From: Omphalotus guepiniiformis
Lineage: Eukaryota; Basidiomycota; Agaricomycetes; Agaricales; Omphalotaceae
Reading direction: 5' to 3'
DNA: 64,000 bases
Assembly: GCA_028554645.1 (NCBI GenBank)
Contig: JAQOOI010000069.1
Location: 186,001-250,000, forward strand
Position numbers and translations under genes: made by a program
The notes under the pieces: model-generated
The model's database searches: none
Seen by the model: the letters and a program-made list of their open reading frames with translations, nothing else
Told to the model about the DNA's origin: nothing
Part shown: positions 1 to 64,000 of the stretch, one piece after another
Layout of the letters: each line of letters begins with the position of its first letter
Numbering within the stretch: the first letter of the stretch is position 1

Positions 1-75
1 CGCAAGGTTACGCAGAGAGACGCAGGGTTACGCAAAGTCACGCAAAGTGTAGCAGGAGAAACGCAAAGGCGCAAA
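1..75. repeat. degenerate short tandem repeat (acgcaaag-like)
   Basis: Loose 8-11 bp units built on 'acgcaa(a)g' or 'acgcag' follow one another from the first base. Similar words recur more sparsely near 830-920. It is not a canonical telomere repeat. It reads as a decayed minisatellite cut by the window edge. Confidence 0.5.
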
Positions 76-1194
76 GAGAGACTTGAGGCGATTCTGAGGC
101 GGATTATGATGTGCTGTTCAAGGAGCTTTCACACGCACATGCGAGTTATTCACTTGAATTGTATCCTCTCTTCTCACCTTTATCATTCAAGTACAAGTAG
201 CCTACTAGTAGGACGAGCTGCAACGCGCAACAGTGGCTCACACCCGGAACACCTTTCTAGCTTTTTGTACTGCTCTGTGTTGTGTTCTCCCTGAATTCGA
301 GCAGTCATTTGCGCAAAGTTGTCCAACATACATGCTAGTTATTTCTGACTGCGTTGAACTGATCAGGACAAGGAGAAGCAGTGGTTTGGTTCGGAGTGCG
401 GATCGTGCAGGACCTGTGGACACTACATTCCTGCCGTTGTGTGAAAGCGGCTCTAGCAGTTTTGGTACGAAGTTATGTCATACCTATGTGGTTCATTGAT
501 TGACTCAACCTGTAGTATGCTGTAGGGGAACCATGATGACGATTCATTTGTATTCACAAACATCACCTCTTAAAGCTGCTTGTGCTTCTCTGTACCGCAT
601 TCTCCCTTCCTGACCACTCTCGATGATCTTGGGCAATGACAATCATGCTCTCGGAGCCGACAGGCAACACATGATCTCTGTTGGTCTATTAATCAACAGT
701 TCACTATGCTCTCGGTCCTCACTCTCAGCAAATACAGATATGTAGATGATATGGTTATGAGGTGATCATGCAAAGACATGTGTAGGGTATGTAGTGGTAT
801 ACAATGTGTTACATATGGTATGCCATCTTACGCAGTGGTACGTGATGCATGGTTCGCAAAGGTACATGATGGTAAGCACCAGTACGCAATAAAATCCAGG
901 CCACGCACGAAACGCAATGAGACACCCTCTACTCTATGTTTCTGCATCAGTTGATCAACTAGGATCAGTAACGGAGGTCGCATTCGATGATGCTAGTAAA
1001 GCACTATTCTGTCATGCCACGAAAGAAGAAGCCATAGCCTAGGATGGGCATGGAGGGAAGGAAGGAAGTATATGCGGTCATGGTCTGGTCACAGTACCGT
1101 GCGCGTGTAACCACGTGATGAGCTACCGCAAGCCTTGCGACTACTAGCCTCTGCAACACAGACCAGCCACTCCCCTCAAACATCCTCGCGTCCC
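76..1194. other. intergenic, no gene recognised
   Basis: Only short open frames without family resemblance are present. A second patch of 'tacgca'-type words lies at about 830-920. The last 150 bases presumably hold the promoter of the gene starting at 1195, but no distinct element could be pinned down. Confidence 0.4.
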
Positions 1195-3277
1195 ATGACT
1201 CGCTCTCAGGCGCGAGGAGCGGACGCACCACTGCCACCGGCGTATGCACCGTCCTCGGACACAAAGAAGACCGCGAATGCGATTTTTCTTCACCCCGCTA
1301 ATCTCCAATATCGGGTTTCGATCTTCGATGTTCCGGGGCACGCAGAGTACCTTCAAGATCTTGTGCCTGCTATCGCAAAGTGGTTAAGAACCCGGTATGG
1401 TGTCAATTGCGGACCTCTGGGTCAGCTTATTCTCTACAAGGTGTGTTTTGCATCCAGAGTCGTTGTTGACCCAGAAACTTATCCCTTGTTCAGCCTACTG
1501 GAAACATCGCACTGATGGATGGTCCCAAATGGGCGCGTGACCATGCAGAGAACATAGATGCTGCGGCAGAAATTCTTTCATCCGCCTGGCCGCTCAGCAT
1601 GATTCTCGGTAATGAGATGGATTCTCAATATGTCAACCTTGTCATTTTAATTGGCAACCAAACTGATGAGGAGAGGGATGTTCTCAAAAGTTTGTCCAAA
1701 CCAGGATATTACGGTCGCTTTAGCGGTGCGCGCGATTCTCTCTACTTGGTATATCCCCACTAAAATTCAGGTAGAATTACGCCATTTTCCCAAGCCACCC
1801 TCTGCTGCGGCCACATCCAAGGAACGCCAGAAATTGCAGGCCAATTCTGCGACGAGGTGCTATGACGGGGGATGTGTCATAGACGAGAGCGGTGTTATTA
1901 TTGAGGCTTGCGCACAGCCTGTTGATATCTTCTTTCCGCCCTTCGCACAGGTGGCGGCAGTCGCTCAAGATTCCTCTCATGTGCCTAGTGCAGAAATTCT
2001 CAATTTAGCTGGTGCACTGATGTCGCAGGCCTCCATCATTTATCAGAACGAGCAGGATTATGAGAAAAATATTGTCCCCTGCCTTCAGAACATCCTCGGA
2101 CGTATTGATCGCTTGCGAACGGCGTCCAATTTTCGTCCGGACGGGCTGATAACTTTCAAATTCCAAAATCTGTTGGTCTCTCTAGTGGTGCTGGAGTACA
2201 AGCACTCATCAGGTGAAGGTTATAGTGACTCAATGGTCCAGGCAGAGTATTCGGCTCTGTGCTGGTGGAATCGGCCTGAGGTGAGTGCACTAGTACTTTT
2301 TCTTCAAGTGATTATACATAGTTCGCTCATTTCATTTCTAGTTTGAGGGCATACTGAGTAGATGCTGCGGACCTACCCTTCTTTTGTCCGCTACTGGAGC
2401 GCGCGTTGCTATCAGTGGTCTTGTTTATACCGACCGGCTCATTGTCCAGCGCTTGACGCCTATGATCAGTATGGCAACAGACTCGACAGCTACGGACGCG
2501 CGACTTTACGAAGTGGCCCGCCTTTTCGATGCGATTAGTATTGGTATTGGGGAGTTGCGAAATTTCTACGAAAACCTCCTATGCAATTACGACAAGATTG
2601 AACCAGCAAAACCTGGACAAGTACACCCTCGCTACTTTCCTCGCCCCACCATGTTTCAATGCCGAGAAACTGGACAGCCTGTGGAATTTACGTATACCAA
2701 AGCTGTAGTGGAGAGCGCGTCAAATCTCACTTATCTTGCTAAAACGCTTGAGGATCCACCGCGTTCCTTGATCGTCAAATTCTCAGATCGGTATGGGTAC
2801 GAACCTCACGCATATCTTGCAGACTTGGACTATGCCCCAAAGCTGTACTATTGCGGTCTGCTTGATGGAAAACATGATGTTCGAGAGTCGGAGGAAGCCA
2901 GAGGGAAGATCTTGGTGGAGGGGGGCGGAATTTACCTGGGACCACGGCGTATGGTCGTAATGGAAGATCTCGGGCGCCGAAGCGCGTTAGACAGGCGTGA
3001 GACATGGCCTCAGACTGCGCGCACGGATATCGAGAAGGCGCTCCAGCTTCTGCACACCAAGGAGTGGGTATTTGGTGACCTGCGCCATCCTAACGTTGTT
3101 TTCGTAGGCGAACGTGCAAAGTTGGTTGACTTTGATTGGAGTGGAAAGAGGGGGGAGGCTTTTTATCCGTTTGGACTGTCTACCAGCGTCAAGTGGCCTA
3201 AAAAACTTGAGGAACTTGAACACAAGCAGATTCAGCCACAGCATGATCTGGATATGTTGGAAATGTTTTTTGCTTAG
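1195..3277 (+). CDS. PD-(D/E)XK nuclease-like / protein-kinase-like fusion protein, basidiomycete type
   Basis: The predicted product has two parts. The first resembles a PD-(D/E)XK fold: RPDGLITFK is followed by VVLEYKHSSG, giving a spaced D and ExK, and then by a Gln-containing helix (MVQAEYSAL). The second is a protein-kinase-like C-terminus with GDLRHPNVVF in place of a classical HRD loop and KLVDFDWSG in place of DFG. Such fusions are common, expanded families in mushrooms, and some belong to the Crinkler-related effector world; activity here is unknown. I start at the ATG of MTRSQARGADAP. Introns that keep the frame are 1441-1493 and 2281-2341. A third junction, 1749-1770, requires removal of only 22 nt, so either a mini-intron or a frameshift lies there. 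The stop is TAG at 3275-3277. Confidence 0.7.
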
Positions 3278-3615
3278 TGTCTCCATCATGTATAGGGACT
3301 TGTTCATTCGGAAAATCTCGAATGTGTGTTCAACATTTCCAGCGAAAGTGGATTTATTGCCCGTTGTTGGCCTTGTTGCATAAGCAGTACTAAAATCGGG
3401 AAAGTACTTCACAACATAATAGGCAATACGCAACCAAAATCAATTCTGAGATAATTAAAAAAAAAACATATATGTACAAACGGCATCGCAACTAAAAACA
3501 GATGTCCTTTTTCCGCCTCTAGTAAATTCGACGGATATCCTATCTTATGTTTCGTCTGTGAGATCCCTAATATTTATAAGTAATAGAAACGAGCGTATTG
3601 AGAAGTTCCGGCGCC
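3278..3615. other. convergent intergenic spacer
   Basis: This AT-rich spacer lies between two genes that converge (kinase-like gene on +, polyketide synthase on -). It should contain both 3' ends. There is an A9 run near 3457-3466. No coding sequence was recognised. Confidence 0.4.
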
Positions 3616-6600
3616 TTAAGCGGCAAGAGGCAACAAACCCTGCTCTTGCCAGTATTTGACCCAGGCAGCAACGTGTCTCTCTCCAAGTACCTCACTGTCA
3701 TCAAGAAGTCCGCGCATGGTAGGACTGGCACCTAGAACGACGCCCATCGACAGCCATGGCCAACCACCGCACTCCTTGATCCTCTCCTTGCCAAAGTTGT
3801 CCTCCATCGGCGGACTGCTCGCGGCGAAGTCAATCATACGGTCGAGGAGCGCAAAGGCAGGCTATTGAGAGATAAGAAGATGCATTAGTATGAATTCGTA
3901 TCGCAGCACGAGGAAAAGTCATCGTACGTAGCGCTCCCCAGCCTTATCTCCAGTGACGGCAGCGGCGGCCTCCAAAGTGTTCATCCATTCAGTAAACGGC
4001 ATCATCCTCATCGGCTCTTCTCCCTCTCGGAACGGCTGGAGGGTTTTAAGCATAATGTTCATGACAGATGTCCAGGTGACAGGTCTAGGGTGAACAACGT
4101 TGAGAACGATAGGTGGAGGAGTGTTGGCGGAATTGAGAGTAATCTCAAGCACGACAGGAGCGACCTTGTTCATCGGAATCCAGGAGATGGTCTAGAGCAA
4201 ATTTCAAGGTATAAGCCTCAACGACGTGGACAATATAAGAAAACGCACTCCTCCTATATCCGGGACCACATTCAATGCAATACTCGTCTTTGTAATCTTA
4301 GGAATCCACTCTTTGACACTCCAAGCACCGGTGTCAGATGCACCAGACAGCTGACCGACACGGTATACTGAGGTCTGTAGACCACTCATGGAAACAATCT
4401 AGGAAGGAAGGATTTAACAATGATTCAATAAACGGCTAAAAGACGTACCCTCTCCGCAACGTATTTGCCCTGCCCATACCCAAAAACAGGAGCCTCCCTC
4501 GAGTTCTTCAAGATGTCTTCCGGAACTTCCTCTTGACCCACCTCGCTGATCCAATTCTGCGAAGACGCAATACTGGAGATGAATGCGTAGCGAAGGCTTG
4601 AAGCATTGGGAGAGGAGATGGCAAGGTCGAGAAGGTTTCGGGTCGAAGCAATGTTAGGAATGAACACCTTGAGAGGTGCATTCAAGTCCAAGCGCCAAGC
4701 ATTGTCGATGATCACAGTTGTCTCCTTCTGCAGCATCTCATAGGTTATATCGTCAACACCAAGGCCCACCTCCGAGGCATCTCCCTCAATGAAAGTCAGC
4801 TTAGATGACTCTAGAAGCTTGACGTCGAGTGCACGGTCAGTGAACGCTGTGCGTTGACGCTCCAGGAGGGTCGAGCAATTCGAGGGACGATTGAACGCAA
4901 TGACACGCCTAACGCTAGGATCTTGCAACAGTGCTGCAAGGAGATACGACCCCAGACCACCAGTCGTACCAGTCACCAATACGACCGGATTGAGTAGGAA
5001 AGGACCGCTCATCTTCGGTGCATTCTCGGTAAAGCCCAAAGAGAATTTGCGTACAAGCACATCTATCTCTGCGGCAGCCTCACCAACATCGTGCTTATCT
5101 GATTCACCCGAAGCTTCGGAAGAGTTTACAGCGAGAACTTTACGTGCACGCGTAATCAAATCTGTGAGCGTCAGGTCGCTAAGAAGCTGCATCTGAGAAA
5201 TAACCAAATATGGTTTGAGAGCATAGGAAAGACGGCCAGCGGAGATGGAGTCAAGACCATAGGAGGTGAGAGGAACTTCTTCAGAGAACTCATCCTCTGA
5301 GACATCTACGAATTGAGTAACAAGGGCCAAGAGGGTCGCATGGATGTCCTTGATAGGTGCAGCAGACTTGCCGCCTGCCTCAGGCTCGACAAGGTGCGCA
5401 TAAATAGCAGAGGATCCAATTGACTTTTCCACGGCCTTGAAGGAATGGGGTGGGACATACACATCGAACTTCTTGTCGGCGAGTTTAAGGATACCATCCT
5501 CAATCCAAGCACATAGCTCTGTAGTCTTTGTCAGATGAGATGGTTTGAACATAGAAAAAAAAACAAGAACCTGCAGGTGAGCAAGCGGTGTAGGTGAGGT
5601 GGGAGGCCTGGGCTGAGTCGATAGTTCTGACCATGGATCGTGTATCATTGACGGCGGGTGCTGCAATAGAAAACGCGTTTCTGTAGCGCTTAAGCCGTCC
5701 ATCTAGGGCGGTATTAGCACTGAAGGAGGTCAGTTAGCTAATTGTTACAGAGTTTGAGATCTTGCACTTCGCACCTGGTGTAGTTCGTCTGGGCAGGGTT
5801 ACCCCAAATTGTCATACTGGAGAGTGACACGATAAAATCAAGCTTCGAGACATCGGTAGTTTGTTCCAAAGCTTCGAGAGTGCCGACCTTCGACTGGAAA
5901 CTCCTCTTGAAACTCTGCTCATCCTGCAGGAAAAACAGACGGTCGTCGAAAATGGTTGCGAGAAGCAGCACACCTCCTAGAGGGAGCATGATAGACTCAA
6001 CAAGTTTCTTCATATCAGTCGGGCTAGAACCATCAGCTGCCTCTACGCCGAGATACAAGTCAGGTCGGTTCTCCAAGTACTCGAAGACTCGGACAGGTAG
6101 GCAGTCTGGCATCTTCTCCATAGTCTTGCGACCGGACCTTGAAGTGAGGATAATATGACGAGCACCACGCTACATAATTTTGAGTCAGTCATCAACAATC
6201 AAAATTTCCTGACGAACTTACTTGATACAGCCACAACGCCGCGAACGGACCGAAGTCACCAACACCACCAATGAGGAGATATGCCCTCTTAGGATCAAAG
6301 ATGGTAGTGGGTGTGGCGGCAGAAGGCGTCACGCTGCTTAAAGCGGCTGCGGGAGACAATTCGAGAATAAGGGAAGATTCGGGCCACGACTTGACGAAAA
6401 CATTGAGAATGTCTCTTGCTAAGTATGGATCCCTCTTGAGAGCGACGAGATTGTGATCAGCGTAACCCCAGTGCACCGCTTGAGCTCCACACGGAAGGTA
6501 GCTTGCAAGTAGTTGATCGGACTTGGGCAGACCCGTGAGCACGACATCGTTGCATTGAATGTTCACGTCAAAGAGGTCGGCAGCCGTCAACTCCGACTTG

Positions 6601-9600
6601 AGAAGAGTGGGAGACAAGCCAAAGGTCCTCAGTACTGCATTTGCAAGCTTCCCAGTCGGCTCGTCGCTGTGGGTCAAAATTACGCGTGACTTTAAGCGAG
6701 ATGCGTCATTCAAGACATTCAAGCCGAGGGCAAGGCCACAAATGACAGCAACAGAGGCAGCATGAGCCATTGTCTGAGCATCAACTTTCTGAGACAACGG
6801 AGCTATAGAGCCTTGATGTAATTGAACTTTACCAGCAGGCTTCGTGGCAGTCACACCAACAACCCTGCCCCCGACTAAAGCCTGGGCACGAGACTGCAGC
6901 ACCACACCCACAACTCCCCATAGACCGACCTCGGAGGAAGCGGAAGCCTCAACCTGGATGACAACCTCATCAGAGGCGATGGGACCGAGAATAGATGGGA
7001 ATCCCTTCAACGATGGGTTGGACATCGGCATGATACGAGGAACAGTAATGCGAAGATTCTCGTCAATAATGAATTCATTCTCGTCGCCACTTTGAGGCAA
7101 ATACTTGTTAACGATGAACTTCCGCGCAAATTCAGAGTACGAGGAGTCAAACGATGCTCCACGAAGATTGAAATAGGGAAATTCCCGAACCAGTGTTCTG
7201 AAGAAGCCAGAGAAGGCATGAGCATCAGGCCCCACAGTAGCAACGATCCAGATCGGTGAAGAGTAGTTTTCGTCGAAGCTGCGAAGACGGCTTTGAAGTT
7301 GAATCTCCTTGCCAATACCATATTCAAGTAAATCCTGGAAATTGCCTCGTAGGGTTAGGTCATCAGGAAGGGTACCAGGGACAGCAGGCCTCCTAGCCTC
7401 GACGATGTGATCATTGGTAGCACAAGAAACCGTGATGGCTTCAAACCCTTCCAAGCCAAGAGGAGTCGCCAGTGTGCTGGAGGAAGTGAAATATTCCTTG
7501 GTGGCTCCTCCATTCTTGGAGATGGAAAGAAGCAGTGATCCGCCAGGAACAAGAAGCGATTTCAGGAGCTTGAATATCTCCTCATCAGCGAATTCGAAAG
7601 CGACAACACCAACGATGAGGTCCACAGCTGAGGGTAAGGTAGTTGTATTGTCCGCTCCCCACCGGTAGTCAATGACAGCATGACGCTCTGGTAAGGCATC
7701 GGCAGATGCAGATTTTCTATCAGTAGAGGCGACCGTGTAGAGAGGGTGCATGCCACCAGCCTGTAGGACGACTTGGGCAAGCTTCTTGCCGATGGGGGTA
7801 GCACCTACGGTAAATTTCAGATGAGCAATGTACAATCATCCATATAGAGTCATCCATACCGGCCGAGTGAAGCTCCAAGATCCTGAGACATTTCTTGCCG
7901 GCCTTTCCAACAATGTAATCCACAATTTCGCGGCTACGGGTTAGAAGCTTGCGGTCGAAGTCATCTTCTCTCTCGGGAGTTCTGTTGTTCGAACCGAATC
8001 CCGAATCACGCTAGATACTGATCAGCGACGGCCAGTAAGATACAGTAAGGACACGTACGACTTCTGCAGGCGGCACAACAATGCCATACACTTGATATTG
8101 CAACTCATTTCGAGTGTCAACTTCCGGAGGAGGAACTTGGAAGTGTCGGGCTACAGTGAATCCTTGCAGCGTGCAAAGCGAGACTCCGTTGCAGTTCACG
8201 AGTGAGATATCGCAAACGAGATTGTCTAAAGCCATTGCATGAATAAGGATAGCGTTACGACTCATGAATTACACACCTGGGTTCCAGGTCTTAAACGTGA
8301 TGTAGGCGTAGACGTGTTCAGCACCAGCAAGGCTACCTAAATCAAATTCATCGTGCAACACCACAGAGTTGGCACTAGCAGGAAGGAAGTAAACGTTCGG
8401 GTCGGTGACCTTCGTGAACAGAGGGTGGACACAGGCGTGGAAGCAAGAATCGAGAATAGCAGGGTGAAGAATGTATTTTCCGTCCCTTAAAAAATTCATA
8501 TTAAATCTTTAGATCCAACTAGTATATCACGAAAGGACTTACAACGCCAGATCAGCGTCGACACCTTTGATGCGAACGAGCGCTTCCCTTGAGCCAATGA
8601 AGACCTCATCGACGCGTCTGAAGCTCGGGCCGTATTGTGCGAACGCTTGAAGGTATTGGTAAAATCCTAAAGAGACGTTGAAAACAAGGAAAAGCAACAA
8701 GCAACACAACAACGTACCATCAATACCATAGCTAACCGAGCGGTTCTTAATCTTCGTTAATTCTAATGCTTGAGGACTAGGACCAGCAGCCTTCGTAGAG
8801 AAGTATCCGTCCGCGTGCAATCGCCAGTTGTTCACCTACGAGTATATTCAGTTGGATTACGAGGCGTTAAAAAAAAGTTAAATTCATTACTCACATCGTA
8901 GTCAAAGAACTGAGGAGCACCAGGAGGTGCTCGAGACCTGACCGTGTACTTGGATCCATCAGTCGAAACGTCGACCAAAGGTGGGCTCGCAGACGAAAGC
9001 GACAAAATAGAGTAGAAATTAACTTTCCAGAGAGAACGTGCACCCAGTTCCAAGCCCTTTATATAGATTGGTCAACAAATGCTTACACAATTATCCCACG
9101 CTCGTACCATTTCAATGAAACCAGCCGCTGGCATGATAGGCTCGGAGTTGATACAATGGTCAGCGAGCTCGGGGTGAGTGTGAACGTTGATGCGAAGGTC
9201 GGGAAGCCCAAGAGGGCCACGTCGTGGGTTCATCTGCCTGTGCATGACTCGGGATACCTCTGGCCAGTAATCAATGTACTTCTTGACGAAAGGATATGCT
9301 GGAGTAGCAACACGAGGAGTGCTTCCAGAGCGAGAGTACAAAACGGAGAGGTCGATATCGTTGTACCCAGCGGACGCAATACGACCCAGAGCAGTCAACA
9401 GTGTCTCGGCCTCCATGTGAGGGGTAATGTTCTTGGACCGACGCATAGGGCAAACCAAGGAAGTAGAGGCAATACCCAATTCCTGAACGTAGCTCGCAAG
9501 CACAGGGTGCGCACTCATCTCGACAACGAAAGTACCAGCGTGAGCTTCAGTCAGAGTGGTCATAGTCGAGGTGAACATAACAGGGTTACGAGTGTTAATC

Positions 9601-12503
9601 CAGAAGTACTCTGCATCAAACTTGTCAAGAACATCGCCGGAGCAAGTCGAGTAGGTCTTGACTTTAGGAATGAGTTCGCCAGGGTAACGTTCGAAAACAT
9701 CGAGAATAGCAGCACGGTATTCCTTCTCGCAAATATCCATGGCTCTGGAGTGAATGGGTACCCGAGTCATGATCTTCTTGGCCATGAAACCAGCCTTACT
9801 CGCAAGTTCAACAGCTTCGTCGATGAGCACAGTGTGGCCAGCGAGAGCGACAGCTTCGGGACTGTTATAGCAGGCAATATCGAGAACATTATCTCCGGTC
9901 GACCTAGCACGGACGCTGTTAACGAGCCGATGGGCATCCTCAGCAGAGCAAGAAACAGCAGCCATTGTTCCCTCTAGCTGCTCCTCTACCATCACCATAG
10001 CCTCTCCACGAGCAATGGCAATCTCGAAAGCCATCTCCTTGGATCCAGCGCCAGAAGCATACTACAGAACGCTCTCAGTAACCATCCGAAGGCAAAACTC
10101 AATGAATACTTACCAGAAGCGCTACCTCTCCGGCAGAGTGGCCGATCAAAACATCAGGCTTGACGCCCAAGCTAACAATCAAATCATACAATGCGAGATG
10201 GACCATGGTGATGGAGGGAATAATCAGGTTGATAGACCATACAGCCGGAAGCTTCTGAGCGTTCGGCGCAGTATCAAACAAGCCGTAGTCCTGGATCATG
10301 GACTTGCCGGTGCGCTTGATGTAAACCGCATCAAGGTCCAAGATACTCTGACGGAAGACAGGGTATGTCTGGAAGAGTTGACGACCCACTATAGGAGGAA
10401 TCTGATAAGTCCCCAATACCAATTCGTGAAAGAATACGACTTACTGTTAAGATGCTGGGGACCCTGGCCGGAGAACAAGAACGTAATCGGTGGCTTAGAA
10501 CGAGGGCTCAAAACGGGAGCTGAGAACGACGCTGCTTTGTCTCCAGGTGTATGAACCGCAAAGCTCCTCCAGTTCATCTGTCTAGCACGACGACCGTAAA
10601 CAATGGAGTAGTCGATCGCAAGCTCGGGCTTTTCCTTCAAAACCGCGGCGATATCCTCACTCACGGCAGTCGTAGAACGGGGAGAAAGACCACTAGCGAG
10701 TAACAGGACCGGACCTTCAGGCAAAGAAGTGCTCTGTTCAATTTCTTGAACAGGAGGACTCTCGAGAACGGCATGTGCGTTAACTCCGCCAATACCGGAG
10801 CTGCAAATGGAAACGAGGAGTTTGCTTGATTCGTGACGAGGGTCGAGTTTGGTGGGTCCAATGGGAACACGAAGATGGAACTTATCCCAGTGAATGGCCG
10901 GGTTGCGGCGCTTCAAGTTGACCTGAGGGGGGACTACCTTTGTTTTGAAGATAGAGAGAACCTTTGAAAGAGACGCCAAGAACGACGTGATCTCCATATG
11001 TCTGATGACCAGATGTTAGTTTGATGAAAGTACAAATGTATGGTCCAGGTGACCCAAAGACTTACCCAATATTGCCTTTTACACTACCAATGAGGAGATC
11101 ATCATCTCGGGCGAACTTCTCACCAACCCAGTTAGCCTCGGTGGGATCTCCAGCAGCAGTACCTAATCTCGTAGATCAGGAACGAGCAAGTTTCGTGAGA
11201 ATGAACAACAACTATTACCTGTTCCGTGAACCTCAACATAATCAACCTCTCCGGGGGTTCTGACTATACCAACGAAAGCTCGCTCCATAGCGTTGGCTTG
11301 GGCTTCGGCCACGGGTGCATTCACCGGAGCCAAAGAACCACAGCTAGAAATACCTGTTCCGAGGATCTATGACATTTTCGCCATTCAGTCAGTTTTGCGC
11401 TGTAGTGAAAGGTGTGAAGTCAACGTACAGTGCCGTAAATATGATCCTTGTCCTTGACTGCCTGATCTAAACGTTTCAAGACAATGACGGCAGCTCCTTC
11501 AGCACGTCCGAATCCGTTCACTCTTTATGAGTATTTTTGTTATCAAAGTTACCAGTTATGACATACCCGTTCCCTCCAGCATCGAAAGGCTTGCATTTGC
11601 CATCAGGGGACAAGATGGAAGCCTGAGTATAAAGAGAGAAGTCGGATGCACTGAGAGGGGCTGGATTTAGCACGCTGGAATCTTCGAGAATTCAAAGATT
11701 GAGAACTCACCGCAAATTGAGTTGACATCCTGCAACAACCGCGACGTTGCACTCATCATCTCTAATGGCTTGCACAGCCAGATGAGTGCCAACCCCACTA
11801 GAGCTGCATGCTGTATCCACCGGCACAGAAGGTCCTCTAAGGTCTAAATGGTAAGAGATCTTGTTCGCAACCATGCAAGGAATTCCGGCGAGGGATCCCT
11901 TGGGTTCCAATTCATCCTACATGATAGAAATCTCAGTAATGCAAAACATCAATGCAGGTCATCAAAGCGTAACACTCACCGGTTCCGCAACGGACTGAAT
12001 GTCGAATGCCGTTCCAGACGCATAACATCCAACATTCTTTCCGCGGAAATCTATTCCGGAGTCGAGCAAAGCAAGGAAACTAAGCTCGACGAGTCTTCTA
12101 GTGCTCACGCCCATAGCGCGAGCATCTTTGGCGGCGATACCAAATTCAGTGGGATCAAAGAAACCGACGTTCTTCATGAAAGACCCGTGAGAGGCGTTGA
12201 TCTTTCCCAAGCCTTTGCCTTTCCATCTGCAATCAAAAGTCAGAACTTCGAAGATGCTTCGGACACGTCGTGATAAAGCTTACTCTTCGATATTCAAGCG
12301 TTCAAGGGGAATCGGTTCATACGACTCCTTTTGCTCCATGAGGAAGTCGTAGAAGTCATCGTGATCGAGATTGTCAGCAGTGTGTTCACCACTGGGTAGT
12401 TCAGTTGCGATACCAATCTACAACAGAGGGAAAGATCAGAAAGGACTGCGAGATTAATGGTGAGATACTGAGAGCGTACAATAGCAATAGGTGCCTTAAC
12501 CAT
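3616..12503 (-). CDS. reducing polyketide synthase with C-terminal reductase release domain (KS-AT-DH-MT*-ER*-KR-ACP-R)
   Basis: A single-module iterative type I synthase in many exons. KS (about 12500-10660) has the active Cys in VDTACSSS, His in EVHGTGT and His in GNIGHMEIT. AT has GHSAGE. DH has HPELADHCINSEPIMP, with Ser where the family usually has Gly, and the second-site Asp in HPAILDSCFH. A methyltransferase-like part has a damaged glycine motif (LELHSAGATP across the 7805-7859 intron). An ER-like part (about 6990-6480) lacks the GGVG nucleotide loop. KR has LIGGVGDFG and the Ser...Tyr pair in SSMTIWGNPAQTNY. ACP has the pantetheine Ser in YGLDSISA. The terminal R domain has VTGTTGGLG and YGQGK (YxxxK), so release as aldehyde or alcohol is inferred. 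Verified 5' exons are 12480-12503, 12284-12417, 11980-12226 and 11711-11916. Start is ATG 12503. Downstream exon borders are approximate. KS style (KGNIGHMEIT, SSGIGGVNAH) is basidiomycete. Confidence 0.93.
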
Positions 12504-13164
12504 GGTCACTCAGCCAGTTCAGAGAACATGCCAGGTACTTGCAGTTATATACCTTCATATACCTTCATTTAGATTGAGTATTTTTTAACATGCACATCAT
12601 GATGCTTGACATAGCGGTAAGAAGAGACTCAACTTGAGCTGTTTAGATCAATAGCCTGCATGACTCCTTTTGATGAAGACGGGTTCTAATCAGCGCAGCC
12701 TCGGGTCTGTATCAAAAGCGGGTCTGAATCAAGTATAGCAGGTGGGTATCACTGACAACTGTACTCACTTGACAATGGCCTGGGCCGATGCGCAGGCAGG
12801 TACAAATTCAGTTCTGTTTCAACAGATTTCGACTTATGTTTGAGAGAGGGTAATGATATAGAATTGTAGATCGACACGCCTTGGAGTGCGGATGTGATGC
12901 ACGAATTCGAATGACAAGTAGTAGAATTTGGTTTTATGCGGCAAGGACGTGCACCGCTCCGCCAAAATTTGGCGCTTCAAGCGGGCCTCCAATTTGATTG
13001 GACCTTGTGATTTTGATTACTCATCGTATATGCCGCGCAGAGCGTGACTCATTATCTCCGTTTGACAAACTAGTTTGCAAAAGTAAAAACTTGTAAAGAA
13101 ACACACACACAAGTCATCTAATTATACGAAGTCTATCAAATCAAAACTAATCAGGCTAATCACC
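12504..13164. promoter_or_regulatory. spacer: promoter region of the polyketide synthase and 3' end of the MFS gene
   Basis: No coding sequence was recognised. The piece next to 12503 must contain the synthase promoter. A CACACACA run occurs near 13101. At 12960-13010 there is a short segment (gccaaaatttggcgc, then aagcgggcctcc) that resembles one in the insert of element A near 31555-31605. It looks like remnant repeat DNA rather than a gene-specific operator. Confidence 0.4.
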
Positions 13165-15015
13165 TCAAACCGTCTCTCGTTCTCTTTCCAATTCCTCCTT
13201 TTCGGGTGAACCATTTTCTGCGTTAGGTGTGGCAGATGTATACCTGGTAGATGGTTTCTCAGCGGACGCTGGGTTGGAAGGTACCTTCCAGAATTTCCAG
13301 CCGCCTTCGTATCCAAACCACACATGATGAGATGCGTGCGGGCCCCGAATGAACAGAATAGCCATTTGCAAACCAGTCCAGGCAAGGCAAAGTCCATAGC
13401 ATGCTCGCCATCCGTATTTGAGGAACACATCAGAGCCCGCAGAAGTACCCATAACTTGACCCAGGAACAGCTAATCACAACCATGGAGTCATTAGACATG
13501 GTCGATCCCTATAGAGCCGTGAAAATGGAACTTACTGAGACTGCGACAACAGCATTAAGACGTGAACGAGCAGATGGATTGATTCTACACAACCGAACTC
13601 AGTTATAAATACGCAATTGAGGGCAGATATGGACACGTACGTGAAGACACCGGTGATAAGTGACACTTGTAAAGTCTGGCGAAAAAGATCCAGGCCAATG
13701 ATAGCAATGATAATCGGTGCAAGGTTCAGACCGGCTCCAATAACCAGAACAGCTTGGAAAACCAATAAGGCGCACAACGAGAAGAACGCGCCATACCACG
13801 GGTAAATTTTGTCTATCGCCCTGCCGAAGAATGGACCGAGAGCGACACCGACGATACCAAGAAGACCGAATAGACCAATGACCAGTCTAGAAACGAGACG
13901 TCAATCGTTAGAAGTTAAACGTGATATGATAAAAAGAGATACTCACGAAGTGTACTGAAACGGAGGATCCAAAAGCAGGAACGTAAGTGTAACCCAGAAC
14001 GCAGTGAAACAGGCGTTACTGAGGAACAAAGAAAGCGAACTACAAATCAGCAGAGGCTGAGTAACAGCCAACTTGGCCATCGTGAGGAGAATCTTGAAGT
14101 AAGTCATCTGACCATCCCGATTCGCGGAAGGATAGTTTGGAATAATCAAATACGCCCCTAGCAGAATCGCAAACTGTAACCCGATAGCCATGTAATACAC
14201 CGCTCGGAAAGTAACAAAGTTGGCAATGACACCAGCAAGAACTCGACCGATGAGGATACCCATCATCAGAGCTGACCAAACGATGGCTACAGCACCAGCT
14301 TTACGATCTGGAGGTGCAAGTTCCGCGGCTAGAGGAACTAGAACTTGAGGTACGACAGTGAAGATACCAACTAGGAAATTGAGAGCTTCGAATGCAGCGA
14401 GGTTTTTCGTGATGGCTAAACCGATAGTCAAGGAACCAGACAGCAGGATCAGGACCAGAATCAGTTGACGTCGCTGGACTAAATCTCCGAGAGGCGTGAT
14501 AAGGAGTAGTCCAGCACAGTATCTAGGGTCACATCAGCAAATGTAAGCCCCATATCGATTGTCAGGAATCGTACCCAGCCTGAATGAGCGTTGGAATACT
14601 GAAAGTTTTAGTCAGCTCATCTAGCACTTGAAATCATTCACGAAGCGCTTACTTTGACACCGTCGATTCATCTACGCCAAAATCCGACGCGATAACACCT
14701 ACATTTATGAATCAGTCGCATTCCTATTTGGAGATACACGGTCTCGAACCTAGAATTGGTTGACAATAATACAAGTTGGCAACAGCTGGACGTGAACGAT
14801 CATATTAGCGTTCATATAGAGGATATTCAAGGTCAATACTCAGTAAACGTCGCTCCTAAACCAAATGCGATATTCATTCCAAGGCCGAAATGAAATTGTT
14901 TTCGAGGATCATAGCGCAACCACGTAGGAACAGGGAGGAAACCAAACTCTATATGCAAATCTTTGAATTCATCAACAGCAACCTCATGATCTTGACCTGG
15001 AGCTTGAGAGGACAT
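13165..15015 (-). CDS. major facilitator superfamily transporter
   Basis: A multi-exon membrane transporter with strongly hydrophobic segments in every large exon. The first exon begins MSSQAPGQDHEVAVDEF and leads into FHFGLGMNIAFGLGATFT. Next come a VANLYYCQPIL-like segment and a loop GDLVQRRQLIL that matches MFS motif A in position. Further helices include LVGIFTVVPQVLVPLAA, AIVWSALMMGILIGRVLAG and VIGLFGLLGIVGVALGPFFG. The hydrophilic, Glu/Arg-rich tail ends ELERERETV. The layout fits a 12-helix proton-coupled exporter of the DHA1 style in the plasma membrane. Lying between the polyketide synthase and the P450, it most likely exports the cluster product or gives self-protection; the substrate cannot be read from sequence. 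Small central exons were not mapped exactly. Start ATG 15015 and stop at 13165 are clear. Confidence 0.85.
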
Positions 15016-15609
15016 TACAGAATCGTTACAGCGATGATACTAGTGAGCGAGCTGGTGGGAGGCAAAAACAAAGGAGGGTCCGTAGCAATTTGAGGAACCT
15101 TTGCTTGATTGGTTCAGTCAGCAGAAGTCGAGGTTGACGCACCTTTTTCCACGATGACAAAGCATGATCTTGCCGGCAACTGTCAACCGTCTTGTCCTAT
15201 GAGAAGGGTAGAACAATTGCTTGTCGCGGGAGGGAGATCGCGGGAGGGAGACTCGTAAACAACGGAAGTATATGAACCTTCCAAATGCGGATTGCCGACC
15301 AGTCCCGCCGGCCGGTGATGCCGGACCTTCAATTCATTCCAATCCTGCGCAGTCTACGAGGAAAAATAGAAATGAGGGTTACATGCGTCTGAGGTGATAG
15401 AGCTTGAGTTGTGGATAAAAATGAACTGAGATCGCAACTCAGTACGGAAATACATACGGATATGTGCAGTACATATATGCTTTTTTTAGGCTGGGAACGA
15501 GACCGTTACTAATATGACATTTCATCAGGTTCTGAGACGATTAAAGGATATTTATACCCCCCACACTGATACACACCAAGGACCCCTCATTCCGTTAACT
15601 ATCAAAGAA
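15016..15609. promoter_or_regulatory. divergent promoter region (MFS / P450)
   Basis: This 594 bp separates two head-to-head cluster genes, so it should contain both promoters and is a natural site for shared control. A perfect 14-bp direct repeat (tcgcgggagggaga) sits back to back at 15224-15237 and 15238-15251. GC-rich CCGGCCGG-type words occur near 15305-15325. A TATA-like stretch (tatttata) lies about 60 bp before the P450 ATG. No factor can be named. Confidence 0.5.
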
Positions 15610-18077
15610 ATGGCACTAAGCACTTTGGAAGTCGCCGTAGGCTTCGTTGTTGTCTCTCTCTTCCTTTACTTCCAGTTCATCAGGACCAAATCGAGCCAGC
15701 CTCTTCCACCTGGCCCTAGAGGTCTCCCCTTCCTCGGTGCTAAAGTCAATCAAGAGAAGATTGAACCATGGATTGCCTATAGGAAGTTGGCCGACACCTA
15801 CGGTAAACACTGCTCTCACTCAGTGCTTGTTCTTTGGCTGTCATTTACGCGTCTGTTTTTCATTCCATAGGTGATATCGTCTATCATGAAGGTTGGGGCC
15901 GGAAAGTCATCGTGTTGCACAACTATCAATCTGCTCATGATCTCCTCACCTCTCGTGCTGGTATCTACTCCAATCGTCCCATCATGACTATGGCTCGCAA
16001 GCTGTAAGTATCTGTTATTTTTTCTATTTAAAAACAAGTACTTACTATGTTCTATCTACTCCAGTGTTGGGTACGACTACTCCATCGCTCTCGCCGACTA
16101 CAGCCCTCGAGTAGTCTTTATGCGCAAAGCCGTTCAAACCGAGCTCGCACCCAAGAACCTCAGTCGTTTCCGTCCCACTCAACATGTCGAGATCTCCATT
16201 CTGCTCGGAAAGCTTCTTAACCAGCCAAATGACTTTTTCGACCATATCAGAATGTACGTCTGTTCTTTCTCTCTTCAACTCCGAATAGATTGAACTGTTG
16301 AACCTTATGATTGATATCCGCTTTCTTTTTCATTTCCTCCTCACCTCACCTCACCTCCCATTCAAAAAGCTTGATCGCCTATCAAATCTTCTCCATCGCC
16401 TACGGATTCCGTCCTAAATCAGATAAAGAACCTCTCTTGCTCTGTATCAAGAAGATGATGGAGGACTTTGCCCTCTTCGCAAAGCCCGGTGCATTCCTCG
16501 TTGATGACTTTCCTATTCGTAAGTACCATAAAAGCTCAACTCCCATCATCTCACCGACTCCCCTGAGCAGTGAGATACGTCCCCGAATGGTTCCCCGGCG
16601 CTTCGTTCAGGAAATTCGGACGTGAAGCTAACGAACGTATCCTCGACGTCGTACTCACTCCTTTCAACATCGTCAGGTCTCGTCTCGTAAGTAAATGTAC
16701 TTATTGTATCTATCTATCTGGTGCTAATCTCTGTGATACCGTGACCTGCAGGAAAAACACGACCTCACTCCTTCCGTCGTAGCGACTTTCCTACAGAACC
16801 GTGATGCCTCTACTCCCGAAAAGGAAGACATGCTTCGATGGGCCGCAGAGGCCGTCTTCGCTGCTGGTTCTGATACCGTAAGTACTTACAACTTGCAACC
16901 CCTCGCTCTCCTACCAAACTCCAAATGCTAATGTAAACACTAAACCCCCTAGACCGGAAGCGCACTCCTCGTATTCATCCTAACCATGGCTCTCAACCTC
17001 GAAGCCCAACATAGAGCCCATGCCGAACTAGACGCTTGGATCGGAGACGACGAGCTCCACTTCCCTACTATCGAAGAAGACAGACATAAACTTCCCTACA
17101 TTGATAAAATCCTCTGGGAATCTTTCCGTTTCCAACCGGTCGTCCCACTCGGTAAGTAAAACCAAATACCAACTCAACTCTCCCGATGAAAACCGATTCT
17201 GATTTGTCCTATCTATGTATATCACCAAATACTGTGCTGTCGTGGTTATAGGTCTCCCGCACTGTGTCACACAGGAAGACGAATACAAAGGTTACCGTAT
17301 TCCAAAAGGCGCTACAGTCTTCGCTAATGTATGGTATGTAATGATAAACTTCCTCACCATCCCCTCCTGTGCTCCCCCCGATTACCCAATACACTTCCTA
17401 CTCCATATACCACAACCACAAACCACTCACTTGAAAAAATCTTCAAATCAATTTCCATGGGTTCGTTCTTATCCTAATCTAACCTTTCCTTCCTTCCTTT
17501 CAGGGCAATCCTCCACGACGAACGTCTCTTCCCTGACCCGGAAAAGTTCGATCCGGACCGCTACGACCGAGCCATTCCCAACGAAAACATCAACATGGAT
17601 CCTCGCAAAGTCATTTTTGGATTTGGTCGCCGGTATGTGCCTGAATCGAGTTCGGAAACCCTCCCAACTGTTGTACTCACTGCATTGCGTTGTACTTCAT
17701 CTGTATAGAATCTGCGTAGGCCAACACCTCGCCGAAGCAAGTCTCTGGATGGGAATAACCTCTATTCTCCTCGCATACGAAATAACACCAGCTACAGACG
17801 ATAAAGGCGTTCAAATTCCTATTAGTGGCAAATTCACACCTGGAATGATTACGTGAGTGGTTTTTTCACTTATCCAAATTTTCCCAATCTTGTTCTGTTC
17901 TTGTGTTCTGACATACTGACATACCCTCCCCCCCCCAAAAAAAAAAAAAAAAAAAAAAAAAACAGCCGCGCACTCCCCTTCCAATGCAAATTTACTCCCC
18001 GTTCTGATAAAGCTCTCGCTCTTATCAAAACTTCGTACTCTGATGCTCTTGAGCAAATTAGCAAGGGCGCGCAGTGA
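15610..18077 (+). CDS. cytochrome P450 monooxygenase
   Basis: A microsomal P450 encoded in about a dozen exons. After the ATG at 15610 comes one membrane anchor (VAVGFVVVSLFLYFQF), then the proline hinge PLPPGPRGLPFLG. The oxygen-binding I-helix reads AAGSDTTG across an intron, the K-helix ExxR is ESFR in ILWESFR, and the haem loop is FGFGRRICVGQHLAE with the thiolate Cys. All elements needed for catalysis are present and in frame after removal of GT-AG introns such as 15803-15870. An upstream in-frame ATG at 15514 would add 32 residues before the anchor and is less likely. It is divergent from the MFS gene and close to the polyketide synthase, so oxidation of the polyketide is the inferred role. 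The last intron contains a C9-A26 homopolymer. Confidence 0.92.
17928..17962. repeat. C9/A26 homopolymer inside the last P450 intron
   Basis: Nine C bases are followed directly by 26 A bases, ending in the cag splice acceptor. The acceptor therefore has no pyrimidine tract in its last 25 bases. Lengths of such runs are often uncertain in assemblies. Confidence 0.85.
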
Positions 18078-18509
18078 GTCACGTTGAGGTCCACTGAGAC
18101 TCACCGGCACCAGTAGCCTTCTCCGTATTTACTGTAGACTCAACAAGATAAGGTATCCCTTGACTGTAAAATTGAACCTGAATATCAGAAGCGAATCCCC
18201 ACTGTCGTCATCATGATATTCAGATGTCTTGCATTTCTGTACGTGTGTAAGTAACGTGAATGTTATTTCTGCAGACAGGATGTTTTTCCATTGGATTGGG
18301 TGTTGGTGAGGGTTGTGTATCTTATAAGTGCTGGGCGCCGAGGGTTTCAATGAGATCAATGAGATAAGAAAATGACTTAACTCAAAAGCAATGTTCCATT
18401 GAGAAGGATACAGTATCATGTTGAGCTGCTGGATCACATCAGAAGAATATCCCTGTAAGAAAACAGCCTCCAGCTGTCAATGCCAACAGTGGAGTCATGG
18501 ATGTAACGT
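18078..18509. other. intergenic after P450, nothing recognised
   Basis: The P450 3' end and about 400 bp of non-coding DNA. Short open frames on either strand show no family resemblance. Confidence 0.4.
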
Positions 18510-19175
18510 TAAGGAAGACCCTCTTGGATGAAAGAGCATAATCACACCACGGAGACCTTCCCACTAAATCAGTGTTTCAAGGTTTTCGGGGAACGTCCAC
18601 GAAATACTCCTGTATTTTATAGGCTTTCTCAACAGGTCGATGACGACGAATTGTCACTGGAGGCTTATCTCCGAATAATTTTGTGTGAAAATTACCAGGT
18701 TCATGCTCTTGAACGCATCATCGAGACTAGAAAACCGTGACCGTTGGGGGCAGTAGTTCGATATCCTGATTCCTGAGGACCTGTCTCGACTCTCCGGATG
18801 ATTCGATGTTGATGCGGAGGATGTTGGATAGTAGCCTATCATTCCAAGTATTTTCATCAGAAAGACAGAAGCATGGCTATGCATTAACACACACGTAAAC
18901 TTGTGACTATTGAAGCCAGCAAACAGCAGTCCGAAGGCTCATACCACCCCAACGTTCCTGAGACCCTCGAATATGGTAGACGCGAGAACGATACAGAAAT
19001 AACCACATCTCCCGTTGTGATTTTGTGACGTTTAGTTTGGTGAACTCTTGTAGCTCTCTTTGGATTAATCAAAGCGTTCGCGAACATTGAAACGATATGT
19101 AGACTGGCGGAAGAACGAGCTAGTAAGCGCCCGAGTTGGCCCGGGCGCTAGTAGCCGCGTGATACGTTACGCTCG
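18510..19175 (+). repeat. duplicated tail of the DUF6535 gene plus downstream DNA
   Basis: This segment copies the 3' end of the gene at 23213-26016 and its downstream flank (about 25785-26440) with scattered substitutions and small indels. The coding part (about 18528-18740) still reads HNHTTETFPLNQCFKVFG in the matching frame. It ends early in ...IIETRKP after a 3-nt loss (gagactagaaa against gagactatagaaa plus neighbouring changes). It has no promoter or upstream exons, so it is a gene fragment. The matching flank includes the word cgcccgagttggcc near 19128 and 26398. Confidence 0.85.
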
Positions 19176-19599
19176 CGGGCGGCGTTTTGCCCTTTTCTTC
19201 GCGCATGTCTCTCACAACTCAAAAACCACAAATGGACTGAGCGATTGAATAATATTCCTCTGCTTCAGATATAACAGTGATGAAGACTGTGCTCACCGTT
19301 GTAATGGCTCGAACAATCTCTGGAAAGACGTCTACATTCGTATGAGGTAATACCCCACAGCTCACCTCTGCGAAAACTTCAAAAAATCTCAACCTCGGTG
19401 CAAGTCCGGTGAATACGAATGCATTAGTCAGACGCGATGCCATTTCGCCAGGCGGCCCACTTCAGACGGAACATACGATTGGGATATAATGCTGGTGAGT
19501 AAAGTGATTCGCATTCCCGGAGTACTGTGAGTACTACATAGCCTATTTTGCATGGATGTAGTGGTGGATATTGCTATAGGACCACGTCAGCATCACGTA
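19176..19599. other. intergenic, one unassigned open frame
   Basis: A 74-codon open frame on the minus strand (19219-19443, beginning MASRLTNAFVFTGLAP) shows no recognisable family. It could be a remnant of whatever lay beyond the XRN1 pseudogene. Nothing else stands out. Confidence 0.3.
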
Positions 19600-22050
19600 T
19601 ATTGAAGGAGAGTGCAAATGCACCTATTGAGCAGGTCGGAAACCAACCGCAGGTACTTGTCCGGGTGCTGGTGAACAAAGGACCGATATGTAGGAGGGGG
19701 GAGAGAGAGGGGGGATAAGTGAGGGAAACCCAACCAAAACGTCTTTCCCCGTTACCACACCGTCTTTCAACCTCGAAATTAAAACTTGTCCGAGATCAGG
19801 ATCGAGCATAGCGAGGTCGTCGAGTGTTTCCGTTTTACGCACACAGCGGTAGACCGGTGGGAAGAATCCCGGTAGGACAAAGGATACTCGGATGGTTCGG
19901 CGTTGAGTCCGATGAACGTTAACTTCGTGCTTGTACCAAATGAATGAATTTCGTTGACGCTCCTCCGGGGGGTTAGGAGACGCTCATTTGCTTTGAGAAG
20001 GTGTCGAATTAATTGGATGCTTTTTTACCATTTAGGTCGAATTTGAGAGGGTAGAAGTGGAGGATTGTTGGGTCGGTCATTAGGTCCTATAGAAGAAAAA
20101 GTTTTAGAAGGGGTAGGCGGGGGTAGAACGGGTTAGAACGTACCCGATACGCAACAGGGATATGTTCCCTACTAGCAACCGGTAAAATCCCCATGAGCTG
20201 CTCAAATGGTCTAAACGGCGTCCCAAGTTCGAAATCAAACTTTTGATACCCCTCTTAACACCTTCCCTTCCCTTTTCCTCCTCCTCTCCCAGCCCCACTC
20301 GCAACATCCTCACCATCCTTCCGCCTCTCCTATCCCAGTCCCCACAAAGCACCCTCGCTCAAATCCGACATCCTAGGCGCATAATGATAATGCCCAGGAT
20401 TTAACCGCACCAAGATAATATCGCATGACCAGTGTATCGATATACCAGCGCGTGCACTTGCTCCGGATCGCCGTAGGATTTTCGAGTTTGCTTATTTGAG
20501 ATTCTGGGAACGGGCGGCGCGGGTGTCGAAGTCTATGGTGGAAGCGGAGGCGGTGGTGGAGGGACAGGAGGAGTACTGGTTTAAGACGAATTGAATTGCT
20601 GCCCGCAATTCTTCGTCTTCTGAAGATGATGACGAGTCCTCCGAGTTGACTTCGTCGGAAGCGGCGGAGGCGGAGGCATCGTCTGCTGCGTCGCCGTTCA
20701 GCGGCACGAGATGTATAGACAAAACGAGATCATACCCATTTTCGTCGCATTTATCTCACACCAGCGAGAGATGTAAATCATCCGCGAGGGTGAACTTTTT
20801 ATCCTTCGCAAGGAAAACATTCGGCATCGTCAGCGGTTCCTTCCGTTTACTCTCCACCGATTCATTCACAGCATCGAATATCTCTTTCCAAGTCATGCTC
20901 AACACCACCTGATTTCCAATTACTTCAACACGACCCGAAGCCTAGGAAGATCGAGCGTCCAAGCGTCGTCGATGTATCCTTCAAGAGAAGGTAACACCTT
21001 TTTATACACCTCGAACAACTTCTCCTGTCCATTTGCGTGGATATGCAAATCAGGGAGGTTCGGTAGGAAGTCGTTCCCGACGAAAACAGCGAGCAGGAGG
21101 AAGTCGTCTATGATGCGGTCCAGAAGTAAGGGAAAGACAAGGCTTTTGCGATAGAGTGGAACTCGATATCGACGTATTTGCGGAGGAGAGACAAGTGAAG
21201 GAGGTAGAATTTGATTGATGTTGGATTTGCTGTTATGAGAAGGGCCGAATTTGACTTCTTCTCGAAGGAGACAAAAATGAGGGTCGTGGCTTAGGAGGCC
21301 GAGCATGATGAGGTCTGCGTCAAAGCCATACAGACAATGCCGTATCTGGGGTTGTTGCTCCGCTGCGAACGCGGGAGACGAGTGTACTCCATGATTCTTC
21401 TCCTGGTACTTCGTAGCCCGACAACACGACCTCGACATTCATGTTCCGCCAATGCGAGTCTTCAGTGACTTTCTTGTTGATATACGTGAGCTGGTCGGAT
21501 AGTCTTGCCATGAAGGGTATACCTGGTGTAATGCAGTTACTGTCGAAAGCCTTCTGCTCCGCAGGCTTCTCTCCTGTAGCCTCTGCCTTCTCTCGAACCT
21601 CCCTCGCCTCCTTCGCTGCCCTAAGCCGCCTACTCCGCTGTTAATTCATCTTCGCTCGTGGCGAAATACTATCAACGGCGATGAAGAAAAGTTTCTTGGG
21701 GTTTACTTTACTGTAAAGGTCGATATAAGCGAATATTGAAGTGATACTTGTTCTTCTGATAGTCGAAATGAGTATGTGTATGGCGCCGTTGAAATCGACA
21801 TACTTAGAGGTTGTCTATGGACGGATTTAGCAATGAAGACATAATGAGGTGAAAATGCAACCGGGACGCACCAAATTCAGGAATCTTGTTCTATTCAACT
21901 AGCTTTTCCTTGAGTTAGTTAGGATGCCAGAGGGTATCGTTCTATGTTCAAGATTCAGAGAAAAATTATACTTCAGAGATTAAAGACGAATGTGTACGAA
22001 ATGTATCGGAAGAACCACACAGAATGGGGGTCAGTGAGCTCGATCAGCGT
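19600..22050 (-). pseudogene. XRN1-like 5'-3' exoribonuclease pseudogene
   Basis: Pieces of the N-terminal nuclease region of XRN1 follow in the correct order on the minus strand: ERYPLAS (about 21930), NKIPEF, VDFNGAIH, SPRAKMN, CITPGIPFMARLSDQL, VEVVLSGYEVPGE, HCLYGFDADLIMLGLLSHDP (about 21330-21270), [28 protein letters not shown] (about 20200) and DLMTDPTILHFYPLKF (about 20060). XRN1 degrades decapped mRNA. This copy cannot be functional. A TAA (21641-21643) replaces one of the two conserved Gln after PRAKMN, frames shift after VPGE and near NLY, and the rest of the protein is not visible. It was an intron-containing gene (a phase-consistent intron precedes DNL near 21830), so it is a decayed gene copy rather than a processed cDNA. 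A functional XRN1 presumably exists elsewhere. Confidence 0.85.
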
Positions 22051-23212
22051 ATCTTTGGAATACCTGAAAGGCATTCAGTCAGTATTCTATGAGAGTAGTG
22101 ATAACTTACCCATTCTGAGTCGTGGTGGTTAGCGAAGCAGACTGAGTGTGTGTTGACACGTGATGTGTGGTGGTCTGTGCTTTGCGCAATACCTCAAAGA
22201 ACGCCGGTGAGCCTCGAAGTCGAATCTCAGTCTGCGTTACGGTTATGGCCTTTATTTTCGTTGATGTACGGCTGTAGTATGACTGTATGTTATCACACGT
22301 TCGGTGCGAGTTCGAATAGAAGCGGAAGCGGCGAAGACATGATTGTGTCCCAGGAGTGCTCAAGTGAGCATCCCCCTTCGATTCTCTGATCGCTACTGTA
22401 GCTCGCTTCCCTTCAGACACGAGCTCATATCCCATCCTGCGTGGACGTACTGGTCTCTGAAGCCTTTGCCTCAAGAGTTCAGACCTTCAAACAATGCCAT
22501 ATTTCTCTTTTTCGAACTATCATATCCTGAATGCGAGAAAGTATGCAGGTGCAAAGCTCTGCTAGGATGCCAACCTGATTCCTGTGCACTGTGCAGCGGA
22601 CGGTCATTTACCCTTGCTTATTCTACGATTCGTAGCACAACTTGAACTTGGTCAAAGACTACAAGTGTTGCAACTTCCGCCGGTCCTGCTGCAGCCTTGC
22701 TCCGTCCTGCAGGCAGCAGAAGCAAGAGCGCCACTGTCATAAAATCGCCACTGTCAAGTTCGATTCTGTTTGACTCGTAGAACAACCACTTGAGCTTGAG
22801 CTTGAAGGTCAAAGACTACGACTTGCCGGACCCCGGTCCTGTTCTGTCCTGTTCCAACCTTGCTCCAGCCTGCAGGGAAGCAATAGCGCCACTGACATCA
22901 AAGCACGCCACCGTCAACCTCGATTCTGCCATGCAACTTCATGTTCAGTTCGCTGCTCTCCGATATCCTCTTCGCTTCGTTCTCGGTTGCCAATGTGTGT
23001 CAGGAGGAAACTTGGAGAAAGTCACAACAACGGTCAGCTTCATTTTACGCCTGGCTTTTCTCAGATAGATTCAAAAATACTAATTGAAATCACAGAATCA
23101 CCACTTGCTTCTTGGTGAATGTCGTGCATTCAGTGGCGTTTGACATGTGGTGCGCACGTATATAACTCTGCTGGTGGGATGTTCTGTTTTACCCCTCGTT
23201 CTACACCACAAT
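22051..23212. other. intergenic with a diverged tandem duplication
   Basis: No gene was recognised. Two adjacent, diverged units of about 150 bp (about 22628-22770 and 22780-22930) share 'ggtcaaagactac', 'ccttgctcc', 'cctgcag', 'gcgccactg' and 'tcgattctg' in the same order. The last 100 bp should contain the promoter of the gene starting at 23213. Confidence 0.45.
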
Positions 23213-26016
23213 ATGCCGCAAAGCGACGATTCAGAGATAAGAACAGAGTTACACAACGAGGAATATAACTACAACAAGGAGTTTGGTCCATCGGATAAGC
23301 AGTTTGAGGAGACTGGACCTGATGCTCGAGTCTATCGCGTGTACATGAAAGAGGTTGCAGCGTTTGATAAAAATTTGGTGGATGAAAGTAAGGATGGGGT
23401 AGATGTTATACTGGTCTTTGTGAGTATTCTACTTTCTCGTGACGACTTTTGTACTCAAACTGGAATAGGCAGGTCTTTTCTCGGCGGTGGTCACTACGTT
23501 CCTCGTCCAGGTGTCTATGAGCTTGCAGCAGGATCAGGCAAAAGTATTGTCTTCACTTTTGTACGAGCTCGTACAAATTCAGAGGGCAAGTGCTCGAGGA
23601 GAATCGGTTGATAACGTGCCATTGTCCCCTCTGAACCCAGACACTCCATTTTCTCCCGATACTATTTCTGCTTGGGTCAACGGACTCTGGGCCTGCAGCC
23701 TTGCTGCAAGCCTTTGCGTAGCGCTCTTCGCAGTCCTCGTGAAGCAGTGGCTATATCGCTATGATTCGTTCTCCTCCAGCGATACACGTCATCGTTCTCA
23801 TCGTCGACAGTATTGGTATCTTGGATTTGAGCAATGGGGTGTGAAACAAATCACTGCTGCCCATGCACGTATCCCTTGCACTCTTCCTTATCGGTCTGGT
23901 CCTCTTCTACATTCCTCTTCTGCACCCTATCGCTGTTGCTCTTGGAGTTATCACTGCTGTCACTCTCTCGGTCTATCTCGCCAGCAACATTCTACCCCTT
24001 ATCCATCCAGAGTGCCCGTACCGGACCCCATGGACACATTATCTTTACGCCACCACCTTTCCTTGGGCGTACAGGTTCTCTTCATATATTGAACAATGGC
24101 GTAGTAGTAGACTTCGTTCCCCTCGGTGGCTCGGTCAAACCTCTTCTGTCATCGGCATCTTCATACAGATACCGCTTCTCTTCTTGCTATACATGAAGGA
24201 CCGGGACATCAAAGATATCAGGAAAAGGAGTCACGAGCTTGCAGTGCAGACATTGTACTGGTTATTCACCACCTCTCCCAACCCGGAGATCCATAGCGTT
24301 GTCGTCCAAGCTCTTGGAGGGCTAAACCCCGAATGCAAACCCCGTGTCAAAAATATCTTCAGACTTGCGTTGGACGATGTCTAAGCCGTGCAGAGACATG
24401 TTTTTCACCAATCCACTCTGGGAGTCCCCAGCGGGTCTGCACAAAGAATTGTGCGGCCTGGCTGCGAGGGTCAAGTGGAACGCGTCTTGCGCTCTTTCCT
24501 GATTTGTTGTCCGCCAGGCTTTGTTTATTCCCTTGATGTGTCGACATTTCACAACCCTGCTCTTGCGGCATCTGCGTCTACATCCCTGTGCGTAGTTCGT
24601 GCATTCTCTGGCATGACAGAGAGTTTTCTGTCGAATGTGATACAGCAGCCCCAAATGGGACTTTATCCTCTTCAATGGGGTATCGCTTTTCAGGCAATAC
24701 TCTCAGAAAGGTGGTCTATGGACCAGCAAAAGATTATCTGTTTATTCTTCAAGCTGATTCTGCCGGCCCTACTACATCCTGAATCAAACTCTCTTGAACC
24801 TTCCCACGAACCTGTGGAATTATTAACCTTCATACGAACAAGAGGTTTCCTCGAAGGTTTTGTCCGTGTTTCCATGGATACCCAGTCTGCTGTGAACCCT
24901 TTGCCGCAGGCTTCGAACATGAGGACTTGCACTGTGGTGAAACTGGTTGCTTTTGCTTTGGACAGCTTGGGTAATGAATCAAGAACAGATGATGCAGTGA
25001 AGAAAAGGGTATGCCATGAGCTGCTGCCTCAATCTTTGAAACTCTTGAACGACGTTCTACAAGGCGAACCCACTTTACTACGTGATATGTACGCGGCCTT
25101 TCCTTCCTTCTGTTCAGGGTTGATTGATGGCGCAAAACTCATGGACACTGAAGAGAATTATAACACGGAGGTTCTCAACCAGATCCGTACATACTTTCTG
25201 GACCTCTGCGTAATGGTGTTGGAACCTATTTTAGGATCCGACCAGCCAAGGTTTACCAATACACATCCGCCGGTATCACTGCCTGTAACATTAATCAACG
25301 CGATCTCATTGTTTGCGCGTTCGTCCATCATTCACAATTACCACCCGCTACGAAGGATGAGAGCTTGGAAACACCATGTTCTCCAGGCTCAGCGTATCAT
25401 GTCATTTGCTCTAAGTTCCTCCTCTGAACACGCACTCTCAATTTTTGTCCGTGAAGACTGGGTTCACTTCCTATGTGGATGGCTATGGTTGAATCATAGC
25501 TCTCAATGGGACAGCCCAATTCATCTGATAGATGCGTTCACCATAGGGCTCAGACAATACATCCGGGACAGGCACCACAGGGCAGATGACATTTCTTCTT
25601 ATATTTTTAAAGGCGACAACTTACTATTGTCTATCTTGATGCTGGGGTTTGGACCAACAGAAGATGGGATGATGTCGACTCAGATAAATGCTCGTATCAT
25701 ACCCATTCAACGGCTTGTATCATTGCATCCGGATCGTGTTGAATGGGAAGGTGTTCTATCCACGTTAAGGCGGACCTTGCGTTGGATGAGAGAGCATAAT
25801 CATACCACGGAGACCTTCCCACTAAATCAGTGTTTCAAGGTTTTCGGGGAACATCCACGAATTACTCCTGAATTCTATAGGCTTTCTCAACAGGTCGATG
25901 ACGATGAATTGTCACTGGAGGCTTATCTCCGATTAATTTTGTGTGAAAATTACCGAGTTGATGCTCTTGAATGCATCATCGAGACTATAGAAAACCGTGA
26001 CGGTCGGGGGCAGTAG
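23213..26016 (+). pseudogene. DUF6535-type membrane protein gene, disrupted
   Basis: DUF6535 proteins are abundant, uncharacterised mushroom membrane proteins. The first exon ends VDVILVF and an intron (23420-23468) leads into AGLFSAVVTTFLVQVS, the family's first membrane segment. A second follows (AWVNGLWACSLAASLCVALFA) with the hallmark VLVKQWLYRYD. Near 23860, after FEQWGVKQITAA, the frame must change by one base to continue with VSLALFLIGLVLFYIPLLHP and CPYRTP. A TAA at 24382-24384 then interrupts the same frame just before HVFHQSTLGV, after which the frame stays open to 26016. No plausible intron removes either lesion, so the gene is scored as broken unless the assembly is wrong. The tail was duplicated to 18510-19175. 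Confidence 0.8.
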
Positions 26017-26673
26017 TTCGATATCCTGATTCCTGAGGACCTGTCGACTCTCCGGATGATTCGATGTTGATGCGGAGGATGTTGGATAGTAGCCCATCAT
26101 TCCATGTACATATTTTCATCAGAAAGACAGAAGCATGGCTATGCATTAACCGACATTTAGACTTGTCACTGTTGAAGCCAGCAAACAGCAGTCCGAAGGC
26201 TCATACCACCAACGTTCCTGAGACCCTCGATTATGGTAGGCGCGAGAACGATACAGAAATAACCACACCTCCCGGTCTGATTTTGTAACGTTTAGTTTGT
26301 TGAGTTCTTTAGCCTTCAAAGCGTTCGCGAACGTTGAAGCGTCTCGACTCCCACACATATAGACTGGCTGAAAGTGACAGAAGAACGAACTAGTAAGCGC
26401 CCGAGTTGGCCTGAGCGCTAGTGGTCGCGTGATACCTTATGTAATTACCTCCTCTAACAGGTGGCGTTTTGGGTTTAACTGCCGATACACTGGGTTCCCA
26501 CGCATGTTATCTGCCATGTTATCTGCCATCCCGGTTTTGTTACCAGTATACCTCCTCTTGTAGTTACTTTCTTGCCTCAAAAAAATTATGGTAGCTTAAT
26601 TATAGTGTCTAGTAATATACTCTGAGTTTTATATTATTTTTCCGGGCTGTGTATCTCACACAGTTAAGCAAAA
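26017..26673. other. intergenic; flank of the duplicated segment
   Basis: The first 420 bp match the downstream part of the 18510-19175 duplicate. At about 26504-26530 'atgttatctgcc' occurs twice in tandem, the same word that opens the palindrome of element A, so this may be a remnant of a related LTR end. Confidence 0.4.
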
Positions 26674-26705
26674 TGTTATCTGCCACTGTACTGTGGCAGA
26701 TAACA
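26674..26705. repeat. 32-bp perfect palindrome at the putative start of the element A LTR
   Basis: Two 13-bp arms (tgttatctgccac and its complement) flank the 6-bp centre tgtact. The TG start suits an LTR edge. A partial third copy (ggcagataaca) follows immediately. The LTR call depends on this and on the position upstream of gag. Confidence 0.6.
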
Positions 26706-27274
26706 TGGCAGATAACAAGCGCGCGGCAAACCGGTTACTCATCCGGATTGCCGGTGTTGTATGATACGCTGACATATTCGGTTTGGTATTGTTTGTTAAT
26801 GGCCTTGAGTATTTTCGCCCTGTCTCACCCTGTCTCACTTTGACTCTAACTCTCTGAAAAACTTGTATCTTCTGACTGTAGGGATTGGTCATTTCTTGTC
26901 ATATTCTGACTCCCCATAGCTCATTATGACTTGTACAATATATTCTGGTATCCACAAAAAATCTTGGGAGTGTAATATGTGTCTTACTTCAAAAATGTAT
27001 AAATAGGCTGTAAAGTTACCACACGAAATCAGAATTCTCTTGTTGTGTTCTCCATCTGTCTGTTTTCAGATCCGGCGAGTACACGGCAAAACCTCACTTG
27101 ATCAAGTGCGGGCACTTTTATCCCTCATAGTTCTTTTCAAGACCTAGTAGTCTTGACCGTACGTCTATCATCAACGACTTCATTGCCGAAAACTAAATTG
27201 TGCTACTTGGATTATACAGCTGTCCAATAAAGCACACCGACTATCAATCCTCCTCATCATTTTACCGAGAGAGT

Positions 27275-29104
27275 ATGTCTCATGACCCTCTTCAGTTACT
27301 TCGTGAAGCGCTTACATCGGAGGCGTTTAGCGCTATCGAACCGATTCTGCAGGGTCTTGCAGGCCGTGTCGCAGCTGCAGAATCCCTTGCCAGTGCTGCA
27401 CAGAGCCAGGTTGTTTCGATGGCAGATCTACAGAATGTCCTCCAATCAGCCATGTCCAATGCGCAGATTACTGTTCAACCCCCACCCGCAGGTCAGGCTG
27501 CCAGACCGAACGTACTTTGTGTTACTCTTCCTACTTTCAGTGGGCGTCGTCTCGAGAATGTTCGGTCCTTCCTGGAACTTCTGGGTGACCAGCTGCGAGC
27601 TAATCATATCCCGCAAACAGAATGGACGAGTTCTGTTTCAGGCCTGTTGAGGGATAATGCTCAAACCTGGTATATAGCGATGAAGCGGTGGAATGGTAAC
27701 CAACCACTTACTTGGGATCAATTCAGGCAAGGATTGCTTGCCGAGTTTGACTCTCCCATTCGCGTTGATGAAATTCGGGCAAGTCTTCAGAGCCTGTGAT
27801 ACTCCGGTAATGTCTCTAACTATATCCTACGTTTCCAGAATCTGGAGATGCAGGTCAGTGACACTGATATGACGTTCGGAGATAGAAGATTTTACTTCAT
27901 TAAAAACCTTCCCCAGGATCTTGCTGTTCATATTCGAAAAGCGCAGCCCACAGGGATGGCTGCTGTATACGAGGCTGCTCGATTTTGGGAGCAGCTTCAC
28001 TCTCCTACCTCGCAATCAACCACTCATGGTAAACATCCTCCTCGACATTCAAAACCCTCTTCTAATCATCAATCTGCAGTATCTTTCCCATCAGTGGCTA
28101 CCGAGAATACAACTGCTGTCTTACCGAGCACTGCTCCAGCTCCAATGGACTTAGATAATTTTGAAGCGCGGGCCCTTAAAAAGAACAAATACCAGGTACA
28201 GTGTTACAACTGTAACTGTTTCGGACATTACTCTAATGAGTGTCCTCGCCCTCGCAAGAACCCAAAGTCCAATTCTCATACAACCCAACGCTCGGGCCGT
28301 TCAACTTCGCATATGTTGAATCTCGAAATTCTTGAGGAACCTGTTGAAGACGAGTATGAGCTGCAATATCCTGAAGGAGAAGTGAGCGAGAGCAAAGACG
28401 AAGAATCTGTTAAGGAGGAAGAAGAGCGAGAGATGGTAAAATCGTTCCTAATGGAACAGGAGGGTCCAATGGAAGAAGGCTTACCAGTGTATGCTACCTA
28501 TGTTGCTCAACAACAACCTCATCTTGGTGTTTTGCCACTGGCCTGGCGTGAAGCAGATACAATCATCAACAGTGGTTCTCCAAACAACTATATCCGTTGT
28601 TCACTTGCAAAATTGATCAAAGCCGAGTTCTTCCCAATTACTCCACAAAGGGTGACAGGTGCCGGTTTCACAGTCGTAAACTGGTTTGCAAAGTTTGCAC
28701 TAAAAGTAGGACATATAAAACAAGACCTTTGCGCGTATGTCCTAAACGAGAGTGCTAGCTTCAGTCATGATCTGGTACTTGGTCGTAATTGGATGAAACA
28801 GTGCAAAGCCTATCCTAACTGGGCCAATAATGGGTACAAAATCACGTCACCAAAAACACATTGGATGATTATGATCAAAGCCAAATACATACCTTCGCAA
28901 GTCAAAAATCAGCCGATGAATTGTATGGAAATTCTGTCCAGTTCTGATGATGATGACAAGGATGAGGAAGACAAGGAGCCTAAAAAGAAGTTTGGGGCGA
29001 AGTTAAGCAAGCTGGGAATGAAGCTGAAAGAAAAGTGTAAGAAGAAGTTTCCCAAAATCTTTCGAGAGAAGGTTGGTGACCCACCGGTAATAGCAGCGAA
29101 ATGA
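27275..29104 (+). pseudogene. element A gag (with protease-like C-terminal part), internal stop
   Basis: The frame runs from ATG 27275 (MSHDPLQLLREALTSEAF) through a capsid-like part (PTFSGRRLENVRSFLELLGD, WDQFRQGLLAEF). It is interrupted by TGA at 27797-27799 and then continues in the same frame to 29104. A zinc knuckle of CX2CX4HX4C type is present (CYNCNCFGHYSNEC). A retropepsin-like segment follows, but its active-site triplet is NSG (TIINSGSPNNYI) where D-S/T-G is required, and GRNWM follows at a distance. An acidic stretch (SSSDDDDKDEEDKE) and a Lys-rich tail end the frame. Confidence 0.85.
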
Positions 29105-29288
29105 GCACTCTAAGACATAGGAACTCGTCTAAAACTCAAAGGTTGCCTTGTAAAAGCGAGTGTAGTCTGGCGTTGGCAAAGATTCCGCACACAGAAAACT
29201 GACTAAAGTCGAGCTAGACTGTTGGAAAGACTAACTGAACTGAAAGATCACCGTCTAGACCCTTCGACGAGTACCAGAAACAGCAAAA

Positions 29289-29352
29289 CAGACAGACACA
29301 GACAGACAGACACAAACAGACAGACACAGACAGACAGACAGACAGACAGACA
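29289..29352. repeat. (CAGA)n microsatellite
   Basis: About 16 units of the tetranucleotide cagacaga / cagacaca type. It lies just after the gag-protease frame of element A. Confidence 0.85.
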
Positions 29353-29535
29353 GTTCAAACACAACAGATGTTCAGATATTTAGCACTCTATCAAAGCACT
29401 GCAATTCCTAATAGTCTGCCTCTACCAGCTCGAAGAACCGGGGCCTGACGTTCACAATCAAGAGGCCTTCTGCGATTTAACGCTCTAGAAGATACGTAAA
29501 GTTCTCCAATTTGGCGGGCAGTCGTAACCTGGGGC

Positions 29536-29995
29536 TGTTAGCGACTCGAGATTTTACTCAAGTGACTTTACACAAAACCTTAACTTCTCACAAAGAAGAT
29601 AAGAAATCAAGAGAGATAGATTGAGAAAAGGATAGGGCTAAGTACAAGCTTATCTCGAGGAGATTAAACTAGATCGAAGCTAAAGAAGTATTCTACAAAA
29701 GAAGTGTTCTTATATACGTAAATAATACCCTAAACCCTGGGTTGTAACCCTTGACTAATTAACGTATGTCTACCATGATTTATCCATGAGTTACGATCGC
29801 CTCAGGATATACGTGTTGTGATCTCGATCGCCTTGTGTTCTGTGTGTGTCTAAGATCATCATGCTGTCTACATGCGTAATTAATATAACCCTAGATCTAA
29901 GTAATACGATACTATCTACTGATAATAAAAGTGTCTACATGTACAAACAGTTGATAAGATAAGATGAAAAGAAAAAGAATACATTGTTTGTAACA
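29536..29995 (-). mobile_element. solo LTR of an element-C relative
   Basis: A 460-bp segment that on the minus strand begins TGTTAC and ends GCTAACA. It matches the LTR at 62109-62561 throughout, including the TATA region and the word tttagcttcgatct. It is flanked by an exact 5-bp direct repeat, ggggc (29531-29535 and 29996-30000), the expected target duplication. No internal element sequence adjoins it, so it is a solo LTR left by LTR-LTR recombination. Confidence 0.9.
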
Positions 29996-31050
29996 GGGGC
30001 GCTCGACCCTATACATGACAGTATATGTACTCTACTGCTTGTAAGTATTTCATAAATAGATAGAAAACTGAGTGGAGTAATTAAAAGGAACAGAGGGATA
30101 ACATCGAGTATAAAATGGATATAAACAGAAACAATATGACTGAGTTGGGTAAGTAGGCACGTCTAGAGGGTAATTATGTGCAGTTCTTGGGTATATATGT
30201 GTAAGTATTATGTTTTAGTGACGTTTTTGGTACATCTAGACCCTTCTTATCATGCGCTCGAGCCATTCTAAACGAACTACTCCTATGCATTTCATTATTA
30301 TTCATCTTCGCAACTGTTTTACAGTGTACTTATAGGGGTGCTGAGGGCAGTTTCTAGTCATTTATCCCGTCGGGCTTCCGTATTTTCTCCTATTTCGACA
30401 TCTAGACCCCATAGCACCTCGTAGATATACCAATATCCAGCGCTTGAAGGCCAATTCTGTCATTACCTTACTAATAAGTTATTATACAGTCATCGAGACT
30501 GATCATTTTCATAGCTTTGACCATCTAGTATCTCGGAACGGAATCGTCAATCATATATTTCCGATCATAAAGCATTATCTCCAGTATATCATCAATCTGC
30601 AGGTTCTAGGAGGCCGGCTAAGTTCGAACAAACCATTTTGATGGCTCGGCGATACCTCTAGCTTTGTCCATTCGACGTTATGTAGGCTCATGAGGCTATT
30701 ACGCCTGTGTGTGTGTAGTTTCTTCCTTCCTAAGTCCCGTGGATTACACAGATACTCGAATAGCGACTTCCAGACGGAGGGCTCTTTGCCAGGCAGGGTG
30801 GGTCTGACCATACTGTACAGTCTCGCAGCAGGTAGTTACTTTGCCAAAGGTCTAGAGGCATATCAGCCATAAGGTCTTGATGCATACTCGTACATCGTAG
30901 TCCTTTCACTTCGAGCCTTTAACTATCCGTGTTCTATGTTTTAGCTAGCACTATGGGACATAGTCTAGCCCTTTATTCCCATTATATTCACAGTAGAAAT
31001 CGTTTAATTTCAGGTATTTCAGGTGTGTATGCGTTTTCAGCGCAACACCG
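29996..31050. other. unassigned DNA inside element A
   Basis: It lies between the solo LTR and the start of the RT domain and has no coding continuity with either neighbour. Only short open frames are seen. It may be diverged pol leader, another decayed insertion, or both. Nothing specific was recognised. Confidence 0.35.
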
Positions 31051-31054
31051 GATC

Positions 31055-31508
31055 GTCGATGGAATCTTCATATTGACACCGGAGAACATCCACCCATTAA
31101 AATACAGGGACGACCTCATTCTCCACCTGAACAGGACACTATTCGAGAGTTCGTTGATCAGGGTCTAAAAGATGGAGTTATTGAAGAATCAGACTCTCCT
31201 TGGTCTGCACCCTTGATCCTAGTACCCAAAACAGACGGAACTACTCGAGTCTGCGTCGACTTCCGTGCGCTAAACCGCATCACTCGGCGCAATGCATATT
31301 CCCTTCCTCATATTGATGAATGCTATCAAAATCTATCAGGAGCAGTCTATTTTACCACATTGGATTTGCGTACTGGCTACTGGCAGATTCGTATTAACGA
31401 TACCTCAAAACCAAAGACAGCTTTCACCTGTTGTTATGGACATCATCAGTTCCGAGTCATGCCGTTTGGGCTCTGTAACGCACCCGCTCTTTTCCAAACA
31501 ATGATTAC
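31055..31508 (+). pseudogene. element A pol, N-terminal half of reverse transcriptase
   Basis: This is typical Ty3 RT sequence: HIDTGEHPPIKIQ, IREFVDQGLKDGVIEESDSPW, LILVPKTDGTTRVCVDFRALN, FTTLDLRTGYWQIRI (first catalytic Asp), and FRVMPFGLCNAPALFQTM. The frame breaks exactly after FQTM, where foreign DNA begins. RT resumes at 33743 with NDILCEFID. No start codon of its own is expected in a polyprotein. Confidence 0.9.
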
Positions 31509-31988
31509 GAATTCGGAGTGTAACGAGAATTCGTTCTTATGGCGGCACCATCCAGCCAAAAATTTGACGGTTAAGCGGGCCTCCGCTTTGATCGGAGCGA
31601 CCTTAAATTGTATATGTAATAATTGTATATTAGTCAGCATTTTCGGCCCTTGTTTTTGCGCACTTATGGTCAGTTAAGCTGGCCTCCGGTTAAGTCGGTT
31701 GTCATTGCCGGAGGCCTGATTAGTCAGCGTTTCTCTTGCGCTCCATGGTCAGTTAAGGCTGGCCTCCGATTCAATCGGTCCGTCCTTGCCCGAGGCTCGT
31801 TCTGCCCCTCATCTGCCCCCTCATTTTTGTGCTCCATGCCACTGGCAGGACTGGGTTAGATATTATTTTGAGGTTGTTATAAACATAAAATATTCTAGGA
31901 GGTCCAAGTTATAAATGTTTTAAAACAAGATGTTAAATACAAGTAAAAAAAAACACATTTTTTGTAAGAAACATGTAATTTTTTATAC

Positions 31989-32206
31989 ACTGGATGAAAT
32001 TTAACATAAAATCTGTGAGAAAATGCTAAACATATGTTGAATTAATATGGAAATTTTTCATCATTTTTTTGCTACTAATACTAAAATTATGTTGAAATTA
32101 TAGTAAATTGTATCAACACAATACCTTCATTTCTCCAACATCAAACACAGTGATTTACAGTGAACAGATGTTGAACAAATATCAAAAATCATTTATCATA
32201 AAACTT
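31989..32206 (+). repeat. left arm of long inverted repeat
   Basis: Reverse complement of about 33443-33664 with roughly one mismatch per ten bases by eye. Shared words include aatttaacataaaatct, aatgctaaacata, accttcatttctccaac and caaatatcaaaaatcattta. Confidence 0.85.
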
Positions 32207-32214
32207 TAATTATA

Positions 32215-32740
32215 CACTCTGTACACCTATATACACCATGTATACACCCTGTATACACCTGTATACACCCATATACACCCTGTACACCTGTATACACACT
32301 GTCTGTATACAGGGTGACAGATGTACAGGGTGTATACAGGTATACAGGATGACATGTATACAGGATGTATACAGAGTGTATACAGGGTGGATACAGGGTG
32401 GATACAGGGTGGATACAGGGTGGATACAGGGTGTATACAGGGTGTATACAGGATGCATACAGGGTGTATACAGAGTGCTACAGGGTGGATACAGGGTGGA
32501 TACAGGGTGGATACAGAGTGCATACAGGGTGGATACAGAGTGCATACAGAGTGCATACAGGGTGAATACAGGGTGTATACAGGGTGTATACAGGGTGTAT
32601 ACAGGGTGTACACAGGTGTATACAGAGTGTATACAGGTATACAGGGTGACATGTATACAGGGTGTATACAGAGTGTATACAGGTATACAGGGTGACATGT
32701 ATACAGGGTGTATACAGAGTGTATATGGGTGTATACCTTG
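32215..32740. repeat. 11-bp minisatellite (gggtgtataca) with a strand switch
   Basis: From about 32310 to 32735 the unit gggtgtataca, with variants ggataca, gcataca and tgacatgtataca, repeats in the plus orientation. From about 32215 to 32300 the same unit runs in the opposite orientation (tgtatacaccc). Transcripts could fold into a hairpin. Because 11 is not a multiple of 3 and no unit contains a stop, long open frames cross the array in several frames. These are not genes. Confidence 0.9.
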
Positions 32741-32962
32741 TCTGTATATACCTCACCTTGGAAACACCTTCTGTACACAAGTTTGTATATATTAACCCCT
32801 CTGTTCTGTATACAGAGATATCAGTGTCCATCTACTAGGTCCATGCAGATGCATCCTGGATGTATACACATGGGATATGCAAGATGAATTCACCTAATGT
32901 ACATGTACAACTGTATCCATATACACAGACTATATACATAAATGATCCTGTTTATCATAGTT

Positions 32963-33355
32963 TTCTTATTTGTTCAACATATAGCTAGTATATATGAATA
33001 ACCAAAACATAAATTTTACCATCAGAAATTTAACATTACTTTCACATATGTTTAGCATAAGTTCACAGTAATTTTCTGTCTGTTATTCTGAATCAATTTT
33101 AAATTGGTTAGCATATTTTTCACACATCTATTTTCTCTCTGTATTTAACTCTGAATATATCTTATTTGTTCAGCATATCTTCAGTATATTTGCACAAGCA
33201 AAACATGAATGTTACTTTAGAAACATTTAACATTAGTTTCATATTTGTTGGGCATAAGTTCACAGTAATATCCTGTCTATTATTCTGAATTGATTTTGAA
33301 TTGCTTTAGCATAGTTTCCACACACCTTTTCCATTTGTCTCTGTATTTTATGATG
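32963..33355. repeat. two tandem units of about 197 bp
   Basis: Units starting at 32963 and 33160 (both tcttatttgttcaRcata) share 'ataagttcacagtaat', 'tgtct.ttattctgaat' and 'tttaacatta' in the same order with moderate divergence. Confidence 0.75.
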
Positions 33356-33442
33356 AAACAATCATGATCTTGATTAACATAATTGCATCCAAAATTCAAT
33401 ATTTATTTTAAACACTTTTCCCAAAAATAATGAAAAGATTTT

Positions 33443-33664
33443 ATGGAATTTATGGTAAATGATTTTTGATATTTGTTCAAGATCTGTTCACTGTAAATAA
33501 CTGTGTTTGATGTTGGAGAAATGAAGGTATTGTGTTCATACAATTTACTATAATTTGAACATAATTTTAGTATTAGTAGCAAAAAAAATGATGAAAAATT
33601 TTGGTATTGATTCAATATATGTTTAGCATTTTCTCAGATTTTATGTTAAATTGTGTCCAGTGAC
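33443..33664 (-). repeat. right arm of long inverted repeat
   Basis: Complement of 31989-32206. The two arms enclose about 1.2 kb that includes the minisatellite and the 197-bp units. Confidence 0.85.
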
Positions 33665-33742
33665 AGTTTTGTCTGTATTGCATGCACAGATGTGCTGCCA
33701 AAACTGAATTCGTTCCTGCCTGCATCCCGTGATGCAGGCTGA

Positions 33743-36063
33743 CAGTCCAAGTGAATGACATTCTATGTGAGTTCATTGATCGTTGTGTAATGGTTTATTT
33801 GGATGACATTGTCATTTATTCTCGCTCCTGGAATGATCATCTTCATGATGTGTTGGCGGTGATGGAAAAACTGGAAATGAATGATTTAGTGCTACACGAG
33901 GACAAATGTCAATGGGCGACAAACAAAATCCTTTATCTGGGGCACATTGTTACTGGAACAGGTATACATCCAAACCCCGAGAAGATTTCGACTATATTGT
34001 CTTGGCCTACTCCGGCAGATGTAACTGCGGTCCGAGGATTCTTGAACATTGCTGGTTACTACCGTCGTTTTGTTCAGAACTTCACGCGTACTGCTGGACC
34101 CATGTATGATCTCTTGCATGGTTCACCAAAAAAGCGTCAAGCCATCATCTGGACTGCTGAATGTGAAAAAGCCTTTCGTACATTGAAACGGAAACTTACA
34201 TCTTCTCCAGTTCTTGCTCATCCTACACCTTGGTGTTTGTTCGTTATCGATACCGATGCTTCTGATGAATGCATAGGAGGTGTCCTTCAACAAAGCCAGG
34301 AGGCTTGGAAGTTTCTGGAGGAGGAGAAGGATCATTGTAAGGATTTAGAACGATTCAAGTTCAAACAAAAAGACTTACGGACAATAGCTTTCGAATCTCG
34401 AAGGTTGACCGCTACTGAACGGCGATACTCAGCTCAAGAACGCGAAATGCTGGCAGTTGTCTACATGCTTCAGAAGTTTCGAGGATATATTGAAGGTTCT
34501 CCCATTGTGGTACGCAGTAATCATGAATCCTTGAAATATTTCCTAACACAAAAACATCTTGGTCGACGCTTGACTCGATTTGCTGATGACATTGCACATT
34601 TCGATGTGCAGATTCAGTATCGCCCAGGTCATGCTCAGGTTGTTGCAGATTCAGTATCGCCCAGGTCATGCTCAGGTTGTTGCAGATGCCTTGTCACGCC
34701 GCAAGGATCTTCCCAAAGTCATCGAGGAGGAAACATATCAACCATTGTTCGCATTTCCTATGGAAGAAACTACAGCGGATAGGGAACGACAGTTCGAAAT
34801 GACTTTCAACATCCTTGTGAGTTACGAGAAACGACTTTATAATGGTGCTGACCCAGCTCTCATTGGAACTGGAAAATATTCCCTTTCCCGTAATCTTCTG
34901 TTCAAGGATATTAGTGAAACAGACGAGCCACAAATGGTGGTGGTACCTACATCACTTGACTCAGCTGTTAACACCATTCGAACTCTCCATACCGATCTTG
35001 GACATCTAGGTATTCAAGCGGTATTGGATGCCCTTCGTCCTCGAGTTTGGTTTCCTTATATGACGGAGCTTGTAGAACGAGTCCTTGGTATCTGTGACAA
35101 TTGTCAATTCACAAAGCGAGAAGGAAAAGTTGTCCAACCTCTCCATCCACTTCCTGGAGTTGACGTTGCAGACCTCTGGTCGTTCGATTTTATAGGACCA
35201 TTACCTGAAACAAAAAATGGTAATCGGTATCTATTAACTGCTATGGACCTCGGGACACTATACCTATGCAGTACCACTTGTACGTCGTTCAGCCGAAGCC
35301 GTCATTTCCCTGCTTCGTACCATCATCTCCACCTATGGAAAACCGAAGTCAGTTCTAACCAATAATGGAGAAGAGTTTATGTCCTACCAATTCCAAAACT
35401 ACCTCCAACGTCTTGGAATCACTCACTTACACACTACTCCCTACCATCCTCAGACCAACGGACGACTCGAGAAGTTCAATGACACCTGTGTTCAAATCTT
35501 AGCCCGATTCACAGCTCCAGATAGGCAGAATGAGTGGGATGAATATGTACCTGATGCATTACTTGCTCATCAAGCGCATACGAACTGAAGCTTGGGACAT
35601 TCACCTATGTTCATGGTGAATGGACGAGAGCCAACACTTCCTCATGATTCTGTCTATAACATTATCAGAATCCCTCCTACCGATAAAGAAATTGAAGACT
35701 TACAAAACAAACGCCTCGCATATGTGCAGGACTTGGAGAAATTCCGAACCGAAGCAAATGAAAAAGGCTAGCGCTATTGGAAAAAGCTGCTGCAGAAAGA
35801 GAGAACTCTTATCACGAAAGAGGGCTTGGAGTAGGAGACCTGGTGAAAAGGATAAACGAACGTCAGTCGAAACACCACCCCCGATGGGATGGTCCTTTCA
35901 TAATTTGAGATGTAACTGACAAAAACACTTACCAGTTGATGGCCCGAAATGGATACATTCTGAAACACCTTTACAACGGGGAACGACTTCGAAGATATTA
36001 CTCTACCTCTCAGCCAGAATCAAAGCTCTGGTATGCTTCTGCCAACCTACAGCGAAAGGACGC
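33743..36063 (+). pseudogene. element A pol, rest of RT, RNase H and integrase, frameshifted
   Basis: RT resumes with NDILCEFIDRCVMVYLDDIV (YLDD catalytic pair) and the thumb motif RGFLNIAGYYRRFV. RNase H has VIDTDASDECIGGVLQ and RRYSAQEREMLAVVY. A 37-bp tandem duplication (34611-34684) shifts the frame at VQIQYRPGHAQVVAD. Integrase follows with an HHCC finger (HTDLGHLGI...CDNCQ), WSFDFIGPLP, VLTNNGEEF in place of the usual D-x-G, and the Glu in NGRLEKFND. Further frame changes and stops occur near 35260, 35588, 35770 and 35910. The 3' end is cut at 36063 by the LTR of E. Confidence 0.9.
34611..34684. repeat. 37-bp tandem duplication in element A RNase H
   Basis: The unit begins gattcagtatcgcccaggtc and is present at 34611-34647 and again at 34648-34684. 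The length is 1 more than a multiple of 3, so it shifts the pol frame. Confidence 0.95.
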
Positions 36064-37440
36064 TGATGCGCCGATTTTCGGCATCTGCATTAAAAGCCAG
36101 GTGATTAATCATTTTAGGCATTTGCAGTGAGGTATTAGAGGGTTGAAAGGTGCCCGCCTTGTCAATCAAAATGTGTTGTGATTTGAGTAATAAAGCATGT
36201 TCTATTACCTACGGTACAACATGTGTATCAAGGTTCTAGGCTAGTCAGTACAGTTGTGATGTAGAGAATTGTTCAATAGCCATCCACTGTTGAATCAGAC
36301 TCACCCAATCTCGTAACGAGAACTCTGACATCACAACGTCAATTGCATCATATAACTATTAGGGGAACATCTTCCTCCGGTCAATAAAGAATAAAAACCC
36401 GGCGGAAACTAAAAATGGATGGGACGCGAAATAGAGTCGAAATAATGGATCTAGAATAGTTTTGGGGTATTTACTCCTTAATTAATGGCCAGGAGCAAAA
36501 GTTGATCGAGGAAATTTGCTTCGATTAATTGTCCGGTGAAAATTGCTTGACAAGAAACCGGTTAGGAGGTGTAAAAACTCGATCAGTAAAATTTCTCGGA
36601 ATACTACTGAATTGAAGGAGTTCCTTTAACGAAACAATGTGATACTTTGAGGGGTATAATTTCTATCAGGTGATTAATCCTATGGAACCCGGATGCCCGA
36701 GAAATGTCAAGGAAATCCGTAAAAATGAAATAAAGGGGCTGAATATTGACTATAATAAAAATAATGGAATTAAAACGCATTTTTGAGGTTTTGCCTCATA
36801 AAATAGATCTATACAAGTAATAATGGACATACTTGACACAGATACTTACAACCTACATACACGGATATAGGTATATATATAAAACAGGACAGTTTAGCTA
36901 TAATTTCCGTTTTTATTAATTTTGGACTGGCAGTATGTATAAAAGGGCAGTAACCTGGAGAGAGAAAATCCAGGAGAGTACCATAGAGTCACAGGGTCAC
37001 TGGGGATCGTCTTTATAACGTGAATCGTGCCTGTGAAGGGAAATCCTACCAAAAACATAAAGTTGCCCTGGTCTGTTTATAGTCCGGTGTTTATTGCGAT
37101 ATTGTATAAAGATCATTGTTGGTTGAATTGAACTGGTTGTGTTATTGGAATTGGTTGTTTGATCTTGTGGTCAATTGGTTGTGATTGTGCAGTGAACACC
37201 TGTCTTGTTCAAAACCGTCTTGTGCTACTTTTTGCCTTAGTGCATTTTAAAAGCTCAGCTATAAAGTTCTTGTGATAAAGATATAAAGTTCTAATAAAGA
37301 AGCCATAAGTTTGGTCGTGCGGAACCTTCGACAACGCCCCCTCAGACTCGCACCTTTTGAGTGACTTGGTTGTTTTGGTTGTTTTTGGGTTTTTGTTCAT
37401 TAGCCCTTTAGCAGTTCATTTCCCCGATTCATTCTCATCA
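36064..37440 (+). repeat. LTR1 of family E (5' LTR of E1)
   Basis: A 1377-bp repeat beginning TGATGCGCCG and ending TTCTCATCA. A TATA box (tataaaag) lies at 36938-36945. It differs from LTR2 and LTR3 at 36495, 36749, 36775 and 36861, where those two agree with each other. It is inserted into the integrase end of element A after acgc. Confidence 0.95.
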
Positions 37441-37442
37441 TC

Positions 37443-37460
37443 TGGAGCCCACCGCGAGGG
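37443..37460 (+). other. primer-binding site of E1
   Basis: TGGAGCCCACCGCGAGGG begins 2 nt after the LTR end and is complementary to a tRNA 3' end of form ...GGTGGGCTCCA. The tRNA species was not identified. The same site occurs at 52170-52187. Confidence 0.85.
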
Positions 37461-37614
37461 TCAAAAGTACAAATTGACTTCGTGAGGGACGAATTCGTGG
37501 CTTTCTAACGGAATTTTACCGTTTGAATTACAAGGAGATTTGTGTTGTGCAATAAAGTACTGTTTTGTTCTATACAGTGCTACATAGAGCTTTTGCTTTA
37601 ATTTTGGATTGTGA

Positions 37615-38428
37615 AGTTCACTGGTCAAAATTAGTGGACCTAGCAAACCTAAACCAAAACGTCAGACAAAGAATTCCCAAAGAGCTGGTGAAGAAGTTTT
37701 AAACTTTCAATCCAGATCTTCTACAAGAGAAAGAAGTGTTACTAGTTCCGCATCTAAGGGCAAAGGGAAATCAGTACCAGAGCCTGAAAGTGTTGATCCA
37801 GTATTACCTGGTTCTTTTGTTCTGTCATCTGACAATAATCGGGAGTTCATACCCGGTGAATTTGATCGTTTACGTCCGCCTAAATCTACTGTTGGATTTG
37901 GAAAGTCTTATAGACTACCTGCTTCAGCACAAAAATCTAAAAAGAGTTTCAGAGAAGTTACTACTATGCCTGCTACTAGTACTACTGGTGCTGGTCCAAG
38001 TGGACAAAGTAGAGGAGATGATGATATACCCAGAAACAATGATAATACAAGGACAACTTTTGTGGGAGTTCATGAACTTTCCCCAGAAGCATTGAAGGAA
38101 ATCCAGAATGATAAGCTTCCTAAGAAATCAAAAATGGCACCTATCTTTGACCATGTAGATCCTGGCAGTTTGATAAGCTGGTTGGAACAAGTGGAAGAAA
38201 TATTCCTGAAAATGGGAATTAAAAATGATGCAGCAAAGATTTACTTAGCTACAGACTGGATGACTCATGATACAAAGAAAAGGGTTGAAGCTTACCCTGA
38301 AACAAAAAGTAGAAAGTGGGGAACATTCAAAGATGCTTTGAAACAAAACTTTCCAGAGTCTTCTTTAGAAGAAGGAGGTTCTCTGACCAAGTTGAGAAAG
38401 TTAAATTCAGAGTATGCATATATTCCGT
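37615..38428 (+). pseudogene. E1 gag, 5' part, interrupted by insertion of E2
   Basis: The frame equals that of the complete gag at 52342-54165 up to SEYAYIP, with two substitutions (FDHVDPG for FDYVDPG, KNDAAK for KDDAAK). It runs directly into LTR2 at 38429. The missing 3' part is found inverted at 49777-50790. Confidence 0.9.
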
Positions 38429-39805
38429 TGATGAGAATGAATCGGGGAAATGAACTGCTAAAGGGCTAATGAACAAAAACCCAAAAACAACCAAAACAAC
38501 CAAGTCACTCGAAAGGTGCGAGTCTGAGGGGGCATTGTCGAAGGTTCCGCACGACCAAACTTATGGCTTCTTTATTAGAACTTTATATCTTTATCACAAG
38601 AACTTTATAGCTGAGCTTTTAAAATGCACTAAGGCAAAAAGTAGCACAAGACGGTTTTGAACAAGACAGGTGTTCACTGCACAATCACAACCAATTGACC
38701 ACAAGATCAAACAACCAATTCCAATAACACAACCAGTTCAATTCAACCAACAATGATCTTTATACAATATCGCAATAAACACCGGACTATAAACAGACCA
38801 GGGCAACTTTATGTTTTTGGTAGGATTTCCCTTCACAGGCACGATTCACGTTATAAAGACGATCCCCAGTGACCCTGTGACTCTATGGTACTCTCCTGGA
38901 TTTTCTCTCTCCAGGTTACTGCCCTTTTATACATACTGCCAGTCCAAAATTAATAAAAACGGAAATTATAGCTAAACTGTCCTGTTTTATATATATACCT
39001 ATATCCGGGTATGTAGGTTGTAAGTATCTGTGTCAAGTATGTCCATTATTACTTGTATAGATCTATTTTATGAGGCAAAACCTCAAAAATGCGCTTTAAT
39101 TCCATTATTTTTATTATAGGCAATATTCAGCCCCTTTATTTCATTTTTACGGATTTCCTTGACATTTCTCGGGCATCCGGGTTCCATAGGATTAATCACC
39201 TGATAGAAATTATACCCCTCAAAGTATCACATTGTTTCGTTAAAGGAACTCCTTCAATTCAGTAGTATTCCGAGAAATTTTACTGATCGAGTTTTTACAC
39301 CTCCTAACCGGTTTCTTGTCAAGCAATTTTCACCGGACAATTAATCGAAGCAAATTTCCTCGATCAACTTTTGTTCCTGGCCATTAATTAAGGAGTAAAT
39401 ACCCCAAAACTATTCTAGATCCATTATTTCGACTCTATTTCGCGTCCCATCCATTTTTAGTTTCCGCCGGGTTTTTATTCTTTATTGACCGGAGGAAGAT
39501 GTTCCCCTAATAGTTATATGATGCAATTGACGTTGTGATGTCAGAGTTCTCGTTACGAGATTGGGTGAGTCTGATTCAACAGTGGATGGCTATTGAACAA
39601 TTCTCTACATCACAACTGTACTGACTAGCCTAGAACCTTGATACACATGTTGTACCGTAGGTAATAGAACATGCTTTATTACTCAAATCACAACACATTT
39701 TGATTGACAAGGCGGGCACCTTTCAACCCTCTAATACCTCACTGCAAATGCCTAAAATGATTAATCACCTGGCTTTTAATGCAGATGCCGAAAATCGGCG
39801 CATCA
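38429..39805 (-). repeat. LTR2 of family E (3' LTR of E2)
   Basis: Reverse-complement copy of the 1377-bp LTR. It matches LTR3 at all four sites that distinguish LTR1. On the minus strand it is preceded by the polypurine tract at 39806-39817, so it is a 3' LTR. Confidence 0.95.
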
Positions 39806-39817
39806 TCTCCCCCAAAC
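39806..39817 (-). other. polypurine tract of E2
   Basis: On the minus strand the sequence GTTTGGGGGAGA directly abuts the LTR start TGATG. This is the expected primer site for plus-strand DNA synthesis. Confidence 0.85.
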
Positions 39818-40371
39818 TAAAATCTTGACCGTCCCCGGTCAATTCTTCAGCCAATCTACTGACTTTTATTTTATAGTACAGCAGTTGTTAAGAGTTCAAT
39901 AAAATTTTCCTCCAACATTATTCATCCGGTCAATATTCCATTATTCAAACACCAGATCGAAAGCCGCTATGGCACAATCACGTGACTTTTTGCCGAACTG
40001 CCGGAACTGAATACAAACAGCTTTGGCCTCACGAACTCAGAAGTGTGTTTTCCTAACTCGTTCATTTTAAAGTTTTTCTGGAATATCGGCCCTCAACACG
40101 AGCTGTTTCCCATCATAGGTGAGTCATTATTACCTTATACGTTGTCATGTCTTTTATTCACATCTTTTTGCTTTTCACGCCCGTCACTTCATTATATATG
40201 GGCTCAACTTCGCTTTTTCTTTCTTCCTATGATTCCTCTCCCTCCGACTCTCAAAATTTACAGAGCGAGCCGGAACTTCGTTCTTTCTTTTCTGACTTGT
40301 ATTCTACTTCTTTTAATCGTTCTATTCTTCTTTTGTGTTGGCTTCATTCTCTCCCTTCTTCGTTTGCTCCA
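39818..40371. promoter_or_regulatory. region upstream of gene X inside element E
   Basis: Non-coding DNA between the polypurine tract and gene X that should contain the X promoter. The X frame is open further upstream with an in-frame ATG at 40147, but the added 75 residues are hydrophobic and Ser/Phe-rich, unlike the rest. Confidence 0.45.
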
Positions 40372-42278
40372 ATGGCACCCAAACTACCAACAGACGACAA
40401 ACGCGGTAGCAAAAAGACGGCCCCAACCGTCGAAGTAACAAGCTCTCGAAAACGCGTCGCTAAATCGAAGAATCCTGTCCCTTCTTTCGAGCCAGTCTCT
40501 CTTCCCCTTGTTCGACACCATATGTTACAAAAGTCGTTAACAAAAATTCAGTCCCAACTTTCCGAAATTTATATCGCCAACTTCGAATCTCCGGACTACG
40601 AGAACGATTATCCCAGTGCCCGTGTCCTGGAGGCTCTAACATACGCATACCTCGACTGGGTAAGACATTTTCTTTATTTTCTTTGTTCCTTATATTAATA
40701 TTTTTATCTCTACCTTCTAGTCTCATTTCTTCGACGACTGGGCTAACGAGACGGATCTGCCTTATTACGCCCGTTGCTTCTGGTGGTCTATTTCTCGTCT
40801 TGCTTGGTTACTTCGCGACAAGGAGTGTAAGGAGTACAAAGACTTCGAACCTCTCGTTATCCCAAAAGCGACTACAAAACGACTTCGCCAGCTGAAACTT
40901 TCGGTAAGTTCCTTATTATATATCCTTTTTCTTTACTAATTCTCTTTATAGCCTTTTCCTCTTTCTCGACAATTACCGGACGTGGATTCGTACGACTTCA
41001 AGAACGAAGCCTCTTTCCAATTCGATTCCTTGCCTGAGTTTTCCGCTCCTCTCGATACCGAAACATCTTCAGTTGCGCCTCCTGTGAAGGTTCTTACTGA
41101 AAATCCGCCGGTCGAGGATGAATACTCGCCTTCTTCCACCGACTCCGACGATTCCGAGCAGCTAGACGAGCTCGCTTCCCCTCCTAAAAAGAAGGCGAAA
41201 CGCGACCCTTCTCCTTCTACTTCCAAGATCGTCACGCGTTCTGCAACTAGGAAACCCGAGTCGGTTGCTCCTGCTCGCGGTCGTGGTAGACCCAAGAAGA
41301 TTAAACCCGAGGTCCGTATTCTTTTTACTGCTCCTATTTTCCTTTTATTTATTTCATCTTTGTCTAGGCTACGGAAGCAAGTGCCGGTGAAGACGATGAA
41401 GTTGTCGACACTGTTACCGCCAATCCGTTCGAGATTACTTACGCTACTAACGCAGTAAGTATCGTTTCTTTCATCTTTCTTCCTTTTATTAACCTTTTAA
41501 AACAGCCTACTGGAAGCCGAAAATCGCTCACACGAGATTCACGTTTCGCCTCTGCCGCTGCCACTATCCCTTTTCAATTCGTCGATCCCACAGGCTTGCG
41601 GCATAAATTCAAGGACCTCGTCTCTGTCAATCGGTCTCTCCAGGGTTACAGTCTCAACCCAATCTGCGCTGGCTGTTTAACCGGCAATTTGAGTCAACCG
41701 TGCGTCTGGCGCGGAGAGGATAATAAGTGCAGCGTCTGCGAGAAGTGGAAACGCCCATGTTCGTTCCAGTATTCCCTTGACAGCATGGCGAAGGTTCGGG
41801 ACCTAGCATACCAAGAAGGGCGTCAACACCCTGCAGGTAAGTCCTCATCCTTTTCCTTTCATTATATCTTTCTAATAACTTTCTAGTTATCAACTCGCAC
41901 GTTTCCAATCTTCTACAGCTTCATACCGAGTTCGATAGTCTGGTTCGACAGTCGAATCAAGCACGCGAGTCTGCCAAACGGCTTAGTTCGTTAATCCACA
42001 CCGAGCAGCAGCGTCTTCGCGATGCTTGCATCGATGCTCGTAGCGTCCTTCGTTCTCTCGAACCTGACGCCGACTTCCTTGCGAACAAGACTCAGATGGA
42101 GCTATTGGCTGCCGCGCTCGGTTGGAAGGTTGACGACTTCCGTCTTCGCAGCTCCGTCGACGTCAACGACCAAGGAGAACCGATCGCAGTGGATCAAGCG
42201 TACCTTGATAAGGCCAAAGAAAACGCTAATCAAAGTGCAGGCGTTGGGGAATCTGAGGAGGTAAGTCCAGAAGCTTAG
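40372..42278 (+). CDS. accessory gene X of element E: AT-hook and Cys-cluster protein, antisense to pol
   Basis: Six exons join without breaking the frame: 40372-40659, 40721-40903, 40952-41311, 41368-41454, 41506-41836 and 41887-42278. All internal borders are GT...AG. The product is about 546 residues. It starts MAPKLPTDDKRGSKK. Near residues 267-273 is an AT-hook core (GRGRPKK) after an acidic/Ser stretch. Residues about 360-391 form a Cys cluster with spacing C-X2-C-X8-C-X8-C-X2-C-X6-C. A helical, Gln/Arg-rich C-terminal part follows. DNA binding is inferred from these two features. No known family was recognised. It lies between pol and the 3' LTR on the opposite strand to the retroelement. 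The 5' part of the right copy is lost to element C. A downstream splice at 42260 could replace the last five residues. Confidence 0.75.
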
Positions 42279-42972
42279 GCACTGGACTTTCTTCCTTCAT
42301 TCATTATTTCGTGCCCCAGCGTCTTCTTTTGAATTACTTTCTTTACGCTTATCTCGACGGTCTCGTTTCTTTGTAGGTCGTGCTGCGTCGCATCGAACAT
42401 TTATTTTACACCTTGTCATTACCTTATCGCTGCCTGTACCTAAGTTTAAGCTCTACCCATTGCTTGTAGACACTTAGTGTACAAAATTTATCATTTTTAT
42501 TGTGTGCCTCTTCTTAATTATGAAGGATTTTACACCTTAAGACTCTAAGAAATCGAAATCACAGCTGACTTTCTAAAGTCCGGCTGAAATTCAAAATCAA
42601 AGGATTGTTACTCAGCGCTTAAATTCCATTTTAAGAAATGCCCACAACTTCGTTATTACATTCTTTTAGCTTTATTATTCTTTTTATTCTTTATGTTTCT
42701 TTTAATTTGAAGGATGAATATACACCGGATAATAAATATATTGATAAGTTTTCCGGAACTTGTCACCCTCTCCCCCAAACCAAAAATTTCAGCGCCCCCG
42801 CTGAACATTATACCCCTAAGAGAATTTGAAGACGATTTTTTCGACCTCAAAAATTTTCCGCCAGGTACAATACATTTTTCAGCTATAAAAGAACAAATGT
42901 AAGGATCGTAAATTGCATCAAACCAACATTCATTCGTTCTATAACTCGTTATCACAAGCTCTTACTTTCTCA
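42279..42972. promoter_or_regulatory. spacer between accessory genes X and Y
   Basis: AT-rich non-coding DNA that should contain the X 3' end and the Y promoter. At 42769-42780 it carries the 12-mer tctcccccaaac, identical to the polypurine tract at 39806-39817 and in the same orientation. The segment is preserved in the right copy (about 61273-61965). Confidence 0.5.
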
Positions 42973-44290
42973 ATGGCCCCTACTCCCTTTTTCATCAAAG
43001 AAGACTGGCTTGCTTTGCTGGAACTTCGTCGCGGCACCTTTGACCGTGCTCGTGCTCGTAACGTTCCCGATGGAGAGATGTTCCAATTCGCTAAGACGCT
43101 TTGTGACTTCTTGGTACGTTATTTCATTTTTAATAACCGTCCGGCGTTTAATAATAATTCGAGTTTAAGGTTAAACCCCTCGATATGGCTACTACAGCTG
43201 CCGACGACGAACTCTTCAAGAAGTTTGAAGACAACGTCACTGCCCTGCAGGCGGTTATGGCGGCTCGTCCTCAAATGTCGCCTCTTCGTTCTGTAGCCGG
43301 ACTTCAGAAACACCTTGACCGTATGGTTCAAGAACGCCTGAAGAATGCCGCTGCTGTTGCTGAAGCAGTTGCTAAGGCTAAGGAAGAAGGTAACAATCGG
43401 AAACGCAAGGTACGATTATCTACCGGACTTATATTCATTATCTAACTTTATTCCAGGGGAAGGAAACTCCCAAGTCAAAGGCTGTTTGTGACGACGACGA
43501 CAATGTTGAAGTCATTATTACCCCTCCTCTCGACAAAACTGTCGCTGAAGCACTTGTAAGTAATTTCCACCCGGTAATTAATACTTTGTACTAACATTTT
43601 GGACACATTGTTCTTACAGATGACTGACGGTACCAAGGACTCTAGCAGTGCTAAAGAAGCTAGTGCCATCAAGAATCTTACTGTAAGTCACTCATTATTT
43701 TCAACCGGACCTATATTAAATCGTTACTAGTTCCGTAAAGCAGAACTTATCGCGAATCAACACGCCGTTGTAAGCATGCCATACTCAGCAGTTCCTGGAT
43801 TGGATCAATCCTCTGGCGCGTACAGGAAGGCTAACCACTACATTTCGAAGGGCTTTGCGACATCCGGCCAAAAACGACTTAAGTTGGAAACAGCTGTTTC
43901 AAACCTTAGTGAAGAAACTGACTGTAAGTACACACTTAATAGTATTCAACATACATTCTGACATTATTCTTTATAGTTGAGAAGGCCCTACGTGATATGG
44001 CTCACACCAGTGTTCTTAAGACACTCGCGTTCGTTCCATACTACGATTACGACCAGCTCACGCTCGAATCTCTTAAGGCTATACACAATTGCCTTCGTAC
44101 GGAGTGTTCTACCCTCGCACACATCGTTCAAACCAACGGTGCTCGTTATCGTGACATGCAGAAGCTAGCAGACAATCTTTCCTTAGTTATTAAGAAGAAG
44201 TCCATTAAAGGTAGTTCCGATGTGGATGGAGATGACTCCATGGACTCAGTAGACTCTACCTCTACCACCGACATGACCACTGACGAGTAG
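42973..44290 (+). CDS. accessory gene Y of element E, antisense to pol
   Basis: Six exons join in frame: 42973-43113, 43170-43409, 43457-43555, 43620-43682, 43731-43923 and 43977-44290, with GT-AG borders throughout. The product is about 349 residues, beginning MAPTPFFIKEDWLALLELRR and ending in an acidic Ser/Thr/Asp tail (DSVDSTSTTDMTTDE). The middle is helix-prone, with many Ala, Lys and Glu (LKNAAAVAEAVAKAKEEG followed by NNRKRK, a possible nuclear signal). No known domain was recognised. It runs in tandem with gene X, and its stop lies only 157 bp from the end of pol, which converges on it. Preservation of all exons in two copies argues that it is a real element gene. Confidence 0.72.
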
Positions 44291-44447
44291 TTCCCCTGGT
44301 ACCACTTTATTTACAACGTTCTTTTTAAATGTCCGGCATATATTATATATACCTAAACACTGTCCTTACTATACATTATGTTCATACTCAGAGTCGTGTA
44401 GTGACTAGATGACTTTGTAATGAAGGATACTAGTTGCAACTTCGAGT

Positions 44448-47400
44448 TCACGTCTGTCTTTTTGACCTGGTTTTGACTCTTTCGTCCCAATCTGGTTCCT
44501 CATTGTCTTCTAAGTTGTCCCCAAGATCTGAATCACTGTCTTCTTCATCAGAATCGTCCCCTTCAAGCCTAAGATTGGGTATGGCATCAAAAATATAATC
44601 TGTATTTTTGACCAAGTCTTTATCTTCATCCTCAATCATAGCTTCCAATTGCTTACTATCCAAGTCTATTAGTTCATGAATATTGTCTGGCAATTGTATA
44701 GGTTCGTATCTGGCTGCATGTGGTAGGACTCTAAATGCTGCAACTTTTTCTTTGAGCACTGACCCATCCATTTCCGCAATAACATATGATCCACCCTTTG
44801 TCCTTCTGATTACAATCATGGGACCCTTATATCTTGGATACATCTTTCTGTCTAAACTCTTTTCAATCTGAGTATTCCTGACTTGAACCAGAGTTCCTGG
44901 TTTAAAGTCATAGTCCTTTATAGTATTTCCATATTCTTGTTCAAACTTTATTAATGCCTTTCTTTTATTTTCATCTACTCTTTCTCTCATTTCATTCACA
45001 TGAGTTCTATGCTTAGCTAGAGCTTGTGCTCTGAATCCAAGTAATTCTTCATGAGTCAGAATTCTGTCTGGAGGTTTAACCAACCAAGTTGATTCCACAA
45101 TATCCAAAGGTAGTATTGGCTCTGCCCCAGTAACTATGAAGTATGGAGAACATCCAAGACCTCTTCTAACAGTCACTCTATCTGCCCAAAAGACATGTTT
45201 CAGAAACCAGTACCATCTCTTCAAATCTCCACCAGTTGCTTTTGCCAAAGCAGTTCTGATATCAAAATGAGCTCTTTCTATCTTCCCATTGGCTTGAGAA
45301 TTGTATGGAGATATAGTAATACCTTTTATACCATATTTCTCTTCCAACCATCTCAACATTGCTCTCATAGCTGGGGCATTATCAGTGATAACCTCATCAG
45401 GGCAACCCCATCTACAGATAATGTCTTCAAAGAACCATTCACCCATTAACCTTGCTGTCTCTGATTTCAATGCTCTACCTTCTGACCAAGAAGACAATGC
45501 ACATCTACCATGAACAACATTTGAACAGCCATTACTAGGTGGTGACACTTTAAACACATCTACATGAACCTTTTGAAACAAAGATGGTGTATAAGTAAGA
45601 GTGGGTGGTATTTTCAGAAGTTCCAACTTTCTATTCTGACAAGCCTGACATGATTGGACAAACCAATTAATATCTTTCTCCATATCTGGCCACCAAAATC
45701 TCTTGTCTATGACAGCTTTAGTTGCAAACATCCCTTTATGACCCAAGTTGTCATGTGCAGCATGCATCATGTACATTCTCTTTGCCTTAGATACAACCAA
45801 CTTGTGTTGACCATCTAGTTCTTCATTCCTTCTATACATTTTACCATCTTTATCAACAAAGAACTTAACAGCTTGTCTTAGAAAAGATCTCTTTTCAGTT
45901 TTATTCAAACTTTTAATAACAGCTGAGTTCTTGTCTAGATGCCAATCCTTTATTAAAGGTAGAAGATCATCCATCTTCTTTCCTTCATCCCTTCTATGTA
46001 CCTCACTATAAGGATGAGAATTACTCCACTCTGGATCTCCTGGTGGAATTACTAAAGTTTGAGCAAAAGCACCCTTCACCATTCCATGAGCTTCTAAAAC
46101 TCTAATCCTATAACATTCTGCAATTCTTTCTTCTTCTATGCATTCTTGCAAATCATCTTCAAAATCATTTTCAGAGTTTGCCATTTCAAAAAGATAACCA
46201 CCTCTATTGTCTATTTTATCTCTGAAAGACTCAAAGTCTAGTGGTATATCATCTTCTTCATTTTGCATTCTAAACTGTAATGGTTCTCCATTATCTTCAT
46301 CTACATAGTCTTCCTCATTTACAGGTGGTCTTTCAGTTGTTATACCTCCAGGACCCCTTCTAGATAGACCATCTGGTCCATGTAAAGTTCCCTTAACATG
46401 TACCAATGTAAACTGATATTTCCTTATATCCTCTATCCACCTGTTTATAGTTGCATTAGGACCTGAACTGGGATGATCCAACATGCCCTTTATATAGCTA
46501 GCATCTGTTTCCACAGTCAAATTCCTACACCCATAAATCAAGTAATAAGAAGCTTCTAAAGCTAATTTCAGACCATACAGCTCTCTCTTTGGTTGAGAAA
46601 ACCTTGCTTCCCTTTCATTCAATGTAATTGAACCAAAGTAGTTAAAGTACTTCTTCTTAGGATCTTCTGGGTCAGTTTGGTATATATAATATCCAACTGC
46701 CATCCAAGAGGTATCTACAGCAAGTGTAATCCCATTTTCTGACATATAGTCTATAGGTCTCAAACAAGGTGCAACTCTGATAGCTTCCTTAAGAGCTACT
46801 ACAGAATCCCATTGTTCAGCCTTCATCTCAAATGGAACATTTCTGGTCAAATATTGCAAAGGTGCAGCAATTTTAGCATAGTCCTTTATAAATTGTCTAA
46901 GTTGGCCAGCAGTACCCAAGAAAGCCCTGACATCTGTTTTAGAGTCAAATCTTTGCCATGTAGTAACCACTTCTGCTATCTTATTAGAAGGTGCTTGACC
47001 CTCATATAAACAACGGTGACCAACAACCATGCCTTCTTTTACACAAATGAATGCCTTTGTACCAGAAAATGTACCACCAACATATTTCATTCTTTGTATC
47101 ACTCTATTCATATTTTGCATATGTTCCCATACAAATCTCCTTATACCATTGTTTTGAGGAATAGTTTCATATCTGCCATCTGGTAACTCATATCTTGTTG
47201 CTGGACCCCTTACAGGTACATCATCCACATAAGGTATAGTCACATGTGGAATTTCATCTCTTAGAATGAAAGTAACATCATCATGAAAGATAGGTACTGA
47301 GTTAGTCCAACCCATAGGCAGTTTTACTAGTCTATGTGGGCCAAATGGTGTTTGGAAGGTGGTTAAGTCTCTAGAATCATCATCTATCAACCTTTCATCA

Positions 47401-48419
47401 TATCCAACAAAGATGTCCAGTGTTCCTAGACATGCTCTTCCTGCAAAGTTTCTAGCAACATCTGCAGTAGCTGGTGGAATTCCTGAATGTTGTATAGTAA
47501 CTTTATTCAATGGTTCCAGACTATGCACCAATCTCAAACTTTTTCCATCTTTCTTTAAAACACAAAACCATTTTGATCTATAAGAAGAACTTGAAGGTTC
47601 ATAAACTCCAGAATCAATTTTTGCCTTTATAATTTTACACACATCATCAAATATACCAGGTGGTATTGGAATGTTTCTTTCAACCCAAGGTACATGTGGT
47701 AAGACTGGAAATCTCACAGGTGGAAAGAAATCTGTTCTAAAGTTTCCTCCTTCTGCAGGTTCCCAAGCAAAAGCTTTTTCCTGTTGTTTCATCAAATGAT
47801 GAACTAACTTCATTTCTTCTGGCCATAAAAAGCCTTCATCATGATTTTTATCTATGATATTCTTTCTTTCTTCATTGTATCTCTCACCCGGTGTGAACTC
47901 AGGTGGATTTGGAGATAATTCCGGCATTTCTGCTAACGGATCACCAAAAATATTCCTTTCTACACGGAACTCAGCCGGTAAAGTAGCTTTAACCGGTCTA
48001 ACTTTATCCTTTACAGATTTGTACTTTCCATACACATCTACAAACTCTTTATCAGTCTTCTCTTTCTCTATATTACAAGAATTTTCCTCTTGAAACATAG
48101 TATCCTTCTTTTCTTTCAACTCTTCTCTCCAACTACAGAACACTTGCTTATCCTTTCCCCTACTCTTTATAGCAGTAGAGTTCATATAAGCTTCTAGCAC
48201 TTCTGCCGCTTCTTTATCTTTTTCTACATACTCTTTAGCAGCAAATACAAAAGTTTCTGCCAATTCTTCTTTCTTAAAGGTTCCATTTTCATCAGGTAGT
48301 TTATACCCATCCACAAACAATTCACCATTTTCTTTCAGGCCAACTCTTAGAGCTACCTCTCCCTGAGGGCCAATCAGATCATAGAGGTCTGAAAATTTAC
48401 AACCCCTTCTTGTACATCT
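44448..48419 (-). CDS. family E pol (RT, RNase H, integrase), left copy
   Basis: Almost identical to the right copy (55523-59494); one visible change is DSDEEDSDSD for DSDEDDSDSD near the C-terminus. It carries YVDD in RT, an HHCC finger, the D-D-E triad and a GPY/F-type segment. No ATG opens the frame, since entry is by -1 frameshift at 48392-48398. Because of the inversion this body is probably a chimera of E1 and E2. It lacks a linked gag N-terminus. Confidence 0.93.
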   Translation of the reverse strand, partial: RCTRRGCKFSDLYDLIGPQGEVALRVGLKENGELFVDGYKLPDENGTFKKEELAETFVFAAKEYVEKDKEAAEVLEAYMNSTAIKSRGKDKQVFCSWREELKEKKDTMFQEENSCNIEKEKTDKEFVDVYGKYKSVKDKVRPVKATLPAEFRVERNIFGDPLAEMPELSPNPPEFTPGERYNEERKNIIDKNHDEGFLWPEEMKLVHHLMKQQEKAFAWEPAEGGNFRTDFFPPVRFPVLPHVPWVERNIPIPPGIFDDVCKIIKAKIDSGVYEPSSSSYRSKWFCVLKKDGKSLRLVHSLEPLNKVTIQHSGIPPATADVARNFAGRACLGTLDIFVGYDERLIDDDSRDLTTFQTPFGPHRLVKLPMGWTNSVPIFHDDVTFILRDEIPHVTIPYVDDVPVRGPATRYELPDGRYETIPQNNGIRRFVWEHMQNMNRVIQRMKYVGGTFSGTKAFICVKEGMVVGHRCLYEGQAPSNKIAEVVTTWQRFDSKTDVRAFLGTAGQLRQFIKDYAKIAAPLQYLTRNVPFEMKAEQWDSVVALKEAIRVAPCLRPIDYMSENGITLAVDTSWMAVGYYIYQTDPEDPKKKYFNYFGSITLNEREARFSQPKRELYGLKLALEASYYLIYGCRNLTVETDASYIKGMLDHPSSGPNATINRWIEDIRKYQFTLVHVKGTLHGPDGLSRRGPGGITTERPPVNEEDYVDEDNGEPLQFRMQNEEDDIPLDFESFRDKIDNRGGYLFEMANSENDFEDDLQECIEEERIAECYRIRVLEAHGMVKGAFAQTLVIPPGDPEWSNSHPYSEVHRRDEGKKMDDLLPLIKDWHLDKNSAVIKSLNKTEKRSFLRQAVKFFVDKDGKMYRRNEELDGQHKLVVSKAKRMYMMHAAHDNLGHKGMFATKAVIDKRFWWPDMEKDINWFVQSCQACQNRKLELLKIPPTLTYTPSLFQKVHVDVFKVSPPSNGCSNVVHGRCALSSWSEGRALKSETARLMGEWFFEDIICRWGCPDEVITDNAPAMRAMLRWLEEKYGIKGITISPYNSQANGKIERAHFDIRTALAKATGGDLKRWYWFLKHVFWADRVTVRRGLGCSPYFIVTGAEPILPLDIVESTWLVKPPDRILTHEELLGFRAQALAKHRTHVNEMRERVDENKRKALIKFEQEYGNTIKDYDFKPGTLVQVRNTQIEKSLDRKMYPRYKGPMIVIRRTKGGSYVIAEMDGSVLKEKVAAFRVLPHAARYEPIQLPDNIHELIDLDSKQLEAMIEDEDKDLVKNTDYIFDAIPNLRLEGDDSDEEDSDSDLGDNLEDNEEPDWDERVKTRSKRQT

Positions 48420-49768
48420 TTAGGTACCACAGGTGGAGGTCTACAAATCTCTTTAAGAGTAGATCCTTCTTTCTTCTGTTCAATTCTAACACCTCTTCCT
48501 CTCAGATAGGTTCCAATAGTACACTTGTAGCCAGAATTTAGATCAGTTATGGTTATCTCTTGACCTCCATCCTCAAAGTTCTTTATTATACTTTGGGTGT
48601 TTACATCAAAAGGTCTACCAAGTAAAACTTGATATGGAGCCTCTTCCACAATATGAACTTGCAAGTAGACTGTTAAGTCCCCAAATACAAAAGGTACATT
48701 TCTAGCCATACCCTTAGTAGGCTTTAAACTCCCATTTGCACTTTGCATGTGAATCACTACATCAGGATCCCATGACATTCCAAGTCCCATTGCTACCATT
48801 TGATCCATTGATATGATCTGAGAACCACTATCTAGAACAGCTTCCACAGTTTCATCAGAGTTATTGATTTTTGGGAATACTACTCTAAGTCCTTCTGATT
48901 CTCTAGCCACCAGTATAACTTTATCTTTCTTGTTAGGACCTAGATCTCTAAGGAATTGCTCAACTACATCTTGGTGAACAATAGTACCAGCTTTCAAATC
49001 ACCAGTATCTTTTGTCAATGTAATGAAAGTCTCCTTTAAAGACCAAATATCCTCAACATTTACTTTCTTTATTGGTTCCACCTCAGAGTCCATTTGAATA
49101 GGATTCAAATCATTCTGATTAGGTTCTATCTGCAAGAAAGCCTTTTCTGCTCTCTCAACAACCCTTCTATTTCTAGCTTTTCTCAGTATAACAGCTCTAA
49201 TGCCTGGAGATACAGCCATAAGGTCTCCAACTGGAACAGTAATATCCATATTGAAAATCTTTTCTGCCATTTCCTCTTCTAAACCTGGTTTAGATAAAGT
49301 AGAAGCATGTCTAAAATCTCCAATCCTTCTAGCTGTTTCTTTATAGACTATAGCATTCTCTTTATTACTTTCTTTCTGAACATTTCTAGCTTTTTCCACC
49401 ACTTCATTTCTAACTTTGTTCAAAGCTTGGTTACTAGGAATAGGATCTCTTTGTAATGGTTCCACTCTATCAAATGGCCTTTCTTTAGCAGGTTCAACAT
49501 TAATCTCTTTTTGACCTGGTTGAATTACCATATCCTTTATAGAAGGATCCATTATATCCTCTTGATCTCTTAGTAAAGCCTCTTCATTATCCTTTGTTTC
49601 TTTCTCTAACTCCTCCATTCTCAAGGGTGGAGGTACATACAACCTTTTATCAAATCCTTTAGGCCTTATAATTTCTACTTCCATTCTCTTTTTAATACCA
49701 ACTCTTTGTTTATCCTCAGGGACCTTCTTTGCAGTACTGTACATATTTCTAGTACTAGATCCCATCAT
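48374..49768 (-). CDS. family E protease frame, left copy
   Basis: Same 464-residue frame as the right copy at 54174-55568, with retropepsin motif VLDSGSQ and VLLGRPF. The upstream slippery heptamer GGGAAAC reads on the minus strand at 49786-49780, and the downstream AAATTTT at 48398-48392. Confidence 0.92.
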   Translation of the reverse strand: MMGSSTRNMYSTAKKVPEDKQRVGIKKRMEVEIIRPKGFDKRLYVPPPLRMEELEKETKDNEEALLRDQEDIMDPSIKDMVIQPGQKEINVEPAKERPFDRVEPLQRDPIPSNQALNKVRNEVVEKARNVQKESNKENAIVYKETARRIGDFRHASTLSKPGLEEEMAEKIFNMDITVPVGDLMAVSPGIRAVILRKARNRRVVERAEKAFLQIEPNQNDLNPIQMDSEVEPIKKVNVEDIWSLKETFITLTKDTGDLKAGTIVHQDVVEQFLRDLGPNKKDKVILVARESEGLRVVFPKINNSDETVEAVLDSGSQIISMDQMVAMGLGMSWDPDVVIHMQSANGSLKPTKGMARNVPFVFGDLTVYLQVHIVEEAPYQVLLGRPFDVNTQSIIKNFEDGGQEITITDLNSGYKCTIGTYLRGRGVRIEQKKEGSTLKEICRPPPVVPKDVQEGVVNFQTSMI

Positions 49769-49776
49769 CGGAACAC

Positions 49777-50790
49777 TTAGTTTCCCGACTGGCTCAAGTA
49801 AGAAGCCTGACCATTTGAAGTCTGGCTTTTATCCTGATTTTCAATTCTGTCCAATCTTTCTGAAATCTTCAACAAGGTGTTGGTAAAGACTGACATATCA
49901 AAACTATTATGTTGAGATTCAGAAGGTCCACTAGGCATATTATATCCCATGTCACTTTCTTCTGCAAAGATGAAGGCATTTTTGCCAACTTCCTTATCCC
50001 AACCTTTTTGTTTAGCAATAGCTTCAATTTTGTCCTTTCTAGAAGAATTCATATCACCAGATGGAGCAACTTGTCCATCTTTCATGACTATCATTCCTCT
50101 TGCATTCCTAACTAAATATCCCTTCTCAAACTGTGATTTCTGGTGAGGACAATTTGTAGCAATATGCCCTTTCTCACCACAGAAATAACAAGAATATTCT
50201 GTAGGTCCTTGTGGGTTTGCATATCTATTACCACGGTTCTGGCCCATAGCAATAGATTGCATGTGTGGTATATTCATACCATTGTTACCACCTAATGTCT
50301 CTGCAAGAACCTTTTGAACTTGAGAGATCAAGGTAGCTTGATTCTCTTCAAATCTAGATTGCACCTGTTTCAAGGCAACTTCATGCCTATCCATTGTATC
50401 AGCAATCTTTCTTTCAAATTCATTCTTCTCAACATTCTCCCTTTTAATATTAAAAGGTGTGTAACTTCTTTCTCTTTCTGTTTCAGAGGCTAGAGACATG
50501 CCAACTATTGCAAAACCATCATCCATGTTATTCTCACAGATGTGGGCAGCAGCAGCTATCACATCCTCAATAGGATACTTGTCTTCCCTTCTTCTAGGAT
50601 TATCTGGATTAGCTATATAAGTCTTTTCCAGTCTATCCTTTACTTTATCCCAGAAAGCAGGTTCTAAGGATCTGCCAAACAGAGTTACTGCCTCTAAGTT
50701 AGAGATAACAGCAGGTGGCTTTGCAGCTTTCTTATACTCATCTTCAAACAGCCTTTTGAACTTGAAGAACTTATCAAAGTTCTTCAACGG
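49777..50790 (-). pseudogene. E1 gag, 3' part, inverted
   Basis: On the minus strand the frame begins at the insertion scar CCGTTGAAG and continues KNFDKFFKFKRLFEDEYKK to the zinc knuckle (CYFCGEKGHIATNC) and the gag stop. It complements the 5' part at 37615-38428. Differences from the complete gag (FEDEYKK for FEYEYKK, GGNNGMN for GGNKGMN) fit assignment to E1. Confidence 0.9.
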
Positions 50791-52167
50791 TGATGCGCCG
50801 ATTTTCGGCATCTGCATTAAAAGCCAGGTGATTAATCATTTTAGGCATTTGCAGTGAGGTATTAGAGGGTTGAAAGGTGCCCGCCTTGTCAATCAAAATG
50901 TGTTGTGATTTGAGTAATAAAGCATGTTCTATTACCTACGGTACAACATGTGTATCAAGGTTCTAGGCTAGTCAGTACAGTTGTGATGTAGAGAATTGTT
51001 CAATAGCCATCCACTGTTGAATCAGACTCACCCAATCTCGTAACGAGAACTCTGACATCACAACGTCAATTGCATCATATAACTATTAGGGGAACATCTT
51101 CCTCCGGTCAATAAAGAATAAAAACCCGGCGGAAACTAAAAATGGATGGGACGCGAAATAGAGTCGAAATAATGGATCTAGAATAGTTTTGGGGTATTTA
51201 CTCCTTAATTAATGGCCAGGAACAAAAGTTGATCGAGGAAATTTGCTTCGATTAATTGTCCGGTGAAAATTGCTTGACAAGAAACCGGTTAGGAGGTGTA
51301 AAAACTCGATCAGTAAAATTTCTCGGAATACTACTGAATTGAAGGAGTTCCTTTAACGAAACAATGTGATACTTTGAGGGGTATAATTTCTATCAGGTGA
51401 TTAATCCTATGGAACCCGGATGCCCGAGAAATGTCAAGGAAATCCGTAAAAATGAAATAAAGGGGCTGAATATTGCCTATAATAAAAATAATGGAATTAA
51501 AGCGCATTTTTGAGGTTTTGCCTCATAAAATAGATCTATACAAGTAATAATGGACATACTTGACACAGATACTTACAACCTACATACCCGGATATAGGTA
51601 TATATATAAAACAGGACAGTTTAGCTATAATTTCCGTTTTTATTAATTTTGGACTGGCAGTATGTATAAAAGGGCAGTAACCTGGAGAGAGAAAATCCAG
51701 GAGAGTACCATAGAGTCACAGGGTCACTGGGGATCGTCTTTATAACGTGAATCGTGCCTGTGAAGGGAAATCCTACCAAAAACATAAAGTTGCCCTGGTC
51801 TGTTTATAGTCCGGTGTTTATTGCGATATTGTATAAAGATCATTGTTGGTTGAATTGAACTGGTTGTGTTATTGGAATTGGTTGTTTGATCTTGTGGTCA
51901 ATTGGTTGTGATTGTGCAGTGAACACCTGTCTTGTTCAAAACCGTCTTGTGCTACTTTTTGCCTTAGTGCATTTTAAAAGCTCAGCTATAAAGTTCTTGT
52001 GATAAAGATATAAAGTTCTAATAAAGAAGCCATAAGTTTGGTCGTGCGGAACCTTCGACAACGCCCCCTCAGACTCGCACCTTTTGAGTGACTTGGTTGT
52101 TTTGGTTGTTTTTGGGTTTTTGTTCATTAGCCCTTTAGCAGTTCATTTCCCCGATTCATTCTCATCA
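50791..52167 (+). repeat. LTR3 of family E (5' LTR of E2, inverted)
   Basis: 1377 bp, TGATG...CATCA, with a TATA box at about 51665-51672. It matches LTR2 at the four sites that distinguish LTR1. It is preceded by ACGG, the complement of the CCGT target duplication. Confidence 0.95.
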
Positions 52168-52169
52168 TC

Positions 52170-52187
52170 TGGAGCCCACCGCGAGGG
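52170..52187 (+). other. primer-binding site of E2
   Basis: Same 18-mer as at 37443-37460, placed 2 nt after the LTR. Confidence 0.85.
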
Positions 52188-52341
52188 TCAAAAGTACAAA
52201 TTGACTTCGTGAGGGACGAATTCGTGGCTTTCTAACGGAATTTTACCGTTTGAATTACAAGGAGATTTGTGTTGTGCAATAAAGTACTGTTTTGTTCTAT
52301 ACAGTGCTACATAGAGCTTTTGCTTTAATTTTGGATTGTGA

Positions 52342-54165
52342 AGTTCACTGGTCAAAATTAGTGGACCTAGCAAACCTAAACCAAAACGTCAGACAAAGAA
52401 TTCCCAAAGAGCTGGTGAAGAAGTTTTAAACTTTCAATCCAGATCTTCTACAAGAGAAAGAAGTGTTACTAGTTCCGCATCTAAGGGCAAAGGGAAATCA
52501 GTACCAGAGCCTGAAAGTGTTGATCCAGTATTACCTGGTTCTTTTGTTCTGTCATCTGACAATAATCGGGAGTTCATACCCGGTGAATTTGATCGTTTAC
52601 GTCCGCCTAAATCTACTGTTGGATTTGGAAAGTCTTATAGACTACCTGCTTCAGCACAAAAATCTAAAAAGAGTTTCAGAGAAGTTACTACTATGCCTGC
52701 TACTAGTACTACTGGTGCTGGTCCAAGTGGACAAAGTAGAGGAGATGATGATATACCCAGAAACAATGATAATACAAGGACAACTTTTGTGGGAGTTCAT
52801 GAACTTTCCCCAGAAGCATTAAAGGAAATCCAGAATGATAAGCTTCCTAAGAAATCAAAAATGGCACCAATCTTTGACTATGTAGATCCTGGCAGTTTGA
52901 TAAGCTGGTTGGAACAAGTGGAAGAAATATTCCTGAAAATGGGAATTAAAGATGATGCAGCAAAGATTTACTTAGCTACAGACTGGATGACTCATGATAC
53001 AAAGAAAAGGGTTGAAGCTTACCCTGAAACAAAAAGTAGAAAGTGGGGAACATTCAAAGATGCTTTGAAACAAAACTTTCCAGAGTCTTCTTTAGAAGAA
53101 GGAGGTTCTCTGACCAAGTTGAGAAAGTTAAATTCAGAGTATGCATATATTCCATTGAAGAACTTTGATAAGTTCTTCAAGTTCAAAAGGCTGTTTGAAT
53201 ATGAGTATAAGAAAGCTGCAAAGCCACCGGCTGTTATCTCTAACTTAGAGGCAGTAACTCTGTTTGGCAGATCCTTAGAACCTGCTTTCTGGGATAAAGT
53301 AAAGGATAGACTGGAAAAGACTTATATAGCTAATCCAGATAATCCTAGAAGAAGGGAAGACAAGTATCCTATTGAGGATGTGATAGCTGCTGCTGCCCAC
53401 ATCTGTGAGAATAACATGGATGATGGTTTTGCAATAGTCGGCATGTCTCTAGCTTCTGAAACAGAAAGAGAAAGAAGTTACACACCTTTTAATATTAAAA
53501 GGGAGAATGTTGAGAAGAATGAATTTGAAAGAAAGATTGCTGATACAATGGATAGGCATGAAGTTGCCTTGAAACAGGTGCAATCTAGATTTGAAGAGAA
53601 TCAAGCTACCTTGATCTCTCAAGTTCAAAAAGTTCTTGCAGAAACATTAGGTGGTAACAAAGGTATGAATATACCACACATGCAATCTATTGCTATGGGT
53701 CAGAACCGTGGTAATAGATATGCAAACCCACAAGGACCTACAGAATATTCTTGTTATTTCTGTGGTGAGAAAGGGCATATTGCTACAAATTGTCCTCACC
53801 AGAAATCACAGTTTGAGAAGGGATATTTAGTTAGGAATGCAAGAGGAATGATAGTCATGAAAGATGGACAAGTTGCTCCATCTGGTGATATGAATTCTTC
53901 TAGAAAGGACAAAATTGAAGCTATTGCTAAACAAAAAGGTTGGGATAAGGAAGTTGGCAAAAATGCCTTCATCTTTGCAGAAGAAAGTGACATGGGATAT
54001 AATATGCCTAGTGGACCTTCTGAATCTCAACATAATAGTTTTGATATGTCAGTCTTTACCAACACCTTGTTGAAGATTTCAGAAAGATTGGACAGAATTG
54101 AAAATCAGGATAAAAGCCAGACTTCAAATGGTCAGGCTTCTTACTTGAGCCAGTCGGGAAACTAA
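52342..54165 (+). CDS. family E gag
   Basis: The structural polyprotein, with a capsid region (IFDYVDPGSLISWLEQVEEI, WGTFKDALKQNFPES) typical of Ty3 gag and a CCHC zinc knuckle CYFCGEKGHIATNCPH near the C-terminus. The first ATG of the frame is at 52693 (MPATSTTGAGPSG; 490 residues). The same frame is open from 52342, right after a TGA, for 117 codons that read as ordinary Lys/Ser/Pro-rich protein with no ATG. So start could be at a non-AUG codon (for example CTG 52348), after splicing, or simply at 52693. The frame ends TCG GGA AAC TAA, which contains the slippery heptamer at 54156-54162. Confidence 0.9.
   Translation, partial: SSLVKISGPSKPKPKRQTKNSQRAGEEVLNFQSRSSTRERSVTSSASKGKGKSVPEPESVDPVLPGSFVLSSDNNREFIPGEFDRLRPPKSTVGFGKSYRLPASAQKSKKSFREVTTMPATSTTGAGPSGQSRGDDDIPRNNDNTRTTFVGVHELSPEALKEIQNDKLPKKSKMAPIFDYVDPGSLISWLEQVEEIFLKMGIKDDAAKIYLATDWMTHDTKKRVEAYPETKSRKWGTFKDALKQNFPESSLEEGGSLTKLRKLNSEYAYIPLKNFDKFFKFKRLFEYEYKKAAKPPAVISNLEAVTLFGRSLEPAFWDKVKDRLEKTYIANPDNPRRREDKYPIEDVIAAAAHICENNMDDGFAIVGMSLASETERERSYTPFNIKRENVEKNEFERKIADTMDRHEVALKQVQSRFEENQATLISQVQKVLAETLGGNKGMNIPHMQSIAMGQNRGNRYANPQGPTEYSCYFCGEKGHIATNCPHQKSQFEKGYLVRNARGMIVMKDGQVAPSGDMNSSRKDKIEAIAKQKGWDKEVGKNAFIFAEESDMGYNMPSGPSESQHNSFDMSVFTNTLLKISERLDRIENQDKSQTSNGQASYLSQSGN
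54156..54162 (+). promoter_or_regulatory. gag-pro -1 frameshift heptamer GGGAAAC
   Basis: In the gag frame it reads G GGA AAC followed directly by the TAA stop, the exact X XXY YYZ phase. A one-base backward slip enters the protease frame, which is open from 54114. A 12-bp palindrome (tctagtactaga, about 54182-54193) lies about 20 nt downstream, but no strong stem was certain. It is conserved in the left copy at 49780-49786. Confidence 0.85.
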
Positions 54166-54173
54166 GTGTTCCG

Positions 54174-55568
54174 ATGATGGGATCTAGTACTAGAAATATG
54201 TACAGTACCGCAAAGAAGGTCCCTGAGGATAAACAAAGAGTTGGTATTAAAAAGAGAATGGAAGTAGAAATTATAAGGCCTAAAGGATTTGATAAAAGGT
54301 TGTATGTACCTCCACCCTTGAGAATGGAGGAGTTAGAGAAAGAAACAAAGGATAATGAAGAGGCTTTACTAAGAGATCAAGAGGATATAATGGATCCTTC
54401 TATAAAGGATATGGTAATTCAACCAGGTCAAAAAGAGATTAATGTTGAACCTGCTAAAGAAAGGCCATTTGATAGAGTGGAACCATTACAAAGAGATCCT
54501 ATTCCTAGTAACCAAGCTTTGAACAAAGTTAGAAATGAAGTGGTGGAAAAAGCTAGAAATGTTCAGAAAGAAAGTAATAAAGAGAATGCTATAGTCTATA
54601 AAGAAACAGCTAGAAGGATTGGAGATTTTAGACATGCCTCTACTTTATCTAAACCAGGTTTAGAAGAGGAAATGGCAGAAAAGATTTTCAATATGGATAT
54701 TACTGTTCCAGTTGGAGACCTTATGGCTGTATCTCCAGGCATTAGAGCTGTCATATTGAGAAAAGCTAGAAATAGAAGGGTTGTTGAGAGAGCAGAGAAG
54801 GCTTTCTTGCAGATAGAACCTAATCAGAATGATTTGAATCCTATTCAAATGGACTCTGAGGTGGAACCAATAAAGAAAGTAAATGTTGAGGATATTTGGT
54901 CTTTAAAGGAGACTTTCATTACATTGACAAAAGATACTGGTGATTTGAAAGCTGGTACTATTGTTCACCAAGATGTAGTTGAGCAATTCCTTAGAGATCT
55001 AGGTCCTAACAAGAAAGATAAAGTTATACTGGTGGCTAGAGAATCAGAAGGACTTAGAGTAGTATTCCCAAAAATCAATAACTCTGATGAAACTGTGGAA
55101 GCTGTTCTAGATAGTGGTTCTCAGATCATATCAATGGATCAAATGGTAGCAATGGGACTTGGAATGTCATGGGATCCTGATGTAGTGATTCACATGCAAA
55201 GTGCAAATGGGAGTTTAAAGCCTACTAAGGGTATGGCTAGAAATGTACCTTTTGTATTTGGGGACTTAACAGTCTACTTGCAAGTTCATATTGTGGAAGA
55301 GGCTCCATATCAAGTTTTACTTGGTAGACCTTTTGATGTAAACACCCAAAGTATAATAAAGAACTTTGAGGATGGAGGTCAAGAGATAACCATAACTGAT
55401 CTAAATTCTGGCTACAAGTGTACTATTGGAACCTATCTGAGAGGAAGAGGTGTTAGAATTGAACAGAAGAAAGAAGGATCTACTCTTAAAGAGATTTGTA
55501 GACCTCCACCTGTGGTACCTAAAGATGTACAAGAAGGGGTTGTAAATTTTCAGACCTCTATGATCTGA
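54174..55568 (+). CDS. family E protease frame (pro)
   Basis: About 464 residues from the first ATG, probably made as a gag-pro fusion, since the frame is open from 54114 across the slippery site. The N-terminal 270 residues are charged and of unknown role. The retropepsin follows: active-site VLDSGSQIISM, flap region with MQSANGSLKP, and second motif YQVLLGRPFDV. A single aspartate per chain is normal for a homodimeric retroviral-type protease. The frame ends GVVNFQTSMI and TGA at 55566-55568, overlapping pol. Putting protease in its own frame is unusual for Ty3 elements. Confidence 0.92.
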   Translation: MMGSSTRNMYSTAKKVPEDKQRVGIKKRMEVEIIRPKGFDKRLYVPPPLRMEELEKETKDNEEALLRDQEDIMDPSIKDMVIQPGQKEINVEPAKERPFDRVEPLQRDPIPSNQALNKVRNEVVEKARNVQKESNKENAIVYKETARRIGDFRHASTLSKPGLEEEMAEKIFNMDITVPVGDLMAVSPGIRAVILRKARNRRVVERAEKAFLQIEPNQNDLNPIQMDSEVEPIKKVNVEDIWSLKETFITLTKDTGDLKAGTIVHQDVVEQFLRDLGPNKKDKVILVARESEGLRVVFPKINNSDETVEAVLDSGSQIISMDQMVAMGLGMSWDPDVVIHMQSANGSLKPTKGMARNVPFVFGDLTVYLQVHIVEEAPYQVLLGRPFDVNTQSIIKNFEDGGQEITITDLNSGYKCTIGTYLRGRGVRIEQKKEGSTLKEICRPPPVVPKDVQEGVVNFQTSMI

Positions 55569-58500
55569 TTGGCCCTCAGGGAGAGGTAGCTCTAAGAGTT
55601 GGCCTGAAAGAAAATGGTGAATTGTTTGTGGATGGGTATAAACTACCTGATGAAAATGGAACCTTTAAGAAAGAAGAATTGGCAGAAACTTTTGTATTTG
55701 CTGCTAAAGAGTATGTAGAAAAAGATAAAGAAGCGGCAGAAGTACTAGAAGCTTATATGAACTCCACTGCTATAAAGAGTAGGGGAAAGGATAAGCAAGT
55801 GTTCTGTAGTTGGAGAGAAGAGTTGAAAGAAAAGAAGGATACTATGTTTCAAGAGGAAAATTCTTGTAATATAGAGAAAGAGAAGACTGATAAAGAGTTT
55901 GTAGATGTGTATGGAAAGTACAAATCTGTAAAGGATAAAGTTAGACCGGTTAAAGCTACTTTACCGGCTGAGTTCCGTGTAGAAAGGAATATTTTTGGTG
56001 ATCCGTTAGCAGAAATGCCGGAATTATCTCCAAATCCACCTGAGTTCACACCGGGTGAGAGATACAATGAAGAAAGAAAGAATATCATAGATAAAAATCA
56101 TGATGAAGGCTTTTTATGGCCAGAAGAAATGAAGTTAGTTCATCATTTGATGAAACAACAGGAAAAAGCTTTTGCTTGGGAACCTGCAGAAGGAGGAAAC
56201 TTTAGAACAGATTTCTTTCCACCTGTGAGATTTCCAGTCTTACCACATGTACCTTGGGTTGAAAGAAACATTCCAATACCACCTGGTATATTTGATGATG
56301 TGTGTAAAATTATAAAGGCAAAAATTGATTCTGGAGTTTATGAACCTTCAAGTTCTTCTTATAGATCAAAATGGTTTTGTGTTTTAAAGAAAGATGGAAA
56401 AAGTTTGAGATTGGTGCATAGTCTGGAACCATTGAATAAAGTTACTATACAACATTCAGGAATTCCACCAGCTACTGCAGATGTTGCTAGAAACTTTGCA
56501 GGAAGAGCATGTCTAGGAACACTGGACATCTTTGTTGGATATGATGAAAGGTTGATAGATGATGATTCTAGAGACTTAACCACCTTCCAAACACCATTTG
56601 GCCCACATAGACTAGTAAAACTGCCTATGGGTTGGACTAACTCAGTACCTATCTTTCATGATGATGTTACTTTCATTCTAAGAGATGAAATTCCACATGT
56701 GACTATACCTTATGTGGATGATGTACCTGTAAGGGGTCCAGCAACAAGATATGAGTTACCAGATGGCAGATATGAAACTATTCCTCAAAACAATGGTATA
56801 AGGAGATTTGTATGGGAACATATGCAAAATATGAATAGAGTGATACAAAGAATGAAATATGTTGGTGGTACATTTTCTGGTACAAAGGCATTCATTTGTG
56901 TAAAAGAAGGCATGGTTGTTGGTCACCGTTGTTTATATGAGGGTCAAGCACCTTCTAATAAGATAGCAGAAGTGGTTACTACATGGCAAAGATTTGACTC
57001 TAAAACAGATGTCAGGGCTTTCTTGGGTACTGCTGGCCAACTTAGACAATTTATAAAGGACTATGCTAAAATTGCTGCACCTTTGCAATATTTGACCAGA
57101 AATGTTCCATTTGAGATGAAGGCTGAACAATGGGATTCTGTAGTAGCTCTTAAGGAAGCTATCAGAGTTGCACCTTGTTTGAGACCTATAGACTATATGT
57201 CAGAAAATGGGATTACACTTGCTGTAGATACCTCTTGGATGGCAGTTGGATATTATATATACCAAACTGACCCAGAAGATCCTAAGAAGAAGTACTTTAA
57301 CTACTTTGGTTCAATTACATTGAATGAAAGGGAAGCAAGGTTTTCTCAACCAAAGAGAGAGCTGTATGGTCTGAAATTAGCTTTAGAAGCTTCTTATTAC
57401 TTGATTTATGGGTGTAGGAATTTGACTGTGGAAACAGATGCTAGCTATATAAAGGGCATGTTGGATCATCCCAGTTCAGGTCCTAATGCAACTATAAACA
57501 GGTGGATAGAGGATATAAGGAAATATCAGTTTACATTGGTACATGTTAAGGGAACTTTACATGGACCAGATGGTCTATCTAGAAGGGGTCCTGGAGGTAT
57601 AACAACTGAAAGACCACCTGTAAATGAGGAAGACTATGTAGATGAAGATAATGGAGAACCATTACAGTTTAGAATGCAAAATGAAGAAGATGATATACCA
57701 CTAGACTTTGAGTCTTTCAGAGATAAAATAGACAATAGAGGTGGTTATCTTTTTGAAATGGCAAACTCTGAAAATGATTTTGAAGATGATTTGCAAGAAT
57801 GCATAGAAGAAGAAAGAATTGCAGAATGTTATAGGATTAGAGTTTTAGAAGCTCATGGAATGGTGAAGGGTGCTTTTGCTCAAACTTTAGTAATTCCACC
57901 AGGAGATCCAGAGTGGAGTAATTCTCATCCTTATAGTGAGGTACATAGAAGGGATGAAGGAAAGAAGATGGATGATCTTCTACCTTTAATAAAGGATTGG
58001 CATCTAGACAAGAACTCAGCTGTTATTAAAAGTTTGAATAAAACTGAAAAGAGATCTTTTCTAAGACAAGCTGTTAAGTTCTTTGTTGATAAAGATGGTA
58101 AAATGTATAGAAGGAATGAAGAACTAGATGGTCAACACAAGTTGGTTGTATCTAAGGCAAAGAGAATGTACATGATGCATGCTGCACATGACAACTTGGG
58201 TCATAAAGGGATGTTTGCAACTAAAGCTGTCATAGACAAGAGATTTTGGTGGCCAGATATGGAGAAAGATATTAATTGGTTTGTCCAATCATGTCAGGCT
58301 TGTCAGAATAGAAAGTTGGAACTTCTGAAAATACCACCCACTCTTACTTATACACCATCTTTGTTTCAAAAGGTTCATGTAGATGTGTTTAAAGTGTCAC
58401 CACCTAGTAATGGCTGTTCAAATGTTGTTCATGGTAGATGTGCATTGTCTTCTTGGTCAGAAGGTAGAGCATTGAAATCAGAGACAGCAAGGTTAATGGG

Positions 58501-59494
58501 TGAATGGTTCTTTGAAGACATTATCTGTAGATGGGGTTGCCCTGATGAGGTTATCACTGATAATGCCCCAGCTATGAGAGCAATGTTGAGATGGTTGGAA
58601 GAGAAATATGGTATAAAAGGTATTACTATATCTCCATACAATTCTCAAGCCAATGGGAAGATAGAAAGAGCTCATTTTGATATCAGAACTGCTTTGGCAA
58701 AAGCAACTGGTGGAGATTTGAAGAGATGGTACTGGTTTCTGAAACATGTCTTTTGGGCAGATAGAGTGACTGTTAGAAGAGGTCTTGGATGTTCTCCATA
58801 CTTCATAGTTACTGGGGCAGAGCCAATACTACCTTTGGATATTGTGGAATCAACTTGGTTGGTTAAACCTCCAGACAGAATTCTGACTCATGAAGAATTA
58901 CTTGGATTCAGAGCACAAGCTCTAGCTAAGCATAGAACTCATGTGAATGAAATGAGAGAAAGAGTAGATGAAAATAAAAGAAAGGCATTAATAAAGTTTG
59001 AACAAGAATATGGAAATACTATAAAGGACTATGACTTTAAACCAGGAACTCTGGTTCAAGTCAGGAATACTCAGATTGAAAAGAGTTTAGACAGAAAGAT
59101 GTATCCAAGATATAAGGGTCCCATGATTGTAATCAGAAGGACAAAGGGTGGATCATATGTTATTGCGGAAATGGATGGGTCAGTGCTCAAAGAAAAAGTT
59201 GCAGCATTTAGAGTCCTACCACATGCAGCCAGATACGAACCTATACAATTGCCAGACAATATTCATGAACTAATAGACTTGGATAGTAAGCAATTGGAAG
59301 CTATGATTGAGGATGAAGATAAAGACTTGGTCAAAAATACAGATTATATTTTTGATGCCATACCCAATCTTAGGCTTGAAGGGGACGATTCTGATGAAGA
59401 CGACAGTGATTCAGATCTTGGGGACAACTTAGAAGACAATGAGGAACCAGATTGGGACGAAAGAGTCAAAACCAGGTCAAAAAGACAGACGTGA
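55523..59494 (+). CDS. family E pol: reverse transcriptase, RNase H, integrase
   Basis: Entered by -1 frameshift; no ATG is near the beginning. Numbering from 55622, a leader of about 220 residues precedes RT. RT has LGTLDIFVGYDE (first Asp) and IPYVDDVPV with YVDD at about 364. The thumb motif is FLGTAGQLRQFI. RNase H has LAVDTSWMAVGYY, RELYGLKLALE and VETDASYIKGM. Integrase has the HHCC finger (HAAHDNLGH...CQACQ), catalytic Asp at about 921 (HVDVFKV) and about 980 (ITDNAPAM), and Glu at about 1015 (NGKIERAHF). A GPY/F-like module (YPRYKGPMIVI) comes next. There is no chromodomain; an acidic Ser/Asp/Glu tail ends TRSKRQT. All catalytic residues are present, so this copy may be functional. 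Confidence 0.95.
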   Translation, partial: RCTRRGCKFSDLYDLIGPQGEVALRVGLKENGELFVDGYKLPDENGTFKKEELAETFVFAAKEYVEKDKEAAEVLEAYMNSTAIKSRGKDKQVFCSWREELKEKKDTMFQEENSCNIEKEKTDKEFVDVYGKYKSVKDKVRPVKATLPAEFRVERNIFGDPLAEMPELSPNPPEFTPGERYNEERKNIIDKNHDEGFLWPEEMKLVHHLMKQQEKAFAWEPAEGGNFRTDFFPPVRFPVLPHVPWVERNIPIPPGIFDDVCKIIKAKIDSGVYEPSSSSYRSKWFCVLKKDGKSLRLVHSLEPLNKVTIQHSGIPPATADVARNFAGRACLGTLDIFVGYDERLIDDDSRDLTTFQTPFGPHRLVKLPMGWTNSVPIFHDDVTFILRDEIPHVTIPYVDDVPVRGPATRYELPDGRYETIPQNNGIRRFVWEHMQNMNRVIQRMKYVGGTFSGTKAFICVKEGMVVGHRCLYEGQAPSNKIAEVVTTWQRFDSKTDVRAFLGTAGQLRQFIKDYAKIAAPLQYLTRNVPFEMKAEQWDSVVALKEAIRVAPCLRPIDYMSENGITLAVDTSWMAVGYYIYQTDPEDPKKKYFNYFGSITLNEREARFSQPKRELYGLKLALEASYYLIYGCRNLTVETDASYIKGMLDHPSSGPNATINRWIEDIRKYQFTLVHVKGTLHGPDGLSRRGPGGITTERPPVNEEDYVDEDNGEPLQFRMQNEEDDIPLDFESFRDKIDNRGGYLFEMANSENDFEDDLQECIEEERIAECYRIRVLEAHGMVKGAFAQTLVIPPGDPEWSNSHPYSEVHRRDEGKKMDDLLPLIKDWHLDKNSAVIKSLNKTEKRSFLRQAVKFFVDKDGKMYRRNEELDGQHKLVVSKAKRMYMMHAAHDNLGHKGMFATKAVIDKRFWWPDMEKDINWFVQSCQACQNRKLELLKIPPTLTYTPSLFQKVHVDVFKVSPPSNGCSNVVHGRCALSSWSEGRALKSETARLMGEWFFEDIICRWGCPDEVITDNAPAMRAMLRWLEEKYGIKGITISPYNSQANGKIERAHFDIRTALAKATGGDLKRWYWFLKHVFWADRVTVRRGLGCSPYFIVTGAEPILPLDIVESTWLVKPPDRILTHEELLGFRAQALAKHRTHVNEMRERVDENKRKALIKFEQEYGNTIKDYDFKPGTLVQVRNTQIEKSLDRKMYPRYKGPMIVIRRTKGGSYVIAEMDGSVLKEKVAAFRVLPHAARYEPIQLPDNIHELIDLDSKQLEAMIEDEDKDLVKNTDYIFDAIPNLRLEGDDSDEDDSDSDLGDNLEDNEEPDWDERVKTRSKRQT
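55544..55550 (+). promoter_or_regulatory. pro-pol -1 frameshift heptamer AAATTTT
   Basis: In the protease frame it reads A AAT TTT (codons AAT, TTT), the X XXY YYZ phase. The pol frame is open from 55523. A 6-bp stem ACCTCT/AGAGGT (55554-55559 with 55582-55587) starts 3 nt downstream, with an inner CCC/GGG pairing. It is conserved in the left copy at 48392-48398. Confidence 0.85.
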
Positions 59495-59650
59495 ACTCGA
59501 AGTTGCAACTAGTATCCTTCATTACAAAGTCATCTAGTCACTACACGACTCTGAGTATGAACATAAGGTATAGTAAGGACAGTGTTTAGGTAGATATAAT
59601 ATATGCCGGACATTTAAAAAGAACGTTGTAAATAAAGTGGTACCAAGGAA

Positions 59651-61272
59651 CTACTCGTCAGTGGTCATGTCGGTGGTAGAGGTAGAGTCTACTGAGTCCA
59701 TGGAGTCATCTCCATCCACATCGGAACTACCTTTAATGGACTTCTTCTTAATAACTAAGGAAAGATTGTCTGCTAGCTTCTGCATGTCACGATAACGAGC
59801 ACCGTTGGTTTGAACGATGTGTGCGAGGGTAGAACACTCCGTACGAAGGCAATTGTGTATAGCCTTAAGAGATTCGAGCGTGAGCTGGTCGTAATCGTAG
59901 TATGGAACGAACGCGAGTGTCTTAAGAACACTGGTGTGAGCCATATCACGTAGGGCCTTCTCAACTATAAAGAATAATGTCAGAATGTATGTTGAATACT
60001 ATTAAGTGTGTACTTACAGTCAGTTTCTTCACTAAGGTTTGAAACAGCTGTTTCCAACTTAAGTCGTTTTTGGCCGGATGTCGCAAAGCCCTTCGAAATG
60101 TAGTGGTTAGCCTTCCTGTACGCGCCAGAGGATTGATCCAATCCAGGAACTGCTGAGTATGGCATGCTTACAACGGCGTGTTGATTCGTTGGTCGTAATC
60201 GTAGTATGGAACGAACGCAAGTGTCTTAAGAACACTGGTGTGAGCCATATCACGTAGGGCCTTCTCAACTATAAAGAATAATGTCAGAATGTATGTTGAA
60301 TACTATTAAGTGTGTACTTACAGTCAGTTTCTTCACTAAGGTTTGAAACAGCTGTTTCCAACTTAAGTCGTTTTTGGCCGGATGTCGCAAAGCCCTTCGA
60401 AATGTAGTGGTTAGCCTTCCTGTACGCGCCAGAGGATTGATCCAATCCAGGAACTGCTGAGTATGGCATGCTTACAACGGCGTGTTGATTCGCGATAAGT
60501 TCTGCTTTACGGAACTAGTAACGATTTAATATAGGTCCGGTTGAAAATAATGAGTGACTTACAGTAAGATTCTTGATGGCACTAGCTTCTTTAGCACTGC
60601 TGGAGTCCTTGGTACCGTCAGTCATCTGTAAGAACAATGTGTCCAAAATGTTAGTACAAAGTATTAATTACCGGGTGGAAATTACTTACAAGTGCTTCAG
60701 CGACAGTTTTGTCGAGAGGAGGGGTAATAATGACTTCAACATTGTCGTCGTCGTCACAAACAGCCTTTGACTTGGGAGTTTCCTTCCCCTGGAATAAAGT
60801 TAGATAATGAATATAAGTCCGGTAGATAATCGTACCTTGCGTTTCCGATTGTTACCTTCTTCCTTAGCCTTAGCAACTGCTTCAGCAGCAGCAGCGGCAT
60901 TCTTGAGACGTTCTTGAACCATACGGTCAAGGTGTTTCTGAAGTCCGGCTACAGAACGAAGAGGCGACATTTGAGGACGAGCCGCCATAACCGCCTGCAG
61001 GGCAGTGACGTTGTCTTCAAACTTCTTGAAGAGTTCGTCGTCGGCAGCTGTAGTAGCCATATCGAGGGGTTTAACCTTAAACTCGAATTATTATTAAACG
61101 CCGGACGATTATTAAAAATGAAATAACGTACCAAGAAGTCACAAAGTGTCTTAGCGAATTGGAACATCTCTCCATCAGGAACGTTACGAGCACGGGCACG
61201 ATCAAAGGTGCCGCGACGAAGTTCCAGCAAAGCAAGCCAGTCTTCTTTGATGAAAGAGGGAGTAGGGGCCAT
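59651..61272 (-). pseudogene. accessory gene Y, right copy, with internal 304-bp duplication
   Basis: It is nearly identical to Y at 42973-44290 (one change is MAPTPS for MAPTPF). It carries an exact-looking tandem duplication spanning exon 5, intron 5 and the start of exon 6, so the segment from MPYSAVPGLDQSS to VPYYDYD occurs twice. Splicing could still use one of the two copies, but the gene is altered. It is antisense to pol. Confidence 0.8.
59887..60494. repeat. 304-bp tandem duplication in gene Y
   Basis: Units 59887-60190 and 60191-60494 both begin ggtcgtaatcgtagtatgg and end near cgtgttgattcg. They differ at few sites (acgcgagtg / acgcaagtg). The left copy of Y has only one unit. Confidence 0.92.
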
Positions 61273-61965
61273 TGAGAAAGTAAGAGCTTGTGATAACGAG
61301 TTATAGAACGAATGAATGTTGGTTCGATGCAATTTACGATCCTTACATTTGTTCTTTTATAGCTGAAAAATGTATTGTACCTGGCGGAAAATTTTTGAGG
61401 TCGAAAAATCGTCTTCAAATTCTCTTAGGGGTATAATGTTCAGCGGGGGCGCTGAAATTTTTGGTTTGGGGGAGAGGGTGACAAGTTCCGGAAAACTTAT
61501 CAATATATTTATTATCCGGTGTATATTCATCCTTCAAATTAAAAGAAACATAAAGAATAAAAAGAATAATAAAGCTAAAAGAATGTAATAACGAAGTTGT
61601 GGGCATTTCTTAAAATGGAATTTAAGCGCTGAGTAACAATCCTTTGATTTTGAATTTCAGCCGGACTTTAGAAAGTCAGCTGTGATTTCGATTTCTTAGA
61701 GTCTTAAGGTGTAAAATCCTTCATAATTAAGAAGAGGCACACAATAAAAATGATAAATTTTGTACACTAAGTGTCTACAAGCAATGGGTAGAGCTTAAAC
61801 TTAGGTACAGGCAGCGATAAGGTAATGACAAGGTGTAAAATAAATGTTCGATGCGACGCAGCACGACCTACAAAGAAACGAGACCGTCGAGATAAGCGTA
61901 AAGAAAGTAATTCAAAAGAAGACGCTGGGGCACGAAATAATGAATGAAGGAAGAAAGTCCAGTGC
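61273..61965. other. X-Y spacer, right copy
   Basis: Reverse complement of 42279-42972 with few differences, including the second polypurine-like 12-mer near 61465-61476. No gene is contained. Confidence 0.6.
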
Positions 61966-62108
61966 CTAAGCTTCTGGACTTACCTCCTCAGATTCCCCAA
62001 CGCCTGCACTTTGATTAGCGTTTTCTTTGGCCTTATCAAGGTACGCTTGATCCACTGCGATCGGTTCTCCTTGGTCGTTGACGTCGACGGCGCTGCGAAG
62101 ACGGAAGT
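61966..62108 (-). pseudogene. accessory gene X, right copy, 3' remnant
   Basis: Only the last about 143 bp of gene X remain (end DQAYLDKAKENANQSAGVG). The homology to 42134-42278 stops at 62108, where the LTR of element C begins. Confidence 0.9.
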
Positions 62109-62561
62109 TGTTACGAATGTTTTCTTTTTTCATCTTATCTCATTGTTTGTACATATAGACACTTTTATTATCAGTAGATAGCATCTTAAGTTATAGATCT
62201 AGGGTTATATTAAATACACACGTAGGTAGCATGATGATCGAGATCAAGCATGTAGACCTCAAGGCGATCACGATCATTAATGAAACACTTGAGGCGATCG
62301 AACTCATGGTAGACACACGGTGGATTAGTCAAGGGTTATAGCCCAGGGTTTAGGGTTTTATTTACGTATATAACAAGTCCGCTTAGGTAGATATTTCTTT
62401 AGCTTCGATCTTGTCAATAACTCCTCGAGTTTAAACTTGTACTTAGCATACTTTCTTGTATCACTTCTTTTCTCAATTCTACTTTCTGCTTTACTCTTAT
62501 CCGTGTGAAACTAAGATCCTTGTGTTTGGTTATTTGAGTTTGATAACTCGAGTCGCTGACA
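62109..62561 (+). repeat. 5' LTR of element C
   Basis: A 453-bp segment from TGTTAC to GCTGACA. Its borders follow from comparison with the solo LTR and the inverted TGTTA/T(A)ACA ends. A TATA box (tatataa) is at 62367-62373, so transcription should start near 62400. Confidence 0.85.
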
Positions 62562-62562
62562 T

Positions 62563-62575
62563 AAGATCGAAGCTA
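62563..62575 (+). other. primer-binding site complementary to the element's own RNA 5' end
   Basis: AAGATCGAAGCTA starts 1 nt after the LTR and is the exact complement of TAGCTTCGATCTT at 62400-62412, which lies 27 bp past the TATA box. No tRNA-type TGG begins here. This fits the self-primed mechanism known from Tf1. Confidence 0.75.
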
Positions 62576-63097
62576 CACAACTCACCCGACCAACACAAAT
62601 TCAAATCGCCTTCTTGTTGCTATTTCAGTAGCAAGTAAGTTTCTCTTGACCCTTCACACGCTTACTTCATTTTTCTCCCGTTGATATTCGGGTTTCCGTC
62701 CGAATTAGGAATCTGTGCTCCATTAGAGTAATTGCGCCTATAGTACAAACGAGTAACGTTGAGTCCGACTCGGTACTGGCAGCAGAAAGCATCGTCTGAT
62801 AACCAACCTTCGGGGAGGGGACTTTGCGCTTGGGGAACGAGGTGCACTCCTAGAAAGGCACGCCCAGGTTTACTCAGCAAGCAAGCACAGATTAGGAACT
62901 CGTCTATTAGAGGCAGAAAAGGTCCCGAAATCTCTTCGTGAGGTTACTGACGGACCGAAGTAAACTCTACCATTACGGAATCTTGGGGGAACTTTAGCAG
63001 TCTTTTCGAAGAAACCACCATCCCATCACCCATCACACCTTCCTACAAATCTCTTGCATCATCTCCTTATTCTACCCGACCTTCTACTCCTACCAGA

Positions 63098-63991
63098 ATG
63101 TCTGAAACCGAAACCTCGCGAGGAAAATCACTCCTCAACAAACCCGACAACTTCACCGGCGTCAAATCTGAGTTCAAGAATTGGCGACGGAGACTCTTTA
63201 CCTATATCCGTGATAAGAAAAATGGTATCACGACCGACGATGAAAGGATTGATGTTGCGATCTCTTTCATGAATGGGAAGCTTGTAGACGGATGGGTCAA
63301 TAATTACTATAATACCCATTTTGACCAAGACAACGAGAAGTGGCAGAAGGACTGGGCGCATTTCAAGCAAGCCTTGAACAAGGTGTTCCTAGATTCCGGT
63401 CTGCAGAGGACAGCGCAGGAGAAGGTGGAGTTGTTGAAGCAGGGAGCAGGGACGGCGGAGGAGTATTTCCAGGAGTTGGAGATACTGTTGACGGAGGCGG
63501 ATTACAAGAAGGATGACCCGTATGTGGTGCGGCTCATCGAGAAGGGCATTAACGAGAAAACTATTGATGCCATCTACACGAGGGACGAGTTGCCCAAAGT
63601 GTACGATGAATGGAAGGACGTAGTGATCAAGATTGATCAACTATGGAGAAGGCGTCAGGAATGGCGCAAGAATCAGAATCAGAACCGACCGGCGTTTACG
63701 CCAAGAAGAGAAAGTCCGCAAAATGCGGCAGGAAGTGGTGATCGGAGAGACGCCACAGGAACGACCTTTGGGGGTATAGGTAAACCCATGGACATTGACG
63801 CGGCCCGAAGGAATGGGCAGTGTTTCAATTGCGGACAGAGGGGGCATATCTCGCGGGATTGTCCAGCGAAGCGGGGTCAGAGAGTGAGGCAGGTGAATGT
63901 GCAGGAAGAAGAGAAGAAAGAAGAACAGCCGCCGAGTTGGTTCTTAAACTGGTTGAAATCGGACACGGGTTTTGTCAAAGCTCAGAAGTGA
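63098..63991 (+). CDS. element C gag
   Basis: A 297-residue gag from ATG 63098 (MSETETSRGKSLLNKPDNF) to TGA at 63989-63991. The capsid part has FTGVKSEFKNWRRRLFTYI, WAHFKQALNKVFLDSG and AEEYFQELEILLTEADY, typical of Ty3/sushi gag. One CCHC zinc knuckle (CFNCGQRGHISRDC) follows KPMDIDAARRNGQ. The gag frame is closed before the window ends, so pol must be in another frame or after a stop bypass outside the window. Confidence 0.93.
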   Translation: MSETETSRGKSLLNKPDNFTGVKSEFKNWRRRLFTYIRDKKNGITTDDERIDVAISFMNGKLVDGWVNNYYNTHFDQDNEKWQKDWAHFKQALNKVFLDSGLQRTAQEKVELLKQGAGTAEEYFQELEILLTEADYKKDDPYVVRLIEKGINEKTIDAIYTRDELPKVYDEWKDVVIKIDQLWRRRQEWRKNQNQNRPAFTPRRESPQNAAGSGDRRDATGTTFGGIGKPMDIDAARRNGQCFNCGQRGHISRDCPAKRGQRVRQVNVQEEEKKEEQPPSWFLNWLKSDTGFVKAQK

Positions 63992-64000
63992 ATACAGGTC

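Follow-up and report, generated by a model that had tools for sequence, protein, structure and literature searches.

Two six-exon genes, X and Y, lie between pol and the 3′ LTR of a Ty3-type retrotransposon of about 14.7 kb (family E), antisense to pol (Table 1). They were found in a 64,000-nucleotide stretch of the genome of Omphalotus guepiniiformis, referred to here as the window. Each element of the family also carries two units made up of a hairpin and a polypurine tract (PPT).

Table 1 Features of element E and of the sibling copies next to it, in window coordinates
Feature	Position	Strand	Details and evidence
3′ LTR of the minus-strand copy	38429..39805	-	1377 bp, TGATG...CATCA; repeats, ends read in the sequence
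PPT1 and hairpin	39806..39840	-	TTTGGGGGAGA in element sense; hairpin 39827-39840 (GACCG-GGGA-CGGTC); 3′ LTR boundary, upstream of X
Allele-swap block	40290..42560	+	X-A (window) versus X-B (L016-L020); copy alignment
Gene X	40372..42278	+	six exons, 546 aa; gene model, selection, gene finder
X exons	40372-40659, 40721-40903, 40952-41311, 41368-41454, 41506-41836, 41887-42278	+	gene model
PPT2 and hairpin	42769..42803	-	hairpin 42790-42803 (CAGCG-GGGG-CGCTG); between X and Y
TATA-box-like TATAAAA	42884..42890	+	upstream of Y; sequence
Gene Y	42973..44290	+	six exons, 349 aa; gene model, selection, gene finder
Y exons	42973-43113, 43170-43409, 43457-43555, 43620-43682, 43731-43923, 43977-44290	+	gene model
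pol ORF	44448..48419	-	1323 aa; RNase H-like domain of RT, then Integrase_H2C2; Pfam
gag-like ORF, same copy as pol	49777..50835	-	putative CCHC-type knuckle; cut at the 50790/50791 junction
LTR at the junction with a sibling copy	50791..52167	+	repeats, LTR matches, sequence
Second copy, Y and X tail	59647..62111	-	Y with 303-bp internal duplication; repeats

The element

The sequence of pol was analysed using Pfam. This placed RT_RNaseH (residues 563-667, E 3.9e-9) before Integrase_H2C2 (residues 876-930, E 3e-17), and RT and RNase H ahead of integrase is the order of Ty3/gypsy elements (Metaviridae); RVT_1 gave no Pfam match in pol and the integrase core was matched weakly (rve_3, E 0.2). 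The LTRs also agree with this class, as do a polypurine tract next to the 3′ LTR and a putative PBS (TGGAGCCCACC, 2 bases past the LTR end). When the genome was searched with the 3′ LTR, 40 of the 41 matches listed were nearly full length. The gag-like ORF contains CYFCGEKGHIATNC, which we take to be a CCHC-type knuckle.

Gene models

All ten introns of X and Y in the window copy have GT-AG ends and keep the frame at every junction, as an earlier note on this DNA had stated. They are 47-64 nt long and AT-rich, with a GC content of 0.23-0.33 compared with 0.50 in the exons. The start codon of X is 566 bp inside the LTR boundary. Intron 1 of Y has an alternative acceptor, also in frame, 6 nt upstream; the gene finder preferred it, and with it the protein has 351 aa. 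The TATAAAA upstream of Y is a candidate promoter element.

The spliced-gene finder was trained on the window copy (X, Y and pol codon usage), and its settings were tightened after a first run had merged X and Y. In the family E region the antisense strand scored 590, the sense strand 280 and order-2 shuffles 28-60 (n = 10). Two related families outside the training gave 500, 329 and 52-119 (family G) and 632, 327 and 94-198 (family F), respectively. The sense strand, too, exceeds the shuffles, as a shadow of real exons would be expected to do. The antisense frame shows clear selection at the codon level, which, together with the models and the scores, bears out the claim of two six-exon genes running against pol.

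Intron retention and selection

The arrangement had been reported to recur in the second copy within the window. This was true of Y, which has a 303-bp internal tandem duplication there (43753-44055 repeated), but X is cut near 62111 by another insertion, with just the end of its exon 6 ahead of it and the remainder outside the window. Recurrence is better backed by 12 full-length copies, of which one is the window's and 11 lie elsewhere.

Introns were counted in 17 copies, 12 with the X allele of the window (X-A, the window's copy included) and five with a second allele (X-B); the partial copies L013-L015 were left out. Every intron was present (170/170), with no precise losses. GT-AG ends were observed at 119 of 120 introns in the X-A copies, the exception being AT-AG in L011, and by projection at 48 of 50 in the X-B copies.

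The comparison of dN/dS between element copies, proposed earlier as a check, was run. Between the window copy and L010, L011 and L012 the ratio was 0.09-0.11 for X and 0.12-0.16 for Y; by this measure (about 0.1-0.2 against the window copy) both genes are under purifying selection. Among X-B copies (five pairs of L016, L018, L019 and L020, with L017 left out) it was 0.25-0.77 for X and 0.19-1.16 for Y, raised values that are expected between decaying copies and make the evidence for selection weaker there. The X frame is open in 7/12 X-A and 3/5 X-B copies and broken in the others, and the Y frame is open in 11/12 and 3/5.

Related families

Families F and G, in the same genome, have the same X/Y pair in the same place and on the same strand. 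Their pol is 74-76% identical to that of E. Between families, amino acid identity is 73-76% for pol, compared with 21-37% for X and Y, and only about 21-29% for X and Y of F and G against those of E. Antisense Y adjoins 91 of the 94 scored pol copies: it is at most 2 kb away in 23/25 copies of E and 16/16 of G, and at most 1.5 kb away in 52/53 of F, where a same-strand Y was never seen. X was found within 6.5 kb of pol in only 18 of the 25 E copies.

For the comparison of intron positions, an inner ATG was chosen by hand as the start of the G Y model and all X rows of subfamily F2 were dropped, as they came from an out-of-frame model; the F models have seven and eleven exons. With all three aligner settings, three of the five Y introns coincide in position and phase among E, G and F, while random placements gave at most one shared position in 200,000 trials. 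In X just one intron keeps its position across the three families under every aligner. Intron 1 of X appeared to be common to E, G and F in one alignment but not in six others of X, and was not counted. The phases are 0,0,0,0,1 in both X and Y of families E and G. A profile comparison gave no support for X and Y being ancient duplicates of each other (hhalign probability 0.8%).

The positions common to the three families suggest that the introns most likely survived many cycles of reverse transcription, as antisense orientation predicts. The earlier proposal that this orientation guards the introns is supported by the complete retention in 17 copies and by some intron positions common to families whose X and Y proteins are only 21-37% identical. 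The possibility had also been raised that relatives would lack the pair; within this genome they have it, antisense Y standing beside nearly every scored pol, and on these comparisons X/Y is not a one-lineage capture.

Two alleles of X

X-A and X-B differ over a block (Table 1) in the 5′ half of which they are 44-63% identical in nucleotides, against mostly 91-99% in the flanks. Their dS is at least about 2, or too large for the formula, and dN in the C-terminal half is 0.09-0.11. Elements that are otherwise about 95-98% identical (the pol rows of L012 and L018, misaligned over insertions, were dropped) carry these two alleles, whose dS is near saturation. All five X introns are at identical positions in the three X-B copies modelled. 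Where the scan found it, the palindrome of the hairpins shows only loop changes between X-A and X-B copies, and so no allele-specific target site was seen.

Protein motifs and homology searches

AT-hooks have a basic core around GRP, and fungal Zn2Cys6 (GAL4-type) clusters have the spacing CX2CX6CX5-12CX2CX6-8C. The X protein contains what we take to be a Cys cluster (CX2CX8CX8CX2CX6C), an AT-hook-like motif (RGRGRPKK) and a basic NLS-like motif (PPKKKAKR). The six-Cys cluster is common to the X proteins of E, F and G. RGRGRPKK is present in X-A and in the X-B of L016, with one residue different in L018 and in L020, and was not found in the X models of G and F. Of the two motifs in the earlier description, the Cys cluster thus stands for all three families and the AT-hook, as an AT-hook-like motif, for E but not for the F and G models. 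Assignment of X as a Zn2Cys6 regulator was rejected, since its first loop, X6 in that class, is X8 in E and G and X10 in F; Zn_clus had no Pfam match in any of four X proteins, and the resemblance is in kind only. Structure prediction without an alignment gave a useless model for X exon 5 (pLDDT 48), which leaves the zinc cluster as a spacing argument only, and a poor one with three helices for Y exon 6 (pLDDT 68). Y has a conserved RKRK basic patch and an acidic DDDD-VEVII stretch, presumably SUMO-interaction-like.

A public protein search with X and Y gave no match at E ≤ 0.001, whereas pol had 1282 relatives among 7982 scored candidates in the same database, one of them named Lentinula edodes. 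As X and Y of F and G are already so diverged from those of E, relatives elsewhere would be missed, and the null result does not mean absence. In genome searches with X and Y of E, Y of G, and X and Y of F, the best candidates only were scored. Neither pol nor its alignment found a relative in viral contigs and prokaryote genomes. X and Y had no significant match in Pfam or among solved structures: the best Pfam hit, DUF3246 for one X (E-value 0.0074), was not taken as real, the TRP28 domain (PF04195) was not matched by four X and three Y proteins, and no bZIP domain was matched in X or Y.

Comparison with known systems

The earlier note did not recognise a spliced antisense pair of this kind, but related cases are known. 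Boty/brtn of Botrytis and Sclerotinia, from work by Zhao et al. in 2011, is reportedly a fungal LTR element with an extra antisense gene; as described it is an ascomycete element with a CHROMO domain, and one antisense gene is mentioned for it. In plant Ty3/gypsy elements, antisense ORFs between pol and the 3′ LTR (aORF-3R) include Grande gene23, RIRE2 and Retand TRP28, with nuclear location reported for Grande and DNA binding predicted for Retand TRP28 (PMC7264820, PMC11963269). X and Y resemble these in strand, in position and in being present in most copies, yet between families they are far less conserved than pol. The plant genes are presented as ORFs in the two papers, neither of whose main texts contains the word intron; here there are two six-exon genes with some introns kept across families.

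Spliced antisense genes are known in retroviruses, namely HBZ of HTLV-1 and APH of HTLV-2/3/4, HBZ and APH-2 being reported as nuclear regulators (PMC10186651). HBZ is expressed from the 3′ LTR and has a bZIP domain, whereas X and Y are two multi-exon genes wholly within the internal region and without a bZIP match. In beta-globin lentiviral vectors a reversed cassette stops the intron being spliced from the packaged RNA, as reported in PMC7897704. Those vectors are engineered; in element E the same principle appears to be natural, and in two accessory genes.

Interpretation

Genes carried by a retroelement are expected to lose their introns once the element RNA has been spliced and copied. 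Our preferred reading, to which we give a probability of about 0.6, is that X and Y are antisense accessory genes of a Ty3-type lineage, transcribed from predicted promoters of their own and spliced to give nuclear proteins with a likely role in regulating element or host. The genomic RNA would carry their introns reversed (CT...AC) and would therefore reach reverse transcription unspliced, so that the introns likely persist because they cannot be spliced in the RNA that the element copies. X may be a DNA-binding regulator whose conserved C-terminal half, with the Cys cluster and a coiled-coil-like stretch, would act on the DNA of the element itself, perhaps at the palindrome/hairpin that adjoins each PPT. 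Its N-terminal half, which changes fast, would face a partner that also changes fast, for example a host silencing factor, and Y would be a nuclear partner of X. More tentatively, and with some doubt, X could be a swappable specificity cassette, the lineage keeping and trading much-diverged versions of an intron-bearing antisense gene among nearly identical elements, with PPT2 and its hairpin perhaps aiding exchange of the block by plus-strand template switching; X might then be a hypervariable anti-silencing or self-recognition factor set against host methylation.

An unlikely alternative is a self-limiting or self-recognition system in which X represses siblings with the same X allele, giving copy-number control. 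This would favour swapping in a new X, in keeping with two such divergent alleles in nearly identical elements and with a palindrome adjoining both PPTs, but, where the scan found it, that palindrome differs between X-A and X-B copies in the loop alone. It is also improbable that the function lies in antisense transcription as such, with RNA that pairs with genomic RNA or forms dsRNA that limits the element and with the proteins secondary. Antisense RNA has been discussed in this light for plants and retroviruses (PMC7264820, PMC10186651), and with two antisense units there would be overlap with the 3′ portion of the genomic RNA; codon-level constraint on both proteins and recognisable frames across families nevertheless point to protein function, to which antisense RNA could add.

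Host genes or passengers, picked up by chance in one lineage and without function for the element, are a very improbable source of the pair. Gene transduction by LTR elements is described in PMC7264820, and X and Y do resemble normal short-intron genes, but recurrence in E, F and G with some common intron positions, the antisense Y beside 91/94 pol copies and purifying selection between copies largely refute this; as the searches with X and Y scored the best candidates only, a distant host homologue is conceivable. That the models are an artefact, chance open frames separated by AT-rich spacers, is scarcely credible and appears refuted by the comparative data, given finder scores well beyond those of the shuffles and higher than those of the sense strand, codon selection and intron positions identical between families.

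The persistence of ten introns per element, some of them shared between families with X and Y proteins only 21-37% identical, indicates that antisense placement appears to be a stable natural route for intron-bearing genes through an RNA intermediate, and such protection may help to explain why accessory genes of LTR elements often oppose pol. The block-wise replacement of X among nearly identical elements offers a testable system for the evolution of elements against host silencing. Were the cassette reading of X true, this would be a natural system that passes spliceosomal introns through reverse transcription over long evolutionary time.

Results and discussion

The predicted genes X and Y lie antisense to pol, between pol and the 3' LTR, in a Ty3-type LTR retrotransposon of family E. 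Their models have six exons each and ten introns in total, of 47-64 nt, and the GT-AG ends and kept frames that the earlier note had claimed hold at all ten. A branch-site-like sequence, YTRAY, is found in eight of the ten, and all run CT...AC on the RNA strand of the element. Across the 12 full-length copies (window copy included), splice ends are retained at 119 of 120 introns and the exon-projected frames are open in 7 copies for X and 11 for Y; with five copies of a second subfamily added, introns are present in 170 of 170 cases. The comparison between element copies proposed in the same note gave dN/dS values of 0.09-0.11 (X) and 0.12-0.16 (Y) for the window copy against three others, L010, L011 and L012. 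Values were higher in five copy pairs of the second subfamily (X 0.25-0.77, Y 0.19-1.16).

The assembly holding the element has 42.5 Mb in 80 contigs, and the introns of 47-64 nt and the relatives of pol give it a fungal character. The element is ordered LTR, PBS, gag, pol, then Y and X on the opposite strand, polypurine tract and 3' LTR. In a Pfam search, pol showed an RNase H-like domain ahead of an integrase domain of the H2C2 type, as in Ty3 elements, and RVT_1 was not matched. Starts of LTR pairs elsewhere in the genome lie about 13.3 kb apart, so the element totals about 14.7 kb. Pol relatives in a public protein search include one named Lentinula edodes; one close relative (P0013, 66% identity) carries the label of a Thermoplasmataceae archaeon MAG, probably through eukaryotic contamination. 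Around the element, the inverted LTR and gag segment could stem from recombination of copies in inverted orientation or from an assembly error, and similarity to a family G element points to a probable G element or remnant.

Features of the element and its surroundings in the window
Feature	Position	Strand	Detail
LTRs of minus-strand element	3' LTR 38429-39805	-	1377 bp
PBS	directly after CATCA of LTR	-	
pol	44448-48419	-	
Nested arrangement	36064-53158		minus-strand copy seemingly nested in gag of plus-strand sibling of same family; 4-bp CCGT repeat at junctions
LTR and gag start	50791-53151		inverted relative to simple insertion
Similarity to family G	29084-31047		about 98% identity to 3' LTR side of element L051
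Tandem units	32304-32736		spaced 11 bp; flanked by inverted 139-bp arms (32064-32202, 33449-33587)
Frame pieces	33733-35919		resemble a different Ty3-like pol

Of 385 candidates in the search with pol, 94 were scored; 25 are copies of family E, and the 69 others were split by identity and frame length into the related families F (53) and G (16). The stretch between pol and the 3' LTR was read in one F and one G copy, where a gene finder trained on E only returned two multi-exon genes in the order and on the strand seen in E. In G, X has 547 aa and both genes have six exons (the start of Y placed by hand); in F, X was modelled with 11 exons, the first uncertain, and Y with 7. Identity between families is 21-26% for X, 23-37% for Y and 73-76% for pol (477-487 codons). 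An antisense Y is no further than 2 kb from pol in 23 of the 25 E copies (within 15 kb in all 25) and in all 16 G copies. In F, 52 of the 53 copies have it within 1.5 kb, and none has Y on the same strand as pol. X was found within 6.5 kb of pol in 18 of 25 E copies and within 6 kb in at least 35 of 53 F copies (67 of 374 candidates scored). One copy of F2, a subfamily of F (pol 92.7% identical to F), follows the same plan, with X lacking a clean model. Relatives without the pair would have pointed to capture in one lineage; within this genome F and G both carry it, and on these comparisons the pair is not a one-lineage capture.

Under each of three aligner settings, three of the five Y introns (phases 0, 0 and 1) occupy the same alignment positions in families E, G and F; when equal numbers of introns were placed at random 200,000 times, no trial had more than one position in common. 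The three families also have the last X intron (phase 1) in common in all six X alignments, whereas 12-15 of 200,000 random trials produced one shared position. As the remaining introns are not at positions common to all three families, gain, loss, sliding or alignment error must also have occurred. Given how far the proteins have diverged, these common introns have most likely been passed down through many transposition cycles. They are the strongest evidence for the argument, made previously, that antisense orientation keeps introns safe. Vector builders use the same placement to protect introns (PMC7897704).

HTLV has spliced antisense genes (PMC10186651), and plant Ty3/gypsy elements have antisense accessory ORFs between pol and the 3' LTR (PMC7264820, PMC11963269). 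Among the titles and abstract openings listed by searches of open-access papers, none described a pair of antisense genes with several introns in an LTR element; brtn, the additional antisense gene of the Botrytis Boty element (Zhao et al. 2011), may have introns.

A polypurine tract (PPT) directly preceded by a 5-bp hairpin is located at the 3' LTR, on the upstream side of X (PPT1), and a second such unit lies between X and Y (PPT2); both units are also present in G, F and F2, the second F2 unit having one wobble or mismatched pair. All 30 pair cells over six units are paired, and none of 500 shuffles matched this or the covariation score; slid controls paired at 10-37%. Compensatory changes occur at two of the five pairs, a count attained by 376 of 500 shuffles, and the number of pair types was reached by 58 of 500. 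The test covers six sequences only, with three of the five pairs invariant, and a DNA palindrome would be indistinguishable from an RNA hairpin. Among copies with the window form of X, a perfect-palindrome scan found PPT1 with its hairpin in 10 of 12 and PPT2 in 11 of 12. Lentiviruses have a central PPT, of which the second tract reminds us.

Two strongly diverged alleles of X occur: X-A, the window form, and X-B, carried by five copies (L016-L020). Against the window copy, these show 44-83% nucleotide identity over a block at about 40290-42560 (bins of 120 bases, with values of up to 88% at the edges), and both flanks are mostly 91-99% identical. L016 has LTRs matching the window LTR at 98% identity, and its dS values are 0.07 (Y), 0.08 (pol) and about 2 (C-terminal half of X, where dN is 0.09); in the N-terminal half of X, dS was not computable and dN was 0.47. 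Because X has diverged inside a near-identical element, the block has most likely been swapped between lineages as a unit. The Cys cluster sits in the conserved half of X and is absent from the variable half.

X and Y gave no significant match in any motif or domain library searched. The AT-hook-like motif of X, noted earlier together with the Cys cluster, is present in family E but not in F or G. The spacing of the six Cys residues is similar to the Zn2Cys6 rule but departs from it. In the mechanism proposed, each gene would be transcribed from its own promoter (for Y, a candidate TATAAAA at 42884) and the mRNAs spliced; both proteins, which have basic patches, would enter the nucleus, where X may bind DNA via the Cys cluster. 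Y may be its partner; the regions of Y proposed for this are a conserved C-terminal one, modelled at low confidence as three helices, and an acidic stretch, VEVI, that resembles a SUMO-interaction motif.

CpG bases make up about one tenth of the sequence. Among the minority changes counted in the X/Y region, CpG transitions account for 35-38 of 74-88 in L018-L020, 27 of 97 in L017 and 7 of 8 in L005, but only 15 of 118 in L016. Compared by eye with the CpG share, most copies resemble methylated repeats that have decayed, and their CpG-rich minority changes suggest that the host methylates these elements (L001-L020). Judged from sequence, a regulatory or anti-silencing role for X and Y would be consistent with the constraint on the C-terminal half of X, the rapid change of its N-terminal half, the swapping of X and the decay at CpG sites.
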